Shown piece by piece: positions 1-64,000 of a DNA stretch of 64,000 bases. Under the pieces are notes generated by a model that saw only the letters and a program-made list of their open reading frames with translations, did not search any database and was not told where the DNA came from. Within the stretch, counting starts at the first letter, position 1. Every line of letters starts with the position of its first letter. The DNA comes from Amycolatopsis acidiphila. GTDB lineage: Bacteria > Actinomycetota > Actinomycetes > Mycobacteriales > Pseudonocardiaceae. The DNA lies in the NCBI RefSeq assembly GCF_021391495.1, contig NZ_CP090063.1, positions 3,596,001-3,660,000 of the forward strand. Direction: 5' to 3'. A program made the position numbers and the translations under genes.

Positions 1-467
1 CGGACCGGTTCGGCACCGTCCCGGCTGACCAGGCGCGTGTCGAGATCGAGCCGGCCGCCGGGCAGCGGCAGGGCGCGCGCGGTGTCCAGGTGCCGACGGC
101 GCAGGGCACGCAGCCGCGCGAGCAACTCGTCGATGTCGAACGGTTTCGCGAGGTAGTCCTCGGCGCCGGCGTCGAGCCCGACCACGCGGTCGGCGGGGTT
201 GCCGAGTGCGGAGAGGATCAGCGTGGGTGTCACCACCCCGCGGCCGCGCAGCCGCGCGAGCAGGTCCAGCCCGTCGACGGCGGGCAGCCCGCGGTCGAGC
301 AGCAGCACGTCGTAGCCGCGGGTGAGTCCCAGGTGGAGGCCGCGCTGGCCGTCGGCGGCCTCGTCGACCTCGTAGCCCTCCTCGGCCAGCAGCCGGGTGA
401 GCATGGCCAGCAGCTGCGGGTCGTCCTCGACCACCAGTACCCGTGGGGCCGTCTCCGGGCCGTTCAT
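1..467 (-). CDS. OmpR-type response regulator, 3' end outside window
   Basis: Two-component response regulator, presumably a DNA-binding transcription factor. The visible 155 residues hold a receiver domain: acidic pair D15/D16, phospho-acceptor D58 in LLLDRGLPAVDG, and the conserved lysine in the AKPF motif. After it comes the linker that begins an OmpR/PhoB winged-helix domain. The window edge cuts the effector domain. The ATG at 465-467 overlaps the apbE stop by four bases (ATGA), so it is the last visible gene of the flavin-transfer operon and is probably co-translated. A sensor kinase would be expected just outside the window. Its signal is unknown; control of the redox operon is an inference from linkage. 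Confidence 0.88.
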   Translation of the reverse strand, partial: MNGPETAPRVLVVEDDPQLLAMLTRLLAEEGYEVDEAADGQRGLHLGLTRGYDVLLLDRGLPAVDGLDLLARLRGRGVVTPTLILSALGNPADRVVGLDAGAEDYLAKPFDIDELLARLRALRRRHLDTARALPLPGGRLDLDTRLVSRDGAEPV

Positions 468-1192
468 GACGCCATTGTGCCTGGTGGGACCAGCAGGTCG
501 GCCAGCGCGGGCGAGCGGTGCACCCGGCGTCCGGCGTCGATGGCGTGCACCAGGCAGCCAGGCTGGGCCGCCGCCCAGGCGATCCCGTCGCGACCGAGGG
601 CGAAGGCGGCTGTGGAGACGGCGTCGGCGGTGGTGAGGTCTGCGGTGACGACGGTGAGGCTGACCAGCTCGCGCGCGGGAAGTCCGGTGCGGCCGTCGAT
701 GATGTGCTCGCCGCGTTCGTAGCTGCCGGAGGTCGCGACGGCGAGGTCCCGGACCGCGAGCACGGCGCACACCGCCATCGGCTGGTCGGGGTGGCGGATG
801 CCGACCGACCAGGTGCGGCCCGTCGCGATCACGTCACCACCGGCGTTGAGGCAGAACTCGGCCACCCCGGCGGCACGCAGGAGGTCGGCCGCGCGCTGCG
901 CCGCCCAGCCTTTGACGACGCCGGAAGGATCGAAACCGCGCCCGGGCAAGCGGGCGCGGAAGGCTCCGCCGGTCAGCCGTTCGTAGGTCCGGCACAACTC
1001 CAGGATCTCTCCCATCTCGGCGCTGTGCGGCCCGGCGGGATCGAACCGGGCGACCTCGCTGTGGTCGCGGAACGGGCTGAACCGCCGGTCCACCTCGTGC
1101 AGCCAGGCGAACGCCTGCTCGGCGGCGTCCACCTCGCCACGCGGAAGGTCGAGTGAGATGGGCAGGCCCATGATCTGGCGCACCAGACGCAT
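464..1192 (-). CDS. apbE: FAD:protein FMN transferase (ApbE family)
   Basis: ApbE attaches FMN from FAD covalently to a threonine of FMN-binding domains, outside the membrane or in its targets. The 242-residue product shows the family motifs: an N-terminal segment ending in a D-x-x-F-S-P-F type stretch, NAGGDV in the middle, TSGSYERG and then IIDGRTG, which supply nucleotide and metal contacts. I take the ATG at 1190-1192 because it overlaps the upstream stop (TGATG); a TTG lies one codon earlier. It is slightly shorter than the usual 300 or so residues, and no signal peptide is evident. It directly follows the gene for its probable substrate, the FMN-binding protein, and precedes the response regulator. 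Confidence 0.9.
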   Translation of the reverse strand: MRLVRQIMGLPISLDLPRGEVDAAEQAFAWLHEVDRRFSPFRDHSEVARFDPAGPHSAEMGEILELCRTYERLTGGAFRARLPGRGFDPSGVVKGWAAQRAADLLRAAGVAEFCLNAGGDVIATGRTWSVGIRHPDQPMAVCAVLAVRDLAVATSGSYERGEHIIDGRTGLPARELVSLTVVTADLTTADAVSTAAFALGRDGIAWAAAQPGCLVHAIDAGRRVHRSPALADLLVPPGTMAS

Positions 1193-1617
1193 CAATGCCC
1201 CTTCGCGTCCAAGGCGCCCTGCAGGGACTGGGCGTAGGCGTCGCTGGTCGCGGTGGCGCCGGAGACGGTGTCGATGTGCGCGCTCTGCGCCTGCAGGACT
1301 TCCTCGCGCAGCGTCGGCGCGGCGGCGTTTGCGATGCGCTGGCTGTGCCGGTCGCCGGGTTCGTCGATCAGGGCGACATCGGCGATCCGGGTACCGGTGA
1401 AGGTCACGCGGACCTGGTAGGGGCCGTAGTCGCTGTCGACCACCGGACCGTCCACAACCGGCTGTCCACCGGGGACCGGTGGGGCGGAGGAGGTGGACGG
1501 GGCGGCAGGAGGCGCCGGGGACGCGAGGGGTTGCACGAGGGCGTGCGTCGATTGGTAACGCAGCAACGGCAGGGCGGCTGCGATGCCCAGCAGCGCCACG
1601 ACGAGGGTTCTGCGCAT
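1192..1617 (-). CDS. Exported FMN-binding domain protein
   Basis: A 141-residue protein with an N-terminal signal or anchor helix (about residues 4-18), a Pro/Ala/Ser-rich linker to about residue 55, and a C-terminal FMN-binding domain. The motif DTVSGATATS is the flavinylation signature; T124 is the expected attachment site for FMN transferred by ApbE. The ATG at 1615-1617 sits 11 bases after the membrane reductase stop. It likely receives electrons from that membrane flavohaem protein on the outer face of the membrane, as in actinobacterial extracytoplasmic flavin-transfer systems. The role is inferred from domain and context; the final electron acceptor is unknown. Confidence 0.85.
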   Translation of the reverse strand: MRRTLVVALLGIAAALPLLRYQSTHALVQPLASPAPPAAPSTSSAPPVPGGQPVVDGPVVDSDYGPYQVRVTFTGTRIADVALIDEPGDRHSQRIANAAAPTLREEVLQAQSAHIDTVSGATATSDAYAQSLQGALDAKGH

Positions 1618-1628
1618 CAGGGCTCCAT

Positions 1629-3002
1629 TCACGCGGCGAAGGCGAAGCGTTCGGTGTGGCACTGCTCCGCGGGCACGGCCAGTTCGGTGAGCGTGCGCCG
1701 GACCGCGTCCGTCATCCCGGGCGGCCCGCACAGGTAGACGTCGCGGCGGCGGACGTCGGGCACCATCGCGTGGAGGTGCCGGGGGCCCAGCACCGGGCCG
1801 AAGCGGCCGACCCCGGTGGACGGCCCGAGGACGAGGAACATGCGGGCGCTGCACCGGGAGGCCAGCCGCCGCAGCTCGTCGGCGAGCACGGCGCTGTCGG
1901 CGGTACTCGCCCGGTAGATCAGGGCGATGTCGTCGCGTTGGCGGGCGAACTCCTCCAGCAGCGCCCGCACCGGTGTCACCCCGACGCCGCCGGCGATCAG
2001 CAGCACCCGGCGCCGCGTGCGGCGTTGCGCGGTGAACGCGCCATACGGACCCTCGGCGAACACCCGGGTGCCTGGCCGGACGTGCTGCAGCCACCCGCTG
2101 CCGTCACCGAGCGCCTTGACCGTGATCCGCAGGCGGCGCCCGTCGGGCATCGCGGACAGCGAGTAGGGATGCGCCTCCCACCAGTGGGCGGGGGTGAGGA
2201 AACGCCACAGGAAGAACTGCCCGGCCCGCGCCGGCAGGGCGTCGAGTGCGTGGCCGGTGATCACCAGCGACACGACATCGTCGGCTTCTCGTACCACCGA
2301 CTCCACGCGCAGCCGGTGCCGCAGGTTCCGCGCGAGCGGCAGCCCGATCCGGGACACCGCGACGAGGCCGAGCGCCGCGCCGTAGAGCGTCCACCAGTAC
2401 AGGCGGCCGAGGGGCGCGCCGGTGAAGTCCTGGCCGACGGTGACCTGGTGCAGGAACCCGAGCACCACCGCGAGGTAGGCGAGCAGGTGGACGAGGTGCC
2501 ATGACTCGTAGCGCAACCGCCTTCGCGCCGCGCGCGCCGAGGTCACACCGACCGCGACGAGCAGGACGAACGCGATCGTCGCCAGTAGCACGTCCTGGGT
2601 GTGGAACACGAGCGTGCCCATCTCGGCGAGCACCGGTGAGCCGTCTTGTCCCGCGTAACCGAGAACGATGAACACGACGTGCGCGACGAGCAGCCACAGC
2701 ACCCAGAAGCCCGTCCACCGGTGCCACAACGTCAGCCGGTCGAGCCCCAGGCGGCTCTCCAGCCAGGGCAGCCGTGAGATCAGCACCAGCTGGAGGACCA
2801 GCGCGAGCGCGCCGTAGAGACCGGTGAGGCGGCCCAGCGCGGTCAGCATCCCGCCGGGCGCGCTGAGCTCGTGGCCCAGGACGAACAGGTCGGTGACCCA
2901 CGCCGCGTTGAGCCCCAGCAGCGCGAACAACCACCATCTCGCGTTCACGAAGCCCAGTCTCGGCGCCGTTTCTGGGTGAAATTTTGGAGAGCCCCGCTCC
3001 AA
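1629..3002 (-). CDS. Ferric-reductase-like transmembrane flavoprotein
   Basis: A 457-residue fusion of a ferric-reductase-like membrane domain (about six helices, residues 25-230) and a cytoplasmic ferredoxin-NADP reductase module. Histidine-rich helices (WHRWTGFWVLWLLVAHVV and SWHLVHLLAYL) look like haem ligands. HPYSLS is the FAD motif, IAGGVGVTPVRALL the pyridine-nucleotide loop, and CGPPGM the C-terminal nucleotide motif. It should move electrons from NAD(P)H through FAD and haem across the membrane, probably to the FMN-binding protein next to it. The TTG at 3000-3002 has a GGGAG box five bases upstream; a GTG at 2946-2948 is the alternative and would leave a larger divergent promoter region. 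First gene of the operon. Confidence 0.88.
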   Translation of the reverse strand: MERGSPKFHPETAPRLGFVNARWWLFALLGLNAAWVTDLFVLGHELSAPGGMLTALGRLTGLYGALALVLQLVLISRLPWLESRLGLDRLTLWHRWTGFWVLWLLVAHVVFIVLGYAGQDGSPVLAEMGTLVFHTQDVLLATIAFVLLVAVGVTSARAARRRLRYESWHLVHLLAYLAVVLGFLHQVTVGQDFTGAPLGRLYWWTLYGAALGLVAVSRIGLPLARNLRHRLRVESVVREADDVVSLVITGHALDALPARAGQFFLWRFLTPAHWWEAHPYSLSAMPDGRRLRITVKALGDGSGWLQHVRPGTRVFAEGPYGAFTAQRRTRRRVLLIAGGVGVTPVRALLEEFARQRDDIALIYRASTADSAVLADELRRLASRCSARMFLVLGPSTGVGRFGPVLGPRHLHAMVPDVRRRDVYLCGPPGMTDAVRRTLTELAVPAEQCHTERFAFAA

Positions 3003-3061
3003 GAAAGCTCCCAGGAACTCCCGGCAGGCTCTGCCGTGTCCATCGCACGAACGGGAGCTCG

Positions 3062-3571
3062 ATGCCTGTCTTCATCTCCGGCCTGCCGCTGCACGTACTG
3101 GTCGTGCACGCTGTGGTCGTGTTGGTGCCGCTGTCCGTGCTGGCCGCCCTCACTGTCACGGTGTGGCCGGCCGCGCGCCGCCGCTACGGCTGGGTCGCCG
3201 TCGGCGTCACCGCTGCCGCGACCGCGTGCATCCCCATCGCGACCAGCAGCGGCGAGGACCTGCGGGACCGCCTGGTCCCCACCGCGCTGATCCGCCAGCA
3301 CGCGCACCTCGGCGATCAGCTGCTGATCTTCGTCGCCGCGTTGCTGGTGGTGCTCACGGCCCTGGTGTGGTTCGCCCGGCGCCCGCCGCGGGAGGCGCCC
3401 GGCGCGGCTCGGCGTCCGATGCGCGCGCTGGTGCCGGTGCTCATGGTCCTCACCATCGGACTCGCCGCGGTGTCCGTGGTGCAGGTCGTGCGGATCGGTG
3501 ACTCCGGAGCCCGCGCCGCCTGGAGCGGCGTGCAGTACACCGCTCCACAGCACCAGGGCGGTGCGGGCTGA
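3062..3571 (+). CDS. DUF2231 family membrane protein
   Basis: A 169-residue membrane protein with four predicted helices in two hairpins, separated by a loop containing SSGEDL and a conserved-looking HAHLGD segment. It resembles the DUF2231 family of small actinobacterial membrane proteins, some of which have haem-like histidine pairs; no function is established. The ATG follows GGGAG at four bases. It is divergent from the flavin-transfer operon with only about 60-113 bases between them, so the two may share a control region and a redox theme. Its stop lies 22 bases before the convergent methyltransferase stop, with no clear terminator hairpin. Confidence 0.7.
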   Translation: MPVFISGLPLHVLVVHAVVVLVPLSVLAALTVTVWPAARRRYGWVAVGVTAAATACIPIATSSGEDLRDRLVPTALIRQHAHLGDQLLIFVAALLVVLTALVWFARRPPREAPGAARRPMRALVPVLMVLTIGLAAVSVVQVVRIGDSGARAAWSGVQYTAPQHQGGAG

Positions 3572-3592
3572 GGCGATGGCGAGCGGCCGGTG

Positions 3593-4513
3593 CTACTTCG
3601 TGGTCTTGCCGAGGGCGCCGCCGACGTAGAGCATGTCGCCCATGCGCATGTAGTCGTCTTCGAGGGGCGGAAGGTCGTTGGCGGCGAGCAGGTCCCGGAT
3701 GGTGATTCCCTCCAGCGCCCAGCCGCGGTCCGCCAGGTAGGGAGCCGCCTCGTTGCGCGCACCGAAATAGCGCAGCCTCGTCATGTCGGGAGCGAAACTG
3801 TGCGCACGCCAGCGTTCGGAGATGCGGTGCAGGCTTTCCTTCGTCTTGTCCTCCTCGCCCGGTTGCGGGTTGGGCCTGCTTTCGGTGGCCACCCGGCTTC
3901 CCGGCGCGCTGAGTTCGGTGATGGTGTCCAGCAGGCGGTCCTGCGCCTCGGGCGGCAGATAGCCCAGCAGGCCTTCGGCGCTCCACGCGGTCGGCCGGGC
4001 CGGCTCGAATCCGGCGGTGCGCAGGGCGGTGGGCCAATCGTCGCGCAGATCGGCCGCGGCCACTCTCCGGTCGGCGGTGGGCGCCGCGCCCAGCTCCGCC
4101 AGTGTGCGGGTCTTGAACTCGATGACCTGCGGCTGGTCGAGCTCGTACACCACGGTCCCGGTCGGCCAGGGCAGCCGGTACGCGCGGGAACCCAGCCCCG
4201 AGGCCAGGATCACGACCTGCGCGACGCCCGCGTTCGTCGCATCGAGGAAGAACTCGTCGTAGAACTTGGCACGTACCTTGGCCACGTCGATGAATACCTG
4301 CTCGACCAAGCCGTCGGGGGGCACTTCGCCCGTCGCCAGCCGGGTGAGGAGGTCCACGCCGACCGCCCGGACGAGCGGTTCGGCGAACGGGTCGTCGATG
4401 AGCGAACGATCCGCGCGGGTCGCTATCGCCCGGGCGGCCGCGGCCATGGTGGCGGTCGCGCCGACGCTGGACGCCAGGTCCCAGGTGTCCCCGTCGTGTC
4501 TGGAGGAACTCAT
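3593..4513 (-). CDS. Class I SAM-dependent methyltransferase (TIGR00027-like)
   Basis: A 306-residue protein of the actinobacterial family related to leucine carboxyl methyltransferases (Mycobacterium-type putative SAM-methyltransferases). Features are the N-terminal SSVGATATM region, a [13 protein letters not shown] segment, the SAM-binding [15 protein letters not shown] loop, the acidic [11 protein letters not shown] strand, and [15 protein letters not shown] in the middle. The ATG at 4511-4513 is preferred over upstream in-frame codons because family similarity begins there. The substrate is unknown. A 159-base gap separates it from the upstream CoA transferase, so it may be a separate unit or the distal gene of that operon. 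Confidence 0.85.
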
Positions 4514-4672
4514 CTTCTGCCCTGACTTTCCTGCATCCGTCGCACCTTCGGTTTTCCGTCGTCTTGCCAGTCGCGTCAGTTCCACCTTCGAGGTGCGCAC
4601 GCCGCCCAGGATGCGGTGCCGAGGTGTCCCAGGCCGCAGCACGACGTCCCCGGTGGATCGAACGAGCCCGTC

Positions 4673-5668
4673 TCATCGCCGGGGCGGAGCGGGCGCGAGC
4701 GGGCGAAGCAGGGCCGCCGGCAGCGGCAGGCAGCTCGGCCCGCCATCCGCCGGGAAGCGCAGCCCGATCTGCTCCCGGGCGGCCGGGTCCGCGGTGGCAT
4801 CGGCGGGGCCGAGAGGCAGGTCGTGCTTCTCGGCGAGGGCGACCACTTCGGCCACGGTCAGCCGTGCCACGTCCCGTTCGAGTCTGTCCCGGATCTCCGC
4901 CCCCCGGCGCCTGCGGTCGCCGTAGGCCGCCAGCCCGGGCTCGGTGGCCCAGTCGGTCCAGCCGAGCGCCACGCAGAGACGCGCCCACATCGCGTCCTCG
5001 AGCAGGGCGATCACCACGCGGCCGCCGTCGGCGGTGCGGAGGGTGCCGTAGGTGGGTTCCGGGCCCGGTTCCAGTGCCGAGGGTTTGACCCTGGCCCAGG
5101 CCACCGCGGCGTCGAGCATGCTCAGGTCGAGGTGGCAGCCCTCCCCGGCGTGCCAGGCCGCGGTGATCGCGAGCGCCGCGGAGCTCCCGGTGGCCAGGTC
5201 GACCCAGGGCACCCCGATGCGGGTCACGTCGCCGCCGTCGGTGAGGACCCCTGCCATCGCCTGCAGGGAGATGTCGTGGGTGGGGTGGCGGGCGAGCGGG
5301 CCGGTCTGCCCGGCACCGCTGATCGAGCAGTAGACCAGCCGTGGCCGGATCGCGTGCAGCGTTTCGGCGTCGCAGCCGAGCCGGGCGGCTACCCCGGGCC
5401 GGAAGCCCTCGACGAACACGTCGTGTCCGCGGACCAGCTCGTGCAGGCGCCGGCGGTCCTCGTCCGTCTTCAGGTCCAGCACCACGCTGGTCTTGCCCGC
5501 GTTGGCGTTCTCGAACATCTCGGGATCGAGGTGGCGGGCGGCGTCCCCGGCCGGTGGTTCGATCTTGGTGACTTCGGCGCCGAGCGCGGCGAGAAGCAAG
5601 GTGGCGTAGGGGCCGGGCAGCTGCTGGCTAAGGTCGAGCACCCGCATGCCGTGCAGTGGGGCGCTCAC
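4673..5668 (-). CDS. CaiB/BaiF family III CoA transferase
   Basis: Family III CoA transferases move CoA between an acyl-CoA and a free acid. Visible hallmarks are the N-terminal RVLDLSQQLPGPYAT, the G-AEVTKIEPP strand, VFVEGFRPGV, and THDISLQAMAG, where D132 falls at the position of the family catalytic aspartate. At 331 residues it is shorter than the usual 380-400, and the C-terminal part is compact. The GTG start overlaps the alcohol dehydrogenase stop by four bases, so it is translationally coupled and is the last clear gene of the CoA-catabolic operon. Confidence 0.88.
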   Translation of the reverse strand: MSAPLHGMRVLDLSQQLPGPYATLLLAALGAEVTKIEPPAGDAARHLDPEMFENANAGKTSVVLDLKTDEDRRRLHELVRGHDVFVEGFRPGVAARLGCDAETLHAIRPRLVYCSISGAGQTGPLARHPTHDISLQAMAGVLTDGGDVTRIGVPWVDLATGSSAALAITAAWHAGEGCHLDLSMLDAAVAWARVKPSALEPGPEPTYGTLRTADGGRVVIALLEDAMWARLCVALGWTDWATEPGLAAYGDRRRRGAEIRDRLERDVARLTVAEVVALAEKHDLPLGPADATADPAAREQIGLRFPADGGPSCLPLPAALLRPLAPAPPRR

Positions 5669-6717
5669 GGGACCAGCACCGCCCGCCCGGTCACCTTGCG
5701 GCGTTCGACGGCCTCGTGGGCTCGGGCCGCCTCATCGAGCGGCCAGGTCTGGGCCGCGACGGGCGTCACGGCGCCCGAGGCGACGAGTTCGACGGCGGCG
5801 GCGAGGTCGGTCGTGTCGGCGTGGGCGGATCCGTGGATGGTGAGCTCCTTGAGGATCGACAGGCCTGGTTCCAGCGGCAGCGTGGCCGGCTCGGTGTTGC
5901 CGACCAGGACCAGCTGCCCCCTGGGGCCGAGCGCGCGCAGGGCGAGGGGGAAGGTCGGGCCGCCGGTCAGCTCGATCGCCACGTCCGCACCGCGCCGGCC
6001 GCCCAGGTCACGGACACAGTCCCGGACAGCACGGACGTCCGGGGAGACGAGCACGGCGTCGGCGCCCAGGTCGAGCAGCGCCTTCTCCTTCGCGGGCGAC
6101 CCGGTCAGCGCGACGACCGTGGCCCCGAAATGGTGGGCGAGCTGCACGGCGTGGACGCCGACCCCGCCGCCGGCCCCGGTCACGACCACGAGGTCTCCCG
6201 CCCGGGTGCCGGCGCGTCGCAGGGCGCGCAGCCCGGTGCCCACCGCGCAGGACAGGATCGCGGCGGCGACGTCCGGGACGGAGTCGGGGACCGGCACCAC
6301 GTTGGCCGGCGTGGCGAGGACGTACTCGGAGTACCCCCCGGGGATGTCGTCACCGTAGAAGCCCGGGCCTTCCCGGCACAGCGTGGTGAGCCCGGCCGCG
6401 CACTCCGGGCAGTGCCCGCAGGGGATGCGCTGGACGAGCGCGACCCTGCGGTGCAGCAGATCGTCCGTCACCTCCACGCCGACACCGACGACCTCGCCCG
6501 CGATCTCGTGCCCGAGCACGGTGCCCCGGCCCGCCGAGAGCCGGCCACGGCGGGCGAGCAGGTCGTGCCCGCACACTCCGCACGCCCGGACCCGGATCAG
6601 CAGGTCGCCGGGCCCCGGCTGCGGGACCGGGCGGACGCCCGGGACGAGGACGTCGGGCGCCCCCGTCCCGTCGAGCGCGATGCAGCGCATCCGGTCGGGC
6701 GGGCTGGGCGTGGTCAT
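5665..6717 (-). CDS. Zinc-dependent alcohol dehydrogenase (MDR superfamily)
   Basis: A 350-residue medium-chain dehydrogenase that probably oxidises a hydroxyl on the pathway substrate using NAD(P). The N-terminal GroES-like domain has the catalytic zinc region CGVCGHD and GHEIAGEVVG, and a structural zinc site CGHCPECAAGLTTLC (C-x2-C-x2-C-x7-C). The Rossmann loop is VTGAGGGVGVHAVQLA. The ATG at 6715-6717 follows a GGAG box; an upstream in-frame extension lacks family similarity. It lies 43 bases after the MFS gene and overlaps the CaiB-type CoA transferase start. The substrate is unknown. Confidence 0.88.
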   Translation of the reverse strand: MTTPSPPDRMRCIALDGTGAPDVLVPGVRPVPQPGPGDLLIRVRACGVCGHDLLARRGRLSAGRGTVLGHEIAGEVVGVGVEVTDDLLHRRVALVQRIPCGHCPECAAGLTTLCREGPGFYGDDIPGGYSEYVLATPANVVPVPDSVPDVAAAILSCAVGTGLRALRRAGTRAGDLVVVTGAGGGVGVHAVQLAHHFGATVVALTGSPAKEKALLDLGADAVLVSPDVRAVRDCVRDLGGRRGADVAIELTGGPTFPLALRALGPRGQLVLVGNTEPATLPLEPGLSILKELTIHGSAHADTTDLAAAVELVASGAVTPVAAQTWPLDEAARAHEAVERRKVTGRAVLVP

Positions 6718-6760
6718 GGTCTGTCTCCAGTCGTGAGGACGGCTGCCACCGACGGCGGTG

Positions 6761-8137
6761 TCAGCGCGCCACATCGTGTTGTCCGCGGCGGGATTCCTGC
6801 CCGGCGTTCAGCACGGCCAGCCGGCGGTCCTGGACGGCATCGTGCTCGAGCAGGAGATTGCGGCCCGCTGTCTCGGGCATCATGAGGAACAGGACGATCA
6901 GGCTGAACAGGGACACCCCGGCGAGGAAGAATCCCGGCGAGAAGTCCAACCCGGTACCCGCGACCAGCGCCGCGGCGACGAGGGGGCCGAAACCGGAGGG
7001 CGGGCCGACGCCGAGGTTGAAGCCCAGCGAACCGCTCGTCAGCCGGGTCGACGCCGGGAACAGCTCGATCATCACGAGCGACGTGTTGGCGTTGATCGGC
7101 GCCTGGATGATCGCGTAGATCACGAACGCCAGCAGGATCAGGGCGACGTTGCCGGTCGACAACAGCATGAACATCGGCACGGCGAGCACCACGTGGCCCA
7201 CGCAGCCCAACAGGATGGTACGACGGCGTCCGAAGCGGTCCGAGAGCCGTCCGGCGATCGGGCACAGCACGGCGTAGACCGCCAGGCCGATGGCGGTGAG
7301 CAGGGCGGCCTCGACCTTGGGGAGCTTCACCGTGGTGGAGAGGAAGGTGACCAGGTAGGAGGTCAGGTAGTACAGCCCCACGCCGCAGATCAGCGAGAAC
7401 GCGAAGGTGATCAGCAGCGGCCGCCACTGCCGGAGGTCGAAGGAGTCCCGCAGCCGGGCACGCGGGCGCTCGGCGTCCTGCTCGATCTGCCGGAAGACCG
7501 GGGTGTCCTCGAGCCGGCGGCGGATGTAGAGCCCGAGGGCGGCAAGCGGGGCGGCGACCAGGAACGGGATCCGCCACCCCCAGCTCCCGAGCTGGCCTGC
7601 GGTCAGCAGCGCGGCCAGGACCAGCGCGAACAGCGACCCCGCGATGAACCCCAGTGCGGCGGCCATCGACGGGTAGCTGCCACGCTGGCCGCGCAGACCC
7701 GGACCGGCCGTCTCGATGAGGAACGCTGAGCTCGCGCCCCACTCGCCGCCGACCGACAGCCCCTGCACACAGCGCAGCAGCACCAGCAGCACCGGGGCGG
7801 CGACCCCGAGGACGTCGTAGCCGGGCAGCAATCCGATGAGGGCGGTCGCGATCCCCATCACCGTGATGCTGATCGAGAGCGCCGTCCGCCGGCCGAGCCG
7901 GTCACCGATCCAGCCGAGCAGCACACCGCCGACGGGGCGCAGCAGGAACGCCACCCCGAACACCGCGAGGGACTGCAGCAGCTCGGAGGTGGCGTTCCCG
8001 GAGGGGAAGAACTTCGCCCCGATCGACGCGGCGAAGAAGCCGTAGACGGCGAAGTCGAAGTACTCCATGAAGTTGCCGATGACGCAGGCGAACGCGATCC
8101 GCCGTTGGTCGGCGGATGTGGGAACCGGGGTGGACAT
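6761..8137 (-). CDS. MFS transporter, metabolite:H+ symporter type
   Basis: A 458-residue, 12-helix major facilitator protein of the metabolite:H+ symporter group (ShiA/ProP/KgtP relatives). It shows GNFMEYFDFAVYGFFA in helix 1, GWIGDRLGRRTALS in the first cytoplasmic loop, RCVQGLSVGGEWG in helix 4 and GRLSDRFGRRRT in the matching second-half loop. These are signatures of importers for organic or aromatic acids driven by the proton gradient. It begins 10 bases after the stop of the lipocalin-like gene, within an operon of CoA-activation enzymes. The likely cargo is the carboxylic acid that the ligase activates; its identity is unknown. Confidence 0.88.
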   Translation of the reverse strand: MSTPVPTSADQRRIAFACVIGNFMEYFDFAVYGFFAASIGAKFFPSGNATSELLQSLAVFGVAFLLRPVGGVLLGWIGDRLGRRTALSISITVMGIATALIGLLPGYDVLGVAAPVLLVLLRCVQGLSVGGEWGASSAFLIETAGPGLRGQRGSYPSMAAALGFIAGSLFALVLAALLTAGQLGSWGWRIPFLVAAPLAALGLYIRRRLEDTPVFRQIEQDAERPRARLRDSFDLRQWRPLLITFAFSLICGVGLYYLTSYLVTFLSTTVKLPKVEAALLTAIGLAVYAVLCPIAGRLSDRFGRRRTILLGCVGHVVLAVPMFMLLSTGNVALILLAFVIYAIIQAPINANTSLVMIELFPASTRLTSGSLGFNLGVGPPSGFGPLVAAALVAGTGLDFSPGFFLAGVSLFSLIVLFLMMPETAGRNLLLEHDAVQDRRLAVLNAGQESRRGQHDVAR

Positions 8138-8147
8138 CGTTGTCTCC

Positions 8148-9305
8148 TCACCTGATGACCGAGTGCTGAAGGAAGTCCCAGCCGCGCCGTCGGGACACGC
8201 AGGCCTCGTAGGCCACCGGGTCGATGGTCTGGTAGATCCCCAGGACGCTGGTGCCGTCGTCTCGGGTGACCCGGCAGAGGTGTTCGTCGAGCCCGCGGAC
8301 GCCGATGCGGGTTTCGGGGCGGGTGAGGTCGAGCGTCTCGCCCTCGGTCATGTCCGGGCCGTCGTAGCCGCCCTGGTGGATGTCGCCGCCGGGGGTCCCG
8401 CCGTACATGCCGCACCGCAGGTAGGCGGTCTGCTGGCCGATCTTCTCGTAGTGCAGCTGGGCCTTCTCGCCCGTGTCGAAGCGGTAGTCCACGACGCCCT
8501 CGGCGAACACCTGGGTGTCGGGCTCGAACCGCAGGCGCCGGGTGGGCTTGAGGACCTTCGCGCAGCCCTTGCGTTCGTCGCCGAAGGGGTAGTAGAGGCG
8601 GTCGCCCCAGATCGTCCAGTCGTCGAAGGCGACGAAGGCGTTGCCGTTGGTGCCCACGTGCAGCCGCCCGCCCAGCGACATCGCGGGGCCGCCGACGCCG
8701 CGCCCGGTTCCCCAGTGGCGGTCCCGCGTGCCGGCGGAACCGGGGGAGAGGGTGATCCGTTCGCCGTCGACCTCGACCCAGCCGGTGACCTCGCCGAAGC
8801 ACTCGAATCCGCTGGTGACGTCGTTGCGGCGGCCCGGCGGGGTGCCCGCGGCCGAGTTCGAGAGCGGCTCGCGGAAGACCTGACGGGTGGTGTCGGTGAA
8901 GGTGAGGTCGTACGCGATGCCCCATTCGTTGGGTTCGAGCACATAGCGCCACTCGCGCAGGCCGCGCACGATGACCGGGGCGATCGGACCGATCTTCAGG
9001 TCGGCGCGGTCCGCGCCGATCCGGCGGAAGCTGCGCACGGCGGTGTGCCGCCCGCGCACGTTGACGATCGCGTAGGCCTCGGCGCGGTCGAGGTTCGGGT
9101 AGAAACTGCCGCCGGTGGCTACCACGACGTCGCTGCTGGCGTCGTGGGAGACCATCCAGTAGCGCTCGTAGGCCCGCGGGTCACCGGTCCACATGACCCG
9201 GACCGGGTCCGGGGTCTGGTGGACCAGGAAGTCGTCGAGCGGGGACAGCGGGAACTGCTCGGCGAAGTGCTCGTCGTCCGCGCTGAGGCCGGGGTGGCCG
9301 CTCAT
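8148..9305 (-). CDS. Uncharacterised DUF7064/AttH-lipocalin-like protein
   Basis: A 385-residue soluble, beta-rich protein without signal peptide. I do not recognise a characterised homologue. The central GTRDRHWGTGRG motif resembles the RDHxWGxR signature of AttH/CrtC-like two-lobed lipocalin folds and of DUF7064-type proteins found beside acyl-CoA catabolic genes. Trp and Gly residues are abundant. The ATG at 9303-9305 is preceded by AAAGGCGAG; an earlier GTG adds 12 unsupported residues. It sits between the DUF6285-like gene and the MFS importer with short gaps. Such folds may act on bulky hydrophobic substrates such as terpenoids or sterols, but that is only a hint. Confidence 0.6.
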   Translation of the reverse strand: MSGHPGLSADDEHFAEQFPLSPLDDFLVHQTPDPVRVMWTGDPRAYERYWMVSHDASSDVVVATGGSFYPNLDRAEAYAIVNVRGRHTAVRSFRRIGADRADLKIGPIAPVIVRGLREWRYVLEPNEWGIAYDLTFTDTTRQVFREPLSNSAAGTPPGRRNDVTSGFECFGEVTGWVEVDGERITLSPGSAGTRDRHWGTGRGVGGPAMSLGGRLHVGTNGNAFVAFDDWTIWGDRLYYPFGDERKGCAKVLKPTRRLRFEPDTQVFAEGVVDYRFDTGEKAQLHYEKIGQQTAYLRCGMYGGTPGGDIHQGGYDGPDMTEGETLDLTRPETRIGVRGLDEHLCRVTRDDGTSVLGIYQTIDPVAYEACVSRRRGWDFLQHSVIR

Positions 9306-9324
9306 GTGCTCGCCTTTCTGCACG

Positions 9325-9681
9325 TCAGGTGGGGTCGGCATCGACTCGGGAGCGCAGGTAGGAGCCGATTGCGGCCCGCTCGGGCCCGGGCGGCAGCGCC
9401 CGGATCCGGCGGGACAGCTCTTCGCGCAGCTCCTCGTTGCGCCGGGCCGTCTCAGCCAGGCCGGTGGTTCCCGGCTCGTCGACGCCGAGCAGCGCGGCGA
9501 CGCGGGCGTTGTCCTTCCGCAGGAAGGGCAGGGCGGCCGACCAGGCCGTGCCCGCCTGCTCCACGAGCCGGCGCGCGTTGCGGACCAGCCCTGCCACCCC
9601 CGGGGCGATCTCCGGATCGGCTTCGGCGAGACGGAGCAGGCGGCTCGCGCCGGTCAGCTGCTCGTCGATCGTCGGTCTCAC
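9325..9681 (-). CDS. DUF6285-like small protein
   Basis: A 118-residue, mainly helical cytoplasmic protein. Its pattern (LRLAEADPEIAP, LVRNARRLVEQ, LPFLRKDNARVAALLG) matches the DUF6285-type partner usually encoded directly after aminoglycoside-phosphotransferase-like proteins in acyl-CoA catabolic loci. The GTG at 9679-9681 overlaps the phosphotransferase stop by four bases (GTGA), which fixes the start and suggests a 1:1 complex. The biochemical role is unknown; a regulatory or chaperone subunit of the kinase-like protein is a reasonable guess. Confidence 0.65.
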   Translation of the reverse strand: MRPTIDEQLTGASRLLRLAEADPEIAPGVAGLVRNARRLVEQAGTAWSAALPFLRKDNARVAALLGVDEPGTTGLAETARRNEELREELSRRIRALPPGPERAAIGSYLRSRVDADPT

Positions 9682-10688
9682 GCGACTCCCTCCAGGACGG
9701 CGTCGAGCATCGTGGCCAGGACACGGCGGGTGGGCCGGTAGGGCTCGTCGGCGCGCTCTTCCAGGAACGCGCGGAGACCGCTGACCTGCATCACCGCGGT
9801 CTTGAAGGTGGAGAAGGCGACCCACCAGGCCAACGCGGTGGGGTCCACCGCGTTCCCGCTCGTGCGCTCGTAGTGCGCGACCAGGTCCGCGGCCGCCCAG
9901 GCGCCGTCGATGGTGTGCTCGCCCGCGCGCAGCGGCTGGGTGACCCAGCCGAGATCCTCGAGGGGGTCGCCGAGATGGGCGAGCTCCCAGTCGAGCAGGG
10001 CGCTGACCTGGTCACCGAGGAGCAGGATGTTGCCGGGCTTGAAGTCGGCGTGCACCAGCACGGTGCCGGCGGACCGCGGGGCGCGCTCGCCGAGCACGGC
10101 GATCGCGTACTCGATCTCGGGCCACGGTTCGAGCTGGTCCGCGCGCAGCACCCCCGCCCAGCGCTCGAGCTCGGCTCGGGCGGCTTTCGGGCCCGGATCG
10201 GGCAGTGTCGCGCCCAGTCCGAGTGCCGGCCAGTCCACGGCGTGCACCGCGGCAAGCAGCTCGCAGAAGGTGCGGGCGAGTGCGACGCGCTCCTCGAGCG
10301 GACGTGCGGGGTCGCGCAGCACGCGGTAGTCGCAGCTGCCCGGCAGCCGTCGCATGATGAGCGAGGGGCGGCCCAGGGCACTGCCGTCCGCGTCGAGCCA
10401 GCGCGCGATCGGGGTGGGCAGCCCGCTCTTCTCCAGCCCCCGCAGCACCCCGAACTCCACGGCCCGGTCGGTGTCGATCAGCCCGCCCTCGGGGTCGGTG
10501 CGCAGGATCAGCGGCTCCACGGCGCCGTCCACGGTCAGGTCGAACAGCCAGTTGTCCCGGGAGCGCCCGCTGCCCGCCCTGGTCAGCCCGGTGATCTCGC
10601 CGTCGCGGGCGTCCGGCTGGTCGGCCAGGAACCGGCGCAACCGATCGCCGACCTCGTCGGCCCCGGTCAGGTCTCCGCTCGTTGTCAC
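9678..10688 (-). CDS. APH-family phosphotransferase, acyl-CoA catabolism type
   Basis: A 336-residue kinase-fold protein of the aminoglycoside phosphotransferase/choline kinase superfamily. The catalytic loop is LVHADFKPGNILL and the metal-binding motif is ALLDWELAHLGDPLEDLGW. The N-terminal lobe includes PLILRTDP and LIMRRLPG. Close relatives are fused to, or encoded next to, acyl-CoA dehydrogenase genes and lipid or aromatic catabolic genes, not antibiotic resistance genes. The GTG at 10686-10688 overlaps the upstream CoA transferase stop. It probably phosphorylates a hydroxylated intermediate, as in ACAD10/11-like hydroxyacid pathways; this is inference. It is coupled to the DUF6285-like gene. 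Confidence 0.85.
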   Translation of the reverse strand: MTTSGDLTGADEVGDRLRRFLADQPDARDGEITGLTRAGSGRSRDNWLFDLTVDGAVEPLILRTDPEGGLIDTDRAVEFGVLRGLEKSGLPTPIARWLDADGSALGRPSLIMRRLPGSCDYRVLRDPARPLEERVALARTFCELLAAVHAVDWPALGLGATLPDPGPKAARAELERWAGVLRADQLEPWPEIEYAIAVLGERAPRSAGTVLVHADFKPGNILLLGDQVSALLDWELAHLGDPLEDLGWVTQPLRAGEHTIDGAWAAADLVAHYERTSGNAVDPTALAWWVAFSTFKTAVMQVSGLRAFLEERADEPYRPTRRVLATMLDAVLEGVA

Positions 10689-11872
10689 TGCCCCTCCCGG
10701 AGAGCGGCCCGATGTTGCGGTGCCGCGACGGAGATCAAGGACTCGGTGCGTTCGCGCAGGCTCCGCCCGCGCAGATCGGCGAGGCCGTACTCGGTGACCA
10801 CGAGATCGACGTGCGACCGCGCGGTGGTCACCGTCGGTGGGTCGAGCCGCCGGACGATCCGGGAGTGCTGCCCCGCGGCCGCCGGCAGCGCGACGATCGC
10901 CAGGCCTCCCGCCGAACGTTGCGCCGCGCGCAGGTACTCGGCCTGGCCACCGATGGCGCCGACGAACCCGGCGCGGATCTCCTCGGCGTTGACCTGGCCG
11001 GTGAGATCGACCTGCAGCGCCGAGTTCACCGCCACCAAGTTCTCGACGGCACCGGCGGCCGCGGGGCCGGTCACCTCGCGGACCGGGCGCACCTGCACGG
11101 CCGACTCGGCCACGTACTTGTAGAGCTCCGGCGAGCCGGCCGCCTCGCTGATCACGACGGCGGCCGGGCCCGGTCGCAGCGCACCCGCCGAGGCCAGGTC
11201 CAGCAGCCAGTCGCCGACCAGCGTGGACCGTACCGCGAGATTGCGCCGGTCCACGAGGCACCGGCCGATCGCTGTCGGCACGGCGCCGATGCCCAGCTGC
11301 AGTGTCGCGCCGTCGGGGACCAGTTCCGCGACGTACTCGGCGATGCGTCGCTGCGGCTCGCCGATCGCCGGTGCCGGGACCACCGGCAGGGCGCGCGAAC
11401 CGGGCACCAGGGCGTCGAACGTCGAGGGGGCCAGCCGGGGCGCCGAGGTGTCCGGCAGCTGGGAGTTGACCTCGGCCACGACGCACCGGGACTGCCCGAT
11501 CAGCGCGTAGGTGTGATCGACCGCCATGCCGAGCCCGTGCTTGCCGTCCGGGCCCGCCGCGGTCACCTGCATCAGCAGCACCAGGTCCCGGCCTCGATGC
11601 GGCAGCACCCGTGGCAGGTCGTCGAAGTGGGCGGGCACGACTTCGACCGATCCGCGGTGCGGCGGCTTGCCGAGCGGGCCCATCGCGCCGAACGAGAGCA
11701 ACGGCACCCGTACCGGTGCTGCCAGCGCGTCGCTGTGCGAGAACCCGACGAAGACCTCGATCCCCGGGGGCGCGGCGGCGAGCAGCTCCTCCAGCAGGGG
11801 GGTCGGCTCGCCGACTCCTTGTGCCACCACCACGAGATCACCGGACCGGATCAGCGACAGCCACTCGCTCAC
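10685..11872 (-). CDS. Acetyl-CoA hydrolase/transferase family protein
   Basis: A 395-residue class I CoA transferase related to 4-hydroxybutyrate CoA transferase and acetyl-CoA hydrolase. Supporting motifs are VVVAQGVGEPTPLLEEL near the N-terminus, TLQLGIGAVPTAI in the centre, and FVGAIGGQAEYLRAAQRSAGG followed by VVTEYGLADLRG near the C-terminus. It would move CoA between the pathway acid and acetyl-CoA or succinyl-CoA. The GTG at 11870-11872 overlaps the cyclase stop and its own stop overlaps the phosphotransferase start, so it sits in the middle of the coupled operon. Shorter than many relatives (430-500), mostly at the N-terminus. Confidence 0.87.
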   Translation of the reverse strand: MSEWLSLIRSGDLVVVAQGVGEPTPLLEELLAAAPPGIEVFVGFSHSDALAAPVRVPLLSFGAMGPLGKPPHRGSVEVVPAHFDDLPRVLPHRGRDLVLLMQVTAAGPDGKHGLGMAVDHTYALIGQSRCVVAEVNSQLPDTSAPRLAPSTFDALVPGSRALPVVPAPAIGEPQRRIAEYVAELVPDGATLQLGIGAVPTAIGRCLVDRRNLAVRSTLVGDWLLDLASAGALRPGPAAVVISEAAGSPELYKYVAESAVQVRPVREVTGPAAAGAVENLVAVNSALQVDLTGQVNAEEIRAGFVGAIGGQAEYLRAAQRSAGGLAIVALPAAAGQHSRIVRRLDPPTVTTARSHVDLVVTEYGLADLRGRSLRERTESLISVAAPQHRAALREGQ

Positions 11873-12744
11873 AGGACGGCCACCGGGGTCACCGGGCTGG
11901 CCGTCGAACCCACGAGCGGCAACGGGGCGAACAGCAGCAGGAAGGTGGACCGGCCGGCGCCGGCGAGCTCCGCGGCGAGCCCGGCGAGGTCCAGGTTCTC
12001 GATCAGCGGCACGCCGTGCTGGTGCAGCAGGACCAGGTGTGCCGGGAAACCGGGTGCCGCGGTCTGCCGTTCGACGGCGTAGTTGTCCGCCCCGACGAGC
12101 GCCACGTCGTGGGCGGCGAGCCAGGCCGCGGCATCGCCGGTGATGCCGGGCTCGTCGGCGAAGTAGTCGTCCACGGACCCGTGCGACTCCCACCAGCCCG
12201 TCCTGATGAGGATCGCGTCGCCCGGTTCCGGCGTCACGCCGGCCTCGGCGATCCCGCGTTCGAGGTCCTCGACCTCCACCGGCGCCGAGGGCGGCAGCGG
12301 TGCACCGGCCGCGGCGACCAGGTCGACCAGCACGCCGCGGGTCACGACCGGAGCCAGGTGCTCGGCACCGCAGCGCTGGGCGCCCCGGGTGGTGCGGGTC
12401 GAGGCCTCGGGATGGCCGTTGTAGAGGTGCTCGCCGGACCAGGCGTGGGCCAGCGCGTCGACGTGCGTGCCGCTGTGCGTGGGGAACTGTACGGTGTCCT
12501 CGGCGAACTTGAATCCGCCGGGGGTTCGCGCGCCGAGGGCGTAGTCGCCCGCGTCCCGGTTCATGAAGCGAGCCGGGCGCGGCCGGTGTCCGGGGGAGGG
12601 GCTCGCCGGACCGAGCGGCTGGGCGAGCGAGACCGTGCGGCCCTCGCGCACCAGCCCGGCGGCCCGGCGGGTGACCTCGGGAGTGACCAGGTTGAGGGCG
12701 CCGAGCTGGTCCTCGGCGCCCCAGCGGCCCCAGTTGCCGGTCAT
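11869..12744 (-). CDS. Cyclase family protein (kynurenine-formamidase-like hydrolase)
   Basis: A 291-residue metal-dependent hydrolase of the cyclase/KynB superfamily. H90, H94 and D96 in THSGTHVDALAH form the HxGTHxD metal motif. GDAILIRTGWW and a late GVPLIENLDL are also typical of the larger (about 290 residue) branch. These enzymes hydrolyse amides, lactones or esters; kynurenine itself is not implied because no other kynurenine genes are present. Start and stop both overlap neighbouring genes by four bases. In this operon it may open a ring or lactone before or after CoA activation. Confidence 0.82.
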   Translation of the reverse strand: MTGNWGRWGAEDQLGALNLVTPEVTRRAAGLVREGRTVSLAQPLGPASPSPGHRPRPARFMNRDAGDYALGARTPGGFKFAEDTVQFPTHSGTHVDALAHAWSGEHLYNGHPEASTRTTRGAQRCGAEHLAPVVTRGVLVDLVAAAGAPLPPSAPVEVEDLERGIAEAGVTPEPGDAILIRTGWWESHGSVDDYFADEPGITGDAAAWLAAHDVALVGADNYAVERQTAAPGFPAHLVLLHQHGVPLIENLDLAGLAAELAGAGRSTFLLLFAPLPLVGSTASPVTPVAVL

Positions 12745-14405
12745 GATCCCACCGCCAGCCGGGCGTCGACCAGCTCCTGGGCGCGGGCACGCAGGCCGCG
12801 CCGCACGAGCTTGCCGGTCCCGGTCCGGGGCAGCTCGCCGACCAGCGAGACCAGCCACGGCACCTTGTACCCGGCGATGTTCTTCTTGCAGTAGCGGATC
12901 AGGTCCTCCTCGGTCACTCCGTCGTCTGCGGGCACCACGAAGGCCACCACCACCTCGTCCTTCGTCGGGTGCGGCGCGCCCACGACGAGAATCCCGGCGA
13001 CCCCGGGATGGTCGGTCAGGAAGCTTTCCACCTCGGCGGGGGAGACGTTGATGCCCGAGGTCTTGATCATGTCCGTCGACCGGTCGACGAACGCGACGGC
13101 GCCGTCGGCGTGGACCACGAGGCGGTCTCCGGTACGGAACCAGCCGTCGGCCGTGAACGCGGCGGCGGTGGCGGCGTCGTCGCCGAGATAGCCGGGGGTC
13201 AGCCGGCCGCGTACCTGCGCCTCACCGGGCTCCCCGGCAGGCAGGACCGTGCCGGTCTCCTCGTCCACGATCCGGATCTCGACACCCGGTAGCGGTCTGC
13301 CCTGGGTGATCCGCCTGCGCTCGAGCGGCATCCGATGGTCGGTGACGCAGCAGTTGCCGTAGGTCTCGGTGGATCCGTAGACGTTGCAGATCCCCTCGAT
13401 CCCCAACGGGCCCGCGGCCTTGTCGACCGCGTCGGGGCGCCCGATCGTCAGTCCGGTCCGCAGCGAGGTCACCGCGCGGATCTCCTGGGCGGCCTCCGCA
13501 ACGAGCGCGTCGATCATCGTCGGGAGCAGGTAGGCGGCCGTGACCCGCTCGCGGGCCATCAGTTCGGCGGTGGCGGCGGCGGTGAACTGCTCCTGGAGGA
13601 CGAAGCAGGCGCCGTGGGTGAACGTCGCCATCAACGCGTTGGCACAGCCATAGCTCCAGAACAGCGGTGAGCCGAACCAGACCCGGTCGGTCTCGCGGAG
13701 CCCCATCCGCTCGCCGATGTGGAAGCCGTTCACCACGAGATCGCGGTGGCACAGCGGCACGGCCTTGGGCTTGCTCGTGGAGCCGGAGGTGTAGAGGACG
13801 TAGGCGGGAGCGTCGCCCCGGCCCGGGGGCGCGACGGCCGGTGCTCTCCCGGTGTGCTCGGCGACGAGCCGCTGCCAGGAGTGGGCCCCCGCCGGGACGT
13901 CCTCGCCGAGCACCACGACGTGTCGCAACGCCGGGAAGCGGCTGCTGCGCAGCGGACCGGGACGATCGATCTCGGGAACCAGGGAACGCAGCTCCGCGAT
14001 CAGGTCGGCGCCGCGGACCCGGTCCGCGAGGACGAGCACCGAGGCGGCCGAGGAGCCCAGGAGGAAGTCGAGGTCGTAGGCCTTCGCCCAGGTGTTGAAG
14101 GCGTCCACCCGGGCACCGAGCCGCATCGCGCCCACGGCCGCGGGGACCCACTCCGGGACGTTGGGGGCCATCAGGCCCACGACGGCACTCTCGGTCACCC
14201 CGAGTTCGGCGAGCACGCCGGCGGCGACGTGGCTGTCGGCGGCGAGTTCCGCGTAGGTCGACCGGGTCCCGCCCGCGACCAGCGCCTCGGCGTCCGGGGT
14301 GCCGGCCGCTCGGGCGTCGATGAGTTCGGGGATCGTCCGCACCTGCGGGGGAAGGGATGCGACCTCGAGGGAGGAGTCCTGAGCGGCGGCGCGGACCTTG
14401 GGCAC
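12741..14405 (-). CDS. AMP-dependent acyl-CoA ligase
   Basis: A 554-residue adenylate-forming ligase, first gene of the operon. The nucleotide loop YTSGSTSKPKAVPL, the YGSTETYGN motif, WFRTGDRLVVHADG, and the C-terminal PRTGTGKLVRR with the adenylation lysine are all intact. It activates a carboxylic acid as acyl-AMP and then acyl-CoA. The GTG start has AGGAGG upstream. The coupled downstream genes (cyclase, CoA transferase, phosphotransferase) and the acid importer indicate growth on an external carboxylate. The divergent IclR gene is the likely regulator. Substrate class (aromatic, terpenoid or branched acid) cannot be told from sequence. Confidence 0.9.
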   Translation of the reverse strand: MPKVRAAAQDSSLEVASLPPQVRTIPELIDARAAGTPDAEALVAGGTRSTYAELAADSHVAAGVLAELGVTESAVVGLMAPNVPEWVPAAVGAMRLGARVDAFNTWAKAYDLDFLLGSSAASVLVLADRVRGADLIAELRSLVPEIDRPGPLRSSRFPALRHVVVLGEDVPAGAHSWQRLVAEHTGRAPAVAPPGRGDAPAYVLYTSGSTSKPKAVPLCHRDLVVNGFHIGERMGLRETDRVWFGSPLFWSYGCANALMATFTHGACFVLQEQFTAAATAELMARERVTAAYLLPTMIDALVAEAAQEIRAVTSLRTGLTIGRPDAVDKAAGPLGIEGICNVYGSTETYGNCCVTDHRMPLERRRITQGRPLPGVEIRIVDEETGTVLPAGEPGEAQVRGRLTPGYLGDDAATAAAFTADGWFRTGDRLVVHADGAVAFVDRSTDMIKTSGINVSPAEVESFLTDHPGVAGILVVGAPHPTKDEVVVAFVVPADDGVTEEDLIRYCKKNIAGYKVPWLVSLVGELPRTGTGKLVRRGLRARAQELVDARLAVGS

Positions 14406-14652
14406 GGCGATGGGCCTCCTCGTGCTGTGACGGTTGTCTGCGGTGGTGGCTCGCCCCGTGATCGGCGACCCCGCCAGGCGGGCCTCGAAAATTCGAAGCA
14501 GCTTTCGTAGTTCTGAATCTAGTGACGGTGCCTCGCCCTCGTCAAGGCGACCTCACTCAGGAGGGAAGGTGCTCAATACTTGAAACGTGCTTCGGCTATC
14601 GGAAGCCCGGCCGCTATCATCAGAGTGATCGGACGGACACAGAGGCGGTGGA
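14406..14652. promoter_or_regulatory. Divergent promoter region, ligase operon / iclR
   Basis: This 247-base gap separates the divergent acyl-CoA ligase and IclR genes and is locally AT-richer around 14486-14520. It contains the imperfect inverted repeat CGAAAATTCG (14486-14495), overlapping TTCGAA, with a related CGAA/TTCG pair ending at 14507. IclR proteins usually bind such imperfect palindromes between divergent genes, so this is the best candidate operator. No confident -35/-10 pair is assigned. Confidence 0.4.
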
Positions 14653-15441
14653 ATGACCAGCAACGACCGGTACTCGCGGACCTTCGACGTGCTGGAGCTG
14701 CTGGTCGGCCGCCCGGACGGGATGACCGTCACCGAGATCTGCAAGCGGCTCGGCCTGCCCATCAGCAGCAGCCACAACCTGCTGCAGCGGATGGTCACCG
14801 CCGAGGTCGCCACCGTCACCGAGGACCTGCGGTACTCGGTCGGTCCGCGCGCGGTACGGCTGGGCATCCGGATCGTCGACGGCCTCGAGGTGCGGGCACT
14901 GAGCCGGCGGCATCTCCAGGAGCTGGCCCGGGAGACCGGGGACGACATCTACCTGGCCGTGCCCTTCGGCCGCCGGGTCGCCTACGTAGACCGCTTCCCC
15001 GGCTCACGCCCGGTCACCGTGGACATCCGGCTCGGCCAGTCGCTGTTCCTGCACGCCACCTCGGTCGGGAAGTTGTTCGCCGCCCACGACCGCCAGCTGC
15101 GGCGCAAGCTGTTCGCCGGCGAGCGGCCGCGGCTCACCCCGCACACCCTGACCGAGCCCGAGGAGGTCGAGCGCGAGCTCGACAAGATCGTGGCGGAGGA
15201 CTATGCGGTCAGCAACGAGGAGGCGATCGTCGGGGTCGTCGGCTTGGCCGTGCCGATCCGCGCCGACCACGACGCCGTGGTGGCCGCCATCCACGTCTCG
15301 GCGCTGAGCAACACGATCACGCCCGAGGAGCAGCAAAACCTGCTCCGCGCCGCGCGAACCACGGCCAGGGCGATCGAGCGCGACCTCGGCCGCGTCCACT
15401 CCGAGGGCGGGACCCGGCCGGGCGTGGCCACCAAGCAGTGA
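14653..15441 (+). CDS. IclR family transcriptional regulator
   Basis: A 262-residue regulator with an N-terminal winged helix-turn-helix (about residues 8-60, including MTVTEICKRLGLPISSSHNLLQRM) and an IclR effector-binding domain (SVGKLFAAHD, SNEEAIVGVVGLAVPI, AAIHVSALS). IclR proteins bind small acids and repress or activate adjacent catabolic genes. It is divergent from the acyl-CoA ligase operon, so it probably senses that operon's substrate or a CoA intermediate. Confidence 0.9.
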   Translation: MTSNDRYSRTFDVLELLVGRPDGMTVTEICKRLGLPISSSHNLLQRMVTAEVATVTEDLRYSVGPRAVRLGIRIVDGLEVRALSRRHLQELARETGDDIYLAVPFGRRVAYVDRFPGSRPVTVDIRLGQSLFLHATSVGKLFAAHDRQLRRKLFAGERPRLTPHTLTEPEEVERELDKIVAEDYAVSNEEAIVGVVGLAVPIRADHDAVVAAIHVSALSNTITPEEQQNLLRAARTTARAIERDLGRVHSEGGTRPGVATKQ

Positions 15442-15557
15442 TCGGGCACGCCCCGGCGGCGGGTCCGGCTCGACCGACTCCGCTACACAGGCGGGTGGGT
15501 TTCCGCTGGGAGCGGAACCGCTGCCGCTGGACGCCGGACCGGTGTCAGGATGCCGGT

Positions 15558-15905
15558 ATGGCGGACGTTCTCCCCTTTCACCAGAACCGTGGCCCCGCGC
15601 CGGATCGCGAGCCGGAGCCGCTGTGGCGTGAGGTGCTCGGCCGGAGCCTGCGCGCGATCAGGCAGGAGCAGGGTGGCCGCCTCGTCGACATCGCGGAGCG
15701 GGCCGGCATCTCGCCGCAGTACCTGTCGGAGATCGAACGCGGTCGCAAGGAACCCTCGAGCGAGATGATCGCCGCGGTCGCCGGTGCGCTCGGCGTCGAC
15801 CTGGCCGGCCTGCTCGCCGACATCGCGGGCGCCGTCCGGCAGCGGCGCGGGCCGCGTCTCGAGGTCGGGCGCCGGCCTGCGGGACCGGTGCTCATGGCCG
15901 CCTGA
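15558..15905 (+). CDS. popR: PopR-like XRE regulator with C-terminal Ala-Ala
   Basis: A 115-residue helix-turn-helix protein. The XRE domain spans about residues 28-85 (LRAIRQEQGGRLVDIAERAG, then ISPQYLSEIERGRKEPS). The last residues are PVLMAA. In Streptomyces lividans, PopR activates a clpP3-clpP4 operon and is removed by ClpP proteolysis that depends on two C-terminal alanines; I know this from the literature. Here a similarly sized regulator ending in AA is convergent with a clpP pair, so the assignment rests on fold, C-terminus and context. The ATG at 15558 is chosen because upstream in-frame sequence lacks similarity. It may also regulate genes elsewhere. Confidence 0.75.
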   Translation: MADVLPFHQNRGPAPDREPEPLWREVLGRSLRAIRQEQGGRLVDIAERAGISPQYLSEIERGRKEPSSEMIAAVAGALGVDLAGLLADIAGAVRQRRGPRLEVGRRPAGPVLMAA

Positions 15906-15915
15906 GTCCGCGGTT

Positions 15916-16506
15916 TCAGGTTCGGCGTTCAAGGATCTGGTCCGCGAGGCCATAGCCGACGGCACCCGCCGCGTCGAACACGCGGTCCCGGTCGGTGTCG
16001 TGCCGCAGGGCCGCGACGTCGTGACCGGTGTGCGCGGAGAGGATCTCCTCCAGCTGGGTGCGCACCCGCACCACCTCGTCGGCCTGCAGGATGAGGTCCG
16101 GGATGGTGCCTCGGCCCTGCGCCGCAGGCTGGTGCAGGACCACCCGGGTGTGGGGCAACACGGCACGGTGCCCGGCCTCGCCCGCGGCCAGCAGCACCGC
16201 GCCGGCCGCGACCGCCTGACCCACGCACGTCGTCGCCACCGGCGCCTTGATGAAGCGCATGGTGTCGTAGAGCGCGAGCATCGCGGCCGGGTCCCCTCCC
16301 TCGGAGTTGATGTACAGGTTGATCTCCTGTTCCGGGTTGTCCGCCTCCAGGTGCAGCAACTGGGCGATCAACGCGTTCGCCACCCCGGAGTCGATCGCGG
16401 TGCCGAGGTAGACGATCCGCTCCGACAACAGGTGTGAGTAGACGTCCATGATCCGCTCGCCACCCGCACTGCGCGTGATGACGTTGGGGATGGTGTAGGT
16501 GCTCAT
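15916..16506 (-). CDS. ClpP-like subunit lacking the catalytic serine
   Basis: A 196-residue ClpP-fold protein. Alignment by eye to the E. coli motif GQAASMG gives GQAVAAG here: A100 replaces the nucleophilic serine (codon GCG). The histidine (H125 in VVLHQPAAQ) and aspartate (D174 in DTDRDRVF) of the triad are retained, as is the oligomer strand [12 protein letters not shown]. It should be proteolytically inert alone but may form a mixed tetradecamer with the active subunit encoded immediately upstream (ATGA overlap, 16503-16506). This is comparable in principle to ClpR subunits of cyanobacteria. The frame is intact and conserved, so it looks functional rather than decayed. Confidence 0.88.
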
Positions 16507-17129
16507 GCGCGGGCTCCCGTCGATGAGCCGAGCCCCAGGGCGTGGGTGCGCACGGGCACGACCTGCTCGAGACTGTCGACGACGTGGTCGAGGAAGCCGT
16601 ACTCGCGTGCTTGCCCGGTGGTGAACCAGCGGTCGTGCAGCGAGTCGGCGAAGATCCGGTCGATCGGCTGGCCGGTGTCCTCGGCGATGATCCCGAGCAC
16701 CGTGTCCCGGGTGTGCCGCAGGTCGTCGGCCTGCACCTCCACCTCGACCGCCGATCCGCTGATCCCCGCCGAGCCCTGGTGCATGAGGATTCGGGCGTGG
16801 GGAAGGGCGAAGCGTTTTCCCGGTGTGCCCGCGGACAGCAGGAACTGTCCCGCGCTGCACGCCAGCCCCAGCGCGAGCGTGGCCACGTCGCACGGCACGA
16901 GCCGCATCACGTCGCGAATTGCCAGCATCGCGGGCACCGAGCCACCCGGCGAGTGGATCCACAACGCGATGTCCTTCCGGGGATCCTCACTCGCGAGGGA
17001 CAGCAGCTGGGTGGCGAGCACCGTCCCGTTGTCGTCGTCGAGCACGCCGTCGAGGACCAGTACCCGCCGGCTGAAGAACCGGTCCCGCAGCCGGTGGTCG
17101 AACAGCGGCTGCTTCTCGTCGTTGGTCAT
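16503..17129 (-). CDS. clpP: ATP-dependent Clp protease proteolytic subunit ClpP
   Basis: A 208-residue ClpP with an intact triad: S92 in [12 protein letters not shown]117 in ILMHQGSAG and D166 in DSLHDRWF. The family strand [15 protein letters not shown] is present. It lacks a long propeptide. It would be the active partner in a hetero-oligomeric ClpP core acting with ClpX or ClpC ATPases, which are not in this window. It is first in a two-gene operon and coupled to the serine-less paralogue. By context it matches the accessory clpP3-clpP4 pair of actinomycetes rather than the essential clpP1-clpP2 pair, which is normally next to clpX and tig. Confidence 0.9.
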
Positions 17130-17170
17130 GCCCCGACAATGCCGCCGCCCCCGTGCGGTGCGCCGGTATC

Positions 17171-17185
17171 TCTGCTGTCAGCAGA
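17171..17185. promoter_or_regulatory. Perfect 7-1-7 palindrome upstream of the clpP pair
   Basis: TCTGCTG-T-CAGCAGA is a perfect inverted repeat 42 bases upstream of the clpP start. A further CAGCAG half-site follows at 17195-17200. The 17130-17416 gap is shared with the divergent flavin monooxygenase. An XRE dimer such as the PopR-like protein is the obvious candidate binder, but regulation of the nitrilase-type operon cannot be excluded. Confidence 0.5.
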
Positions 17186-17416
17186 TCAGCCCTCAGCAGG
17201 CCGGGACCTATCTATCGCGGGCGAAGGACCGGCCGTCGCCACTGTCCGGAGGTGGTGGGAGTACGCCCCGCAGCCGAACCCCGGCGCTTCCGGCTGCTCA
17301 GTCGTTAACAAACGGAGGTTCCCGTAACAGGCGGTTGTTCCGGATGAAACTGATCGGAAATAGCTCCTGGCTGTACTTGTCCTCATCAGCGACAGTACCC
17401 GCGAGGAGGGCGTTCG

Positions 17417-18748
17417 GTGTCTCATCCACTCGATGGCCGGCATCACTCCGTACTTGTGATCGGCGGCGGGCAGGCCGGGCTTTCGATGAGCTACTGCCTG
17501 CGCGCCCGGGGGATCGACCACCTGGTGCTCGAGCGCGACGAGGTCGGCCACGAGTGGCGTGACCGGCGCTGGGACATGTTCTGTCTGGTCACGCCGAACT
17601 GGCAGTGCCAGTTGCCGGGATTTCCCTACCGCGGCGGCGATCCCGAAGGGTTCATGGGGCGCGCGGAGATCGTCTCCTACGTCCAGGAGTACGCGCGGAC
17701 GTTCGGCCTGCCGGTCGTCGAGGGCGTCGGGGCGACCAGGTTGCGCGTCACCCCGCACGGGTTCCTCGTGCGCACCTCACAGGGCGACCTGACCGCCGAC
17801 CAGGTGGTCGTCGCGACCGGGCCGTACCAGGTGCCGCTGATCCCGCGGATGACCGAGCGGCTGCCGGAATCGCTGGTGCAGCTGCATTCCTCGCAGTACC
17901 GAAACCCCGGGCAGCTGCCCGCGGGTGAGGTGCTGGTGGTCGGCACAGGGCAGTCCGGCTGCCAGATCGCGGAGGACCTGCACCTCGCGGGCCGGCGCGT
18001 TCACCTGTCCGTCGGCAGCGCGCCGCGGGTCGCCCGGCGGTACCGGGGCCGTGATGTCGTGGCGTGGCTCGACGAAATGGGCTACTACCGCAGGGGGATC
18101 GACGAGTTCGCCGACGCCGACGCAGTCCGGTTCCGTGCCAACCATTACGTGACCGGCCGTGACGGCGGGCACGACATCGACCTGCGCGCGTTCGCACTCG
18201 AGGGCATGCGGTTGTACGGCCGGCTGTCCGGTATTGACAGTGGGTTTCTCCGGTTCCGGCCGGACCTGCGCAAGAACCTCGACGCCGCCGATGCCGTGTC
18301 AGAGGGCATCAAGAGTTCCATCGACGCATACATCGCCGAACAGCGGATCGGCGCCCCGGCCGAGGAGCGGTACACGCCGGTCTGGGAACCAGACGCGGAT
18401 CCGGCTGAACTGTCGCTTTCGGACAGTGGGATCACGTCGGTGGTGTGGAGCACCGGCTTCGGTCGCGACCACCGGTGGATCGACGTCCCGATCTTCGACG
18501 GCCGTGGCTACCCGACCCACGACAGAGGCGTGACCAGCTGCGAAGGGCTGTATTTCCTCGGGTTGCCCTGGCAGTACACCTGGGGTTCGGGCCGGTTCTG
18601 CGGGGTGGCGGCCGACGCCGAGTTCCTCGCCAGCAGGATCGAGCTGTTGTACCGGGGCGGCAAGAGCCACGAGGTCCGCTGGCTCGCCGGCGTCCCCCGC
18701 GGCAGCTACGAAAACGACGACTGGGTCGCGCCGCGCACGGTCGCCTGA
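17417..18748 (+). CDS. MSMEG_0569-family flavin-dependent monooxygenase (NitH-like)
   Basis: A 443-residue FAD/NADPH oxidoreductase related to flavin-containing monooxygenases. The FAD loop is [12 protein letters not shown] (residues 12-23), the second nucleotide loop [17 protein letters not shown], and the ATG-type motif [11 protein letters not shown] lies between. The GTG start has GAGGAGGG seven bases upstream. It is the first gene of a cluster matching the MSMEG_0565-0572/Nit1C set, where this protein is called NitH in cyanide-assimilating bacteria. It probably oxidises a nitrogenous or nitrile precursor; the substrate is unproven. Confidence 0.87.
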
Positions 18749-18774
18749 CCTTCTCCGAAACCCGAGGACATTCC

Positions 18775-19590
18775 ATGGTATTCGACGCCCATCGTCATCT
18801 CGGCGTGCTGCCGGCGTACCCGTTCTACGGTGGCCCGCCCGTGCACCCGGACAGCAGGGCCCGCGCCACCATCGCGGAGCTGATCGCCGACCTCGATGCG
18901 GAAGGCACGGAGCGGGCGCTGGTCATCCCCAACTACGGCGTGCCGGGCACGGACGTTTCCTTCGCCTTCAACGAACTCTGCGTCGAAGCCGCGCAGACCG
19001 ACGACCGGATCCGTGCCGGGCTGTGGGTGTCTCCGCTCCCGGGCGACCGTGACCGCACCGAGAGAGCGCTTGCGCTGTCTTCGGAGGCGGGCGTGAGGGC
19101 GTTGAAACTGAGCTTTCTCCTCGGCGGGCGCGCGAGCGACCCCGCCTGCCGCCCGGCGCTGGACCGCATCTTCGAGGTGGCGCGCGAGCGCGATCTCGTC
19201 GTGCACGTGCACACCTCGCCCGGCGCGGCCTCGGACATCGACGAGGTCGGCAATCTCGTCGAGTGGTACGGCGATTCCGTCGCCGTGCACCTGGTGCACT
19301 TCGGTGGCGGCATGAGCGGTCACATCAAGCTCGCAGGTTCCCGGTTCTTCGACTGGATCGAAGCGGGGAAGCGGGTTTACACAGACTTGTCGTGGGCCAT
19401 CGGGTTCGCCCCCCGATGGCTGGCGGAGGAGATCTCCTGGCGGGGCATCGGCCACGACCGGATCCTGTTCGCCAGCGACGAGCCCTGGGGCGACCGGGAA
19501 GGGGAGTACGCCCGGATGCGGGCGGCCACCGCCGGCGGTGAGCTCTCCGAACTGGTGTTCCGGGAGAACTTCGAAAAACTCTACGGCTGA
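18775..19590 (+). CDS. Amidohydrolase-2 family metal-dependent hydrolase
   Basis: A 271-residue TIM-barrel amidohydrolase. Metal-ligand candidates are H6 and H8 in DAHRHLG, a histidine in VVHVHTSPG, another in VHLVHFGGG, and the aspartate in FASDEPWGD. It resembles the amidohydrolase-related PF04909 family (decarboxylases and hydrolases). The ATG at 18775 lies 26 bases after the monooxygenase stop. It is an extra member relative to the core Nit1C set as I know it. Hydrolysis or decarboxylation of the nitrilase product or of the oxidised substrate is a guess. Confidence 0.8.
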   Translation: MVFDAHRHLGVLPAYPFYGGPPVHPDSRARATIAELIADLDAEGTERALVIPNYGVPGTDVSFAFNELCVEAAQTDDRIRAGLWVSPLPGDRDRTERALALSSEAGVRALKLSFLLGGRASDPACRPALDRIFEVARERDLVVHVHTSPGAASDIDEVGNLVEWYGDSVAVHLVHFGGGMSGHIKLAGSRFFDWIEAGKRVYTDLSWAIGFAPRWLAEEISWRGIGHDRILFASDEPWGDREGEYARMRAATAGGELSELVFRENFEKLYG

Positions 19591-19614
19591 ACAACAGAAA
19601 TCGAAGGAGCTGGC

Positions 19615-20127
19615 ATGCCCGAGTTGACCGACCTGGAGCAGAAGAGTCTCGACGAGATCCCGCACCCCGCGCTGCCGCAAGGGTCCACTCTGTACGGGGG
19701 GACGAAAATCTTCCCGGACTACAAGGCGGAGAACGGGGAGACGTATTTCACGCTGGTCCACGGTATCGCGCACGAGTCGTCGGTGAGCTTCGTGGCGATC
19801 CTGCAGGCGACCCGAGCACTGCGCAAGGGTTTCGAGACGGCGATCTACTTCTATGGTCCCGGTTCACTGAACTGTCTTGCCACCCGCGGCTTCCCCACGA
19901 CGGGCAACGCGGCGTTCCCCGGCGAGATGAACATCAACGACCAGCTCAAGACGTTCATCGCCGAGGGCGGCAAGGTGTACTGCTGCCGGTTCGGGCTCTC
20001 GCTGCACGGCGCGCGGGAAGAGGACCTGATCGAAGGCGTGATCCCGGCGCATCCGCTCGACGTGCAGGACGCCTTGATCCACTACGCCCGCAAGGGCGCC
20101 ATCATCAACTCGACCTACATGTTCTAG
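19615..20127 (+). CDS. MSMEG_0572/Sll0783-family nitrogen-starvation protein
   Basis: A 170-residue soluble protein of the MSMEG_0572/Sll0783 family, which is induced by nitrogen starvation in Synechocystis and encoded in Nit1C clusters. Its strand order and motifs (FETAIYFYGPGSLNCL, KVYCCRFGLSLHG) suggest a DsrE-like fold. The vicinal cysteines in VYCCRF may be functional. The ATG is preceded by GAAGGAG. The molecular function is unknown. It leads directly into the radical SAM gene, with 10 bases between them. Confidence 0.83.
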   Translation: MPELTDLEQKSLDEIPHPALPQGSTLYGGTKIFPDYKAENGETYFTLVHGIAHESSVSFVAILQATRALRKGFETAIYFYGPGSLNCLATRGFPTTGNAAFPGEMNINDQLKTFIAEGGKVYCCRFGLSLHGAREEDLIEGVIPAHPLDVQDALIHYARKGAIINSTYMF

Positions 20128-20137
20128 GGGAGCCGCA

Positions 20138-21211
20138 GTGCGCGTTGGCACCGAGCAGAACTCTTTCGAAGCCAGGGTGGATGTTGCCGTCCGCGGCGTG
20201 CGCTGGGACGCGCCCGTCCAGCGCAGCAAGGGCGCCGGTCCGAGCGACGACGGCCATCTTGTCGTCGACGGTGCCAACGCGGCGCTGCCGCTCGATCCGG
20301 ACAGCCCTTACACCGTGCGGGAAGGACGCGTCTACGACGGCCGCATCGACCTCGGGTTGACGGTGGAACCCGTGGCCCGGCCGAACTTCTATGACCTGAA
20401 GACGGCGGACGGTGTGCCGTACCGGCAGATCGCGCTGTTGCACGGCCGGGACGTGCTCGCCACAACCGTCGTGCAGACCTGTATCAGGTACGCCGAGGAC
20501 CAGCGCTGTCGCTTCTGCACCATCGAGGAGTCCCTGCGCGCCGGCTCGACCATCGCCGCGAAGACCCCGGCGCAGCTCGCGGAGGTGGCCGAGGCCGCCG
20601 TCCGGCTGGATGGGGTCAGGCAGATGGTGATGACCACCGGCACCACCGCGGGTCCCGATCGGGGCGCCCGCCATCTCGTGCGCTGTGTCCGAGGGGTCCT
20701 CGAAGCCGTGCCGGGGTTGCCGATCCAGGTGCAGATCGAGCCGCCGGGCGATCTGGCGGTGCTGACGGAATTGCACCAGGCGGGCGCTGTCTCGGTAGGC
20801 ATCCACGTGGAGTCCCTCGACGACGAGGTGCGCCGCCGGTGGATGCCGGGCAAGTCGACAGTGCCGATGACGGAGTACGAGGCGGCCTGGGACGAGGCGG
20901 TGCGCGTGTTCGGCCGCAACCGCGTATCCACCTATCTCCTGATCGGCCTCGGCGAGGACCCGGACGAGCTGGTGGCAGGCGCGGGCCGGCTCATCCAGCG
21001 CGGCGTGTACCCGTTCGTGGTGCCGATGCGCCCGATGCTCGGCACCCTCGCCCGCCGCGACGGCGCGAAGGCTCCGTCCGTGACAGTGGTCAAGGACGTC
21101 ACGGAACGCGTCGCGGCGTTGCTTCGAGCGGCGGGCATGACGGGCGCCGACCAGGTCGCGGGCTGCGCGGCGTGTGGCGCGTGTGGTGCCCTCAGCGCGG
21201 CGGGAGCCTGA
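20138..21211 (+). CDS. MSMEG_0568-family radical SAM protein (NitD-like)
   Basis: A 357-residue radical SAM enzyme. The 4Fe-4S motif is CIRYAEDQRCRFC, a C-x8-C-x2-C spacing rather than the classic C-x3-C-x2-C. A second cysteine cluster, CAACGAC, lies close to the C-terminus and could ligate an auxiliary cluster. VQIEPPGDL and GIHVESLDDEV are typical barrel strands. The GTG at 20138 follows GGGGAG. It is conserved with the nitrilase in Nit1C clusters, where its reaction is not established; generation of the nitrile or a related radical rearrangement is plausible. Confidence 0.87.
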   Translation: MRVGTEQNSFEARVDVAVRGVRWDAPVQRSKGAGPSDDGHLVVDGANAALPLDPDSPYTVREGRVYDGRIDLGLTVEPVARPNFYDLKTADGVPYRQIALLHGRDVLATTVVQTCIRYAEDQRCRFCTIEESLRAGSTIAAKTPAQLAEVAEAAVRLDGVRQMVMTTGTTAGPDRGARHLVRCVRGVLEAVPGLPIQVQIEPPGDLAVLTELHQAGAVSVGIHVESLDDEVRRRWMPGKSTVPMTEYEAAWDEAVRVFGRNRVSTYLLIGLGEDPDELVAGAGRLIQRGVYPFVVPMRPMLGTLARRDGAKAPSVTVVKDVTERVAALLRAAGMTGADQVAGCAACGACGALSAAGA

Positions 21212-21212
21212 C

Positions 21213-22634
21213 GTGCGCGACGTCCTGGCACTCCTCGGCGACACGGTGAGCGTGCAGCGCGAACCGGCTTTTCACATCGAACAGGCCGACGACCGCGCGA
21301 CGGTCGCCGCGTACCACGCGTTGCGCAGGCAGGTGTTCGTCGACGAGCAGGCCCTGTTCACGGGGCACGACCTCGACCACCACGACGAAGACCCGCGCAC
21401 GGTCGTCCTCGTCGCCCGTGAGCGAGCAGGCACCGTCGTCGGCGGCGTCCGGCTGCACCCGGCCACGGACGGCCCCGACCTCGGCTGGTGGCTTGGCGGC
21501 CGCCTCGTGGTCGCACCCGCCGCGCGCGGACGGCTGACGGCGCCGCACGCGGCGCTCGGCAGCCTTGACCGTGTCGGGCCCGCGCTCGTGCGGGCAGCGT
21601 GCGCGTACGCCGAGAACGCAGGCGTTCTGCGGTTCGATGCCGCCGTCCAGGCCCGCAACGAAGCCATGTTCCGCAGGCTCGGCTGGCACCGGGTTCGTGC
21701 CGTGACCGTCGCGGACACCCCGCACGTGCTGATGCGGCGGTCCATCGGCCGCGTCCAGGCACTCGCGAACGCGACCAAGCGCGACCTCGGACCCCTGCTC
21801 ACCGGCCTGACCGGCATCCCGGGCTTCGTCGGTGACGACGGCGTGCCCGTGCCGGGCAGCGATCTTGTCGCGGCGTGCGACGCGATCGTCCCGTCGATGG
21901 TCGAACGGGACCCGGACTGGGCCGGCTGGTGCTCGGTCCTGGTCAACGTCAACGACCTCGCCGCGATGGGCGCGGAACCGGTCGGCCTGCTCGACGCCCT
22001 CGGCGCCCGCGACAGGTCCTTCGCCAGCCGGGTGCTGGCAGGACTGAGGCGGGCGAGCGAGGCCTATGGCGTACCGGTGCTCGGCGGCCACACCCAGTTC
22101 GGCGTTCCCGCAGCCCTGTCCGTCACCGCGCTCGGCCGGTCGGCGCATCCGGTACCGGGCGGTGGCGGGCAGCCGGGCCACGTCGTCCGGCTGACCGCCG
22201 ACCTGGCAGGCCGGTGGCGGCCGGGATACGCCGGACGCCAGTGGGACTCGACGACGTCCCGCCGGACGCCCGAGTTGCACGCGATGCTGAGCTCGGTCGG
22301 CCGAGCCCGCCCGGCTGCCGCCAAGGACGTGTCCATGGCCGGTATCGCCGGCACTCTCGGCATGCTCGCGGAAGCGAGCGGCTGCGGCGCCGAACTGGAC
22401 GCGGCGCGTATTGCCCGTCCTGCGGGCACGAGTGCGGGCGACTGGCTCACCTGCTTCCCGGGTTTCGCGATGCTCACGACGGACGAACCGGGCAACGGCA
22501 CCCTCGATGCAGGGCCCGCCGTGTCTGTCGAGTGTGGACGGTTGGTGTCCGGGGGCGGTGTGGCGCTGTGCTGGCCGGACGGGGAGCGGACGGAAGTGCT
22601 GGCCGGGGGCGTGACCGGATTGGGAGAGGCATGA
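21213..22634 (+). CDS. GNAT acetyltransferase / AIR-synthase-like fusion
   Basis: A 473-residue fusion. Residues about 12-190 form a GNAT domain (ALRRQVFVDEQALF, VARERAGTVVGGVRLHP, and RNEAMFRRLGWH in the last helices), matching the Sll0786 family. Residues about 200-470 form an AIR-synthase/SelD-like ATP-binding domain (SVLVNVNDLAAMGAEPVGLL, LGGHTQFG, KDVSMAGIAGTLGML), matching Sll0787. The two are separate genes in Synechocystis; the fused form is known from mycobacterial clusters. The GTG at 21213 has a GGGAG box and starts one base after the radical SAM stop. It probably acylates, and activates with ATP, a shared small substrate. Confidence 0.85.
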   Translation: MRDVLALLGDTVSVQREPAFHIEQADDRATVAAYHALRRQVFVDEQALFTGHDLDHHDEDPRTVVLVARERAGTVVGGVRLHPATDGPDLGWWLGGRLVVAPAARGRLTAPHAALGSLDRVGPALVRAACAYAENAGVLRFDAAVQARNEAMFRRLGWHRVRAVTVADTPHVLMRRSIGRVQALANATKRDLGPLLTGLTGIPGFVGDDGVPVPGSDLVAACDAIVPSMVERDPDWAGWCSVLVNVNDLAAMGAEPVGLLDALGARDRSFASRVLAGLRRASEAYGVPVLGGHTQFGVPAALSVTALGRSAHPVPGGGGQPGHVVRLTADLAGRWRPGYAGRQWDSTTSRRTPELHAMLSSVGRARPAAAKDVSMAGIAGTLGMLAEASGCGAELDAARIARPAGTSAGDWLTCFPGFAMLTTDEPGNGTLDAGPAVSVECGRLVSGGGVALCWPDGERTEVLAGGVTGLGEA

Positions 22635-23491
22635 CCACCTTGCGGATGGCCGCTGTCGCGGCTCCTTTCGATCGGGATCTGGACGGCGATTTCGCCCGGA
22701 TCGAGCGAATCATCGAGCAGGCGCGTGGCGACGGTGTGGGTTTGCTCGCGCTGCCCGAGGCCTCTCTCGGCGGTTATCTCGCGGACCTCGGCGGGGACGC
22801 CGAAGGGCCGCCCCCGCTGGCGCTGGACGGCCCGGAGATCCAGCGCCTGCGCAAGCTCGCCGGCGACATGGTCGTCGTGGCCGGCTATTGCGAGGATGCC
22901 GGTGATCGTCTCTACAACAGCGCGGTCTGCGTGCACGGCGACGGCGTGCTCGGGAACCACCGCAAGGTGCATCAGCCGTTGTCCGAGGACGCGAGCTACG
23001 GTGCCGGCCAGTCGTTCGCGGCCTTCGACACGCCGGTCGGGCGCCTCGGCACCATGATCTGCTACGACAAGGCTTTTCCGGAATCCGCGCGGTCGCTGGC
23101 CTTGGACGGCGCCGAGATCGGGGTGTGCGTCTCCGCCTGGCCGGGCAGCCGCACGAATCCTGCCGCCGATCTCGCGCAGGACCGCTGGAAACGCAGGTTC
23201 GACCTGTTCGACCGGGCTCGCGCGCTCGAGAACCAGATCGTGTGGCTCTCGGCGAACCAGTCCGGCACCTTCGGCGCGCTGCGGTTCGTGGCCAGCGCGA
23301 AGGTGGTCGACCCAGGTGGCGAAATCGTCTGTGAAACTGGCGTCAGGGAGGGGCTGGCGGTCGCGGAACTCGACGTGACGCAGGCGCTGGCGACGGCTCG
23401 GCGGTCGATGGGGCACCTGCGGGATCGCCGCCCGGAGGCGTATCCGGCGCTGGGTGCCGGCGAGGAAGAGCTCGCCGGAACGAGATACTAG
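22631..23491 (+). CDS. nitC: Nit6803-type nitrilase (NitC-like), catalytic triad intact
   Basis: A 286-residue nitrilase-superfamily enzyme that hydrolyses a nitrile to acid and ammonia. The Glu-Lys-Cys triad is complete: E43 in LPEASLGGY, K112 in NHRKVHQPL, C144 in GTMICYDKAFPE. NSAVCVHGDG and VWLSANQSG are further family segments. The ATG overlaps the fusion gene stop by four bases. In Nit1C clusters the equivalent enzyme supports growth on cyanide or aliphatic nitriles as nitrogen source; for this organism that is inferred. Followed after five bases by a degenerate paralogue. Confidence 0.9.
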   Translation: MTTLRMAAVAAPFDRDLDGDFARIERIIEQARGDGVGLLALPEASLGGYLADLGGDAEGPPPLALDGPEIQRLRKLAGDMVVVAGYCEDAGDRLYNSAVCVHGDGVLGNHRKVHQPLSEDASYGAGQSFAAFDTPVGRLGTMICYDKAFPESARSLALDGAEIGVCVSAWPGSRTNPAADLAQDRWKRRFDLFDRARALENQIVWLSANQSGTFGALRFVASAKVVDPGGEIVCETGVREGLAVAELDVTQALATARRSMGHLRDRRPEAYPALGAGEEELAGTRY

Positions 23492-23496
23492 GGTTC

Positions 23497-24324
23497 ATGG
23501 GCCTCATCCGGATCGGTGCGGTGGCTGCGCACTTCGGTCGCGACCTCGACTTCGACCTGCAGCGCATCGGGACCTTGATCGAGCACGCGCGCCGATCGGG
23601 CGTGAGCCTGTTGGTCCTGCCCGACGCCGCATTGGGCGGCTACCTCGCCGACCTCCGCCATCCCGACCCGGACGCGCTCCCGCCGGCTCTCGATGCCGAT
23701 GGGCCCGAGGTCGCAAAGGTCGCTGCCATGGCCGCGGAAATGGTGGTCTGCCTCGGCTTCTGTGAGGCCGGTGGCGACCGCCGGTACAACTCCGCGGTCT
23801 GTGTGACGGGGGACGGCGTGCTGGGGCGGCACCGCAAGGTCCATCAGCCGGTGGGGGAGTCCGCGGCGTACGCGCCGGGCGAGCGCTTCGCCGCGTTCGA
23901 GACCCCGGTCGGCCGCGTCGGCATGCTCATCGATTACGACAAGACGTTCCCCGAGGCCGCGCGGTCGCTGGCAGTCGATGGGGCGGAGGTGCTCGCCTGC
24001 CTGTCGGCGTGGCCCACGAGCATCACGAACCGTGCCCCGCGGATGGCGCAGGACCGGCAGTCCCGGCTGTTCGATCTGTACGACCAGGCCCGGGCCGCGG
24101 AGAATCAGGTGGTACTGGCTTCGTCGAACCAGACCGGCGCCATGGGCGGCATGCGCTTTCTCGGTCAGGCGAAGGTCGTCGGCCCCGGCGGGGATGTCCT
24201 CGCCCGCACCTGGGCCAAAGCGGGGCTCGCGGTCGCCGAGCTGGACGTGCAGGCGGAGATCGCGACCGCCCGCCGCGTGTTGAAACATCTCGACGAGCGA
24301 AAACCAGAGGTCTACCGAGCATGA
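23497..24324 (+). CDS. Tandem nitrilase paralogue with degenerate active site
   Basis: A 275-residue paralogue of the preceding nitrilase, similar along its whole length. Two of three catalytic residues are replaced: the Glu position is D43 (LPDAALGGY, codon GAC) and the Cys position is D146 (GMLIDYDKTFPE, codon GAT). The lysine is kept (K114 in HRKVHQP). The frame is intact, codon use matches neighbours, and surrounding structural motifs are preserved (SAWPTSITN, SSNQTGAMG). It therefore looks like a non-catalytic or differently catalytic partner, for example a scaffold for the nitrilase spiral. Overlaps the glycosyltransferase start by four bases. Confidence 0.88.
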   Translation: MGLIRIGAVAAHFGRDLDFDLQRIGTLIEHARRSGVSLLVLPDAALGGYLADLRHPDPDALPPALDADGPEVAKVAAMAAEMVVCLGFCEAGGDRRYNSAVCVTGDGVLGRHRKVHQPVGESAAYAPGERFAAFETPVGRVGMLIDYDKTFPEAARSLAVDGAEVLACLSAWPTSITNRAPRMAQDRQSRLFDLYDQARAAENQVVLASSNQTGAMGGMRFLGQAKVVGPGGDVLARTWAKAGLAVAELDVQAEIATARRVLKHLDERKPEVYRA

Positions 24325-25403
24325 GGATCGCGCTCCTGAGCTACTCGACCAAGCCACGCGGCGGAGTGGTGCACACACTCGCGCTCGGGGAAGCCCTCGC
24401 GGCCGAGGGCCAGGACGTGACGGTCTGGACGCTGGGCCGAGGCGGTGACAGCGGCTTCTTCCGCCCGGTGGATCCGCGGGTGCGGCTGCGGGTCGTGCCG
24501 TTTTCCGAGATCGAGGGTGAGGGCGTCGGCCCGCGGATCCTGCGCTCCATCGACACGCTGCGCGCCGCGTTCGAGCCGGCCGGCTACGACGTCGTGCACG
24601 CTCAGGATTGCATCAGTGCGAACGCTGTTGATCGCTGTGTGCGAACGGTCCACCACATCGACCACTTCACGACGCCGGAGCTCGCCGCGTGTCACGAGCG
24701 GGCGCTCGTGCGACCCTACGCGCACGTGTGCGTCTCGGCCGCCGTCGCGGACGAATTGGCGCAGGGATGGGGAATCAAGGCCACGGTGATCCCGAACGGC
24801 GTCGAAGCCGCGAGGTTCGCCGCCGCGGCATCGCCGGCTGCCGAGCGGCAGCGGCAGCGGTGGCGGGAGCGCCTGGGCCGGTATGTCCTTTCGGTGGGCG
24901 GTATCGAGCCGCGCAAGGGATCTCTCGAGCTGCTCGAAGCCTTCGCGTTACTGACCGAGCCGGATGTGCGGCTGGTGATCGCCGGCGGCGAAACCCTGTT
25001 CGACTACCGCGAATACCGGGCGCGGTGGGAAAAGCGCGCGGTCGAACTGGGTGTGTCGCCGGTGGTGCTGGGTGCGGTGGCTCATGACGAGCTTCCGTTC
25101 CTGGTGGCGGCCGCCGGTGCCTTCGCCTTCCCGTCGAGAAAGGAGGGGTTCGGCCTGGCGGCCATGGAGGCGGTGGCGGCCGGCGTTCCGCTGGTGGTAA
25201 GCGATTTGCCGGTGCTGCGCGAAGTCTTCGGTGGCGTAGCGGGTTTCGGCTCGGATGCGCCGGGCCTGGCACTGGAGCTCGCCCGGGCCTTGGCGGCTCC
25301 TGACCCGGCACGCCGCGCGGCGGGCGAGTCGCTGGCTGGTCGCTACACGTGGCGGGCCTGCGCGAAGTCGCACATTCAGCTCTACCACTCGCTGACCGGC
25401 TGA
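24321..25403 (+). CDS. MSMEG_0565-family glycosyltransferase (GT4)
   Basis: A 360-residue GT-B fold glycosyltransferase. The N-terminal domain begins RIALLSYSTKPRGGVVHTL, a donor-independent glycine-rich loop. The C-terminal donor-binding domain has VLSVGGIEPRKGS, the E-x7-E region FPSRKEGFGLAAMEA and GVPLVVSDLPVLREV. The family accompanies the nitrilase cluster in mycobacteria. Its role there is unknown; glycosylation of a cluster-derived metabolite would turn this from simple nitrogen scavenging into biosynthesis. Last gene of the operon; the next gene is convergent. Confidence 0.85.
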   Translation: MRIALLSYSTKPRGGVVHTLALGEALAAEGQDVTVWTLGRGGDSGFFRPVDPRVRLRVVPFSEIEGEGVGPRILRSIDTLRAAFEPAGYDVVHAQDCISANAVDRCVRTVHHIDHFTTPELAACHERALVRPYAHVCVSAAVADELAQGWGIKATVIPNGVEAARFAAAASPAAERQRQRWRERLGRYVLSVGGIEPRKGSLELLEAFALLTEPDVRLVIAGGETLFDYREYRARWEKRAVELGVSPVVLGAVAHDELPFLVAAAGAFAFPSRKEGFGLAAMEAVAAGVPLVVSDLPVLREVFGGVAGFGSDAPGLALELARALAAPDPARRAAGESLAGRYTWRACAKSHIQLYHSLTG

Positions 25404-25433
25404 GAGAACACTGACGCCAAGTAGCAGCAGCGG

Positions 25434-26180
25434 TCAACCCCGCAGCAGGCGGCCCGCACCGGAGATCGCCGGCTCGTGGCCGAGGGACCGCAGCACCTCG
25501 TAGGCGGTCGCCGTCGCGGCGGTGACCACAGGCAGCCCCAGCTCCTCCTCGGCCACCTCCACCGCGTCCAGCGACGGCATCTGGACGCACGCCGAGAGCA
25601 CCACGGCCTCCGCGCCCTCCCGCCGCAGGCCCCGGGCGATGCCGGGCAGCTTGCCGGGATCCAGCCGGCCCACGGCAAGGTTGTCGGCCACCTCCAGCGA
25701 CACCGCGTCGAGCACCTGCACACCCTCGCCCTCGATGTACTCCCGCACCATCCGCGTCAACGGCGCCATGTACGGCGTCACGATCGCGACGTGGCTCGCC
25801 CCGATCGCCCGCAGCGTCCGCACGAGCGCGCCCGCGCTGCTGACCACCGCCGCCGGATGGCCGTTGCGTTCCGCCGCGTCCCCGATGGCCTGCTCGGACT
25901 CCTTGTGCGCCCCCGGCCCCTGCGCCATCACCGCCACGAGGCACGCATACGCGATCACGTCGACATCCGCGTCCGACACCGCTGTCGCGCACTCCGCTGC
26001 CTTGCCGACCATGGCCAGCAGCTCCTCGCGGTTGACGTGCTTCATCCTCGCGCGCGCCGAGTGGAACGTGTACCGGTGCCCGGTGCTTTCGCGCTGCCTG
26101 CGGAACAGCTCCGGCAGCTCCGTCTCCATCGTCGTGTTCGAGCTCGGCACGATCAGGCCGATCCGGGACGAGTTCACCAC
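25434..26180 (-). CDS. nicE: Maleate cis-trans isomerase (NicE/MaiA-like)
   Basis: A 248-residue Asp/Glu-racemase-superfamily enzyme converting maleate to fumarate, the last step of the maleamate pathway. The paired catalytic cysteines are C80 (IAYACLVA) and C198 (VVLSACVQM), at spacings like characterised maleate isomerases. The N-terminal RIGLIVPSSNTTMETE is typical. Two consecutive GTG codons begin the frame; the second (26175-26177) overlaps the upstream stop as GTGA and may be the real start. It is the distal gene of the hydroxypyridine operon and feeds the TCA cycle. Confidence 0.88.
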   Translation of the reverse strand: MVNSSRIGLIVPSSNTTMETELPELFRRQRESTGHRYTFHSARARMKHVNREELLAMVGKAAECATAVSDADVDVIAYACLVAVMAQGPGAHKESEQAIGDAAERNGHPAAVVSSAGALVRTLRAIGASHVAIVTPYMAPLTRMVREYIEGEGVQVLDAVSLEVADNLAVGRLDPGKLPGIARGLRREGAEAVVLSACVQMPSLDAVEVAEEELGLPVVTAATATAYEVLRSLGHEPAISGAGRLLRG

Positions 26181-28564
26181 TGTTCGACTCCTTTGTCCGA
26201 AGTGAGGGCGCGCCAGACCTTCTCCGGCGTCACCGGCAGGCTGTCCAGTTCCACGCCGTGGTCCGCCAGCGCCTCGCAGATCGCGTTCGCGATCGCCGCG
26301 CCCGGCGGGATCGTGCCGACCTCACCGACCCCGCGGATGCCGAACGGCGTGACCGGCGACGGGACCTCGGTGTGCAGCAGCTCGACCGGCGGCAGGTCCG
26401 CGGCCGTCGGCGGGAAGTAGTCCACCATCGACCCGTTGACCAGCTGCCCGGTCTCCGCGTCGTAGCGCAGCTCCTCCGTGAGCGCGGCACCGAAACCCTG
26501 CGCCAGCGCGCCCCGCACCTGCCCGTCGACGATTTTCGGGTTCACGACCGTGCCCGCGTCGTGGACCAGCACGAACCGCTCCACGCCGAACTCGCCGGTC
26601 TCCGGGTCGACCGCCACCAGCGCGGCCGCCGTGCCGAACGAGTAGGCCGCGTCGGACGGCTCGAAGTGCGACGTCGCCTCCAGGCCGGGGTCCTCGCCGG
26701 GCGGGATGCCCTGGCCGGTGATCGCGGCGCTGTAGACCTCCGCGAGCGGGACCGCCACGCCCGGCTCGGTGCGATGCCGCACGAGCGGACCCGCGATCTC
26801 CAGCTCCTCGGGCTGCACCTCCAGCCGGAACGCCGCCAGCCGCAGCGTCTTGCGCGCCAGCTGTTCCGATGCCTCGCGGATCGCGCCCGCGGCGGCGATC
26901 ATCGTGCGCGACGCGAACGAACCGGTGTTCAACGGTGACGCGGCCGTGTCGCCGACGTGCACCGTCACCGCGTCGTAGTCGGTGCCGAACACCTCGGCCA
27001 CCAGCTGCGCGAACGCCGTCTCGCTGCTCTGGCCGATCGTCGACACTCCCGTGTAGGCGTCGATCCCGCCGGACCTGTTGGCGCGCAACGTGATGCTCTC
27101 GTGCGCGCCGAACTGCGAGCCGCGCTTGGCGAGGAAGCGCGAACTGGCGTACCCGGTGCGCTCGACGAACGACGAGAAGCCGATGCCCACCAGCCGCCCG
27201 TCCGCGCGTGGCCGCCGCGGTGCCGCCCGGTGCTCGGCCCAGCCGATCCGCTCCGCCGCCATCCGCAGGCAGCGCTCGTAGTCGCCGCTGTCGTAGACCG
27301 CGCCGGCCGGGTTCACCCACGGCAGGTCGGCCGGCTTGAGCATGTTCCGCGCCCGCAGCTCGACGGGGTCCATCCGCAGCCGCCGGGCCAGCCGGTCCAT
27401 CAGCCGCTCGTACGCGAAGTTGACCTCGGGCTGCCCGTAGCCGCGGTACGCGCCGACCGGGGTCTTGTTGGTGAGCGTGACCCGGCGCTCGGTGTAGCCG
27501 TCCTCGACCTTGTAGGGACCGTTGAAGACCACGCTGGACAGTTGCGCGGACCCGAACGGCGAGTTCCAGCCGCCGATGTCGGTGGCGTAGACGTCGGTCA
27601 TCGCGAGGATCCGCCCGTCCGCGTCCGCCGCGATCCGGTAGTCGTGCACCGACTCGCGGCCGTGCGTGCTGGCCCGGAAGTGCTCACCCCGGTCCTCACT
27701 CCACTTGACCGGGCGGTGCAACGCCATCGCGTGCAGACACGCCAGCACGTCCTCGGGGAACACGCCGAGCTTGAGCCCGAAACCACCGCCGACGTCCGAC
27801 GCGATCGCGCGGACCTCGCTTTCACGCAGCCGCAACGACTCCGCGAGCTGCTTGCGGATCAGGTGCGGCACCTGGGTCGAGCAGTGCACGGTCAGCTCCC
27901 GTGCGCCGGGCCGCCACTGCGCGACGACCCCACGGGTCTCCATGGGCAGCGCCGTGACCCTGCCGATCCGGAACCGGCCTTCGACGACCACGTCCGCTTC
28001 GGCGAACCGTGCCGCCGGGTCTCCTCGTCCGTCCGAATTGGACGCGAGCAGGTTGGACCCCAGCACCGACGGGTGCAGCACCGGCGCATCGGGCTCCAGC
28101 GCCGCGAGCACGTCGACGACGTGGGGCAGGGGTTGGTACTCGACGTCGACCAGTTCGAGCGCGTCCTCCGCCAGGTGCCGGCTGGTGGCGACGATACTGA
28201 CCACCGGCTGCCCCTCGTGCGTTGCGACGTCCTGGGCGAGCGCATAGTACGGCAGCCTCGGTGCGCCGGGCACCGGGCGCAGCACGCCAAGCGGCTCGCT
28301 CAGCCGCTGGACCTCAGGCCCGGACAGCACGTGCTGGACACCTTCGAGCCGTTCGGCGGCGGAGGTGTCGACCCGCACGATCCGGGCGTGCGGGTACGGG
28401 CAGCGCGCCACGGCCATGTACAGCACCCGGGCCGGGTCGACGTCGTCGGTGAACTGCCCGTCGCCGCGCAGCAGCCGCTCGTCCTCCTTGCGGGCCACCG
28501 AGACACCCAGTGCGCCGGGTCTCCTGCCGGCGGTGCGTTCCGGTGAGCTCTCCAGCGTCGTCAT
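26174..28564 (-). CDS. Molybdopterin-binding large subunit of 3-hydroxypyridine dehydrogenase-type hydroxylase
   Basis: A 796-residue xanthine-oxidase-family large subunit carrying the molybdopterin cytosine dinucleotide cofactor. Typical elements are ARKEDERLLRGDGQFTDD at the N-terminus, SDVGGGFGLKLGVFPED, GAYRGYGQPEVNFAYERLMD, GVSTIGQSSETAFAQL, and GIRGVGEVGTIPP, whose glutamate is the expected base at the molybdenum centre. With the small and FAD subunits nearby it forms a three-subunit hydroxylase using water as oxygen donor. The ATG at 28562-28564 overlaps the small-subunit stop. Pathway context indicates hydroxylation of 3-hydroxypyridine to 2,5-dihydroxypyridine. Confidence 0.9.
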   Translation of the reverse strand: MTTLESSPERTAGRRPGALGVSVARKEDERLLRGDGQFTDDVDPARVLYMAVARCPYPHARIVRVDTSAAERLEGVQHVLSGPEVQRLSEPLGVLRPVPGAPRLPYYALAQDVATHEGQPVVSIVATSRHLAEDALELVDVEYQPLPHVVDVLAALEPDAPVLHPSVLGSNLLASNSDGRGDPAARFAEADVVVEGRFRIGRVTALPMETRGVVAQWRPGARELTVHCSTQVPHLIRKQLAESLRLRESEVRAIASDVGGGFGLKLGVFPEDVLACLHAMALHRPVKWSEDRGEHFRASTHGRESVHDYRIAADADGRILAMTDVYATDIGGWNSPFGSAQLSSVVFNGPYKVEDGYTERRVTLTNKTPVGAYRGYGQPEVNFAYERLMDRLARRLRMDPVELRARNMLKPADLPWVNPAGAVYDSGDYERCLRMAAERIGWAEHRAAPRRPRADGRLVGIGFSSFVERTGYASSRFLAKRGSQFGAHESITLRANRSGGIDAYTGVSTIGQSSETAFAQLVAEVFGTDYDAVTVHVGDTAASPLNTGSFASRTMIAAAGAIREASEQLARKTLRLAAFRLEVQPEELEIAGPLVRHRTEPGVAVPLAEVYSAAITGQGIPPGEDPGLEATSHFEPSDAAYSFGTAAALVAVDPETGEFGVERFVLVHDAGTVVNPKIVDGQVRGALAQGFGAALTEELRYDAETGQLVNGSMVDYFPPTAADLPPVELLHTEVPSPVTPFGIRGVGEVGTIPPGAAIANAICEALADHGVELDSLPVTPEKVWRALTSDKGVEQW

Positions 28565-29073
28565 GCCGTCCTCGCGCCGTCGGCCGTTTCGTCCTCCCGG
28601 GCCCCCTGCGGGTGCTCGGCGAACCACCGCTCGATAGCCGTTACGACGTTCTCGTAGCCGGTGCACCGGCACAGCACGCCCGCGATCTCCTCGCGGATCT
28701 CGGCCCGGCACGGCCGCTTCCCCTGGTACGCCAGTGCCGTCGCGGTCATCAGGAAGCCGGGCGAGCAGAACCCGCACTGCAGGGCGTGCTCCTCCTTGAA
28801 CGCCTGCTGCAGCGGGCTGAGCCGGTCGTCCTCGGCCAGCGACTCGACGGTCCGCACGTGCCGGCCGTCGAGCTGGCAGGCGAGCATGAGGCACGACTTG
28901 ACCGCCTCGCCGTCGACCATCACCGTGCACATGCCGCACGAGCCTTGCTCGCAGCCGACGTGGGTGCCGGTGAGGCCGAGGTGCTGGCGCAGGAAGTCCG
29001 CCACGTGCAGCCGGGCCGGGACGCTCGCGTGCACGAGCTTCCCGTTGACCATGGTCTCGACCTCGACGTTCAT
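28561..29073 (-). CDS. 2Fe-2S small subunit of the molybdenum hydroxylase
   Basis: A 170-residue electron-transfer subunit with two 2Fe-2S sites. The N-terminal plant-type ferredoxin domain has CEQGSCGMC and a fourth cysteine in VKSCLMLA. The C-terminal helical domain has CGFCSPGFL and VLCRCTGYENV. It passes electrons from the molybdenum site to FAD on the medium subunit. Unusually, the FAD subunit gene is not adjacent but lies four genes upstream, beyond the dioxygenase, deformylase, HD and SRPBCC genes. Start and stop overlap neighbours by four bases. Confidence 0.93.
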   Translation of the reverse strand: MNVEVETMVNGKLVHASVPARLHVADFLRQHLGLTGTHVGCEQGSCGMCTVMVDGEAVKSCLMLACQLDGRHVRTVESLAEDDRLSPLQQAFKEEHALQCGFCSPGFLMTATALAYQGKRPCRAEIREEIAGVLCRCTGYENVVTAIERWFAEHPQGAREDETADGARTA

Positions 29074-30116
29074 CGTTTCTCGGCCGGGCGCATGTCGGGC
29101 ACGGTGAGCTCGCCCGCGTCGACGATGAGCTCGTCGTCGAGGTACAGCGAGCAGCCACGCATCGGGATGTCGAAGTGGCAGGGGGTGTCGTTGGGTCCGC
29201 CGAGCTCGTTGTTCGGGCCGATGGAGAACATGACGTTGCCGTAGAAGCTGCGCAGCTCCATGCCCATGCCGCCGGGGAACTGGGTCAGCCCGTGCCAGTG
29301 TGCGCGCTCGTCGAGGCCCCAGCCGACGTGCGACATGCCGTAGCCGCGGGGGTCGTGGAACGACTCGATGTAGCTGCGCAGCAGGTCGGCGTCGAGGCCG
29401 GAAGAGCCGGAACCGCCGCGGATGTCGCGGATGAAGCCCTGTTCAATGGTGAGCTCGACCGGGGTCTGCACGTAGGTGTTGAACGGCAGCAACACGTCGC
29501 CCGGTGCCAGGACGATCTTGCCGTCCACGCCGTCGTCGGCGCCGCCGGTGAACACGAATGCCGCAGGCCAGTGGTCCCACCGGCCGGGCTGGTCGGTGTA
29601 GCCGTACTCCGACAGCGTCGGGTAGACGCCGAGGCGGTAGCTGACGTCGGTGCCGAGCGGGCTGGTGATCCGCATGGTCTGGGCCTTGGCGAGGATCTCG
29701 GCGGCGATCTCGACGCGCCCGCGCAGCTCCTTCGTCGGCATCAGCCGGGCCAGCAGCGGCACCGGCTCGACAGCGCTGAGGATGCGGGTGCTGGCGCCCT
29801 GGATTTCGAACTGCTCCTTGCTGAACAGCAGGAACGTGCAGTCGACCACCATGTCGACGCTCTTGAGCGCCTCCACCGCCAGCCTGTTGCCCTTCAGCCC
29901 GGACTCGCCGACCGCCCACGCGCCGGAGGAGCCCGACGGCGAGGGAAGGCGCAGGTGGAACGTCTGGGCGCCCAGCTGCTGCGCGGCCCACAGGAAGGCG
30001 TCGGCGTACTCCGCGCGCTCGCCGCCCTGGGTGAGCACGGCGACGGTCTCGTCCTCGTGCACGCCGGACAGGGTCAGCTGGCGCAGGCAGATCTCGTTGA
30101 ACAGGTTCTGGTCCAT
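29070..30116 (-). CDS. nicX: 2,5-dihydroxypyridine 5,6-dioxygenase (NicX-like)
   Basis: A 348-residue extradiol-type ring-opening dioxygenase converting 2,5-dihydroxypyridine to N-formylmaleamate. H263 (MSHVGWG) with H314 and D316 (CHFDIPMR) match the mononuclear iron ligands known for NicX (His265, His318 and Asp320 in the Pseudomonas putida enzyme, from memory), with near-identical spacing. Length equals the family norm. The N-terminal domain (VAVLTQGGERAEYADAFL) resembles the aminopeptidase-like fold of the family. It supplies the ring-cleavage step linking the molybdenum hydroxylase to the deformylase. Confidence 0.92.
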   Translation of the reverse strand: MDQNLFNEICLRQLTLSGVHEDETVAVLTQGGERAEYADAFLWAAQQLGAQTFHLRLPSPSGSSGAWAVGESGLKGNRLAVEALKSVDMVVDCTFLLFSKEQFEIQGASTRILSAVEPVPLLARLMPTKELRGRVEIAAEILAKAQTMRITSPLGTDVSYRLGVYPTLSEYGYTDQPGRWDHWPAAFVFTGGADDGVDGKIVLAPGDVLLPFNTYVQTPVELTIEQGFIRDIRGGSGSSGLDADLLRSYIESFHDPRGYGMSHVGWGLDERAHWHGLTQFPGGMGMELRSFYGNVMFSIGPNNELGGPNDTPCHFDIPMRGCSLYLDDELIVDAGELTVPDMRPAEKR

Positions 30117-30128
30117 GGGGTTGCTCTC

Positions 30129-30953
30129 CTATCGCTGGCGTGCCGCGAGCAGGTGCGGCCGGACGGTGTCGAGGAAGCCGGTCAGGTTGTCCCACGGCAC
30201 CATGTGGCCGGCCGCGGGAACGCTCAGGATTTCGATGTCGGGACGGCCCGAGCGCAGGTCTTCGGCGGCGGCGGCCGGGACGACGGGGCTGTCCCCGCCG
30301 CGGACGAGCAGGACCGGCGCGGTCAGCCGGGCCCAGTACTCGAAGAAGTCCTCGCGTTCGAAACCCTCGTGGGTCTCCAGCACGGCGGTCTCGTCGCACG
30401 AGGCCAGCACTTCGGCGCGCAGCCGCAGTTCGCGCTCCGGCCACTTCGGGTAGAAGCGGCGGATCTCGTCGGCAGTCGTGCCGCGCTGGGCTTCGTGCAG
30501 CTGTTCCAGGAAGGACTCCCGGGACGTCGGGTACGGCCCGCGGCCGGGGCCCGACGTCGGCGGGTCGACGAGCACGAGCAGGCCGTGGTCCCGCGGGGCG
30601 TGCCGCACCGCGTAGGCGGCGGCGATCCGGGCGCCCATCGAGTGCCCGACGACGACCGGCCGGTGCAGGCCGAGCGCGCCGACGAGCCCGGCGACGTCGG
30701 CCGCGTAGTCGGTGAGCCGGTACTGCCCCGACGGGGCCCGCTCGGTCTCGCCGCGACCGCGGGCGTCCGGGACCGTGACGCGGTAGCCCCAGTCGGCGAA
30801 GAGCACCGCGAGGAAGTCCGCGGTGACCGCCGGGCTGGTGATCCCGGGCAGGACGAGCAGGTCGGGGGAGTCCGGCTCGCCGTAGCGCAGGACACGGTGG
30901 CGCAAGCCGTTGGCTTCGGCGAAAACACTTTCCCCGGCAATGGCTGTGGTCAT
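30129..30953 (-). CDS. nicD: N-formylmaleamate deformylase (NicD-like alpha/beta hydrolase)
   Basis: A 274-residue alpha/beta-hydrolase. S105 in VVGHSMGAR, D129 in LVLVDPP and H249 in AAGHMVPW form the triad; each is four residues beyond the corresponding position I recall for NicD (101, 125, 245), a strong match. It releases formate from N-formylmaleamate to give maleamate. The ATG at 30951-30953 overlaps the HD-protein stop; 12 bases separate its stop from the dioxygenase start. Confidence 0.9.
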   Translation of the reverse strand: MTTAIAGESVFAEANGLRHRVLRYGEPDSPDLLVLPGITSPAVTADFLAVLFADWGYRVTVPDARGRGETERAPSGQYRLTDYAADVAGLVGALGLHRPVVVGHSMGARIAAAYAVRHAPRDHGLLVLVDPPTSGPGRGPYPTSRESFLEQLHEAQRGTTADEIRRFYPKWPERELRLRAEVLASCDETAVLETHEGFEREDFFEYWARLTAPVLLVRGGDSPVVPAAAAEDLRSGRPDIEILSVPAAGHMVPWDNLTGFLDTVRPHLLAARQR

Positions 30954-31543
30954 CGGTCCTCCTCCGGCAGCTGTCCGGTCGCCCACTCCAGCAGCGCCGC
31001 GACGGGTTCGCGGGCGGCGGGGACCCGGACACGGCCGGCCATGTAGGTCAGCTTGGCGATTCCCTTGTCCCGCGAGCAGCTGCCCGAGGACACCCAGCTC
31101 GCGGTGAGCCCGGCGAGGGTTTCCAGGTAGGACAGCGAGTCCGCGGCCTGGACCTCGTCGGCGCCGTTGAGCCCGCCGACCTCGTGCAGGCCGACGAGCC
31201 TGCGCACCTCGGCGATGTCGAGCGAAGCGGTGTCGAGACCGGCGAGCCAGAACCCGACGATCTCGGCCGAGCGGAGCATGTGCGGGTACAGGTAGAACGG
31301 GCTGTCCCAGTCGGTCGTCGCGTGGTCGAGCGCCGGGCCGCCGGGGAACATGCGCTCGATGTCGTGGGTGAGCGCGGCGATCCGCAGCTCGGCCGGCGCG
31401 TCCGGCACCAGCCAGACGAGCCAGTCGCGGGCCCGCGCCAGGTGGTGGGCCTGGTTGTAGGGCCGGACCCACTCGGCGGCCAGCGCCTCGGTCCCGCTCG
31501 CGGCGGGCACCTCGGGCGCGGTCCAGGGCAGTACGGACGTCAT
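30950..31543 (-). CDS. HD-domain metal-dependent hydrolase of the hydroxypyridine cluster
   Basis: A 197-residue HD-superfamily protein. Metal-binding candidates are the histidines in NQAHHLARA (33-34), H60-D61 in ALTHDIERMF, and a later histidine in YLYPHMLRSAE. HD proteins are usually phosphohydrolases acting on nucleotides or other phosphoesters. No step of the known maleamate route needs one. Its tight coupling on both sides (ATGA overlaps) and the two dikinase-like proteins in the same operon suggest a phosphorylated intermediate, but this is inference. Confidence 0.78.
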   Translation of the reverse strand: MTSVLPWTAPEVPAASGTEALAAEWVRPYNQAHHLARARDWLVWLVPDAPAELRIAALTHDIERMFPGGPALDHATTDWDSPFYLYPHMLRSAEIVGFWLAGLDTASLDIAEVRRLVGLHEVGGLNGADEVQAADSLSYLETLAGLTASWVSSGSCSRDKGIAKLTYMAGRVRVPAAREPVAALLEWATGQLPEEDR

Positions 31544-32151
31544 CGGCGCGACCTCCGGAAGCTCCTCGCGAGCGTCGCGAGGCTGACGGCCACCGAGACC
31601 GCGCTCAGTGCGGCCACGACCTTCGTCCACGGATCAGCCGCGGCCACGGGGGTGGGTTCGGCCACGGTGGACGCCACCGGGGTGGCGACCGGAGCCGCCG
31701 CGGTTTCGCCGCCCAGCGCGGTCTCGAGGTTGCGCGAGAACGCGCCCGTGACCTTGCGCGCCTGCTTGGCGACCACCTTCTGCCCGACGCTGCCGAGCGC
31801 CCCGGCGAGTGCGACGTCGCCTTCGACGATGACCGTCGTGCGGTCGCCCGCGGGCTCCAGCTGCACGTTCACCGTCGCCCGGACATTGCCCATCGCGCCG
31901 CGGACCGTCTTGCCGGTGGCGGTGAAGGCGATCAGCTTCTCCGGCACCCGCTCGACGATCTTGATCGAGGCGGCGAACGTCGCGGTCATCGGGCCGACGC
32001 TCTGGGTGACCCGCACGTCGATGTCCTCCGGACCGCGCATCGTCAGGTCCTCGACCCCCGGGACACAGCCCGCCACCCGCGCGGGCTCGTCGAAGAAGGT
32101 CCAGACCTCGGCCACCGGCCTGCCGACCTGGAACTCCTCACGCAACTTCAT
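31540..32151 (-). CDS. Stand-alone SRPBCC (CoxG-like) component
   Basis: A 203-residue protein with an N-terminal SRPBCC/CoxG domain (residues 1-150; FQVGRPVAEVWTFFDEPARVAGCVPGVEDL is split over the start of the family profile), an Ala/Thr/Pro linker, and a C-terminal helix (about 178-196) followed by basic residues, probably a membrane anchor. In the Ensifer adhaerens 3-hydroxypyridine dehydrogenase, a separate SRPBCC subunit is part of the enzyme, unlike other SRPBCC-containing N-heterocycle hydroxylases. Here it is again a separate gene, overlapping the FAD-subunit stop by 14 bases. It could bind substrate or aid cofactor assembly. Confidence 0.87.
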   Translation of the reverse strand: MKLREEFQVGRPVAEVWTFFDEPARVAGCVPGVEDLTMRGPEDIDVRVTQSVGPMTATFAASIKIVERVPEKLIAFTATGKTVRGAMGNVRATVNVQLEPAGDRTTVIVEGDVALAGALGSVGQKVVAKQARKVTGAFSRNLETALGGETAAAPVATPVASTVAEPTPVAAADPWTKVVAALSAVSVAVSLATLARSFRRSRR

Positions 32152-33007
32152 GGATTCCTCCTTGGGCTTCGCGCAGCTCGGTGAGCACCCGGCGCACGTA
32201 CACGGGCACCAGGTGGCGGCGGTACTCCGCGGAAGCGCGGACGTCCGTCGGCGGGTCGACGACGGTCAGTGCCGCCTCGGCGGCGACCGTCACGTCGTCG
32301 TCGGTCAGCCGGCTGCCCTCGAGCGCCGAGGGGGCGAGCACGGGGCTGTCGGCCACGCCGCCGAGAGCGAGGCGGACGCCGTGCCAGGTCCCGTCCTCGT
32401 CCCGGTTGCCGGTGGCGACCGCGCTGATGACCGCGAAGTCGTTGTGCTTGCGGCAGAACTCGCGGAACGCGAAGTGCTGCGGATGGGCCGGGAACTCGAC
32501 CGCGACGACCAGCTCGCCGGGGTCGAGCACGGTGGCGTACGGGCCTTCGTAGAACTCCGCCAGCGGGATGCGGCGGGTACCGGCGGGCCCGGCGGCGACG
32601 ACCACCGCGCCGAGCACGAGGCACGCCAGCGGCAGCTCGCCGGTCGGGTCGCCCTGCACGAGTGCGCCGCCGACGGTGCCGCGGTTGCGCACCTGCCGGT
32701 CGCCGATGTGCCGGACGATCCGGGCGAGCAGCGGCAGCCGCTCGGCGACGAGTGGGGAACGCTCCACGGTGGAGTACCGCACCAGCGCGCCGAGGACGGT
32801 CCGGTCGCCCGCTGGGAGGATGTCGTCGAGGTCGTCGATGTCGTTGATGTCGACGAGCGCGTCCGGCCGCCACAGGCGCATGTTCAGCATCGGGACCAGG
32901 CTCTGGCCCCCGGCGAGCACGCGGGCGCCACCGCCGTACTCACCGAGCCGGGCGACGGCCTCCGCCACGGACGTCGGCCGGTGGTACGCGAACGGAGCAG
33001 GCTTCAT
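32138..33007 (-). CDS. FAD-binding medium subunit of the molybdenum hydroxylase
   Basis: A 289-residue CoxM-type subunit. The FAD-binding loops ARVLAGGQSLVPMLNMRL (residues about 28-45) and RNRGTVGGALVQGDPTGELPL (about 108-128) are intact. The C-terminal CO-dehydrogenase flavoprotein domain follows (RLALGGVADSP). It carries electrons from the 2Fe-2S subunit to the respiratory acceptor or NAD. The ATG overlaps the stop of the ATP-grasp gene by four bases. Confidence 0.92.
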   Translation of the reverse strand: MKPAPFAYHRPTSVAEAVARLGEYGGGARVLAGGQSLVPMLNMRLWRPDALVDINDIDDLDDILPAGDRTVLGALVRYSTVERSPLVAERLPLLARIVRHIGDRQVRNRGTVGGALVQGDPTGELPLACLVLGAVVVAAGPAGTRRIPLAEFYEGPYATVLDPGELVVAVEFPAHPQHFAFREFCRKHNDFAVISAVATGNRDEDGTWHGVRLALGGVADSPVLAPSALEGSRLTDDDVTVAAEAALTVVDPPTDVRASAEYRRHLVPVYVRRVLTELREAQGGIHEVA

Positions 33008-34104
33008 GCGCCCGTGCCCCGGCTGCCGCGAGCCACGCCCACCCCCGCGAACCGCGCCAGCACGTGGTTGACGGCGGACTTCCGCTCACCGACCAGCTGC
33101 TCGGCCCGCCGGCGGCTCCACACCGTCTCCGGCCGCACCTGCAACACCCGCACGTCACCCCGTTCGCCGACGGCCCACTCGACGTCCTGCGGGCCGCCGC
33201 GGTGCTGTTCGATGCGCTTGGCCAGCTCCGCGAGCGCGCGGATCTGGTCGTCGTCGAGGCACGGCGACTCCTGCCGGTCCGTCTCCACCGGCACCAGACC
33301 GACCGCCGCGGCCGCCGGGTCGAACCCGAACTTCGACTCCTGCCGGGCCACCTCGCGCCGGATCACCTCGAAGGTCACCTTGTCCACGACGTAGCGGCTG
33401 GGCGTGATCCCGCCGCTCACGACGCCTTCGCCGAGGCCCCAGCAACCCTCGATGACCACCTTGGACCGGTCGCCGGTCACGGGGTCGAGGGTGAACATCA
33501 CCCCGGCCGCGCGCGCCTGCACCATCTGCTGCACCCCGACGCAGATGCCGAGGTCCGCGGTGAGCACACCGGCATCGGCGTCCGGCCGGTAGGTGAGCAC
33601 CGCCGCGCCGAACATCCCGGCCCAGCAGCGGCGGACGTGCCGCAGCAGGTCCTCGGCGCCGCGGATCCACAGGAAGGTGTCGTACTGCCCGGCGAAGCTG
33701 GCACCCGCGAGGTCCTCGGACTCGCCGCTCGACCGCACGGCCACCGGCAGGTCCTCCTGTCCCGCACGGCGTTCCAGCTCCGCGTAGGCGTCCCGGATCT
33801 CGCGCTCGAGGTCGGCGGGCAGGTCGGCGTCGTCGATGGCGGCGGCGAACTCGGCGCTGATCCGCTGCACGTCCGCCAGGTCGGCGCCGCCCGCCTCCGC
33901 ACGGACCGCACGCGCCCGCTCCGCCAGCCCCGCCGACTCCAGGAAGTGGCGGTAGGCGGTGGTGGTGATGCCGAACCCCGGGGGCACCTCGAAGCGCGCC
34001 GCGGTCATCTCGGCCAGGCTGCCGAACTTGCCGCCGAGCACGCGGTTGCCGACGGCGCCGGGGTCGTCGAGCCACAGGACGAACCGGGAAACGGCGGGGG
34101 TCAT
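33004..34104 (-). CDS. Pyruvate-phosphate-dikinase ATP-binding-domain protein
   Basis: A 366-residue protein equal to the N-terminal ATP-grasp domain of PEP synthase/PPDK. It has GNRVLGGKFGSLAEM, VRSSGESEDLAGASFAGQYDTFL with nucleotide-binding arginine, MVQARAAGVMFTLDPVTGD, VIEGCWGLGEGVVSGG and a final VLQVRPETVW. No PEP/pyruvate barrel is present. With the next upstream protein it forms a split dikinase-like pair reminiscent of phenylphosphate synthase or rifampicin phosphotransferase. Both proteins are reported to be needed for 3-hydroxypyridine dehydrogenase activity in Ensifer. It likely autophosphorylates the partner histidine with ATP. Confidence 0.88.
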   Translation of the reverse strand: MTPAVSRFVLWLDDPGAVGNRVLGGKFGSLAEMTAARFEVPPGFGITTTAYRHFLESAGLAERARAVRAEAGGADLADVQRISAEFAAAIDDADLPADLEREIRDAYAELERRAGQEDLPVAVRSSGESEDLAGASFAGQYDTFLWIRGAEDLLRHVRRCWAGMFGAAVLTYRPDADAGVLTADLGICVGVQQMVQARAAGVMFTLDPVTGDRSKVVIEGCWGLGEGVVSGGITPSRYVVDKVTFEVIRREVARQESKFGFDPAAAAVGLVPVETDRQESPCLDDDQIRALAELAKRIEQHRGGPQDVEWAVGERGDVRVLQVRPETVWSRRRAEQLVGERKSAVNHVLARFAGVGVARGSRGTGA

Positions 34105-35975
34105 GCCTGCGCCTCCTCGACAACGCGGACGACGCCGGTGTTGCCGTCGACCTCGATGAGCTGTCCGGTTCGGATGGTCGTCGTCGCGAAGCCGGTGCCG
34201 ACGACCGCGGGCAGGCCGTACTCGCGGCACACGATCGCGGTGTGGGCCATGATCCCGCCGACGTCGGACACCGCGGCCGAAAGCCGCGAGAAGACCGGCG
34301 CCCAGCTGGGCGCGGTGATGCGGCAGACCAGGATCTCCCCGTCCTGCACCAGGTGCAGGTCCTCCGGGTCCACGATCACCCGGGCGCGGCCGGTCGCCTT
34401 GCCCGCGGACGCCGCGACCCCGCGCAGCTCGCCGCCCTCCTCGCCCTTGGCGCCCAGCCACTCCTGCACCGACTCCTGCGTGATGCCCCAGAGCATCACG
34501 GTCAGCGGTTCGGTGATGAACTCCGGCGGCACGCCGAGCGCGGGCTGCGGCGGGTGCGCCTTGAGGACGTCCCGGATCCGCTTGCGGCGCGCGATCTCGG
34601 GGCGCCAGTAGGTGACGCCGCGAGCCTCCGTGCCGGTGGCCCAGCCGATGTTGAGGTCGTACAGCGCCGAGTAGATCTCGTTGCGGTGCAGGTAGAAGAT
34701 GTCCTCGCGGTCGTCGAGGAAGTCGTGTGCGACGAACACGTCGCCCAGCTCGCGCACCTTCGACCAGAACAGCGAGTGGTGCCAGTGCTCGACGTAGAAG
34801 TTGTGGTTCTCGACGAACGGGAACACCTTGCGGGCGAGCTCGACCAGCCCGTCGAACACCTCCTGGTCGGCCTCGGTGGGCAGGTAACCGCGGTACTCCG
34901 CGGTGATCCGGGTGCGCTCGGCGAGGATCTCGTCGAGCGGGCGGCGGATGTCCGCACCGCCGAGCAGGCTCTTGACGTATCCGCGCAGTGCGGTGAACGG
35001 CAGGCGCAGGTCGTCGATCCAGGCCCGGTCGCTGTGCGTGTAGCCGGCACCGGTGGAGAACCAGAACCACGGGTCCTTCGCCCCCTCGAACGCCTCGATC
35101 CACTGTGGACCGTTCGGGTGCGCGGCGATGGCGGCGAGCACGTCGTCCGGGTTCTCGCCATCCAGCACGAGGTCGGCCAACTCCAGCTCGACGGCGAGCT
35201 TCGCCAGCCCGCGCACCTCGTCGTCCGGGCGGAACAGCATGATGTCGATGCCCGACACCATGGCCGCGAGCGTCTGGTCGGTGATCCCGGGGAAGGCGGC
35301 CTGGCAGAACTCCTGGAACGTCAGGTACGCGCCGTACCCGAGGTTGAGCATCTCGAAGTGGTACGAGCCCATCTCGAACAGGTTCGCGGTCAGCTCGCCG
35401 TATTTCGTGAGCAGGTCGTACGTGGAGTACGTGCCCTTGTGCCGCAGGACGCTCTCCAGTGGCTCCTGCTCGGGCAGCGGGGCGAAGTGGATCGCCTTGA
35501 GCCGTTCGATGCAGCCGGTCGCCTTCGCCACCCACTGCTCGTAGATCTCGTCCCAGTTCTCGTAGTAGTGCCCGGCGCGGAGGGAGAACTCCTCGGCGCG
35601 GCGGGCGATCTCGTCGGGGTCGGTGACGGCGTTGGGGCTGATGTAGAGGTAGCCGTTGATGATCCGGTGGTCGATCCCGCCGGCGGGCGGTACCGGCCAC
35701 ACCCGCGTCGACATCTGGCTGGCGGCGACCCACCAGTTCTCGGTCATGATCGTGTCGAACGGGTAGAGCGGCTCCGGGTTGTGCATCCCGTCGAAGAACC
35801 AGAACTTGCCGTCCTCGAACTCCGCCCGCTCCTGGCTCAGCAGCGCGTAGTACGGGTACATGCTCTCCCAGCCTTCGGCGCCCGGCGGCGTCTCGACCGC
35901 GAAGGGGCTGGCGAAGCGTTCGCCGGGTACTGCCTGTGCCGGTCGCGTGCTGGGATTCGGGTCAGTCACGGTCAT
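34101..35975 (-). CDS. PEP-utilizing (phosphohistidine) mobile-domain protein
   Basis: A 624-residue protein. The C-terminal 90 residues are a PEP-utilizer mobile domain with the phosphorylatable histidine in GGIMAHTAIVCREYGLPAVVG. The large N-terminal region (about 1-500) is helical, rich in aromatic residues (MYPYYALLSQERAEF, YYENWDEIYEQWVA, WHHSLFWSKVRELGDVF), and is probably the substrate-binding part. The ATG overlaps the maleamate amidase stop. It likely shuttles phosphate from the ATP-grasp partner to the hydroxypyridine or a bound intermediate; the actual chemistry is not known to me. Confidence 0.85.
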   Translation of the reverse strand: MTVTDPNPSTRPAQAVPGERFASPFAVETPPGAEGWESMYPYYALLSQERAEFEDGKFWFFDGMHNPEPLYPFDTIMTENWWVAASQMSTRVWPVPPAGGIDHRIINGYLYISPNAVTDPDEIARRAEEFSLRAGHYYENWDEIYEQWVAKATGCIERLKAIHFAPLPEQEPLESVLRHKGTYSTYDLLTKYGELTANLFEMGSYHFEMLNLGYGAYLTFQEFCQAAFPGITDQTLAAMVSGIDIMLFRPDDEVRGLAKLAVELELADLVLDGENPDDVLAAIAAHPNGPQWIEAFEGAKDPWFWFSTGAGYTHSDRAWIDDLRLPFTALRGYVKSLLGGADIRRPLDEILAERTRITAEYRGYLPTEADQEVFDGLVELARKVFPFVENHNFYVEHWHHSLFWSKVRELGDVFVAHDFLDDREDIFYLHRNEIYSALYDLNIGWATGTEARGVTYWRPEIARRKRIRDVLKAHPPQPALGVPPEFITEPLTVMLWGITQESVQEWLGAKGEEGGELRGVAASAGKATGRARVIVDPEDLHLVQDGEILVCRITAPSWAPVFSRLSAAVSDVGGIMAHTAIVCREYGLPAVVGTGFATTTIRTGQLIEVDGNTGVVRVVEEAQA

Positions 35976-36637
35976 GCGTGCGCCTCCGCCTCGGCTGTGG
36001 TGGTGGGAAGGGTCCCGAGGTAGCTCAGGACGTCGTCGAGGTCGACGACGTCGCCGTACTTCTGGTCCATGTCGAAGAGGTTCGCCTCGTGCGGGCCCGG
36101 CGCCCGGTCGGCGACGCAGTCCCGCGGCACGAGCACCGGGTAGCCGTACTGCACGGCGTCGACGACCGTGGCCCGGACGCAGCCGCTCGTCGTCGCGCCG
36201 GTGACGACCACCGTGTCCGCCCCGGCCGACGTGAGGTACGCGGCCAGCGCCGTGCCGAAGAACGCCGACGCGCCGGTCTTGACCACCAGGTGCTCCTCCG
36301 GCCGCGGTGCGAGCCTGCCGTCGATCTCCACCAGCCTGCTGCCGAGCGTCAGCGCCGCCATGCCGGTCGCCTTCCGCAGCCACGCGAGCGTGCCGACCTG
36401 GCCGGGGTCGTAGGCGATGGTGGTGAACACGACCGGCAGGCCGAGTTCGCGAGCCCGGCCGAGCAGCCGCGCGGTGGCCAGCACGGGCCCGGTCATGTCC
36501 GCGCCCGTCGGGTACGCGCGGTCGGTGAACCCGTAGGAGAAGTCGACCACGATCACGGCGGGTCGCGCGCCTCGCGGTACCCGGCGGCCGAAACCGGCTT
36601 GGTCGTAGACGCGTGCGGTCGAGGACGGGGTGTCCAC
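35972..36637 (-). CDS. nicF: Maleamate amidohydrolase (NicF-like isochorismatase family)
   Basis: A 221-residue cysteine hydrolase. The triad is D32 (VIVVDFSYGF), K120 (HLVVKTGASAFFGT) and C153 (TGATTSGCVRATVVD). It converts maleamate to maleate and ammonia; N-carbamoylsarcosine amidase is the closest alternative, but the pathway context decides. The GTG at 36635-36637 has GGGAG six bases upstream. It is the first gene of the eleven-gene operon, directly downstream of the palindromic operator at 36672-36689. Confidence 0.88.
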   Translation of the reverse strand: MDTPSSTARVYDQAGFGRRVPRGARPAVIVVDFSYGFTDRAYPTGADMTGPVLATARLLGRARELGLPVVFTTIAYDPGQVGTLAWLRKATGMAALTLGSRLVEIDGRLAPRPEEHLVVKTGASAFFGTALAAYLTSAGADTVVVTGATTSGCVRATVVDAVQYGYPVLVPRDCVADRAPGPHEANLFDMDQKYGDVVDLDDVLSYLGTLPTTTAEAEAHA

Positions 36638-36671
36638 CGGCGGCTCCCTTCGTTGGAAAGCTCCACCAGTG

Positions 36672-36689
36672 TGGCATACATGTATACCA
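36672..36689. promoter_or_regulatory. Palindromic operator 1, hydroxypyridine operon
   Basis: TGGCATACATGTATACCA is an 18-base palindrome with a single mismatched pair, 34 bases upstream of the maleamate amidase start. Its core ATACATGTAT is perfect. It shares the pattern GCATAC-NN-GTATACC with a second site about 194 bases away, and the GTATAC core suits FadR/GntR-type regulators. The GntR gene at 38474 is the natural candidate binder. The overlap with the expected promoter suggests repression. Confidence 0.7.
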
Positions 36690-36867
36690 TTTTGGCAAGG
36701 ACTTCCTCGCGGAATTCTCGGGCGGCAGTGGGTCCAGTCTGCGTCACGCACCCGGTTCGGGGGAAGGGCTCGGCGCCCGTCGCAACCTGTCCGTCATGAT
36801 CCGTAACCCGTCTGTCACGAGGAAAACCAGCAGGTCACGGGGTCGACACGAAGGCTTGCCGCGAGTT

Positions 36868-36881
36868 GCATACCGGTATAC
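36868..36881. promoter_or_regulatory. Palindromic operator 2, transporter side
   Basis: GCATACCGGTATAC repeats the operator 1 pattern with a perfect ATACCGGTAT core and lies 115 bases upstream of the transporter ATG. A further half-site GCATACC begins at 36895. The rest of the 359-base gap (36638-36996) holds no gene that I can support. Two sites flanking a divergent promoter pair would allow joint control of degradation operon and transporter, possibly by looping. Confidence 0.68.
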
Positions 36882-36996
36882 CTTCTTGCTTCACGCATAC
36901 CCGCGGCACCCGCGGGAGCGGTTTCTCGGCACCTCCGCGGATCTCGCCCACTCCGGCGCACTCGGTGCGCCCCTTCCGTCCCCGCTGGGAGAAGTG

Positions 36997-38373
36997 ATGC
37001 CACAGTTCCCCGAACAGGCCTCCACCAACTGGGTCCTGTCGACCTTCATCTACACCGTCGGCGCGGTCGCCGTCCTGCTCGTCGTGGCGGGACTCGTGTT
37101 CGTCGACACCGGCCTCGTCCGCCGGCGCAACGTCCTCGACACCACCGTGCAGAAGATCGGCGCCGCGATGGTCGGCGGTCTCGGCACCCTGCTCATCGGC
37201 TACCCGATCTGGCAGTGGCAGTTCAACCAGGCGTTCGGCGTGCCGGAGCCGTTCCGGCAGGCGGTGCGGGACTGGTGGCTCGGCGGCGCCTTCACCACCA
37301 CGTCGTCGCGGTACGTCGACCCAGCCGCCCTGCCCGAGGCCGACGTGCAGCAGATCTTCCTGGTGTTCTTCGTGACCTTCACGATGGCGACCGTCGCGTT
37401 GATCCACACCGGCGTGGTCGAACGGATCAAGCCGGTTCCCCTCTACGTCATGTCCTTCGTCGTCGGCGCGGTGCTCTCACCGCTCGTCGGTTATCTGTGC
37501 TGGGGTTCGCTGTCGCCGCTCACGCTGCGCGGAACCCACGACTTCGACGGCGTCTTTCCGCTCTACATCACCGCGGGCACGTTCGTGCTCGTGCTGGCGT
37601 GGCGCGTCGGCCCGCGGCTCGGCGCCTTCCTGCCGCACCGCAGCGGCGCGAAGCCCGCGTCCCACAACGCGGCGTTCGTGGGCATCGGGGTGCTGCTGAT
37701 ACTGGTGGCCCTGCCGTTCGTGACGCTCGGCAGCGGCTACATCGTGCCGGGCACGGGTTTCTTCGGGATCTCGTTCACCGAAAGCGGGCTCGGGCTGGTC
37801 GTCGTGAACCTGTTCGCCGCGCTGCTCGGCGGTGCGGTGACGGGGTTGCTGCTGGCGTACCGGCGCCGGGACGCGACCTCGGCGCTGCTCGGCCCGGTCG
37901 CCGGTGTCGTCATGGCGGGCACGCTGCTCGACATCGGGAACGCCTGGGAGTGCCTGCTCGTCGGCGCGCTCGGGCCGGTGGTCGCGCTCGGCACCGCGGC
38001 GTTGCTGAAGAAGGCGCGCATCGACGACCCGAAGGTGGTGCCGCTGGCACTCGGCCCCGGTGCGATCGGTGCCGTGCTGACGGGCTTCCTGAAGTGGGGC
38101 ACGCGAACCGGTGGTTACCTCGGGCTGGACGGCGCGCACGCGGTGGGCGTCGGGGAGATCACGCCGTGGTGGCAGCTGGCGGGGGTCGTGGCGACGATGC
38201 TGGTGGCCGGGGTGCCCGCGCTGCTGCTGTGTCTGGTGTTCGAGCGGTTCGACGGGCTCCGGGCGAGCGAGCATGAGGAGCTCGTGGGGCTCGACCAGAC
38301 GCGGTGGGGCGTGTCGAACTTCGCGGACGACCTGGAGGCGATGCCGGTGGCGGAGCCGCCGGTGCCCGCGTGA
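36997..38373 (+). CDS. Amt-fold membrane transporter lacking the pore twin histidines
   Basis: A 458-residue protein with about eleven helices and ammonium-transporter family marks: VDTGLVRRRNVLDTTVQKIG in helix 1-2, ALIHTGVVERIKP, the conserved D182 in HDFDG, and RIDDPKVV before the last helices. Where E. coli AmtB has H168, eight residues after its conserved aspartate, this protein has Y190; the second pore histidine (H318, DDP-CDVFGVHG) aligns with leucine near L352. The ATG at 36997 follows GGGAG. It is divergent from the hydroxypyridine operon. It may carry a neutral or organic substrate such as a hydroxypyridine, or ammonium in an altered way. Confidence 0.8.
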   Translation: MPQFPEQASTNWVLSTFIYTVGAVAVLLVVAGLVFVDTGLVRRRNVLDTTVQKIGAAMVGGLGTLLIGYPIWQWQFNQAFGVPEPFRQAVRDWWLGGAFTTTSSRYVDPAALPEADVQQIFLVFFVTFTMATVALIHTGVVERIKPVPLYVMSFVVGAVLSPLVGYLCWGSLSPLTLRGTHDFDGVFPLYITAGTFVLVLAWRVGPRLGAFLPHRSGAKPASHNAAFVGIGVLLILVALPFVTLGSGYIVPGTGFFGISFTESGLGLVVVNLFAALLGGAVTGLLLAYRRRDATSALLGPVAGVVMAGTLLDIGNAWECLLVGALGPVVALGTAALLKKARIDDPKVVPLALGPGAIGAVLTGFLKWGTRTGGYLGLDGAHAVGVGEITPWWQLAGVVATMLVAGVPALLLCLVFERFDGLRASEHEELVGLDQTRWGVSNFADDLEAMPVAEPPVPA

Positions 38374-38378
38374 CTCCG

Positions 38379-38410
38379 GCGGCGGGGCCCGTTTCCGGCG
38401 GGCCCGCCGC
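38379..38410 (+). terminator. GC-rich hairpin after the Amt-like gene
   Basis: The arms GCGGCGGGGCCCG and CGGGCCCGCCGC pair with one bulged G and a loop of seven bases, starting six bases after the transporter stop. There is no U-run, which is common for actinobacterial terminators. It could separate the transporter transcript from gntR. Confidence 0.45.
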
Positions 38411-38473
38411 TATGATCTGCACTTGGCCCGCGGCGCATCCGGCGGTCGCGGCGAGCGTTGGGAGAGCGCGTTC

Positions 38474-39175
38474 ATGCAGTCACCGGGGCGTGGCGTGGTG
38501 CCCCTGTCCCAGCGCACGAGCGAGGGTGTGGCGCGCGTCCTGCGGAACGAGATCTTCTCCGGCCGGCTCAAGCCGGGGGAGCCGGTGCGGGAGCGGCTGC
38601 TGGCCGAGCAGCTCGGCGTGAGCCGGACGCCGGTGCGAGAAGCCCTGTTCACGCTGCAGAGCGAGGGGCTGGTCGAGCTGACGCCCAACCGGGGCGCGAC
38701 CGTTCGCACCATCACCGCGCGCGACATCATGCAGATCTACACGCTGCGCGAGGTACTCGAGTCGTACGCGGCGGGCGAGGCGGCGCAGGCCAGGACGAGC
38801 GAGGACCTGGAGGCACTCGAGGACGCGCACGCGAAGCTGGAGCGCGTCTCGCCGACGGGCACCCCGATGCAGGTCGCGATGGCCGACCTGGCCTTCCACA
38901 CGCTCGTCAGCGAGGCGGCGGGAAGCCGGATGCTGCAGACGATCATGGGACAGGTCCTGGCGTTCACGGTCAGCTTCCGGTCGAACTACTCCTATCCGGG
39001 TGAGCGGGCCGCCGTGGCGATCGAACAGCACCGCGCGATCCTCGACGCGCTCCGGGAACAGGACGCCGAGCGGGCGGAGCGGCTCATGCGGGAGCATGTC
39101 GAATCGGCGAGGCTCTTCGCGCTGCGGCACTTCACGCATGCGCAGCGGGAGGCAGAGCCCGAGACGGGCACCTGA
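38474..39175 (+). CDS. GntR/FCD-family transcriptional regulator
   Basis: A 233-residue FadR-subfamily regulator: N-terminal winged helix (residues 10-78, with ERLLAEQLGVSRTPVREALFTL and LVELTPNRGATV) and an all-helical FCD effector domain (MADLAFHTLVSEAAG, EQHRAILDALREQD) holding histidines that commonly bind a metal near the effector. The ATG at 38474 is placed by similarity. It lies downstream of the Amt-like gene and probably binds the two GTATAC palindromes in the 36.6-37.0 kb gap, with the inducer likely a hydroxypyridine or a downstream acid. Confidence 0.88.
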   Translation: MQSPGRGVVPLSQRTSEGVARVLRNEIFSGRLKPGEPVRERLLAEQLGVSRTPVREALFTLQSEGLVELTPNRGATVRTITARDIMQIYTLREVLESYAAGEAAQARTSEDLEALEDAHAKLERVSPTGTPMQVAMADLAFHTLVSEAAGSRMLQTIMGQVLAFTVSFRSNYSYPGERAAVAIEQHRAILDALREQDAERAERLMREHVESARLFALRHFTHAQREAEPETGT

Positions 39176-39289
39176 GCAGATCGCTGTGCCGCGTACGCGC
39201 CTGTGTGTGGCCGGCGCCGAGCCCGCGAACGCCTCGGGCGCGCGGGCATCGGCGATCTGTCCCAACTGCGGGACGTCCTTCACCACTGT

Positions 39290-39600
39290 CGCGAAGGCTC
39301 GGCGAACACGGCGGGTCGAGGGGTGGGAGTACGCCTTGTCGCCCCGCAGCCGGACATCCAGCGGCCCAGCGCCGGCATAGCCGGAGGCGAGGTCGTCCTC
39401 CACCAGGGGCAGCAAGTGGGGATTGTCTCCGGCCTGTCCGGGGCTCAGTCGCACGGCGACGAGGTCGCGGGTGGCGTCGGCCAGCGCGTGAATCTTGGTG
39501 GTCAGCCCGCCACGGGAGCGGCCCAGCGCGTGATTGTCCGGCTCGGCGGGCGGATTCGTGTCGATCGCCCCAGCCCGCTGTGTGGTCGCCGGCCGGCTCC
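39290..39600 (-). pseudogene. IS5-family transposase remnant
   Basis: On the minus strand the stretch DNHALGRSRGGLTTKIHALAD, followed by VAVRLSPGQAGDNPHLLPL and LRGDKAYSHPSTRR, is the central DDE part of an IS5-group transposase. The first and last thirds are missing, and no inverted ends or target duplication are visible. It is a decayed insertion between the hydroxypyridine cluster and the glycan unit, marking a probable junction of acquired segments. The rest of 39176-39845 holds only the operators described separately. Confidence 0.75.
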
Positions 39601-39629
39601 CGGCCCGGGATCGCCGTCCAGGTGGCCTA

Positions 39630-39676
39630 TTGCAACGTGTGCAAACCCGCAGTACCGTTCTTGCAAACGATGGCAA
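39630..39676. promoter_or_regulatory. Two LacI-type operators upstream of the sialidase
   Basis: TTGCAACGTGTGCAA (39630-39644) and TTGCAAACGATGGCAA (39661-39676) are pseudo-palindromes with TTGC/GCAA arms and a central CG, typical of LacI-family sites. The first is the exact reverse complement of the site at 46961-46975 upstream of the ABC transporter operon. They lie 170-215 bases before the sialidase start, so a long leader or a promoter within 39680-39845 is implied. Confidence 0.7.
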
Positions 39677-39845
39677 AGCGGCCTGCGGTGGGCACCCGGA
39701 GCATCGGCTGACGGCGAGAACGGCGGACGGCCCGTGTGCTGCCGCAGCGGCTCGGCGATCTCGGATGCTGCTCGGGTGGGCTCAGCGGGACGACGGATCG
39801 AGCTGTCCGCGGCCGCGGCGCCATCCCGTCCGAGGAGTGAGGTCC

Positions 39846-41519
39846 ATGGCCCCTGGTCCCCTGATTTTCCATCACCGCTCTGATCCCCGGCGGCGCGTCG
39901 CGCTGCTCGCCGCCGCTGTGCTGACCGCCGCCGTGGCGGCCGCCGTTCCGGCGGCAACGGCCACGGCGGCCACCACATCGGGCGGAGTCCTCTACCGTCC
40001 GAGCACCGCGAGCGGGTCCACAGAGGACGCGAGCTACCCACGGGTGATCCGCCTCGAACACAGCGGCAGCGCGAACGGCACGTTGCTGTCCACGTTCTCC
40101 CATTCCGGCACAGGCGTGACGAAGGCGAACTTCCCGGTCTACCGCTCCACCGACAACGGCGTCACGTGGACGTCCTCGCCGATCGGCACGGTCACCGACA
40201 CCCAGCACGGCTGGGATCTCGACGGCCCGACGCTGTACGAACTCCCGCGCGCCGAAGGCTCACTGCCGGCAGGCACACTGCTCGCCGCCGGCACAGCGTG
40301 GAACCACGGCGACTACACGCAGCAGGCTGTCGAGGTGTTCGTCTCCACCGACCAGGGCGCGCACTGGACCTACCGCAGTTCGTGCGCCGCCGAGTCGGGC
40401 ATGGCCGACACGACCGGCCACGGCATCTGGGAACCGGAGTTCACCACCACCGATCACGGGCTGATCTGCTACTACTCCGACGAACGCCCGTCGGTGAACA
40501 ACTACGCGCAGGTCCTCGCGCACACCGTGTCCACCGACGGCGGCCTGACCTGGGGCAGCGAGGTCTACGACGTCGCGGTGCAGAACGGCGTGGAACGGCC
40601 CGGCATGACCACGGTCGTCGCGCTGCCCAACGGCACTTACGCGATGACGTACGAGGACTGCAAAGCCGGCTTCGACCCGGACCAGGCGTGCGACATCTAC
40701 CTCAAAACCTCGTCCGACGCCGAATCGTGGAACCCCGGCAGCCTCGGCACCCGCATCGAGACCAGCGACCACCGCTTCCTGCTCCACACCCCGTATCTGG
40801 CCTGGTCCTCCGCGGGTGGTGCCAACGGAACACTCATCGCTTCCGGGCAGCGGGTGGTCGCGGGCACCGACGGTTCGCTCGCGGTCCAGCCGGAGGACGG
40901 TCACGTGCTGTTCGTGAACCGGAACCTCGGGTCCGGTGCCTGGCAGGAGATCACCACGCCGGTCACCACGGCCCCGACCGGCGGCTACGACGCGGGTGAG
41001 ACTTCCTGCGCCGGGTACAGTTCACCGCTGCTCGCGGCGGCTTCCGGCAACACGTTCCTCATGCTCGCGGGCACGCATCTGTCCACGGGCAAGTGCGAGA
41101 CGGCCTTCGGCACGGCCACGCTGCCGAACGCGCAGGGCCAGATCACCGGCCCCGGCGACACCGGCAAATGCGTCGACGTGAACACCAACACCTCGGTCAA
41201 CGGCAACGCGGTGCAGCTCTACACCTGCGGCATCGCGACGGGTCAGCAGTGGTCGCTCGAAACCGACGGCACGATCCGCGCCTACGACAAGTGCCTGAAC
41301 ATCGTGAACAACGGCACCGCCAATTCGTCCAAAGTAGAGCTTCGTGACTGCCTGGGCACCGCCGCCCAGCAATGGCAGGCGCGTGCCGACGGGTCGATCT
41401 ACAACCCGCAGTCGGGCCGCTGCCTGGACGACCCGGCCGCCCAGACCACGGACGGTACGCAGCTGCAGATCTACGACTGCAACGGCCTGTTCACCCAGGT
41501 GTGGCACGTCCCCGCCTGA
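39846..41519 (+). CDS. Secreted sialidase-family hydrolase with ricin-B lectin domain
   Basis: A 557-residue exported protein. Residues 1-42 are a twin-arginine-like or Sec signal (RRRVALLAAAVLTAAVAAAV, then ATATA). Residues about 45-430 form a sialidase-type beta-propeller with Asp boxes STDNGVTW, STDQGAHW and STDGGLTW. Residues about 433-557 form a ricin-type trefoil with the QxW-like repeats GQQWSL, AQQWQA and TQVWHV. It likely cleaves a terminal sugar from extracellular glycans while the lectin domain anchors it to polysaccharide. Sialic acid specificity is unproven. Controlled by the LacI operators upstream. Confidence 0.85.
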   Translation: MAPGPLIFHHRSDPRRRVALLAAAVLTAAVAAAVPAATATAATTSGGVLYRPSTASGSTEDASYPRVIRLEHSGSANGTLLSTFSHSGTGVTKANFPVYRSTDNGVTWTSSPIGTVTDTQHGWDLDGPTLYELPRAEGSLPAGTLLAAGTAWNHGDYTQQAVEVFVSTDQGAHWTYRSSCAAESGMADTTGHGIWEPEFTTTDHGLICYYSDERPSVNNYAQVLAHTVSTDGGLTWGSEVYDVAVQNGVERPGMTTVVALPNGTYAMTYEDCKAGFDPDQACDIYLKTSSDAESWNPGSLGTRIETSDHRFLLHTPYLAWSSAGGANGTLIASGQRVVAGTDGSLAVQPEDGHVLFVNRNLGSGAWQEITTPVTTAPTGGYDAGETSCAGYSSPLLAAASGNTFLMLAGTHLSTGKCETAFGTATLPNAQGQITGPGDTGKCVDVNTNTSVNGNAVQLYTCGIATGQQWSLETDGTIRAYDKCLNIVNNGTANSSKVELRDCLGTAAQQWQARADGSIYNPQSGRCLDDPAAQTTDGTQLQIYDCNGLFTQVWHVPA

Positions 41520-41532
41520 GTCCTTCGAGCAT

Positions 41533-41573
41533 GAAAGGGGAGGCCGGTCCACGGTGGACCGGCCTCCCCTTTC
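41533..41573. terminator. Bidirectional 19-bp hairpin terminator
   Basis: Perfect 19-base arms (41533-41551 and 41555-41573) with a three-base loop lie between the stops of the convergent sialidase and GH2 genes. Each strand ends with a short CCCCTTTC run. The stem is strong enough to terminate transcripts from both sides. Confidence 0.85.
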
Positions 41574-41575
41574 GC

Positions 41576-43633
41576 TCAGACGCGCCCGCCGCGCCGGTTC
41601 GGCTCCTCCACCACCGCCGCGTCGACGAACGTCCGTGCCAGCACGCGGTCTTCGGCCACCAGCCACAGATGCAGCCGCGCCGGGCCGCCGGGCGCCGGGA
41701 CGGTCAGCGGGACAGCGGCACTGAGCCGGAACGGCTCCGCCTCTACCGCATGGGAATCCGTTGCCGCGACGGGAATGCCGCGTGAGCCCGAAGCGCCCCA
41801 CGCCGCGTGCAGGGTGCCGGTGACCGGCGCCGTGCCCGTGTGCGAGACGTGCACGTCCAGGGTCAGCGGGCCGTCCGGGACCGGGATGTCGGCGCCGGCA
41901 TGCGCGGGCACGAGATCCACCACCAGCGTGGTCGGCGCGAACGCATCGGCCGGGTCCAGCCCGCCCCAGTCCTTCCGCCCGCGGCGCGCGTCCAGCAGGC
42001 CGGCCATCTCGTGCTCGACGTCGGTCAGTTCGGTGTAGATGTAGCCCGCGAAGCGGTCGTGCCGGCGGATTTCCTGCGTCTGCCAGCGCACGTGCCACGC
42101 GCGCTCCAGGCTGGTGAAGCCCGCGCCGAACTCACTGTTCAGCACCGGCACGCCGGAACGCGGGAAGCCGGGCGAACCGTAGAAGGACTTGTCGACGACG
42201 AAGTCCGGCGAGAGCCTCACCTCGAACGTCTCACGCTCGCCGGAGGCCAGCGCGGCGAGGTTTTCCGCCCAGTCGCGCGGGTTTTCGTCGTAGTAGTGCC
42301 AGTCGACCAGGTCCGTCTTCACGTGCGCCCAGCCGGAGTTCTCCACGATCGGCCGGGTGTCGTCCAGCGAGCGCATCTCCTCGTACGCGTGCTCCGCCGC
42401 GGCAGCGCGCTCGGGGCTGCCCGGGATGTCCCAGTCCAGGCCCCATTCTTCGTTGTACAGTCCCCAGATCACGATCGAGGGGTGGTTGCCGTCCCGGCGG
42501 ACCAGGTCGGGCAGCTGGGCCTCGAACGCCGCCGCCGCGGCCGGGCTGAACCGGCTCGGGCACGGCGGTTCCGCCCAGACCAGCATCCCCATGCGGTCGG
42601 CATGGTCGAGCCACCGCGGTTCCTCGAACTTGAGATGCTTGCGCACCAGGGAAAATCCGAGTTCACGTGCCAGATCGAGGTCTCGCACCAGCGCTTCGTC
42701 GTCCGGTGCGGTGAGGCCGGTCTCCGGCCAGTACCCCTGATCCAGCACGCCACGCACGTAAAGCCGTTCCCCGTTGAGGTAAAGCTCCTCGCCGCGGGTT
42801 TCGATCCGCCGCAACCCGCCGGTCACGGTGAGGTGATCGGCTTGCGGTCCTTCGCCGACGCGCAGCGAGACACGGTAGAGGTGTGGCGACTCCGGGCTCC
42901 ACAACCGGGGCGATTCGACCTCCAGCCGGGCCTCGAACCGGCCGCCGGTCACCGGGAGCACGGTTTCCCGGCCTTCCAGCTCGGCCACGACCGTGCCGGT
43001 GTCGGAAGTGTCCCCGGCGAGCACGCCGGCGATGTCGAACCCGGTGAGGGAATCCCCGCGCAGCGCGACTTCCTCGACGTAGGTGCGCCCGCGCGCCTCC
43101 AGCCAGACGCTCTGCCAGATCCCCGAGGTCGGCGTGAACGAGACGCCGTCGTAGTCGTCGCGGGGGATCGACCGCTGTTTGCCGTGCGGGATCTCGCGCT
43201 TGTCCGCCGGGGCGTCCACCTCGACGGTCAGCTCCGCCGGCCGACCCGGCTCGAGCACGCCGGTGACGTCGAACTCGAACGAGCTGTGCCCGCCGACGTG
43301 GGAGCCGACCGGCACGCCGTCGACGGAGACGGTCGCCCGGTGATGCACGGCGCCGAAGCACAGCACCACCCGCCGGCCGGACCACTCGGGCGGCACGGTC
43401 ACCGTGCGGGCATACACGGCGTGCTCCAGCCAGGTGCGCTGGACCCCGGAAGCCGCGGTCTCCCAGGCGAACGGGACGGTGATCGAGCCGGGCGCCCCGT
43501 CGCCGGCGGTGAACTCCCAGCGCCCGTTGAGGCTCAGCCAGTGGGCCGAGCGGTCCCGGTCGGGCCGCGGGTATTCCGGCCGGGGCACCGCCTCCGCGAC
43601 GAGCGGTTCGGCGGCGTTCTCGGCAATCGTCAT
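41576..43633 (-). CDS. Glycoside hydrolase family 2 protein
   Basis: A 685-residue GH2 enzyme without signal peptide. Order: N-terminal sugar-binding jelly roll (about 25-180, LNGRWEFTAGDGAPGSI), immunoglobulin-like domain, TIM barrel from about 285. The acid/base is E395 in LYNEEWGLDW and the nucleophile is E501 in LNSEFGAGF. Such enzymes remove beta-galactosyl, glucuronyl or mannosyl groups from the non-reducing end. It is the last gene of the ABC transporter operon, acting in the cytoplasm on imported oligosaccharide, and is convergent with the secreted sialidase. Confidence 0.88.
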   Translation of the reverse strand: MTIAENAAEPLVAEAVPRPEYPRPDRDRSAHWLSLNGRWEFTAGDGAPGSITVPFAWETAASGVQRTWLEHAVYARTVTVPPEWSGRRVVLCFGAVHHRATVSVDGVPVGSHVGGHSSFEFDVTGVLEPGRPAELTVEVDAPADKREIPHGKQRSIPRDDYDGVSFTPTSGIWQSVWLEARGRTYVEEVALRGDSLTGFDIAGVLAGDTSDTGTVVAELEGRETVLPVTGGRFEARLEVESPRLWSPESPHLYRVSLRVGEGPQADHLTVTGGLRRIETRGEELYLNGERLYVRGVLDQGYWPETGLTAPDDEALVRDLDLARELGFSLVRKHLKFEEPRWLDHADRMGMLVWAEPPCPSRFSPAAAAAFEAQLPDLVRRDGNHPSIVIWGLYNEEWGLDWDIPGSPERAAAAEHAYEEMRSLDDTRPIVENSGWAHVKTDLVDWHYYDENPRDWAENLAALASGERETFEVRLSPDFVVDKSFYGSPGFPRSGVPVLNSEFGAGFTSLERAWHVRWQTQEIRRHDRFAGYIYTELTDVEHEMAGLLDARRGRKDWGGLDPADAFAPTTLVVDLVPAHAGADIPVPDGPLTLDVHVSHTGTAPVTGTLHAAWGASGSRGIPVAATDSHAVEAEPFRLSAAVPLTVPAPGGPARLHLWLVAEDRVLARTFVDAAVVEEPNRRGGRV

Positions 43634-43638
43634 GTGTT

Positions 43639-44508
43639 TCAGCCCTTTACGCTTCCGGCGAGGATGCCGTTGATGAAGTGCTTCTGCAGCAGGATGAACA
43701 GGATCAACAGGGGCAGGAGCGCGACCGTCGCGGCGGCCAGGAGCTCGCCGGTGATGGTCGCGTAGTCGGCCCCCACCCGGTTGCCCGAGATGTTCTGGGC
43801 GAGGGTCGTGAGGACCACCTGGAGGGTGGCCATCCGGCTCGAGCTGGCCGCCACGACAGGCCAGACGACGTCGTTGTAGATGTTCATGATCGTGAGCACG
43901 CCGAGCCCGGCCAGTCCCGGCCGGATCGCAGGCAGGACCACGCGCCAGAAGATGCCGAACTCGCCGCAGCCATCGATGCGGGCGGCGTCGAGCAGCTCGT
44001 CCGGTACCGCCGCGATCACCTGGCGCATCCAGAAGATCGCGAAGGCGTCCACCGAGCCGGGCAGGATCAGCGCCTGGTAGGTGTTGACCCAGCCGAGCTC
44101 CTTCATCTCCAGCAGCAGCGGGATGATCAGGACGATCGTCGGGAGCATGAGCGTGAGCAGCACGGCGCCGAAGATCAGGTTCTGGCCGCGGAAGCGGTAC
44201 TTCGCGAACGCGTAGGCCGCCAGCGGGGCGAAGAACATCGTGATCGCGCCCTTGGCGAGCAGCACGACGCCGGTGTTGAGGAAGCCGCTGCCGACCGGCA
44301 CGTCGTGGAACATCCCGCGGAAGTTGGCGAGCGTGAAGGTCGCCGGGTCGAAGCCGAGCGGGTCCCGGATGATCTCGCCCGCGGGCTTGAACGAGGACAG
44401 CACCGCCCACACCACCGGGGCGAGCAGTGCCACGGTCAGCACCAGCAGGAACATGTGCGAACCGAGCAGCGGGCGGCCGCGCCGGCCTCGGACGTCGAGG
44501 GTGGTCAT
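43639..44508 (-). CDS. Carbohydrate ABC transporter permease (MalG type)
   Basis: A 289-residue permease with six predicted helices. The EAA loop is DELLDAARIDGCGEFGIFWRVVLPAIRPG, which docks with an ATPase. The start FLLVLTVALLAPVVWAVLSSFK and the C-terminal KHFINGILAGSVKG are family typical. No ATP-binding gene is in the operon, so a shared MsiK-like ATPase encoded elsewhere is likely, as usual in actinomycetes. Confidence 0.93.
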   Translation of the reverse strand: MTTLDVRGRRGRPLLGSHMFLLVLTVALLAPVVWAVLSSFKPAGEIIRDPLGFDPATFTLANFRGMFHDVPVGSGFLNTGVVLLAKGAITMFFAPLAAYAFAKYRFRGQNLIFGAVLLTLMLPTIVLIIPLLLEMKELGWVNTYQALILPGSVDAFAIFWMRQVIAAVPDELLDAARIDGCGEFGIFWRVVLPAIRPGLAGLGVLTIMNIYNDVVWPVVAASSSRMATLQVVLTTLAQNISGNRVGADYATITGELLAAATVALLPLLILFILLQKHFINGILAGSVKG

Positions 44509-44510
44509 GG

Positions 44511-45485
44511 TCAGTCCTCCGCTCGGAGCAGCCGGACGAACAGCAGCGACACCGCCATCACGACGATCACCAGGAGGAACGAGTTCGCCGCCCCGGTGCC
44601 GAGATCCGCGCGGTTGATGTGGTTGAACAGGAAGAGCCCCGCCGTGGTGGTCGAGTTGTAGGGCCCGCCCTTCGTCACCACGTACGGTTCGGTGAAGATC
44701 TGGAACACCGCCAGTGTCTGCAGCACCACGGAGAACATCAGGGAACGGCGCAACAACGGGACGGTGATGCTCCACAGCTGCCGCACCCGGCCCGCGCCGT
44801 CGAGCGACGCCGCCTCGTAGAGGCCGGGTTCGACCTGCTGAAGTCCGGAAAGGACGATCAGGACGACGAAACCCGTTGTCTTCCAGAGGAACAGCAACGC
44901 CAGCGTCGGCTTGGCCCAGGCGCTGGTGACGAGCCAGCCGACCGGGGGCAGCCCGACGGCGCCGAGCACCGCGTTCACCGCGCCGTAGTTCTGATCGAAC
45001 AGCACGATCCAGATCTGGGCGATCGCGACGAGCGGCATCACGAACGGCACGACGAACGCGACCCGGTAGAAACTCCGCAGCCGTTTGATGGTGTTGAGCA
45101 GGACCGCGACGATCACCGACAGCACCAGCTGCACCGGCACGACCAGCAGCCACAGCACGGCGGAGTTGCCCAGTGACGACCAGAAGGCGCTGTTGGCCAG
45201 CAGGTAGCGGTAGTTCCCGAAGCCGACCCACTGCGCCGCGCCTGTCCCGTGCCAGTCGGTGAAGCTCAGGCGCAGCGTGAAGAACAGCGGGTAGATGCTG
45301 AAGGCGAGGAAGACCGCCACGAACGGCAGCACGAAAGCGTAAGGCGCGAGGCGGCGGCGCCAGGAGAACGTGCGCCTCCCGCGTGGCGCCGCCGCTTTCG
45401 CTGTGCGGGGCCCGGCAGGCACCGCCGGGCCCCGTCGTCCTTCCCGGAACACCGTCGCCGCGCCGGACGGGGCGGGCCGGGTCAT
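44511..45485 (-). CDS. Carbohydrate ABC transporter permease (MalF type)
   Basis: A 324-residue permease with a basic N-terminal extension of about 40 residues and six helices. The EAA loop is EPGLYEAASLDGAGRVRQLWSITVPLLRR. The FTEPYVVTKGGPYNST stretch before the last helix is typical. The ATG overlaps the binding-protein stop by four bases, and the second permease starts two bases after its stop. Confidence 0.93.
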   Translation of the reverse strand: MTRPAPSGAATVFREGRRGPAVPAGPRTAKAAAPRGRRTFSWRRRLAPYAFVLPFVAVFLAFSIYPLFFTLRLSFTDWHGTGAAQWVGFGNYRYLLANSAFWSSLGNSAVLWLLVVPVQLVLSVIVAVLLNTIKRLRSFYRVAFVVPFVMPLVAIAQIWIVLFDQNYGAVNAVLGAVGLPPVGWLVTSAWAKPTLALLFLWKTTGFVVLIVLSGLQQVEPGLYEAASLDGAGRVRQLWSITVPLLRRSLMFSVVLQTLAVFQIFTEPYVVTKGGPYNSTTTAGLFLFNHINRADLGTGAANSFLLVIVVMAVSLLFVRLLRAED

Positions 45486-46870
45486 TTGCGCTCGATCAGG
45501 TTGGTCTGGATGTCCTTGCCCGCCTGGTCGATGACCTGCTGCGGGGTCATGCTGCCGTCCAGCATCTTCTGCAGGTCGGTGCCGAGGTAGTCGACCGCGC
45601 CGTCCCACCAGACCGGGATCGGCGCGCCGCCCGGGATCTGCCGGCCTGCCTCGACCGCGGTCTGCCACAGGTCCTGGCCGCCCATCGCGTCGATCGGCTG
45701 GAACAGCGGCTTCGCGGGGTCTGCGGCAGGCTGGTAGGCGGGGATGGACGTGTTCGTGCCACCGGGGTAGACCTCGTTCGGGCCGTAGACGGCGGTGTAG
45801 CCGGCCTGGTCGAAGGTCAGGAACTGGTAGAGCAGCCAGGACAGCTGCGGGTTCTTGGCGTCCTTGGGGATCACGAACGACGAGCCACCCATCGCGCCGC
45901 TGCGCGCGCCGCCGTCGGACCAGGCCGGCAGCGCCATCGCCCGCCAATCGCCCTTCGTCGCGGTCAGCTGCTGCTGCGGCGCGTAGTCGAACCAGATCGC
46001 CCACGGGTAGAAGACCTCGTCACCGGAGTCCAGCGCGCCGACGTCGCTGGGCTTGAGATACTCCGCGCGGGTACCGAGGCCGTCCTTCTGCACGGTGTCG
46101 AGCCAGGTCAGGATCTGCTGGTACGGCGCCGAATTGAGGCGCAGCTGCCCATCGGCGCCGGCGAGGCTGGTGCCGAGCTGGCTCGCGTACATCTCCAGCT
46201 GGAGCTGGCTGTTGAACGCGTTCTGCTCCAGGTGGATGGGCTTGGCGCCGGGCTTGTACTGCTGGTACTTCTTCGCCGCGGCAAGGAGATCGTCGTAGGT
46301 CTTGATCCCGTTCGGGTCGATGCCGGCCGCGCTGAGCGCCTTCGCGTTGTAGAAGAGCAGCCCGGGGTCGAGGTCGAACGGCACGCCGTAGATGCCGCCG
46401 TTGACGGTGTTGACGTCGACCTTCTGCTTCGCGATGTCCTTGGTGTAGGGCGCGAGCACGTCCTTGAGGTTGTACAGGTGCTCGACGTAGCCGCCGACCT
46501 TCGCGTCGTCCAGGAAGACGCCGTCGGGCACGTCGGTGCCGGTGATCAGCGTGTTCTGCAGCTTGGAGTCGATGTCGACGGCTTCGTGGTGGACCGTGAT
46601 GCCCGGATATTTCTCGGTGAACTTCCTGATCGCGGCGTCGAAGACCTTGAACAGGTCGCCGGAGCGGTCCCAGATGGTGATCTCGCCCTTCGGCGAGGCG
46701 TTCGCCGGGACTTCGAGCATGGCGCCGCCGGCAGCCGGACCGCTGGCCGAACCGATGTCCGGACCGCAGGCGCTCAGCCCGGCGGCGAGCACGGCCGCGG
46801 CGGCGATGGCGGTGCCGCGACGGGCGAACGACCGGGCGCTCCGTCCGTTCCGGCCAAGAGTGGGGTTCAT
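45482..46870 (-). CDS. Sugar-binding lipoprotein of ABC transporter
   Basis: A 462-residue extracellular solute-binding protein (family 1). The signal peptide ends in a lipobox LSAC with lipid-modified C35. The mature part begins with an acidic, Gly/Ala linker and ITIWDRSGDLFKVFDAAIRKF, then shows alternating Rossmann-like lobes. It captures an oligosaccharide for the two permeases. The ATG at 46868-46870 follows AAAGGAG. First gene of the operon, directly downstream of two LacI operators. Confidence 0.92.
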   Translation of the reverse strand: MNPTLGRNGRSARSFARRGTAIAAAAVLAAGLSACGPDIGSASGPAAGGAMLEVPANASPKGEITIWDRSGDLFKVFDAAIRKFTEKYPGITVHHEAVDIDSKLQNTLITGTDVPDGVFLDDAKVGGYVEHLYNLKDVLAPYTKDIAKQKVDVNTVNGGIYGVPFDLDPGLLFYNAKALSAAGIDPNGIKTYDDLLAAAKKYQQYKPGAKPIHLEQNAFNSQLQLEMYASQLGTSLAGADGQLRLNSAPYQQILTWLDTVQKDGLGTRAEYLKPSDVGALDSGDEVFYPWAIWFDYAPQQQLTATKGDWRAMALPAWSDGGARSGAMGGSSFVIPKDAKNPQLSWLLYQFLTFDQAGYTAVYGPNEVYPGGTNTSIPAYQPAADPAKPLFQPIDAMGGQDLWQTAVEAGRQIPGGAPIPVWWDGAVDYLGTDLQKMLDGSMTPQQVIDQAGKDIQTNLIERK

Positions 46871-46929
46871 GGCACTCCTTTGTGCGGGGACAGCGGCAGG
46901 ACGGCGCGCGGGAATCGGCACGCCGCCGG

Positions 46930-46975
46930 TTTGCCAACGTGAGCAAACTGTACGACATGCTTGCACACGTTGCAA
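46930..46975. promoter_or_regulatory. Two LacI-type operators between ABC operon and lacI gene
   Basis: TTTGCCAACGTGAGCAAA (46930-46947) and TTGCACACGTTGCAA (46961-46975) lie between the divergent binding-protein and LacI genes. The second is the exact reverse complement of the site at 39630-39644. The 31-base distance between their starts places dimers on nearly the same helix face. Autoregulation of the repressor and control of the transporter are both likely. Confidence 0.75.
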
Positions 46976-47013
46976 ACGCTAGGATGAGCACTCCGGCCGA
47001 AGGGAGCGTGGTG

Positions 47014-48027
47014 ATGGCGGCGACGTTGCGGGACGTGGCGGATCGGGCGCAAGTCTCCGTGCGCACGGTGTCGAACGTCGTCAGCGGTTACGAGCACGTC
47101 AGCGAGAAGATGCGGCAGCGCGTGCAGCGGGCCATCGACGAGCTCGGCTACATCCCGAACCCGGTGGCGCGCACGCTGCGCACCGGGAAAACGGGTCTGC
47201 TGTCGCTGGTGGTGCCGGAGATCGACGTGCCGTACTTCAGCCAGCTCGCCCGGGAGGTCATCGACGCGGCGGGCCACCTCGGGTTCCAGGTCATGATCGA
47301 CCAGACCGGCCACGACCACGAGCGGGAACGGCAGCTGCTGCGCGGCGGCGGCCGGCGCAACCTGTTCGACGGCATGCTGTTCGCGTCACTGGCCACCCGT
47401 GACGAGCTGCGCGACGTGAACCCGGCCAGGTCCTCGCCGCTGATCCTGCTGGGGGAGCACCTCTTCGACCGCCGCTTCGACCACGTCGCCATCGACAACG
47501 TCGTCGCGGCCCACGACGCGACCTCGCACCTGCTCGACCGCGGCCGCACCAGGATCGCGGCGATCGGCGCGCAGCCGAAGGAGTCGTACGCGACGCCGCT
47601 GCAGCGCACGGAGGGATTCCGGAAAGCGCTCCGGGAGCGCGGCCTGGGACCGGTGAACGCCTTGCAGCGCACGGCCGCCCATTACGGCCGCGCCGACGGT
47701 TACGCCGCCGCCACGTCCCTGCTGCGCAAATCGCCACGCCCGGACGCCATGTTCTGCTATTCGGACCTGCTGGCGATGGGCGCGATCCGCGCGGTGTTCG
47801 ACGCCGGCCTGCGCGTCCCGGAAGACGTCGCGATCATCGGCATCGACGACATCGAGGAAGGCCGGTACTCGCGGCCCTCACTGAGCACGGTTTCCCTGGA
47901 CACGCCGTTCATCGCCCGCACCGCGGTGTCCCGCCTCGCCGCGCGCATCGAGGACCCATCGCTGGCGGCGGAGGAATTCATCGCCCCGCACACCCTGATC
48001 GCGCGGGAGAGCACGGAGAACCGCTGA
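47014..48027 (+). CDS. LacI-family transcriptional regulator
   Basis: A 337-residue repressor. The N-terminal helix-turn-helix and hinge read ATLRDVADRAQVSVRTVSNVVSGY and GYIPNPVARTLRTGKTG. The periplasmic-binding-like effector domain follows (LSLVVPEIDVPYFSQL, DNVVAAHDATSHLLDRG, AIIGIDDIEEGRYSRPSLSTV). The ATG at 47014 has GGGAG seven bases upstream; an earlier ATG at 46984 would start beside the operator. It very probably controls the sialidase gene and the ABC/GH2 operon through the shared operators, responding to an imported sugar. Confidence 0.92.
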   Translation: MAATLRDVADRAQVSVRTVSNVVSGYEHVSEKMRQRVQRAIDELGYIPNPVARTLRTGKTGLLSLVVPEIDVPYFSQLAREVIDAAGHLGFQVMIDQTGHDHERERQLLRGGGRRNLFDGMLFASLATRDELRDVNPARSSPLILLGEHLFDRRFDHVAIDNVVAAHDATSHLLDRGRTRIAAIGAQPKESYATPLQRTEGFRKALRERGLGPVNALQRTAAHYGRADGYAAATSLLRKSPRPDAMFCYSDLLAMGAIRAVFDAGLRVPEDVAIIGIDDIEEGRYSRPSLSTVSLDTPFIARTAVSRLAARIEDPSLAAEEFIAPHTLIARESTENR

Positions 48028-48665
48028 GCCGGGAGTGCGGTGTCCTGGTTTTGGCGGGAATGGGAGAAGTAAGCGCACGGCGAATTCGGGGGAAAGGGAA
48101 AGGAGTACGCCCGGCGGCAGAACCACGTGCTGCTGCTGAGCGTGGACAGTTGCCGACTTATTGTATTTCGGCGATTCACCCAACGAATGCGAAGAAGTGG
48201 ACGGCATGGCCACTGGGGCGATCACAGCGTTGGTCATGACGAGCACCGGCGGAAACCACGCAGCCGTGGCTTACAGGCCACTGGCGGGTGTTGAAGTGCC
48301 TTCTGGCACCAGTACGTCAGATGTAGCAGGGATGCCACAAACTGTGTCCGAGGGGGAGCTGCACACTAACCACACGGTTGCAGCTCTGAACATCTGTGCT
48401 GGGGCCGCGCGCGATCGCCGGCTCCGGGGCAGGGCGGGACCGACGATCGGCTACCCGCAGCGAGGACGTTCGCCCAGAAGGCGCCGTGCCGCTCGGGCTT
48501 GGCTCGCTCGTGCTGGCTGCGGCTCTCACCGCTAATGTCGTGTACCACGGTCGCGGCGGTGTGCCGCGCGTCGGTGCCCTCGGCCGCGCCGCCGATGCCG
48601 AGGGTGGCCACGCGGCGGCCAGTCTCCCAGGTCGCCACCGGGAGTCGCGAGGAAACGGGCGCCCG
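48028..48665. other. Gene-free stretch, 638 bases
   Basis: Codon bias weakens here and base composition is less GC-rich around 48110-48380. Short open frames exist on both strands, but none has a convincing start, codon usage or recognisable motif. I see no RNA gene, repeat or operator. It may hold decayed genes at the edge of the accessory region. Confidence 0.5.
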
Positions 48666-49337
48666 CTACAGGTCGGCCGGGTTCCTGCGCAGCGTGACCT
48701 CGCGCCCGGACGCGGTGCGCACCGTGACCGCGCGCACGCCCGGCCGGCCGGGCACGACCGCCAGCGGCAGCCGGTCGAAGGTCTCGGCACCGATGTGCTC
48801 CCGCAGTTCCTCGGCGTCAGCGCCGATCTCCAGCCGGGTCACGGCCACCCCGCGCTCACCGTGCTCCACCGCCCCACGATCCGGGTTGGTGGCCGGGTCC
48901 TCCCGGTAGAACCAGTTCGGCAGCCCCCGGCGCCAGCACGTGTCGAGCGCGCGGCCGGGGCCGGGGGCGGTGGTGATGATGCGCTGGGTGCCGTCGGGCT
49001 GGACGCGCCCCGGAAGCCGCGCCACCTCGCCGCCGAGCCGCTGCGCGACGGCGGTCATCTCCTCGAGGGTGTCGGCGCGCAAGCTCCAGAACATCCACCG
49101 GTCGCCGTCCGCGACGACCTGGTCGAACCAGGCGACCCCCGCATCCCGCTCGGCTGCTGGGGCCGTCGCGGCCTCGACCTCCAGGTAGACGTCCTCGCCG
49201 AGCGGGAAGATCGTGTTCGCGATGCCGGCGGCGAAGACGCCACCGTCGTAGTGGGCGAGTCCTGTCTCCTCGTGCACTCTGCGGACCCCGTCAGCCAAGT
49301 CGCGGACGCCGAGGCAGAGATGATCCAGATGGAACAT
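48666..49337 (-). CDS. VOC (glyoxalase-like) family protein
   Basis: A 223-residue protein whose N-terminus (FHLDHLCLGVRDLADGVRRVHEETGL) and strand pattern fit the glyoxalase-like domain PF13468 of the vicinal-oxygen-chelate fold. H4 and E53 in VYLEVEAA are at metal-ligand-like positions. The second half (VTRLEIGADAEELREHIG) is a repeat of the betaalphabeta unit. Single gene; substrate unknown. Confidence 0.8.
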   Translation of the reverse strand: MFHLDHLCLGVRDLADGVRRVHEETGLAHYDGGVFAAGIANTIFPLGEDVYLEVEAATAPAAERDAGVAWFDQVVADGDRWMFWSLRADTLEEMTAVAQRLGGEVARLPGRVQPDGTQRIITTAPGPGRALDTCWRRGLPNWFYREDPATNPDRGAVEHGERGVAVTRLEIGADAEELREHIGAETFDRLPLAVVPGRPGVRAVTVRTASGREVTLRRNPADL

Positions 49338-49827
49338 CCGCTGAGGCTACCGTGATAAGGCTTATGGCCTCCGGCGGGCAAGGCCGACTGCTGATCCGGG
49401 GTGAGATGGTCTGCAGACCGGAGCAAGATCACCGGCGGCTGTAGGCCGCTCGACGACGGCGCTCCGGGCGTCGTCTCGCTCCGGATCGGGTCTCATTTCT
49501 GGTCTTCGAGTGACTCGTTGTCGCTCGTATAGGTCACGAGAGCGTTGATAGTCCTCTGCCAGTCAGGTCCTGACACCTCGTCGGCAACTCGCGAGTCGCA
49601 CTTGCTTTCGCAAGCAATGCTCGGCGGAGTCTGTACCCCCGCCGGGCTGCGGGAGTCCTCGATCGCATCACCGTCCTGCTCTGCGCGCTCGCCGCCGCGA
49701 GCGCTGGCCGTCCTCCTCGGCTCGCAGCGGCGCGTCCAGGTGCGTCACGGCGTCGTGTAGCGAAGCCCTGAAAGCGGTCGAGCTCCGAGAGAGCAGGGCG
49801 GCTTTGCGTCGCTCCCACACCTAGCCG
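49338..49827. other. 490-base stretch with possible transposase scrap
   Basis: No intact gene. On the minus strand near 49370-49435 the short sequence ILLRSADHLTPDQQSAL resembles the inter-domain part of ISL3-type transposases, but it is too short to be sure. The remainder shows no recognisable coding signal, RNA gene or repeat. Confidence 0.35.
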
Positions 49828-51969
49828 TTACGGCTCGGTGATGTCCAGGGTGACCTTGGACAGCGGGCAGCCCACGCACGTCAAGACGTAACCGTCGGCC
49901 TTCTGTTGCGGCGTCAGGCAGTTCGGCCCGTTCATCGCGACCTCCCCGCCGCGGAGCTTCACCATGCAGTCCCCGCAGTTGCCAACCGTGCACGAGTACG
50001 GCATCGGCAGCCCCGCCGCGAGCCCGGCGTCGAGAAGAGTCTGGCCGGGCTCGACCACCACGGAGCCGACCTCGTGCGCCCCTTCCTCGACGATCATCTC
50101 CTGCGGCGCGGTGGCCGTGGTGGTCGTGTCCGGCCCGCTGGTATAGCGCTCGTGGTGCACGCGGTCGTCCGGCACACCGAGCTCGATCAAGACGCCCTGG
50201 ACCGTGTCCATCAGCGCTTCGGGCCCGCACAGGTAGTACCGGGCGTCTTCTGGCGGCCGCAGCTCGGTGAGCCAGGTGCGCACACCCGCGGCGTCGAGCC
50301 GTCCGTGCTCCTGCGTCAGGACGTGCGTGACCGACAACCGCTCGGGGTTCTCTTTTTCCAGCCGGAGGAGCTCGTTGGCGAAGATGACCTCCTCCTCGCT
50401 GCGGTTGCTGTAGAGCAGCGTGATCCGGCCGGCCGCCGGTGCCGCCAGCAGGGTGCGGATCATGCTCATCATTGGTGTGACACCGCTGCCCGCGGCGACC
50501 AGGACGACGTCTTGCGCCGCCGCCGGATCGGTGTGGAACGCCCCGGACGGACCGCGCACCGACAGCCGGTCCCCGGCGCGAAGGTTCCGGTGAACGTGGG
50601 TCGAGAACCGGCCGCCTTGGACTTGCTTGACCGTGACCTCGAGCCGCGATGCCCCAGGCGCCGATGACGCGGAGTAGGCGCGTCGCACCGGTCGCCCGTC
50701 GATGTCCGTGACGAGCGTGAAGAACTGCCCTGGCCGGAAGTCAAAGGAACTCCGGCCCTCGGCGTCCTCCAGCACAAGGGTGACGGCGCTCGACGTTTCC
50801 CGGCGCACTCCAGCGACGCGGACCTCCCGTAATCGTTGCGCCGGCTCGGATTCGACGACGGGCGGCGTCGGTCGCGAGCCGACCTGGACGTCTTCGTAAC
50901 CCTCCTTCCGCAGTCCGGACCGGTAGGCGACGTTCATCGCGCGCCGCAAAACCCGATCGATACCCGGAATTCCCGCGACGATCCTGAGTACGCGGGCGAG
51001 CACGCCTCTCTGGGCCTTGGCCATGTTCGCGGCGAGGTGATCCCCGGCCAGCACCATCAAGTCGGGCGCCGTGCCGCGTTCGAGATGGGTGGCCGCTGCC
51101 CAGACCCGCGAGCGCGCCACCGCGTCGCTGGCGGTCACCTCGGCGTGCTCGACGTCGATCAGCAGCGCGGCGTGCGGAGGTGTCCCGCGCAGCGCCATCG
51201 TCTCCAGCAACGCGGGATCGTCGGTGATCGTGCCCCGGCCGCCGACGTGCAGCACGCCGGTCCGGCCCGGGACGAGGGCGGCGAACGAGAGCCGGTCGTC
51301 ATGGAGAAGGTTGTGGAGGCTGTCCGCGCGCTTGTTGCCCTTGCGGTCCGGGATGATGAGAGTCCGGCCGTCGAGGATTCGCGCGACGGTCCGCTGGTCC
51401 CCACGCGGACTGGTGTCGCTCCCGCCCGAACCGTCCCAAGTAGACAGAGCGAGGAACGGTGCGGCGGCGAGGAAGTCCGTGACGCCGGGACCGCACAACG
51501 GGCCGTCGCCCTCGACCTCCGGCGCCGGTTCGGCGGGGGAGGGTGGCTGCCACAGGCGTGCACGGATGACGGCCTGTGCGCAATGCACGTAGGCTTCTTC
51601 GACGTCGACGAATGTCTCGGCGCCCTTTCGTTTTCCCACGGAACCGTTGACGCGCAACGTCTCCCCGACGCCCGGCAGGAGGAAAACGAACGACACCGGG
51701 CCGTGCGCCTCGCCGTCGGGCAGGGTGAACGAGAACCGCGTGGGCGTGTGGACGCGCACGAATCCCGGTGTGCCGCCGATGAACGTCGTGTGGCTGACGC
51801 CACCGGCGTCGCGGTGGCCGAAGCCCGCGAGCGGGCAGTGCGCCAGGATGGTCCGGCAGCCCTCGTCGAGGGCGCTGATCTGCTTCAGCATGATCATCGA
51901 CGGCGGCCGCCCGAGGACCGCCTCGACCTCGTCGACCGTCGTCATCCGGTGGAGTGTGCTCAGCTGCAT
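49828..51969 (-). CDS. Three-domain PNPOx-like / FNR / 2Fe-2S reductase
   Basis: A 713-residue fusion. Residues about 30-370 resemble pyridoxamine-phosphate-oxidase-like split barrels (DFLAAAPFLALSTWDGSGGSDTSPRGD). About 390-620 is a ferredoxin reductase with RRAYSASSAPG for FAD, AAGSGVTPMMSMI for NAD(P) and YLCGPEALM. About 630-713 is a plant-type ferredoxin with CTVGNCGDC and a final TCVGC. GAGGAGGG precedes the ATG by about seven bases. It likely supplies electrons to an unknown oxygenase or to a small reducible compound. Downstream of the broken SIP gene. Confidence 0.87.
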   Translation of the reverse strand: MQLSTLHRMTTVDEVEAVLGRPPSMIMLKQISALDEGCRTILAHCPLAGFGHRDAGGVSHTTFIGGTPGFVRVHTPTRFSFTLPDGEAHGPVSFVFLLPGVGETLRVNGSVGKRKGAETFVDVEEAYVHCAQAVIRARLWQPPSPAEPAPEVEGDGPLCGPGVTDFLAAAPFLALSTWDGSGGSDTSPRGDQRTVARILDGRTLIIPDRKGNKRADSLHNLLHDDRLSFAALVPGRTGVLHVGGRGTITDDPALLETMALRGTPPHAALLIDVEHAEVTASDAVARSRVWAAATHLERGTAPDLMVLAGDHLAANMAKAQRGVLARVLRIVAGIPGIDRVLRRAMNVAYRSGLRKEGYEDVQVGSRPTPPVVESEPAQRLREVRVAGVRRETSSAVTLVLEDAEGRSSFDFRPGQFFTLVTDIDGRPVRRAYSASSAPGASRLEVTVKQVQGGRFSTHVHRNLRAGDRLSVRGPSGAFHTDPAAAQDVVLVAAGSGVTPMMSMIRTLLAAPAAGRITLLYSNRSEEEVIFANELLRLEKENPERLSVTHVLTQEHGRLDAAGVRTWLTELRPPEDARYYLCGPEALMDTVQGVLIELGVPDDRVHHERYTSGPDTTTTATAPQEMIVEEGAHEVGSVVVEPGQTLLDAGLAAGLPMPYSCTVGNCGDCMVKLRGGEVAMNGPNCLTPQQKADGYVLTCVGCPLSKVTLDITEP

Positions 51970-51982
51970 CGAAAATCCCTCC

Positions 51983-52291
51983 TCAGCCCGGTGCGGACCA
52001 GCCGTGCCGCCAGTAACCCGCGAATGAGATGCCCGCCTTCGGCGCGCCGTGGTCGTTGACGAGGTGCCGCCGCACCGACGTGGCCGCGTCGGTGCGGCGG
52101 CACCAGTGGATTCGCGTCCAGGGCGGTGCCACCACGTCACGCACTTCGGCCGCGGCCGGTGCTTCCAGGTGGACCTCTGCGGTCAGCGACGGCGCCTGGT
52201 CGAGGATCGCCAGGATGGCCGGCAGTGCCGTCTCGTCGCCGGCGAGCAGTTGCGACTGCGCATGTTCCGGCGGCCGGTACGTGGTGCCCAT
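51983..52291 (-). pseudogene. Truncated siderophore-interacting protein
   Basis: A 102-codon frame that matches only the C-terminal NAD(P)-binding part of siderophore-interacting ferric reductases: LLAGDETALPAILAILDQAP, a shortened middle, then VRRHLVNDHG and ISFAGYWRHG. The FAD-binding N-terminal domain (about 130 residues) is absent, and the segment expected between HWCRR and the final helix appears deleted. It is probably a remnant left when the tetR promoter region was joined here, though a short product could still be made ahead of the coupled reductase gene. Confidence 0.7.
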
Positions 52292-52440
52292 GTCGAAAAT
52301 GCCTGCGGACCGACTTCGGCATCAGCAGCACCTGGGCCATCCACGCCTCGCCCGACGTGGTCGGCATTCGCCGCGCGGTCTGGCCCTCGCGCGGTGTGCC
52401 CTCGGGATCACGAGACGCCACCCGAGATATTGTTTTCCCA

Positions 52441-52470
52441 GCTCATGACACTATTATGAGCATTAGCTCA
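52441..52470. promoter_or_regulatory. Overlapping inverted repeats upstream of tetR (52513)
   Basis: GCTCAT (52441-52446) pairs with ATGAGC (52456-52461), and TGAGC (52457-52461) pairs again with GCTCA (52466-52470). The region is AT-rich relative to its surroundings and lies 43 bases before the TetR start, so it is a likely autoregulatory operator/promoter. Confidence 0.5.
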
Positions 52471-52512
52471 GGTAAGTTCTACTCGCTTTTGCCGCCCTCG
52501 AGGAGGATCAGG

Positions 52513-53133
52513 ATGCCGTCGGCAGACCGTCGCTTAGAACCACGTCGCAAGCCCCGCCAGGTGCGCGCCGAGCTCACGCGCGAGCGCATCCTCACCGCGG
52601 CTGCTCGCGTTTTCGCCGAGCACGGTTACGCCGCCGGCACCACCAACCGCATCGCCGAGCGCGCCCGTATCTCCATCGGCTCGCTGTACCAGTACTTCCC
52701 GAACAAGGACGCCATCCTCGCCGAGCTCCTGATCCAGCACATCGACCGGGGCATCTGGACCGACGCCGATGAGCTCGACCTCTCGCCCGGGACGCTGGAG
52801 GCGACGGTCCGGGCGCTCATCCGCGACGCGATCGACAACCATGGCGACGATCCCCAACTGCTCCGGGTGATGATCGAGGAGGCGCCGGTCTCCCAGGAAC
52901 TGCTCGACGCGATTGAGCGGCACGGGAAGCTGCGCACGGCCCAGGTGCGCGACGTCATCGTCCGGCACCCCGACGTCCGCGTGGGTGACCCGGACGTCGC
53001 TGCGGAGATCATCATGTTCACCGTTGAGATGAACACACACAAGTTCATGGCCGCGCCGCGGACCATCCCCGTCGAGACGTTCGAGAACGAGCTGGTCGCC
53101 ATGGTGACCCGCTACCTGCGCGGGGATCAGTAG
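52513..53133 (+). CDS. TetR-family transcriptional regulator
   Basis: A 206-residue TetR protein: N-terminal DNA-binding domain (RERILTAAARVFAEHGYAAGTTNRIAERA then IGSLYQYFPNKDAILAEL, residues 23-75) and a C-terminal helical domain of the TetR_C type seen in AcrR-like regulators. AGGAGGATCAGG precedes the ATG. It is divergent from the SIP remnant and the flavin/2Fe-2S reductase, which it probably represses. Confidence 0.9.
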   Translation: MPSADRRLEPRRKPRQVRAELTRERILTAAARVFAEHGYAAGTTNRIAERARISIGSLYQYFPNKDAILAELLIQHIDRGIWTDADELDLSPGTLEATVRALIRDAIDNHGDDPQLLRVMIEEAPVSQELLDAIERHGKLRTAQVRDVIVRHPDVRVGDPDVAAEIIMFTVEMNTHKFMAAPRTIPVETFENELVAMVTRYLRGDQ

Positions 53134-53224
53134 CAGCAGCACGAACGACCCCGGCAACCACCGAAGTCTCAAATGGGAAAAGCCTCCGGACACTGCGGGG
53201 CGGTTCACTGACCGTTTCTGCTGT

Positions 53225-53968
53225 CTATGTCTGCTCAGCGTGTTCCGGTGGCTGCCCGGTGAGGCTGTCGAGCATCAGGTTGAGGGTGAAGTCGAAGCGC
53301 TGGTGTCCGCTGCCGGAGGTCAGTTCGGCGGCGTGGCTCCTGGTGTGGGGGAATCGGTCGGCCGGCAGGGAGCCGAGGCGCTGGAGCAGCTCGTCGCGGC
53401 TGAGGACCCATTCGTGGCTCTGGTCGGTCTGTCGCGTGCGGACCAGGGAGATCTCCAGTGTGTAGGCGGCGACGTAGAGAGACAGGGAGTCCATGGCCCA
53501 GGCCGCGGTCTGGGGCGCTATTCCGCCGGCGAGCAGGATCGCCAGGATCGCCTCGCTGACCCGGAGGGTCTCCAGGTTGGTGGGCATGGCGGCCAGCGTC
53601 GCGCGGGAGATGCCGGGGTAGCGCAGGTACTGGTCGCGGATCTGGGCGTAGACCTGCAGGATCTGTTCGCGCCATTGGTCCGGGTCGGGTTCGGGCAGCA
53701 CGAGTTCGGAGTTGAGCCGTCCGATGATCAGATCGTCGATGTCGGCCTTGTTGACCACGTGCACGTACAGCGAGGAGGGGCTGGTGCCGAGCTCTGCGGT
53801 GATGGCGCGGATCGTCAACGCCTCGTAGCCCTGGGTCGCCACGACGTGCAGGGCCGCGTCGATGATCCGCTCGACGGTGAGCGGCTCGCGGCGCGGCGTG
53901 GGCCGGGCGGGAGCGGCGGCGGGCTGCAGGTGCCGGGCCGCGCGGCGCGCTTTCGGATCTAGGACCAT
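53225..53968 (-). CDS. TetR-family regulator (TetR_C domain)
   Basis: A 247-residue TetR regulator with a 40-residue Ala/Pro/Arg-rich N-terminal tail, HTH domain (ERIIDAALHVVATQGYEALTIRAI then TSPSSLYVHVVNKADIDDL) and a tetracycline-repressor-like C-terminal domain (ILAILLAGGIAPQTAAWAMDSLSLYVAA). The ATG at 53966-53968 is preferred; a TTG at 53989 would run into operator DNA. Divergent from the SDR and DHA2 efflux genes and preceded by three palindromic operators. Confidence 0.9.
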   Translation of the reverse strand: MVLDPKARRAARHLQPAAAPARPTPRREPLTVERIIDAALHVVATQGYEALTIRAITAELGTSPSSLYVHVVNKADIDDLIIGRLNSELVLPEPDPDQWREQILQVYAQIRDQYLRYPGISRATLAAMPTNLETLRVSEAILAILLAGGIAPQTAAWAMDSLSLYVAAYTLEISLVRTRQTDQSHEWVLSRDELLQRLGSLPADRFPHTRSHAAELTSGSGHQRFDFTLNLMLDSLTGQPPEHAEQT

Positions 53969-53989
53969 GCCCTCAACCCTATTTGACAA

Positions 53990-54039
53990 GAACTAAGTTC
54001 GCCATGTAGAACTTAGTTCACGTCTGATGAACTAAGTTC
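53990..54039. promoter_or_regulatory. Three tandem palindromic TetR operators
   Basis: GAACTAAGTTC at 53990-54000, GAACTTAGTTC at 54009-54019 and GAACTAAGTTC at 54029-54039 are perfect palindromes around a single central base, spaced 19 and 20 bases start to start. They lie just upstream of the TetR start, in a 267-base divergent gap. Adjacent dimers would sit on nearly the same helix face, favouring cooperative binding. Confidence 0.85.
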
Positions 54040-54235
54040 ACCACCGAGCCGCCGGTAACTCCCGCTCGATCCCGCCTGGTCAAGCTCGTATCCACCATCC
54101 TGGCCGGACTGCTGCCCGAGCACTCTCCAGCAAACTTGCTGACCGTGTCCCACGGGCATCCCGACCCTCACCCCGAACTGCGCCGTCCCCGGACAAGCAC
54201 AAAACTTCTTACCTGCTCGAAAGGAATACGCCACC

Positions 54236-54967
54236 GTGAGCGTCAAGACGGCTTTGATCACCGGCGCCGGCCGTCCGGCGGGGCTCGGCTTCGCCGTAGC
54301 CCGCCAACTCGGCGAACTCGACTACCACGTCATCCTGACCGCGCGCGACGTCACCCGCGCGGAACCACTGGCCGAGCAGTTGCGTCAGGACGGGTACGCA
54401 GCCACCGCTCTGCGCCTCGACCTGACTGACCAGGCAAGCATGCGGGAAGCGGCCGGACACCTCACCCGAACCTTCGGCCACCTGGACGTGTTGATCAACA
54501 ACGCGAGCGACATGCCTGACTTCAGGACCCTGTCCGCGCTCGACGCCGACCTCGACGCGGTGCGCTCAGCGATGGAGGTCGACGTGATCGGCCCGTGGGG
54601 ACTGGTCCAGTCGGTGCTGCCGTTGCTGACCGCCGCGCCCGCGGCGCGGATCGTGAACGTCTCCAGCATTTCGGCCCTCCAGGTCGCCACCGGACTCGAT
54701 CTCGGCGCGAGCCTGCGCGCCCCGGCGTACTCGATGGCCAAGCACATGCTCAACGTTCTGACCACCGTGCTCGCCCGCGCCTTGGACGACACCCCGATCC
54801 TGGTCAACGCTGTCGACCCCGGCGAAACCGCCACACACCCCGAGCGCGGAGACGACGACAACGACCGCTCGGCCGCGGAAAGCGCCCGAGGCATCGTCTG
54901 GGCCGCCACCCTGGGCGCCGACGGACCCACCGGTGGGCTCTTTCGCGACGGACGGCCATTGACCTGA
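54236..54967 (+). CDS. Short-chain dehydrogenase/reductase
   Basis: A 243-residue classical SDR. The cofactor loop is ALITGAGRPAGLGFAVARQL, NNAS sits after strand 4, the catalytic serine is in NVSSISAL and the Y-x3-K pair is in YSMAKHM. A basic residue (R37 in TARD) suggests NADPH. The C-terminal VDPGETATHPER and GGLFRDGRP are typical of oxidoreductases acting on carbonyl compounds. GTG start, preceded by AAAGGAA. Presumably repressed by the divergent TetR. Confidence 0.9.
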   Translation: MSVKTALITGAGRPAGLGFAVARQLGELDYHVILTARDVTRAEPLAEQLRQDGYAATALRLDLTDQASMREAAGHLTRTFGHLDVLINNASDMPDFRTLSALDADLDAVRSAMEVDVIGPWGLVQSVLPLLTAAPAARIVNVSSISALQVATGLDLGASLRAPAYSMAKHMLNVLTTVLARALDDTPILVNAVDPGETATHPERGDDDNDRSAAESARGIVWAATLGADGPTGGLFRDGRPLT

Positions 54968-55062
54968 TACAACCCCCGACCTCGCGAGCATCCCCGGCCA
55001 CCACGAATGGCCTGGTTGCTATGGCGAGCGGTGCGGGCGCCTCGACCTGATGAGGAACCACC

Positions 55063-55212
55063 ATGAGCACTCCGGTCGCGATCACCGGCACCGGGCTCGG
55101 CGGCCGCACCCGCGAAGCCGCGGCCTCGGCGCAGGCCCGCGCCTCCTTCGCGGACGAGACCCCCGACGGCCTGCTCGAGCTGCTTACCAGCAACGTCGAG
55201 CCGACGGAGTGA
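55063..55212 (+). CDS. Small hypothetical protein, 49 residues
   Basis: An ATG frame with GAGGA nine bases upstream encodes a 49-residue Ala/Thr/Gly-rich acidic peptide beginning STPVAITGTGLGGRTREAAA and ending in TSNVEPTE. Its stop is eight bases before the DHA2 transporter start. I do not recognise it; the N-terminus looks like a truncated Rossmann strand, so it may be a gene remnant or a small leader protein of the operon. Confidence 0.4.
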   Translation: MSTPVAITGTGLGGRTREAAASAQARASFADETPDGLLELLTSNVEPTE

Positions 55213-55219
55213 GGGCGAC

Positions 55220-56707
55220 ATGGATGAGATGGAAACGACGGCGACCGGCGCAACTTCCGGGGCCCAGCCCCACCACCCACGCCGCTGGTGGATCCTGGCC
55301 GTGATCTGCCTGGCCCAGCTGATGGATGTGCTCGACGTCACGATCGTGAACATCGCGCTGCCCGATGCGCAGAAGGAACTTGCCTTCTCGGTCGGCGACC
55401 GGCAGTGGATCGTGACCGCCTACTCGCTGGCCTTTGGCAGCCTGCTGCTGCTGTTCGGCCGCGTCTCCGACCTGGTCGGACGACGGGTGATGTTCCTGGC
55501 CGGCCTGATCGCCTTCGGCGCCGCCTCGGCGCTGGGCGGCGCGGCGCCGAACTTCGAGGTGCTCGTCACCGGCCGCGCTCTGCAGGGCGCGGCCGGCGCG
55601 ATGCTCGCCCCCGCCGCGCTCTCGCTGCTCTCGACGAGCTTCACCGAAGCCAAGGAACGCGCTGCCGCGTTCGCCGTGTTCGGTGGCGTCTCCGGTTCGG
55701 GAGCGGCGATCGGCATGTTGCTCGGCGGTGTGCTCACCGAATGCCTCAACTGGCGCTGGACACTGTTCGTCAACGTCGTCATCAGCCTCGTCGCGGTCGT
55801 CGGCGCCGCGACCCTGATCCCGCGCCAGCCCAAGACCGACGACCGGCCCCACGTGGACCTGCCCGGCACACTCATCGCCTCGGTCGCCCTGTGCTGCGTC
55901 GTCTACGGCTTCGCCAACGTCGAATCGCACCCCTGGAGTGCCCCGGGCACCTGGGTGTCCCTGGCCGGGGGCGCCCTGCTGCTCGCGGTGTTCGTCTGGT
56001 GGCAGACCAGCGCCGCGCACCCGCTGCTGCCGCTGCGCGTCATCCTCGACCGCACCCGCGGTGGCTCCAACCTGGCGATCTTCCTCGGCGGCATCGGCCT
56101 GTTCGGTGCGTTCCTGTTCCTGAACTACTACATGCAGGAGATCCTGCGGTACTCACCGGTCATGACGGGTATCGCGTTCCTGCCGATGGTCGCCACCCTG
56201 GTGATCACCGGGGGAGTGTGCACTACACAGCTCTACCCGCGAATCGGCGCGAAAATACCGGTGTGCGGAGGTATGATCATCGCGGCCGGAGGCATGGCCT
56301 GGCTCACCGGCATCAGCCCGCACAGCTCCTATTCCGCGAACATCCTCGGCCCGCTGATGCTCTTCGGGATCGGCATCGGTGCCATCATCGCCCCGGCGAT
56401 GAACGCCGGAACCTCCGGCGTCGAACCGCACGATGCGGGCGTTGCCTCAGCCATGGTGAACATTGCCCAGCAGATCGGCGGATCGATCGGAATCGCGTTG
56501 CTCAACTCGCTCGCCGCCTCCGCGCTGACCCGGTACCTGATCGGCAAGGACGTCACCAGCCAGATAGTCCAGGCGGACGCCGCGATCCACAGCTACGCCG
56601 TCGCGTTCTGGTACTCGAGCGCGATCTTCACCGCCGGCGCCGTGGCCTGCGGTCTGACCCTGCGAGCCGGCAAACCCGAACCCGTCAATCCCGACTCCCC
56701 TGGCTGA
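55220..56707 (+). CDS. DHA2-family MFS multidrug efflux transporter
   Basis: A 495-residue, 14-helix drug:H+ antiporter (EmrB/QacA type). Motifs are QLMDVLDVTIVNIALP in helix 1, GRVSDLVGRRVMFLAG between helices 2 and 3, and GGVSGSGAAIGMLLGGVLTECLNWRWTLFVN in helix 5 (antiporter motif C and after). It lies in the TetR/SDR module and probably exports a toxic lipophilic compound that also serves as inducer. Confidence 0.9.
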   Translation: MDEMETTATGATSGAQPHHPRRWWILAVICLAQLMDVLDVTIVNIALPDAQKELAFSVGDRQWIVTAYSLAFGSLLLLFGRVSDLVGRRVMFLAGLIAFGAASALGGAAPNFEVLVTGRALQGAAGAMLAPAALSLLSTSFTEAKERAAAFAVFGGVSGSGAAIGMLLGGVLTECLNWRWTLFVNVVISLVAVVGAATLIPRQPKTDDRPHVDLPGTLIASVALCCVVYGFANVESHPWSAPGTWVSLAGGALLLAVFVWWQTSAAHPLLPLRVILDRTRGGSNLAIFLGGIGLFGAFLFLNYYMQEILRYSPVMTGIAFLPMVATLVITGGVCTTQLYPRIGAKIPVCGGMIIAAGGMAWLTGISPHSSYSANILGPLMLFGIGIGAIIAPAMNAGTSGVEPHDAGVASAMVNIAQQIGGSIGIALLNSLAASALTRYLIGKDVTSQIVQADAAIHSYAVAFWYSSAIFTAGAVACGLTLRAGKPEPVNPDSPG

Positions 56708-56882
56708 CGTACCACCCACCGGGCCCGGGACCCAGTCACCCATGGAACTGGTGCGCGCGGCTCCATACAGCGCGTCGGCCGGGGGAACGCGGTTGTAGTG
56801 GTACCAGCCGCCGTATTCGGCTACGGCGCTCTCGCCATCCTGGATTGATTGAGCTCTGCCACCGCCAGGCGTTGATATTGCC

Positions 56883-57085
56883 CAGGTTCGACCGGTCGTC
56901 GCAATACCGAATAGCAGCTCGTTCAGTGCTTCGACCGGTGACTTACAACCGAGTCTCTTGTGTGGACGGTTGTCGAGTGCGGTGGCGACTGCGTCGAGTT
57001 CGTCTCGGTTCCAGCGGGCCGGGTCGGTCCCTTTCGGGAATGCTGGCGTAGCAAGCCATCGGCAACACTATCGACACAAACACGA
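56883..57085 (-). pseudogene. IS30-family transposase C-terminal remnant, frameshifted
   Basis: Minus-strand translation gives DGLLRQ in one frame and, after a one-base shift, FPKGTDPARWNRDELDAVATA and LDNRPHKRLGCKSPVEALNELL. This is the end of IS30-type transposases (NGLLRQYFPKGTDLS, then RPRKTLGW). The N-terminal and DDE-core regions are missing and no inverted repeat is visible. The remainder of 56708-57260 holds nothing else that I can support. Confidence 0.75.
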
Positions 57086-57260
57086 GCCTGCCGTGGATCA
57101 CCGGTAGTCACAACTCTCGTGAGCTGTGGTCCCAGATCGTCCGCCGCGGTCGATCTGGTCCTGCCGGACCCATTATGCAGAGCGTCGGCGCTGATACCCA
57201 CTTTGGTGGCACCAATGCGCGTCCGGTAGTCGGTAGCCGAAGTGGCTCGGGCGAAGCCAA

Positions 57261-57983
57261 TCACCGGAGCGCGAGGAGCATCCCTGTTGCGCCGACGACG
57301 AGCACGGCGTCGATGAGGAGTTCGAAGGTGCGTTCCCGGAGCCGGCGCACGATGCGTTTGGCGAGCATCGATCCGGCGAGGAGGGCGACCCCGATGGCGA
57401 GTCCGCGCGCGATGACGGGCGGTGCGAGCACGTCGGAGAAGCCGAAGGTGGCGAGTTTGCCCGCGTAGAGCAGCACCGCGCTTGCCGCCTCCGAGCCGAG
57501 GAAAGCGCCGCCGCTCATGCCGTATCCCGTGAACACCGGCACGCTGAGCGGGCCCGTGGAGACCACCAGTCCGGTGAGGAATCCGACGAGCGCCCCCGCG
57601 ACAGCCATGTGCCACAACCGGATGCGGATGCGGATGCGCCGGATCAGGCGGCGCATCGGGATCATCGCCAGGAAGAACACGGCCAGGAAGACGTCGACGA
57701 CGGCCGGAGGGATCGTGAGGAGCGTGTGGGCGCCGAGCACGGCGGCGGGAACGCCCGTCAGGGAGTACGCGAGGACTGGCCGCCAGCGGATCTCGCGCCA
57801 CCAGGCGACCACGCGCCCGACGTTGCCGAACACGGAGGCGATCGCCATCACCGGCACGGCGACCCGCGGCCCGTACAGGGCGACGAGCACCGGGAGGAGG
57901 ACCAGCGAGGAGCCGGTGCCGACGACGCCGCTGAGGACGCCGGCAGCGAGGGCGAGCACGAAGAGAAGGAGCAGCGCAAGCAT
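57261..57983 (-). CDS. TauE/SafE (TSUP) family membrane exporter
   Basis: A 240-residue, seven- to eight-helix protein of the sulfite exporter TauE/SafE family. Inverted repeats read FVLALAAGVLSGVVGTGSSLVLLPVLVAL in the first half and AVAGALVGFLTGLVVSTGPLSVPVF in the second. The ATG at 57981-57983 begins directly at the first helix. Substrate (sulfite, sulfonate or another anion) is unknown. Confidence 0.83.
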   Translation of the reverse strand: MLALLLLFVLALAAGVLSGVVGTGSSLVLLPVLVALYGPRVAVPVMAIASVFGNVGRVVAWWREIRWRPVLAYSLTGVPAAVLGAHTLLTIPPAVVDVFLAVFFLAMIPMRRLIRRIRIRIRLWHMAVAGALVGFLTGLVVSTGPLSVPVFTGYGMSGGAFLGSEAASAVLLYAGKLATFGFSDVLAPPVIARGLAIGVALLAGSMLAKRIVRRLRERTFELLIDAVLVVGATGMLLALR

Positions 57984-58183
57984 GTGGGGACCGCTTCTGT
58001 CCCGTCGCGGGCGCGGCGGGACCGATCCTCCAGGTTTTTGTCCGTTGAGATGACCGCACCCCGGTCGGCGGTGCGCGGTGGCGCCGCTCGGACCAGCCAT
58101 GCCGTACGGCACCGGAACCCTAGGCGCTGTCAAGATCAGGGTACGCTGCGCCCCCACTGACGCTGCGCCCCGGGTCCTGGGGG

Positions 58184-58967
58184 TCAACCGGGTCCGTCAC
58201 TTGCGGCCGCGATGAGTGGCACGACCACGTCGCTGATCGGCGTCGGGATGCCGTGAGCCTGGCCGCGGCGCTGCACGATGCCGTTGCGAATGTCCCATTC
58301 CAGCGCACGGCCGGCTTCGCGGTCGGCGAGGTCGGTTCGGCCGTACATGCCCGAGCGGCGGCGGGTGAGGACGATCAGTCCGGCGACGGCGTTCTGCAGT
58401 AGTTTGCGCCATGCGACGGAGGTGAAGTCTGTGGCCAGCTCGACTGCGCACCGCGTGGCGCGCAGCGCCTCGAGTACGAGCCGCGACCCCGACGTGTCCG
58501 GCAGGGTGAGTCGTGCATCCCGGCGCAGCCGTACCGAACCGTCGGGCTTCGCCTCAGCGGGGAACCACACCACCGACGGGATGACCTGCCCGCCGGCGAT
58601 GTAGGGGGCCGGCATCGCCCGCTGTTCAACCCCGTTTTGCAGTACGTACACGACTGTCTGCGGGCTGCACAGCGCTGCCAGCCAAGGCGAGGCCGCCTCG
58701 ATCTGCGTGGCCTTGACGGCGAGGAACACAAGGTCGACCGGCTCCTTGGCCTGCGCAGGGTCGGTTTGCACGGGCCCTGGCACGAGGATGCGCCTTTCCT
58801 CGACGCGCAGTTCGAGATGTTCGCGTGCCCTGCGCCCGTAGAGGTGCGGTGTGCGGCCGGCCTCGTGCAGCGCCGCGGCGACGGTCGTGCCTATGACGCC
58901 GGGGCCGACGACCGCGATTGTTGCAGCAGCACCTCGGCGCCCCCTCCGGACTTTCGATCAGAGTCAT
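58184..58967 (-). pseudogene. Ketopantoate-reductase-like gene with 5' frameshift
   Basis: PanE/ApbA-type 2-dehydropantoate 2-reductase family. The Rossmann start IAVVGPGVIGTTVAAALHEAG, then VFLAVKATQIEAA, the NG pair in VLQNGVEQR and a lysine in VAWRKLLQNAVAG are all present. However, the frame carrying GPGVIG has a TGA just upstream and no ATG, GTG or TTG before the motif. The only good start (ATG at 58965-58967) is in a neighbouring frame, so a one-base indel near 58920-58955 breaks the gene. From the GTG at 58783 only a product lacking the cofactor loop would be made. A sequencing error is possible. Ketopantoate as substrate is not implied. Confidence 0.7.
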
Positions 58968-58991
58968 CCATCGTAGGTTATCCTGTTACGT

Positions 58992-59873
58992 GTGGCCAGC
59001 GTAGTAGGTAACAGCATTTCCGATGGTGCCCGGCTCGCCAGATGGCTCGGTACGGTGCAGGCGCGCACTGGCGACCTTGCGCCGAGCGAGGCGAAGGTCG
59101 TCGAGCTCGTGCTTCGCGACCCCCTGTTCGTCGGGGCGAGCACCACCGCGCAAGTGGCCGAGCGCGCCGGTGTCTCTGCTCCGAGTGTGGTCCGCGCAGC
59201 TCGCGCAATCGGGTTCAACGGGTTCACCCAGCTGAAGCTCGAGATCGCACGGGCCCGTGGCACCGCCGAGTTCTTCGCACCCCCGACGCCGCTGACGGGG
59301 AGTTCCTCGACAGTCGATGTGATCGAGACGTCGATCCAGACAGGCCACGACGCACTGACCGCACTCGGCGGCGCTGTCGACCCCGAGGCCCTGGACAAGG
59401 CCGTCAACGCGGTGCGGCAGGCGGGGCAGGTTCTTGCCTTTGGTGCAGGGCCGTCCGCGACCGTCGCGGCGGATGCTGTCTTCCGGCTGCGTGCTCTCGG
59501 CGTGCGGACCGCGGGGATCCAGGATCACGAGTCGGCGATGATCGCGATGCGCCTCCTGGATCCGGTTGATGTCGTCATCGCTGTCAGCTCGACGGGGCGC
59601 ACCTCGACGACGCTCGCCGTCGCCGATGCGGCCTCCTCCGCCGGTGCAACGCTCATCGCGATCACCAATCAGCACGAGACGCCGCTCGCCTCCCTCGCCG
59701 ATATCGCTCTCGTCGTGGGCGGTGCGCCGCTACCTGCGCAGATGGCCGCGGCGGGGAGCCGGCTCGCGCAGCTCGTGGTCATCGACGCGTTGGCAGCCGC
59801 CCTCGCTTTGCGCGACCCTGAGCGAAGCCGCCTGGCGGAGCATGCGGGCATCGACTTGCCCGACATCTCCTGA
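58992..59873 (+). CDS. RpiR/MurR-family transcriptional regulator
   Basis: A 293-residue regulator: N-terminal HTH_6 domain (LAPSEAKVVELVL, TTAQVAERAGVSAPSVVRAARAIGF) and a C-terminal SIS sugar-phosphate domain (VLAFGAGPSATVAADAVFRL, VVIAVSSTGRTSTTLAVADAA). SIS domains usually bind phosphosugars. It is divergent from the reductase-like gene and overlaps the DMT transporter start (TGATG), so it probably controls both. GTG start. Confidence 0.9.
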   Translation: MASVVGNSISDGARLARWLGTVQARTGDLAPSEAKVVELVLRDPLFVGASTTAQVAERAGVSAPSVVRAARAIGFNGFTQLKLEIARARGTAEFFAPPTPLTGSSSTVDVIETSIQTGHDALTALGGAVDPEALDKAVNAVRQAGQVLAFGAGPSATVAADAVFRLRALGVRTAGIQDHESAMIAMRLLDPVDVVIAVSSTGRTSTTLAVADAASSAGATLIAITNQHETPLASLADIALVVGGAPLPAQMAAAGSRLAQLVVIDALAAALALRDPERSRLAEHAGIDLPDIS

Positions 59874-60733
59874 TGCAGCCCGGCACGATCGCCATCGTCC
59901 TCGTCGCCGCGGTGGCGCATGCGGTTTGGAACATGGCGTCGAAGTACAAGCGCGGCGACACCTTCCTGTTCGTCTGGGCCTACACCTGCGCATCGGCGGC
60001 GTTGTGCGTCCCGATCGGCATCGTCCTCGTCGCGACCGGCGCGCAGCCGCTCAGTTGGCAGTTCGCGGTCGGTTCGCTCGTCTCGGCCGCACTGCACCTG
60101 GCTTACTCCCTGACGCTCCAGGCTGGTTACGATCGCGCCGACCTCAGCGTGGTCTATCCCGTCGCTCGCGGGACCGGCCCCGTGCTGACGATGCTGTTCG
60201 CGATCCTTCTGCTCGGAGAACGGCTCACCGCGCTCGCGATGCTCGGCAGTCTCGTCATCGTCGCGGGCATCGTCGTCGTCGCAGGCAACCCGTTCAAAGG
60301 CATACAGCGTAATCCTCTTCAGGGCGTGCTCTGGGGTGCTGCGACGGGTGCCGCGATCGCGGGCTACACCCTCTGGGACAGCTATTCGATCGTCTCTCTG
60401 CATCTGGCGCCCGTGAGCTACTACGCCGGCACGCTCCTGCTGCAGACCTTGCTCCTCACTCCGGGGGCAGTACGCCGACGAGACCTGATCTCGGCCACCG
60501 TCCGTACGGACGCGGCGCCGGTCCTGACCGTCGCGGTGCTCTCCCCGCTGGCCTACATCCTCGTCCTCACCGCGATGCAGACCGCGCCCGTCGCACTCGT
60601 CGCACCCCTGCGCGAGTCATCCATCGTCATCGGATCCCTTCTTGCCTGGAGGCTCTTCCACGAAAACCACCTCGTACGCCGCATCACCGGCGCCGGGATC
60701 GTCCTCGCCGGCATAGCCGCCGTCAGCCTCTGA
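59873..60733 (+). CDS. EamA/DMT-family transporter
   Basis: A 286-residue, ten-helix drug/metabolite transporter with two EamA repeats: AVAHAVWNMASKYKRGD through LSVVYPVARGTGPVLTMLFAILLLGERLT, and WGAATGAAIAGYTLWDSYSI through PVALVAPLRESSIVIGSLLAWRLF. These proteins usually export or exchange amino acids, sugars or related metabolites. Its start overlaps the RpiR stop, so both are co-expressed. Confidence 0.88.
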   Translation: MQPGTIAIVLVAAVAHAVWNMASKYKRGDTFLFVWAYTCASAALCVPIGIVLVATGAQPLSWQFAVGSLVSAALHLAYSLTLQAGYDRADLSVVYPVARGTGPVLTMLFAILLLGERLTALAMLGSLVIVAGIVVVAGNPFKGIQRNPLQGVLWGAATGAAIAGYTLWDSYSIVSLHLAPVSYYAGTLLLQTLLLTPGAVRRRDLISATVRTDAAPVLTVAVLSPLAYILVLTAMQTAPVALVAPLRESSIVIGSLLAWRLFHENHLVRRITGAGIVLAGIAAVSL

Positions 60734-60985
60734 CGTCGACACATCGCGAGTGTGGGGTACGTGCACGGGTATGGCACCTGCCGGGGGTCTATCGCACGAC
60801 CAGGACGCAGCCGTCCACATCGGACAGAACAGAATCCGCGCCGGACGCGGTCTGCACGTCGTCAGAGACGACCCCCACGCAGGAGCTCGAGGCGCCCTGG
60901 ACCTAGGTCGCCCGGAAGTTCCTGGCCGGCCACATCAACGAAATGCTGCGCTCCACCGCGATGACTGACCGTCACCAAGGCCCCG
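60734..60985. other. Intergenic, degenerate coding scrap
   Basis: No intact gene. The plus-strand sequence near 60880-60967 translates as QELEAPWT, an in-frame stop, then VARKFLAGHINEMLRSTAMTD, which reads like the end of a decayed protein gene of unknown family. No operator or terminator is apparent. Confidence 0.35.
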
Positions 60986-61687
60986 TCATCCTGTTTCGGA
61001 GTGCAGGGCCTGATCGTGGGAGAGGATGCCGCGGACGAGGATGTCGATGAACCAGGTGAACCGCTCCTCGCCGGTGCCGGACATGATGTGGTCCCGCGCG
61101 GCGTGAACGCGCGGGTACTCGCTCGCCGCCGCTCGGTTGATGGCCTGTGCGACCGGACCGTCGGGTGCCGCCGGGTTCGAGCCGAGTGCGTGTTCTGCCG
61201 CGACGGCGGCGACGAACATCGTCAGCATGTCGATGGCCCAGGCTGCGGTCGCCGGTTCGACGCCGGCTTCGGCGAATATCTCCAGGAGAGCCTCAGCGAT
61301 GCGCAACGCGTTCGGTCCCACGGCGGTGGTCTGGACGGCCAGCTGGGCGAGGGCGGGGCTGGTCGAGAGGAGTTCCGCGTAGGACCGGAGGAGCCCGTCA
61401 AGACGGTCGCGCCACGGTTCGCCGGCCTCGCCGACGGCGACGGCGTCCAGTGCGCGATCGAGGACCAGTGCCTGTAGTTCGGTCATGTCGTCGACATAGG
61501 CGTAGAGCGAGGCCGGTCCGGTGTCGAGCGCCTTCGCGATCCTGCGAAGGCTCATGCCGGCACCGTCGTCCGAGGTGATCTGACGTAGGGCCTCGTCGAC
61601 GATCGCATCGCGGCTCAGGGGCGGCTTTGCCGGCCTGTTGCGGCGGCTCTCCACGTGCGAAGAACGGAACGGGTCACGCTGCGTCAT
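60986..61687 (-). CDS. TetR-family regulator (TetR_C-like)
   Basis: A 233-residue TetR protein: HTH in residues 24-75 (SRDAIVDEALRQITSDDGAGMSLRRIAKAL then TGPASLYAYVDDMTELQALVL) and a tetracycline-repressor-like C-terminal domain (EIFAEAGVEPATAAWAIDMLTMFVAA), similar in style to the TetR at 53225. The ATG at 61685-61687 is just outside the TTCGT/ACGAA palindromes. Divergent from the flavin reductase and TetX-like genes, which it likely represses. Confidence 0.9.
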   Translation of the reverse strand: MTQRDPFRSSHVESRRNRPAKPPLSRDAIVDEALRQITSDDGAGMSLRRIAKALDTGPASLYAYVDDMTELQALVLDRALDAVAVGEAGEPWRDRLDGLLRSYAELLSTSPALAQLAVQTTAVGPNALRIAEALLEIFAEAGVEPATAAWAIDMLTMFVAAVAAEHALGSNPAAPDGPVAQAINRAAASEYPRVHAARDHIMSGTGEERFTWFIDILVRGILSHDQALHSETG

Positions 61688-61699
61688 GTTCGAACGGTA

Positions 61700-61836
61700 T
61701 TCGTTACGAACCGTGTTCGTCAAGCTGATGTTGTGAGTCAAGCTTCCGGGGCTGGAGACAGGTTCGTCGAAAGGTCGCGACACCCTCCGGCTGGTCAGCG
61801 CGAACGGCGCACTTGACGAATGGTGTTCGTCACGAA
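61700..61836. promoter_or_regulatory. TTCGT-N-ACGAA palindromic operators
   Basis: TTCGTTACGAA (61700-61710) and TTCGTCACGAA (61826-61836) are perfect palindromes around one base. A partial third copy, TCGTCACGAA, is at 61880-61889, and extra TTCGT half-sites lie between. They cover the whole divergent region between the TetR gene and the flavin reductase gene, one cluster near each start. Confidence 0.8.
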
Positions 61837-61909
61837 TACAGTTCGTCAACATTAGGGTGCCCGACCTGGAGACGAGCGCTCGTCACGAACTCACCGGAGG
61901 AGCGAGCAC

Positions 61910-62566
61910 TTGAGTCTTTTCGCCAGGACGAGGATGGCGTTCGCGACGATGCGCGAGATCGAGGATGGCGCGCACGTCTTCACGTTCGCTCCAGTGAAAC
62001 CGCTGGCCTTCACTGCGGGCCAGCACGGCATCTTGAGGATCGCGGGAGTGGCGGGCAGGCGGGCTTTCTCGCTCGCGTCCGCGCCGGAAGATCCGGAAGT
62101 GATGATCGCGACGCGGCTGCAGTCAGACAGTGACTTCAAGCGCGCCCTCGCCGCGCTCAAGCCCGGCGATCTGGTCACGCTCAACGGCCCGATCCTCAAC
62201 TTCACGCTCCGCGGTACTCCCGATGATGTGGTGTTCCTCGCGCAGGGCATCGGCATCACGCCGTTCCGCTCGATCCTGCGGCACATCGTGGCCGCCGGCG
62301 TCCGCAAGCGCACGCACCTGGTCCACGTCGGTGGCACCGGCAACCCGCCCTTCCGGTCGGAAACCGAGCAGCTCGCGACGACCTCGGCGTACCTCGGCGG
62401 CCGCGATGCCTACGCCGTCGCGGTCAAGCAGCTGGTCACGAACAACCCCGACGCGACCTATTTCGTCTCCGGAGCAGCTCCCTATGTGAAGGACACCGTC
62501 CGGCAACTCACCCAACTCGGCGCCGCCAGGAGGCAGATCCGCACGGACACCTTCTTCGGCTACTGA
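61910..62566 (+). CDS. FNR-like FAD/NAD-binding oxidoreductase
   Basis: A 218-residue ferredoxin-reductase-fold flavoprotein. RRAFSLASAPEDP is the FAD motif, LAQGIGITPFRSILR the nucleotide loop, and the C-terminus ends in DTFFGY as in short actinobacterial reductases. TTG start with GGAGGAG about eight bases upstream. It probably delivers reducing power to a partner, perhaps the TetX-like monooxygenase 31 bases downstream, although such enzymes normally bind NADPH themselves. Confidence 0.87.
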   Translation: MSLFARTRMAFATMREIEDGAHVFTFAPVKPLAFTAGQHGILRIAGVAGRRAFSLASAPEDPEVMIATRLQSDSDFKRALAALKPGDLVTLNGPILNFTLRGTPDDVVFLAQGIGITPFRSILRHIVAAGVRKRTHLVHVGGTGNPPFRSETEQLATTSAYLGGRDAYAVAVKQLVTNNPDATYFVSGAAPYVKDTVRQLTQLGAARRQIRTDTFFGY

Positions 62567-62597
62567 AATCTCTGGCTGAAGGAAGGACCGATCCGTC

Positions 62598-63785
62598 ATG
62601 CCGGCACCTGGCATCGTCGTCGTCGGCGCGGGCCTGAGCGGTCTGGTCTGCGCACGAATTCTGCACCAACACGGAATGGCCGTCACCGTCTACGAGGCGG
62701 ACGCGACACCGGCCACCCGCCAGCAGGGCGGGTCACTCGACATCCACACCGACACGGGGCAGATCGCGCTCGAGGAGGCCGGTCTTCACGAGGCATTCCG
62801 CGCGCACACGCACATCGGCGGTGAAGCTCTCCGCGTGCTCGACAAAACCGCACATGTTCACCTCAACCACGAGGAGCCGCCGGGCGGCAACGGCCGGCCG
62901 GAGATCGACCGGAGAATCCTGCGGCAACTGCTCGTCGACTCACTGGAACCGGGCACGATTGCCTGGGGGAGAAAGGTCGTCGCCGCACGACCCGCCGCGT
63001 CGGGACACGAGCTGGAGTTCGCCGATGGCGCCACCGTGCGCGCCGACCTGGTGGTCGGGGCAGACGGCGCGTGGTCGAAGATCCGGCCGCTGCTGACCCC
63101 GGAACAGCCTGGATACACCGGAATCACGCTGGTCGAGATCCGTCTGTCCGACGCGGCCACTCGGCACCCGGACGCGCTCGCCCTCACCGGCCGGGGAAGC
63201 TTTTTCGCGCTCTCGGGCAACAAATACCTCGGCGGACACGGCGGGGACACCATCGCGCTCGGCTGCGGCCTGCGCGTTCCGGAAAACTGGATCACCGACA
63301 GCGGCATCGACTGGGACGACCCGGCGGACGCCCGCCTGGCGCTGCAACGCGAATTCTCCGACTGGGCCCCCGCCCTGACCGACCTGATCCGCGGCTGCGA
63401 CGACACCATCTGGCCTCGCCCGATCTACGCCTTGCCCACCGGCCTCACCTGGCAGCCGGTTCCCGGGGTGACCCTCGTCGGTGACGCCGCGCACCTCATG
63501 TCGCCGTTCGCCGGCGAAGGCGCCAACCTCGCCCTGATCGACGGCGCCGACCTCGCCAGGGCGATCATCGACCACGACGACCTCGACACCGCGCTCGCCA
63601 CCTACGAGAAGGCGATGTTTCCCCGGGGGGCCAAATCTGCCGCCGCTTCGCAGAAGGGCCTCGACATGATGTTCGTCGATGGGCCGCCGCGGAAGCTCGT
63701 CCGGTTCTTCCGGACCATGTCCACCGTTTCCCGCCTGACCAAACCGTTCCAGCGCCTGTTCACGTCGAAGAACCCGGAGGGATGA
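62598..63785 (+). CDS. TetX-like FAD-dependent monooxygenase
   Basis: A 395-residue class A flavoprotein monooxygenase. Motifs are VVVGAGLSGLVCARIL with the following YEAD acid, RPEIDRRILRQLL, DLVVGADGAWSKIRP and GDAAHLMSPFAGEGANLALIDGADLA. The QQGGSLDIH and NGRPEIDR regions closely resemble Tet(X)-group enzymes, which hydroxylate tetracyclines and other polyaromatics. With the TetR regulator and a VOC gene after it, a detoxification role is plausible; tetracycline specificity is unproven. Confidence 0.87.
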   Translation: MPAPGIVVVGAGLSGLVCARILHQHGMAVTVYEADATPATRQQGGSLDIHTDTGQIALEEAGLHEAFRAHTHIGGEALRVLDKTAHVHLNHEEPPGGNGRPEIDRRILRQLLVDSLEPGTIAWGRKVVAARPAASGHELEFADGATVRADLVVGADGAWSKIRPLLTPEQPGYTGITLVEIRLSDAATRHPDALALTGRGSFFALSGNKYLGGHGGDTIALGCGLRVPENWITDSGIDWDDPADARLALQREFSDWAPALTDLIRGCDDTIWPRPIYALPTGLTWQPVPGVTLVGDAAHLMSPFAGEGANLALIDGADLARAIIDHDDLDTALATYEKAMFPRGAKSAAASQKGLDMMFVDGPPRKLVRFFRTMSTVSRLTKPFQRLFTSKNPEG

Positions 63786-63786
63786 C

Positions 63787-64000
63787 GTGGGAAAAACCTA
63801 CCGGATGAACGAGCGGCTTGCCCTCGGCGCCGTCGAACTCACGGTCGCCGATCTCGACCGCAGCCTGGCGTACTACACCGAGGACATAGGCCTGCGAGTG
63901 CTCACGCGCGACGCGGACAGCGCCCACCTCGGCGTGCCGGGACGTACTTTGGCCGTCGTGCGGGAGCGGCCCGGCGCGGTGCCGCCGCCGGCCTCAAGCC
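63787..64000 (+). CDS. VOC-family (glyoxalase/dioxygenase-like) protein, truncated by window end
   Basis: The GTG at 63787, one base after the monooxygenase stop, opens a frame with LALGAVELTVADLDRSLAYY, EDIGLRVL and DADSAHLGV, the start of a vicinal-oxygen-chelate domain of the bleomycin-resistance/catechol-dioxygenase type. About 71 residues are visible. It completes the TetR-controlled module. Confidence 0.8.
   Translation, partial: MGKTYRMNERLALGAVELTVADLDRSLAYYTEDIGLRVLTRDADSAHLGVPGRTLAVVRERPGAVPPPASS

Follow-up and report, generated by a model that had tools for sequence, protein, structure and literature searches.

A probable 3-hydroxypyridine catabolic operon of Amycolatopsis acidiphila encodes a predicted two-component aryl dikinase and an HD-fold hydrolase alongside a molybdenum hydroxylase

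The window analysed here, a stretch of 64,000 nucleotides from the soil bacterium Amycolatopsis acidiphila, contains an eleven-gene operon on the minus strand (25434-36637) that is probably dedicated to the breakdown of 3-hydroxypyridine. On balance we lean toward a phosphate-masked route, in which, as the sequences suggest, 3-hydroxypyridine would be phosphorylated, the phosphoester hydroxylated by a molybdenum hydroxylase and the product dephosphorylated by an HD-fold hydrolase before entering a Nic-type lower pathway. In the order of transcription the operon encodes NicF-like, PEP-utilizing, PPDK_N, FAD-subunit, CoxG/SRPBCC, HD-like, NicD-like, NicX, 2Fe-2S-subunit, Mo-subunit and NicE-like proteins (Table 1; the start codons, on which the coordinates depend, are our choice). 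Nine of its ten junctions overlap by 4-14 bases, the exception being a 12-base gap between the NicD and NicX genes. An Amt-fold protein and a GntR regulator are encoded divergently on the plus strand. Pfam and PDB matches bear out all the genes named in the initial annotation, which nevertheless missed the HD hydrolase ORF; it had correctly placed four genes between those for the FAD and 2Fe-2S subunits, and the HD gene is the one of these that it left unnamed. The catalytic and metal-binding residues that were checked in the operon proteins are intact, except for NicX His105, which is Phe here.

Table 1. Features of the operon and its divergent neighbours (positions in the window)
Feature	Coordinates	Strand	Evidence
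NicE-like maleate cis-trans isomerase	25434..26177	-	PF17645 1.3e-20; PDB 4fq7 maleate isomerase 2.1e-70
Molybdopterin subunit of hydroxylase	26174..28564	-	PF02738 4.1e-74, PF20256, PF01315; PDB 1t3q 6.8e-152
[2Fe-2S] subunit, Mo hydroxylase	28561..29073	-	PF01799 6.6e-28, PF00111 9e-9
NicX 2,5-dihydroxypyridine 5,6-dioxygenase	29070..30116	-	PDB 7cn3 1.9e-88
NicD-like N-formylmaleamate deformylase, alpha/beta hydrolase	30129..30953	-	PF00561 1.9e-23
HD-fold metal hydrolase, proposed phosphohydrolase	30950..31543	-	metal motif, AF2 model, VIA structural list, co-occurrence
CoxG/SRPBCC protein	31540..32151	-	PF06240 1.2e-19; hydrophobic C-terminal tail
FAD subunit, Mo hydroxylase	32138..33007	-	PF00941 5e-47, PF03450 1.8e-17
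Small ATP-grasp dikinase component (PpsB/CreI/HpeI type)	33004..34104	-	PF01326 1.9e-93
Large dikinase component, substrate and swivel domain (PpsA/CreH/HpeH type)	34101..35975	-	PF00391; PRK08296
NicF-like maleamate amidase, isochorismatase fold	35972..36637	-	PF00857 2.3e-38; PDB 4l07 5.4e-77
Operator-like palindrome before catabolic operon	36672..36689	.	GYATACNNGTATRC site; shared with relatives
Second operator-like palindrome, Amt side of divergent promoter	36868..36881	.	GYATACNNGTATRC site
Amt-fold membrane protein without both pore histidines	36997..38373	+	
GntR/FCD transcriptional regulator	38474..39175	+	PF07729 2e-29, PF00392 3.4e-19

The features by which a 3hpd cluster is recognized are found here: a three-subunit hydroxylase with a separate SRPBCC protein, adjoining PEP-utilizing and PPDK-type genes, and a lower pathway of the NicX, NicD, NicF and NicE types. 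The hpd/3hpd system of Ensifer adhaerens HP1, described by Wang et al. in 2020 (AEM), reportedly has this same composition. The HD gene, the Amt-fold protein and the GntR divergon are described for the present cluster. In the 2Fe-2S subunit the eight cluster cysteines are kept in all 29 aligned rows, and Glu748 of the Mo subunit is present in 27 of 28. The nearest solved relative of the Mo subunit is quinoline 2-oxidoreductase, an N-heterocycle hydroxylase, rather than a nicotinate or purine enzyme; its NCBIfam matches, models of CO dehydrogenase included, all fall below their cut-offs, and we rejected that identity. The hydrophobic C-terminal tail of the CoxG protein, seen in 31 of 37 aligned rows by our reading of the alignment, is possibly a membrane anchor, and the hydroxylase may thus be tethered to the membrane through it.

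In the lower pathway, NicX and the NicF-like protein have 7cn3 and 4l07, respectively, as their nearest solved relatives. NicX matches no Pfam family, and its four Fe ligands and Arg293 are kept in 21 of 21 rows. Likewise invariant are Ser105 and His250 of the NicD-like protein (29/29 rows), Cys153 of the NicF-like protein (33/33) and Cys79 and Cys197 of the NicE-like protein (20/20). By homology and these residues, the four enzymes would convert 2,5-dihydroxypyridine to N-formylmaleamate, maleamate, maleate and finally fumarate. Taken with the three-subunit hydroxylase, this upholds the earlier proposal of a complete 3-hydroxypyridine-type pathway. The nic pathway of nicotinate shares these steps from 2,5-dihydroxypyridine onward, but entry here would be by kinase and Mo hydroxylase: no NicC-type enzyme, as the initial annotation held, nor any other flavin monooxygenase occurs among the Pfam matches of the operon proteins, which, with the affinity of the hydroxylase to quinoline 2-oxidoreductase, led us to reject nicotinate as the substrate. 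It is quite improbable, we believe, that the natural substrate is some other 3-hydroxy-N-heterocycle, with 2,5-dihydroxypyridine reached via its derivative. The sequence does not fix the substrate, NicX and its relatives have Phe (20 of 21 rows) where the characterised NicX has His105, and the NicE-like protein shares PF17645 with arylmalonate decarboxylase; yet the best matches of the latter protein are maleate isomerases, the iron ligands and Arg293 of NicX are intact, and the Pfam matches of the operon proteins include no separate ring-decarboxylase or deaminase.

In the Ensifer system the PEP-utilizing and PPDK proteins are said to be involved in HpdA activity, their role reportedly having been left open. 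The initial annotation rightly recorded both genes but listed them as accessories, although together they are consistent with a two-component aryl kinase. This dikinase is split into a polypeptide of 366 aa matching PF01326 alone and one of 624 aa matching PF00391 alone, neither of which contains the pyruvate-binding (PEP-synthase) barrel (Pfam, E up to 0.001); models of NCBIfam PRK08296 match the larger one above cut-off. The large component is 45-49% identical, and the small one 39-40%, to their counterparts in a ppc-linked pair (L112), a cre-like pair (L113), a Thermomicrobium pair (L114) and an hpe-like pair (L115). These pairs stand at about the same distance from one another (42-46% and 37-46%, respectively). 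The swivel motif, SDVGGIMAH, fits the pattern T/SXXGGXXXH with Met two before His that is given for the family of HpeH, CreH and PpsA, which are about 45% identical to each other (PMC12167813). PpsAB, CreHI and HpeHI are characterised two-component relatives that target aromatic hydroxyls, HpeHI phosphorylating phenolic hydroxyls via the swivel histidine (PMC12167813). The equivalent His578 is present in 41 of 41 aligned rows, the protein at locus L071 being too short for this count and for the tree. Judged by sequence, the pair belongs to this phenol dikinase family. We rejected a role of the pair in central metabolism, as PEP synthase or PPDK, since the pyruvate-binding barrel is missing and the family identity points to aryl dikinases. 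Against that rejection, the best PDB match of the small protein is still a PEP synthase (9dae, 4.6e-67), slightly before HpeI (9goj, 7.7e-65). In a plasmid collection 277 records gave a kinase match, every one below 60% identity, and the ten with at least 80% query coverage were 39-49% identical.

The HD protein keeps H34, H60, D61, H88 and D135 invariant across 41 rows, H...HD...D being the metal motif of the HD superfamily. Its AF2 model has a pLDDT of 93.9, and HD-superfamily hydrolases top its VIA list, whose 50 listed matches include none of the HD-fold oxygenases (MIOX, PhnZ type), an absence that does not imply their exclusion. Foldseek alone gave no HD match below E 0.001, single-sequence and profile searches of the PDB gave chance-level matches, with 3ccg (E 1.1) as the only HD entry, and the Pfam HD profile matches 10 of 41 members at E up to 1 (2.9e-4 at best) but not the operon's own protein. 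The HD gene is found at 32 of 41 kinase-clade loci, invariably on the strand of the kinase. Of the remaining 9 genomes, 6 carry it at another place; of the three that lack it, two also lack NicX. The phylogenetic tree was a quick build with long-branch warnings, its hpd group picked beforehand by identity. The HD protein and the kinase of this clade occur in the identical 4 of 249 family genomes, a raw count uncorrected for shared ancestry. In an initial look at 346 genomes of the phylum, scoring at most 8 candidates per genome, 8 matches were found; the 3 strong ones, which include the window itself and the genome behind L069, all lie in such clusters. The plasmid collection yielded one partial HD match, on a Thermomicrobium plasmid (46% over 67% of the protein, 8e-18). 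By its distribution among the family genomes, the HD protein tracks this pathway rather than housekeeping. A reading that we regard as decidedly unlikely makes this an ordinary, known 3hpd cluster, where the HD protein would serve some other purpose, for instance alarmone or nucleotide hydrolysis or metal-dependent oxygenation, and the kinase would act on something other than the substrate, such as a cofactor or CoxG. The VIA list does contain YpgQ, whose structure was solved with ADP, as well as alarmone hydrolases, though a shared fold shows no function; the distribution in the 249 genomes and the aromatic hydroxyl targets of PpsAB, CreHI and HpeHI (PMC12167813) speak against this reading.

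In the phosphate-masked route that we favour, the dikinase, to go by its family, would use ATP via a phospho-histidine to convert the ring hydroxyl of 3-hydroxypyridine to pyridin-3-yl phosphate. The Mo hydroxylase, whose identity is supported by homology, would then hydroxylate the carbon adjoining the ring nitrogen, para to the O-phosphate; that the phosphoester is its true substrate we infer. Based on its family and gene association, the HD hydrolase would finally strip the phosphate to give 2,5-dihydroxypyridine. Such tagging before oxidation and untagging after it would account for the presence of a kinase pair beside an oxidising enzyme. We found no published phosphate route for 3-hydroxypyridine, which says little, given that the literature searched did not include the key 2020 study and most subscription journals.

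Other known systems offer parallels. In the 4-cresol pathway of Corynebacterium glutamicum (CreHI/CreJEF/CreD) and the cre-like L113 cluster an aryl kinase of two components is likewise combined with an oxidase and an HD-domain protein, the last locus uniting kinase, oxidase and HD protein in a single cluster on a Rhodococcus ruber plasmid. The Cre pathway oxidises a methyl group by means of a P450, whereas the enzyme here is a Mo hydroxylase whose target is a pyridine ring. PpsAB, the phenylphosphate synthase acting with phenylphosphate carboxylase (Azoarcus type, L112), is a homologous two-component kinase, but there phenylphosphate is carboxylated and no HD protein is annotated in the L112 stretch examined. 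The reported role of the PEP/PPDK proteins in Ensifer HpdA activity fits an obligatory step better than one in which the kinase only traps or protects 3-hydroxypyridine, which the HD protein would release again for a hydroxylase that uses the free compound. That arrangement would be a futile cycle of kinase and phosphatase on one compound, and we consider it fairly unlikely, although the hydroxylase resembles enzymes of unphosphorylated heterocycles and trapping is the authors' own proposal for HpeHI (PMC12167813). In the acetovanillone pathway (HpeHI/HpeCBA/HpeD) a phosphoester made by the homologous kinase is modified and then dephosphorylated (PMC9618137, PMC12167813). The Hpe carboxylase takes the phosphorylated substrate exclusively, and HpeD removes the phosphate once carboxylation has taken place, no action on the unmodified phospho-acetophenone having been detected under the conditions used (PMC9618137), a further point against trapping. 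The modifier there is a biotin carboxylase, and the closest characterised homologue given for the phosphatase is NagD, not an HD protein.

The initial annotation gave the cluster its own regulator and transporter, and genes of both types, GntR/FCD and Amt-fold, are indeed present; but the Amt-fold protein lacks the twin-histidine pore. Tyr190 and Leu352 stand in place of the histidines, and its relatives have Tyr in 20 of 20 rows and Leu (17) or Phe (3) at these positions. Its AlphaFold model (mean pLDDT 72.5, below 50 at 183-188) supports the fold but not the pore side chains. Given that both pore histidines are replaced, canonical ammonium transport was rejected, and the protein is a candidate non-ammonium transporter or sensor, perhaps moving or sensing 3-hydroxypyridine. 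The element GYATACNNGTATRC has just two sites in the 8.18 Mb genome, both inside the divergent promoter, and the operator-like palindrome recurs in related loci; the GntR regulator probably governs both directions through these two sites. As a more tentative extension, we suggest that a xanthine oxidase-family Mo hydroxylase may act solely on a phosphoester, with the phosphate added by the dikinase and removed by an HD phosphohydrolase devoted to this step, which would leave the unmodified phosphoester alone; the heterocycle, not ammonium, would then be what an Amt-fold protein devoid of pore histidines imports or senses.

Relatives of the cluster occur in many Actinomycetota and Pseudomonadota genomes, the gene order here being shuffled relative to the Pseudomonadota loci found. 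The locus survey took the 80 best of 203. At 18 of 41 related loci every one of the eleven operon genes has a homologue, more than chance would give, and several of the other loci are truncated by contig ends. An actinobacterial version is nothing new in kind, since many actinobacterial genomes carry the same set, and the novelty earlier attached to it was overstated. The abstract of the 2020 Ensifer study, too, reportedly describes the cluster as widespread in Actinobacteria. Placement of the pair among the aryl dikinases, together with the co-inherited HD hydrolase, reduces the puzzle of the PEP/PPDK proteins to three simple enzyme assays. The scheme, if true, would bring molybdenum hydroxylases and N-heterocycles under the principle of 'phosphorylate, modify, dephosphorylate' that P450s and carboxylases exemplify, and the presence of Amt proteins without the twin histidines in catabolic clusters would cast doubt on what the Amt fold carries or senses.

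The window, which contains the 3-hydroxypyridine-type genes, spans 3.596-3.660 Mb of a single-contig genome of 8.18 Mb; eleven of these genes form a minus-strand operon with overlaps of 4-14 bases at nine of its ten junctions, alongside a divergent pair. The gene inventory of the initial annotation was right, since all the genes it named were located in the operon and the divergent pair; one ORF, encoding an HD-like protein, had been left unnamed. We regard this as a genuine, complete 3-hydroxypyridine-type cluster, ordinary in kind. Among the matches listed for the large kinase protein, the closest from a named species is that of Amycolatopsis echigonensis (97% identity), which has homologs of all thirteen genes (92-97% identity); the first part of its Amt-fold gene is out of frame, reflecting either a frame break or an assembly error.

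Features of the operon, its surroundings and loci compared with it (G000, the whole genome; unprefixed coordinates refer to the window)
Feature	Coordinates	Strand	Content
Nitrilase-type cluster	17417-25403	+	flavin oxidoreductase MSMEG_0569, nitrogen starvation protein MSMEG_0572, radical SAM MSMEG_0568, GNAT/AIR synthase MSMEG_0567, carbon-nitrogen hydrolase, glycosyltransferase MSMEG_0565
Operon, 5' to 3'	36637-25434	-	NicF-like, PEP-utilizing, PPDK_N, FAD subunit, CoxG/SRPBCC, HD-like, NicD-like, NicX, 2Fe-2S subunit, Mo subunit, NicE-like
HD gene	30950-31543	-
Small kinase gene	33004-34104	-	PPDK_N
Large kinase gene	34101-35975	-	PEP-utilizing
Amt-fold membrane protein	36997-38373	+	divergent from operon
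GntR/FCD regulator	38474-39175	+	divergent from operon
Carbohydrate-use region	39534-48027		Ricin-B-lectin/BNR protein, then glycoside hydrolase family 2, ABC permease, LacI regulator
Second Amt-fold protein (L155, L156)	G000:C1:5246782-5248038		lacks twin histidines; neighbors Rieske oxygenase, reductase, luciferase-type, aldehyde dehydrogenase, acyl-CoA dehydrogenase
Distant second two-component kinase pair (L032)	G000:C1:7772759-7774378		27-29% / 37% identity
HD-domain proteins of L113 (Rhodococcus ruber plasmid)	L113:5086-5697; L113:13214-13885		one on each side of the kinase/P450 cluster

The nitrilase-type cluster adjoining the operon is of the MSMEG_0565-0572 type and resembles Nit1C, a cluster linked with cyanide use; its carbon-nitrogen hydrolase scores below the Nit6803 cut-off.

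In the lower pathway, the residues that we take to be catalytic are conserved throughout the aligned rows, namely the Ser and His of NicD (29/29), the Cys of NicF (33/33) and the Cys pair of NicE (20/20). A genome search at E up to 0.001 finds a single NicX, and this protein matches 7cn3, a solved structure of 2,5-dihydroxypyridine dioxygenase (1.9e-88). In an alignment of 21 rows (the window and 20 loci with a NicX of over 300 aa), the iron ligands His265, Ser302, His318 and Asp320, as given in the available portion of PMC7910607, and Arg293 are invariant; where characterized NicX has its substrate-guiding His105, 20 rows, including the window, carry Phe, and only L059, a pseudomonadotan locus, carries His. 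The available text of PMC6525221 reports a route from 3-hydroxypyridine through 2,5-dihydroxypyridine to N-formylmaleamate in resting cells of Agrobacterium DW-1, and a cell-extract assay for the dioxygenase step only.

The best solved relative of the Mo subunit is quinoline 2-oxidoreductase (6.8e-152), followed by CO dehydrogenase (1.3e-140) and 6-hydroxypseudooxynicotine dehydrogenase (3.1e-128), with nicotinate dehydrogenase (9.6e-40) and the xanthine enzymes ranking far lower. Its active-site Glu is found in 27 of 28 rows (Asp in L068, from an Acidimicrobiia MAG), and the eight cysteines of the 2Fe-2S subunit in 29/29. A hydrophobic C-terminal stretch could be read from the alignment in 31 of 37 CoxG rows; it is missing from L062, L063, L068 and L076, and the tail is unreadable in L037 (cut off) and L069 (mis-extracted). 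For the Ensifer enzyme a CoxG homolog is proposed as membrane anchor in the accessible part of PMC11962113.

The 624-aa and 366-aa kinase proteins show 45-49% and 39-40% identity, respectively, to the pairs of four comparison loci: the phenylphosphate carboxylase cluster of Azoarcus KH32C (L112), a cre-like cluster (L113), a Thermomicrobium locus (L114) and an hpe-like cluster (L115). Neighboring genes are the basis for calling L113 cre-like and L115 hpe-like. Among themselves these pairs are 42-46% (large) and 37-46% (small) identical. The best solved match of the small protein is PEP synthase 9dae (4.6e-67), with HpeI (9goj, 7.7e-65) next, while matches of the large protein to solved chains are confined to the swivel domain. 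There, SDVGGIMAH conforms to the T/SXXGGXXXH motif with Met two residues ahead of the His, described in the available portion of PMC12167813, which has the family handing phosphate from the phospho-histidine to an aromatic hydroxyl. This His is conserved in 41/41 rows (the window and 40 loci; L071 was too short to include).

The HD protein is present in 4 of the 249 genomes of the family, the same four that carry the clade's kinase (83-100% identity); random placement would give this overlap with odds of 6e-9, shared ancestry being ignored. In a further 21 of these genomes all the kinases found are more distant (42-51%, E up to 1e-60), and the search of the family gave no HD match there. Across the phylum its profile matched 8 of 346 genomes: three strong matches (>200 bits) all lie in such clusters, one being the window and another the genome of L069 (G325); three at 65-75 bits sit in retrieved stretches of 12-16 kb that show no homolog of the remaining twelve window genes; the remaining two are near 20 bits.

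Among the 79 loci returned from the best 80 of 203, 41 carry a kinase of this clade, and 32 of these have the HD gene. It invariably shares the strand of the kinase and is preceded in 30 cases, among same-strand window homologs, by CoxG or the Mo subunit. Where the locus lacks it, the gene lies elsewhere in the assembly for six of the nine genomes (one copy with an internal stop); assembly searches did not find it in those of L068, L076 and L039, the last a MAG contig of 4.6 kb. Seven Pseudomonadota loci (L054, L055, L059, L062-L064, L066) share the order kinase pair, FAD, CoxG, 2Fe-2S, Mo, HD. There is no nic gene inside L055 and L062-L064, and only NicE in L066, all five genomes having NicX homologs elsewhere (best 42-67% identity). 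From this arrangement, the kinase, the hydroxylase and the HD protein appear to make up one unit.

Known relatives first phosphorylate a phenol, after which the phosphoester is modified and the phosphate lost or removed. Since they act in this sequence, the Amycolatopsis route may likewise run via pyridin-3-yl phosphate: the kinase pair would make this ester, the Mo hydroxylase would hydroxylate it, and the HD protein would take the phosphate off, releasing 2,5-dihydroxypyridine. The kinase step is quite probable and phosphate removal by the HD protein somewhat favored, while the chances that the phosphoester is the hydroxylase's true substrate appear evenly balanced. The R. ruber cluster L113 combines a P450, the kinase pair and HD-domain proteins; judging by gene order, the C. 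glutamicum phosphohydrolase CreD is the probable counterpart of its HD gene. Direct similarity between the Amycolatopsis and L113 HD proteins is slight, which counts against the model. For the hpe system, the available portion of PMC9618137 describes HpeCBA as active on phosphorylated compounds only and HpeD as preferring the carboxylated product.

Also counting against the model, the Acidimicrobiia loci L068 and L076, which a quick tree places at the base of the kinase clade, combine kinase and hydroxylase without the HD protein; they further encode CoxG, additional Mo-hydroxylase genes and a carbon-nitrogen hydrolase, and NicX was not found genome-wide. On a circular plasmid of Thermomicrobium roseum (L114), the kinase pair lies close to a three-subunit Mo hydroxylase; the retrieved stretch has no CoxG, HD or nic genes, and a partial HD match (46%) lies ~217 kb from the kinase pair. 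This is perhaps another phosphate-masked hydroxylation. Together, the overlooked HD gene and the re-classified kinase provide a specific, testable mechanism for the cluster.
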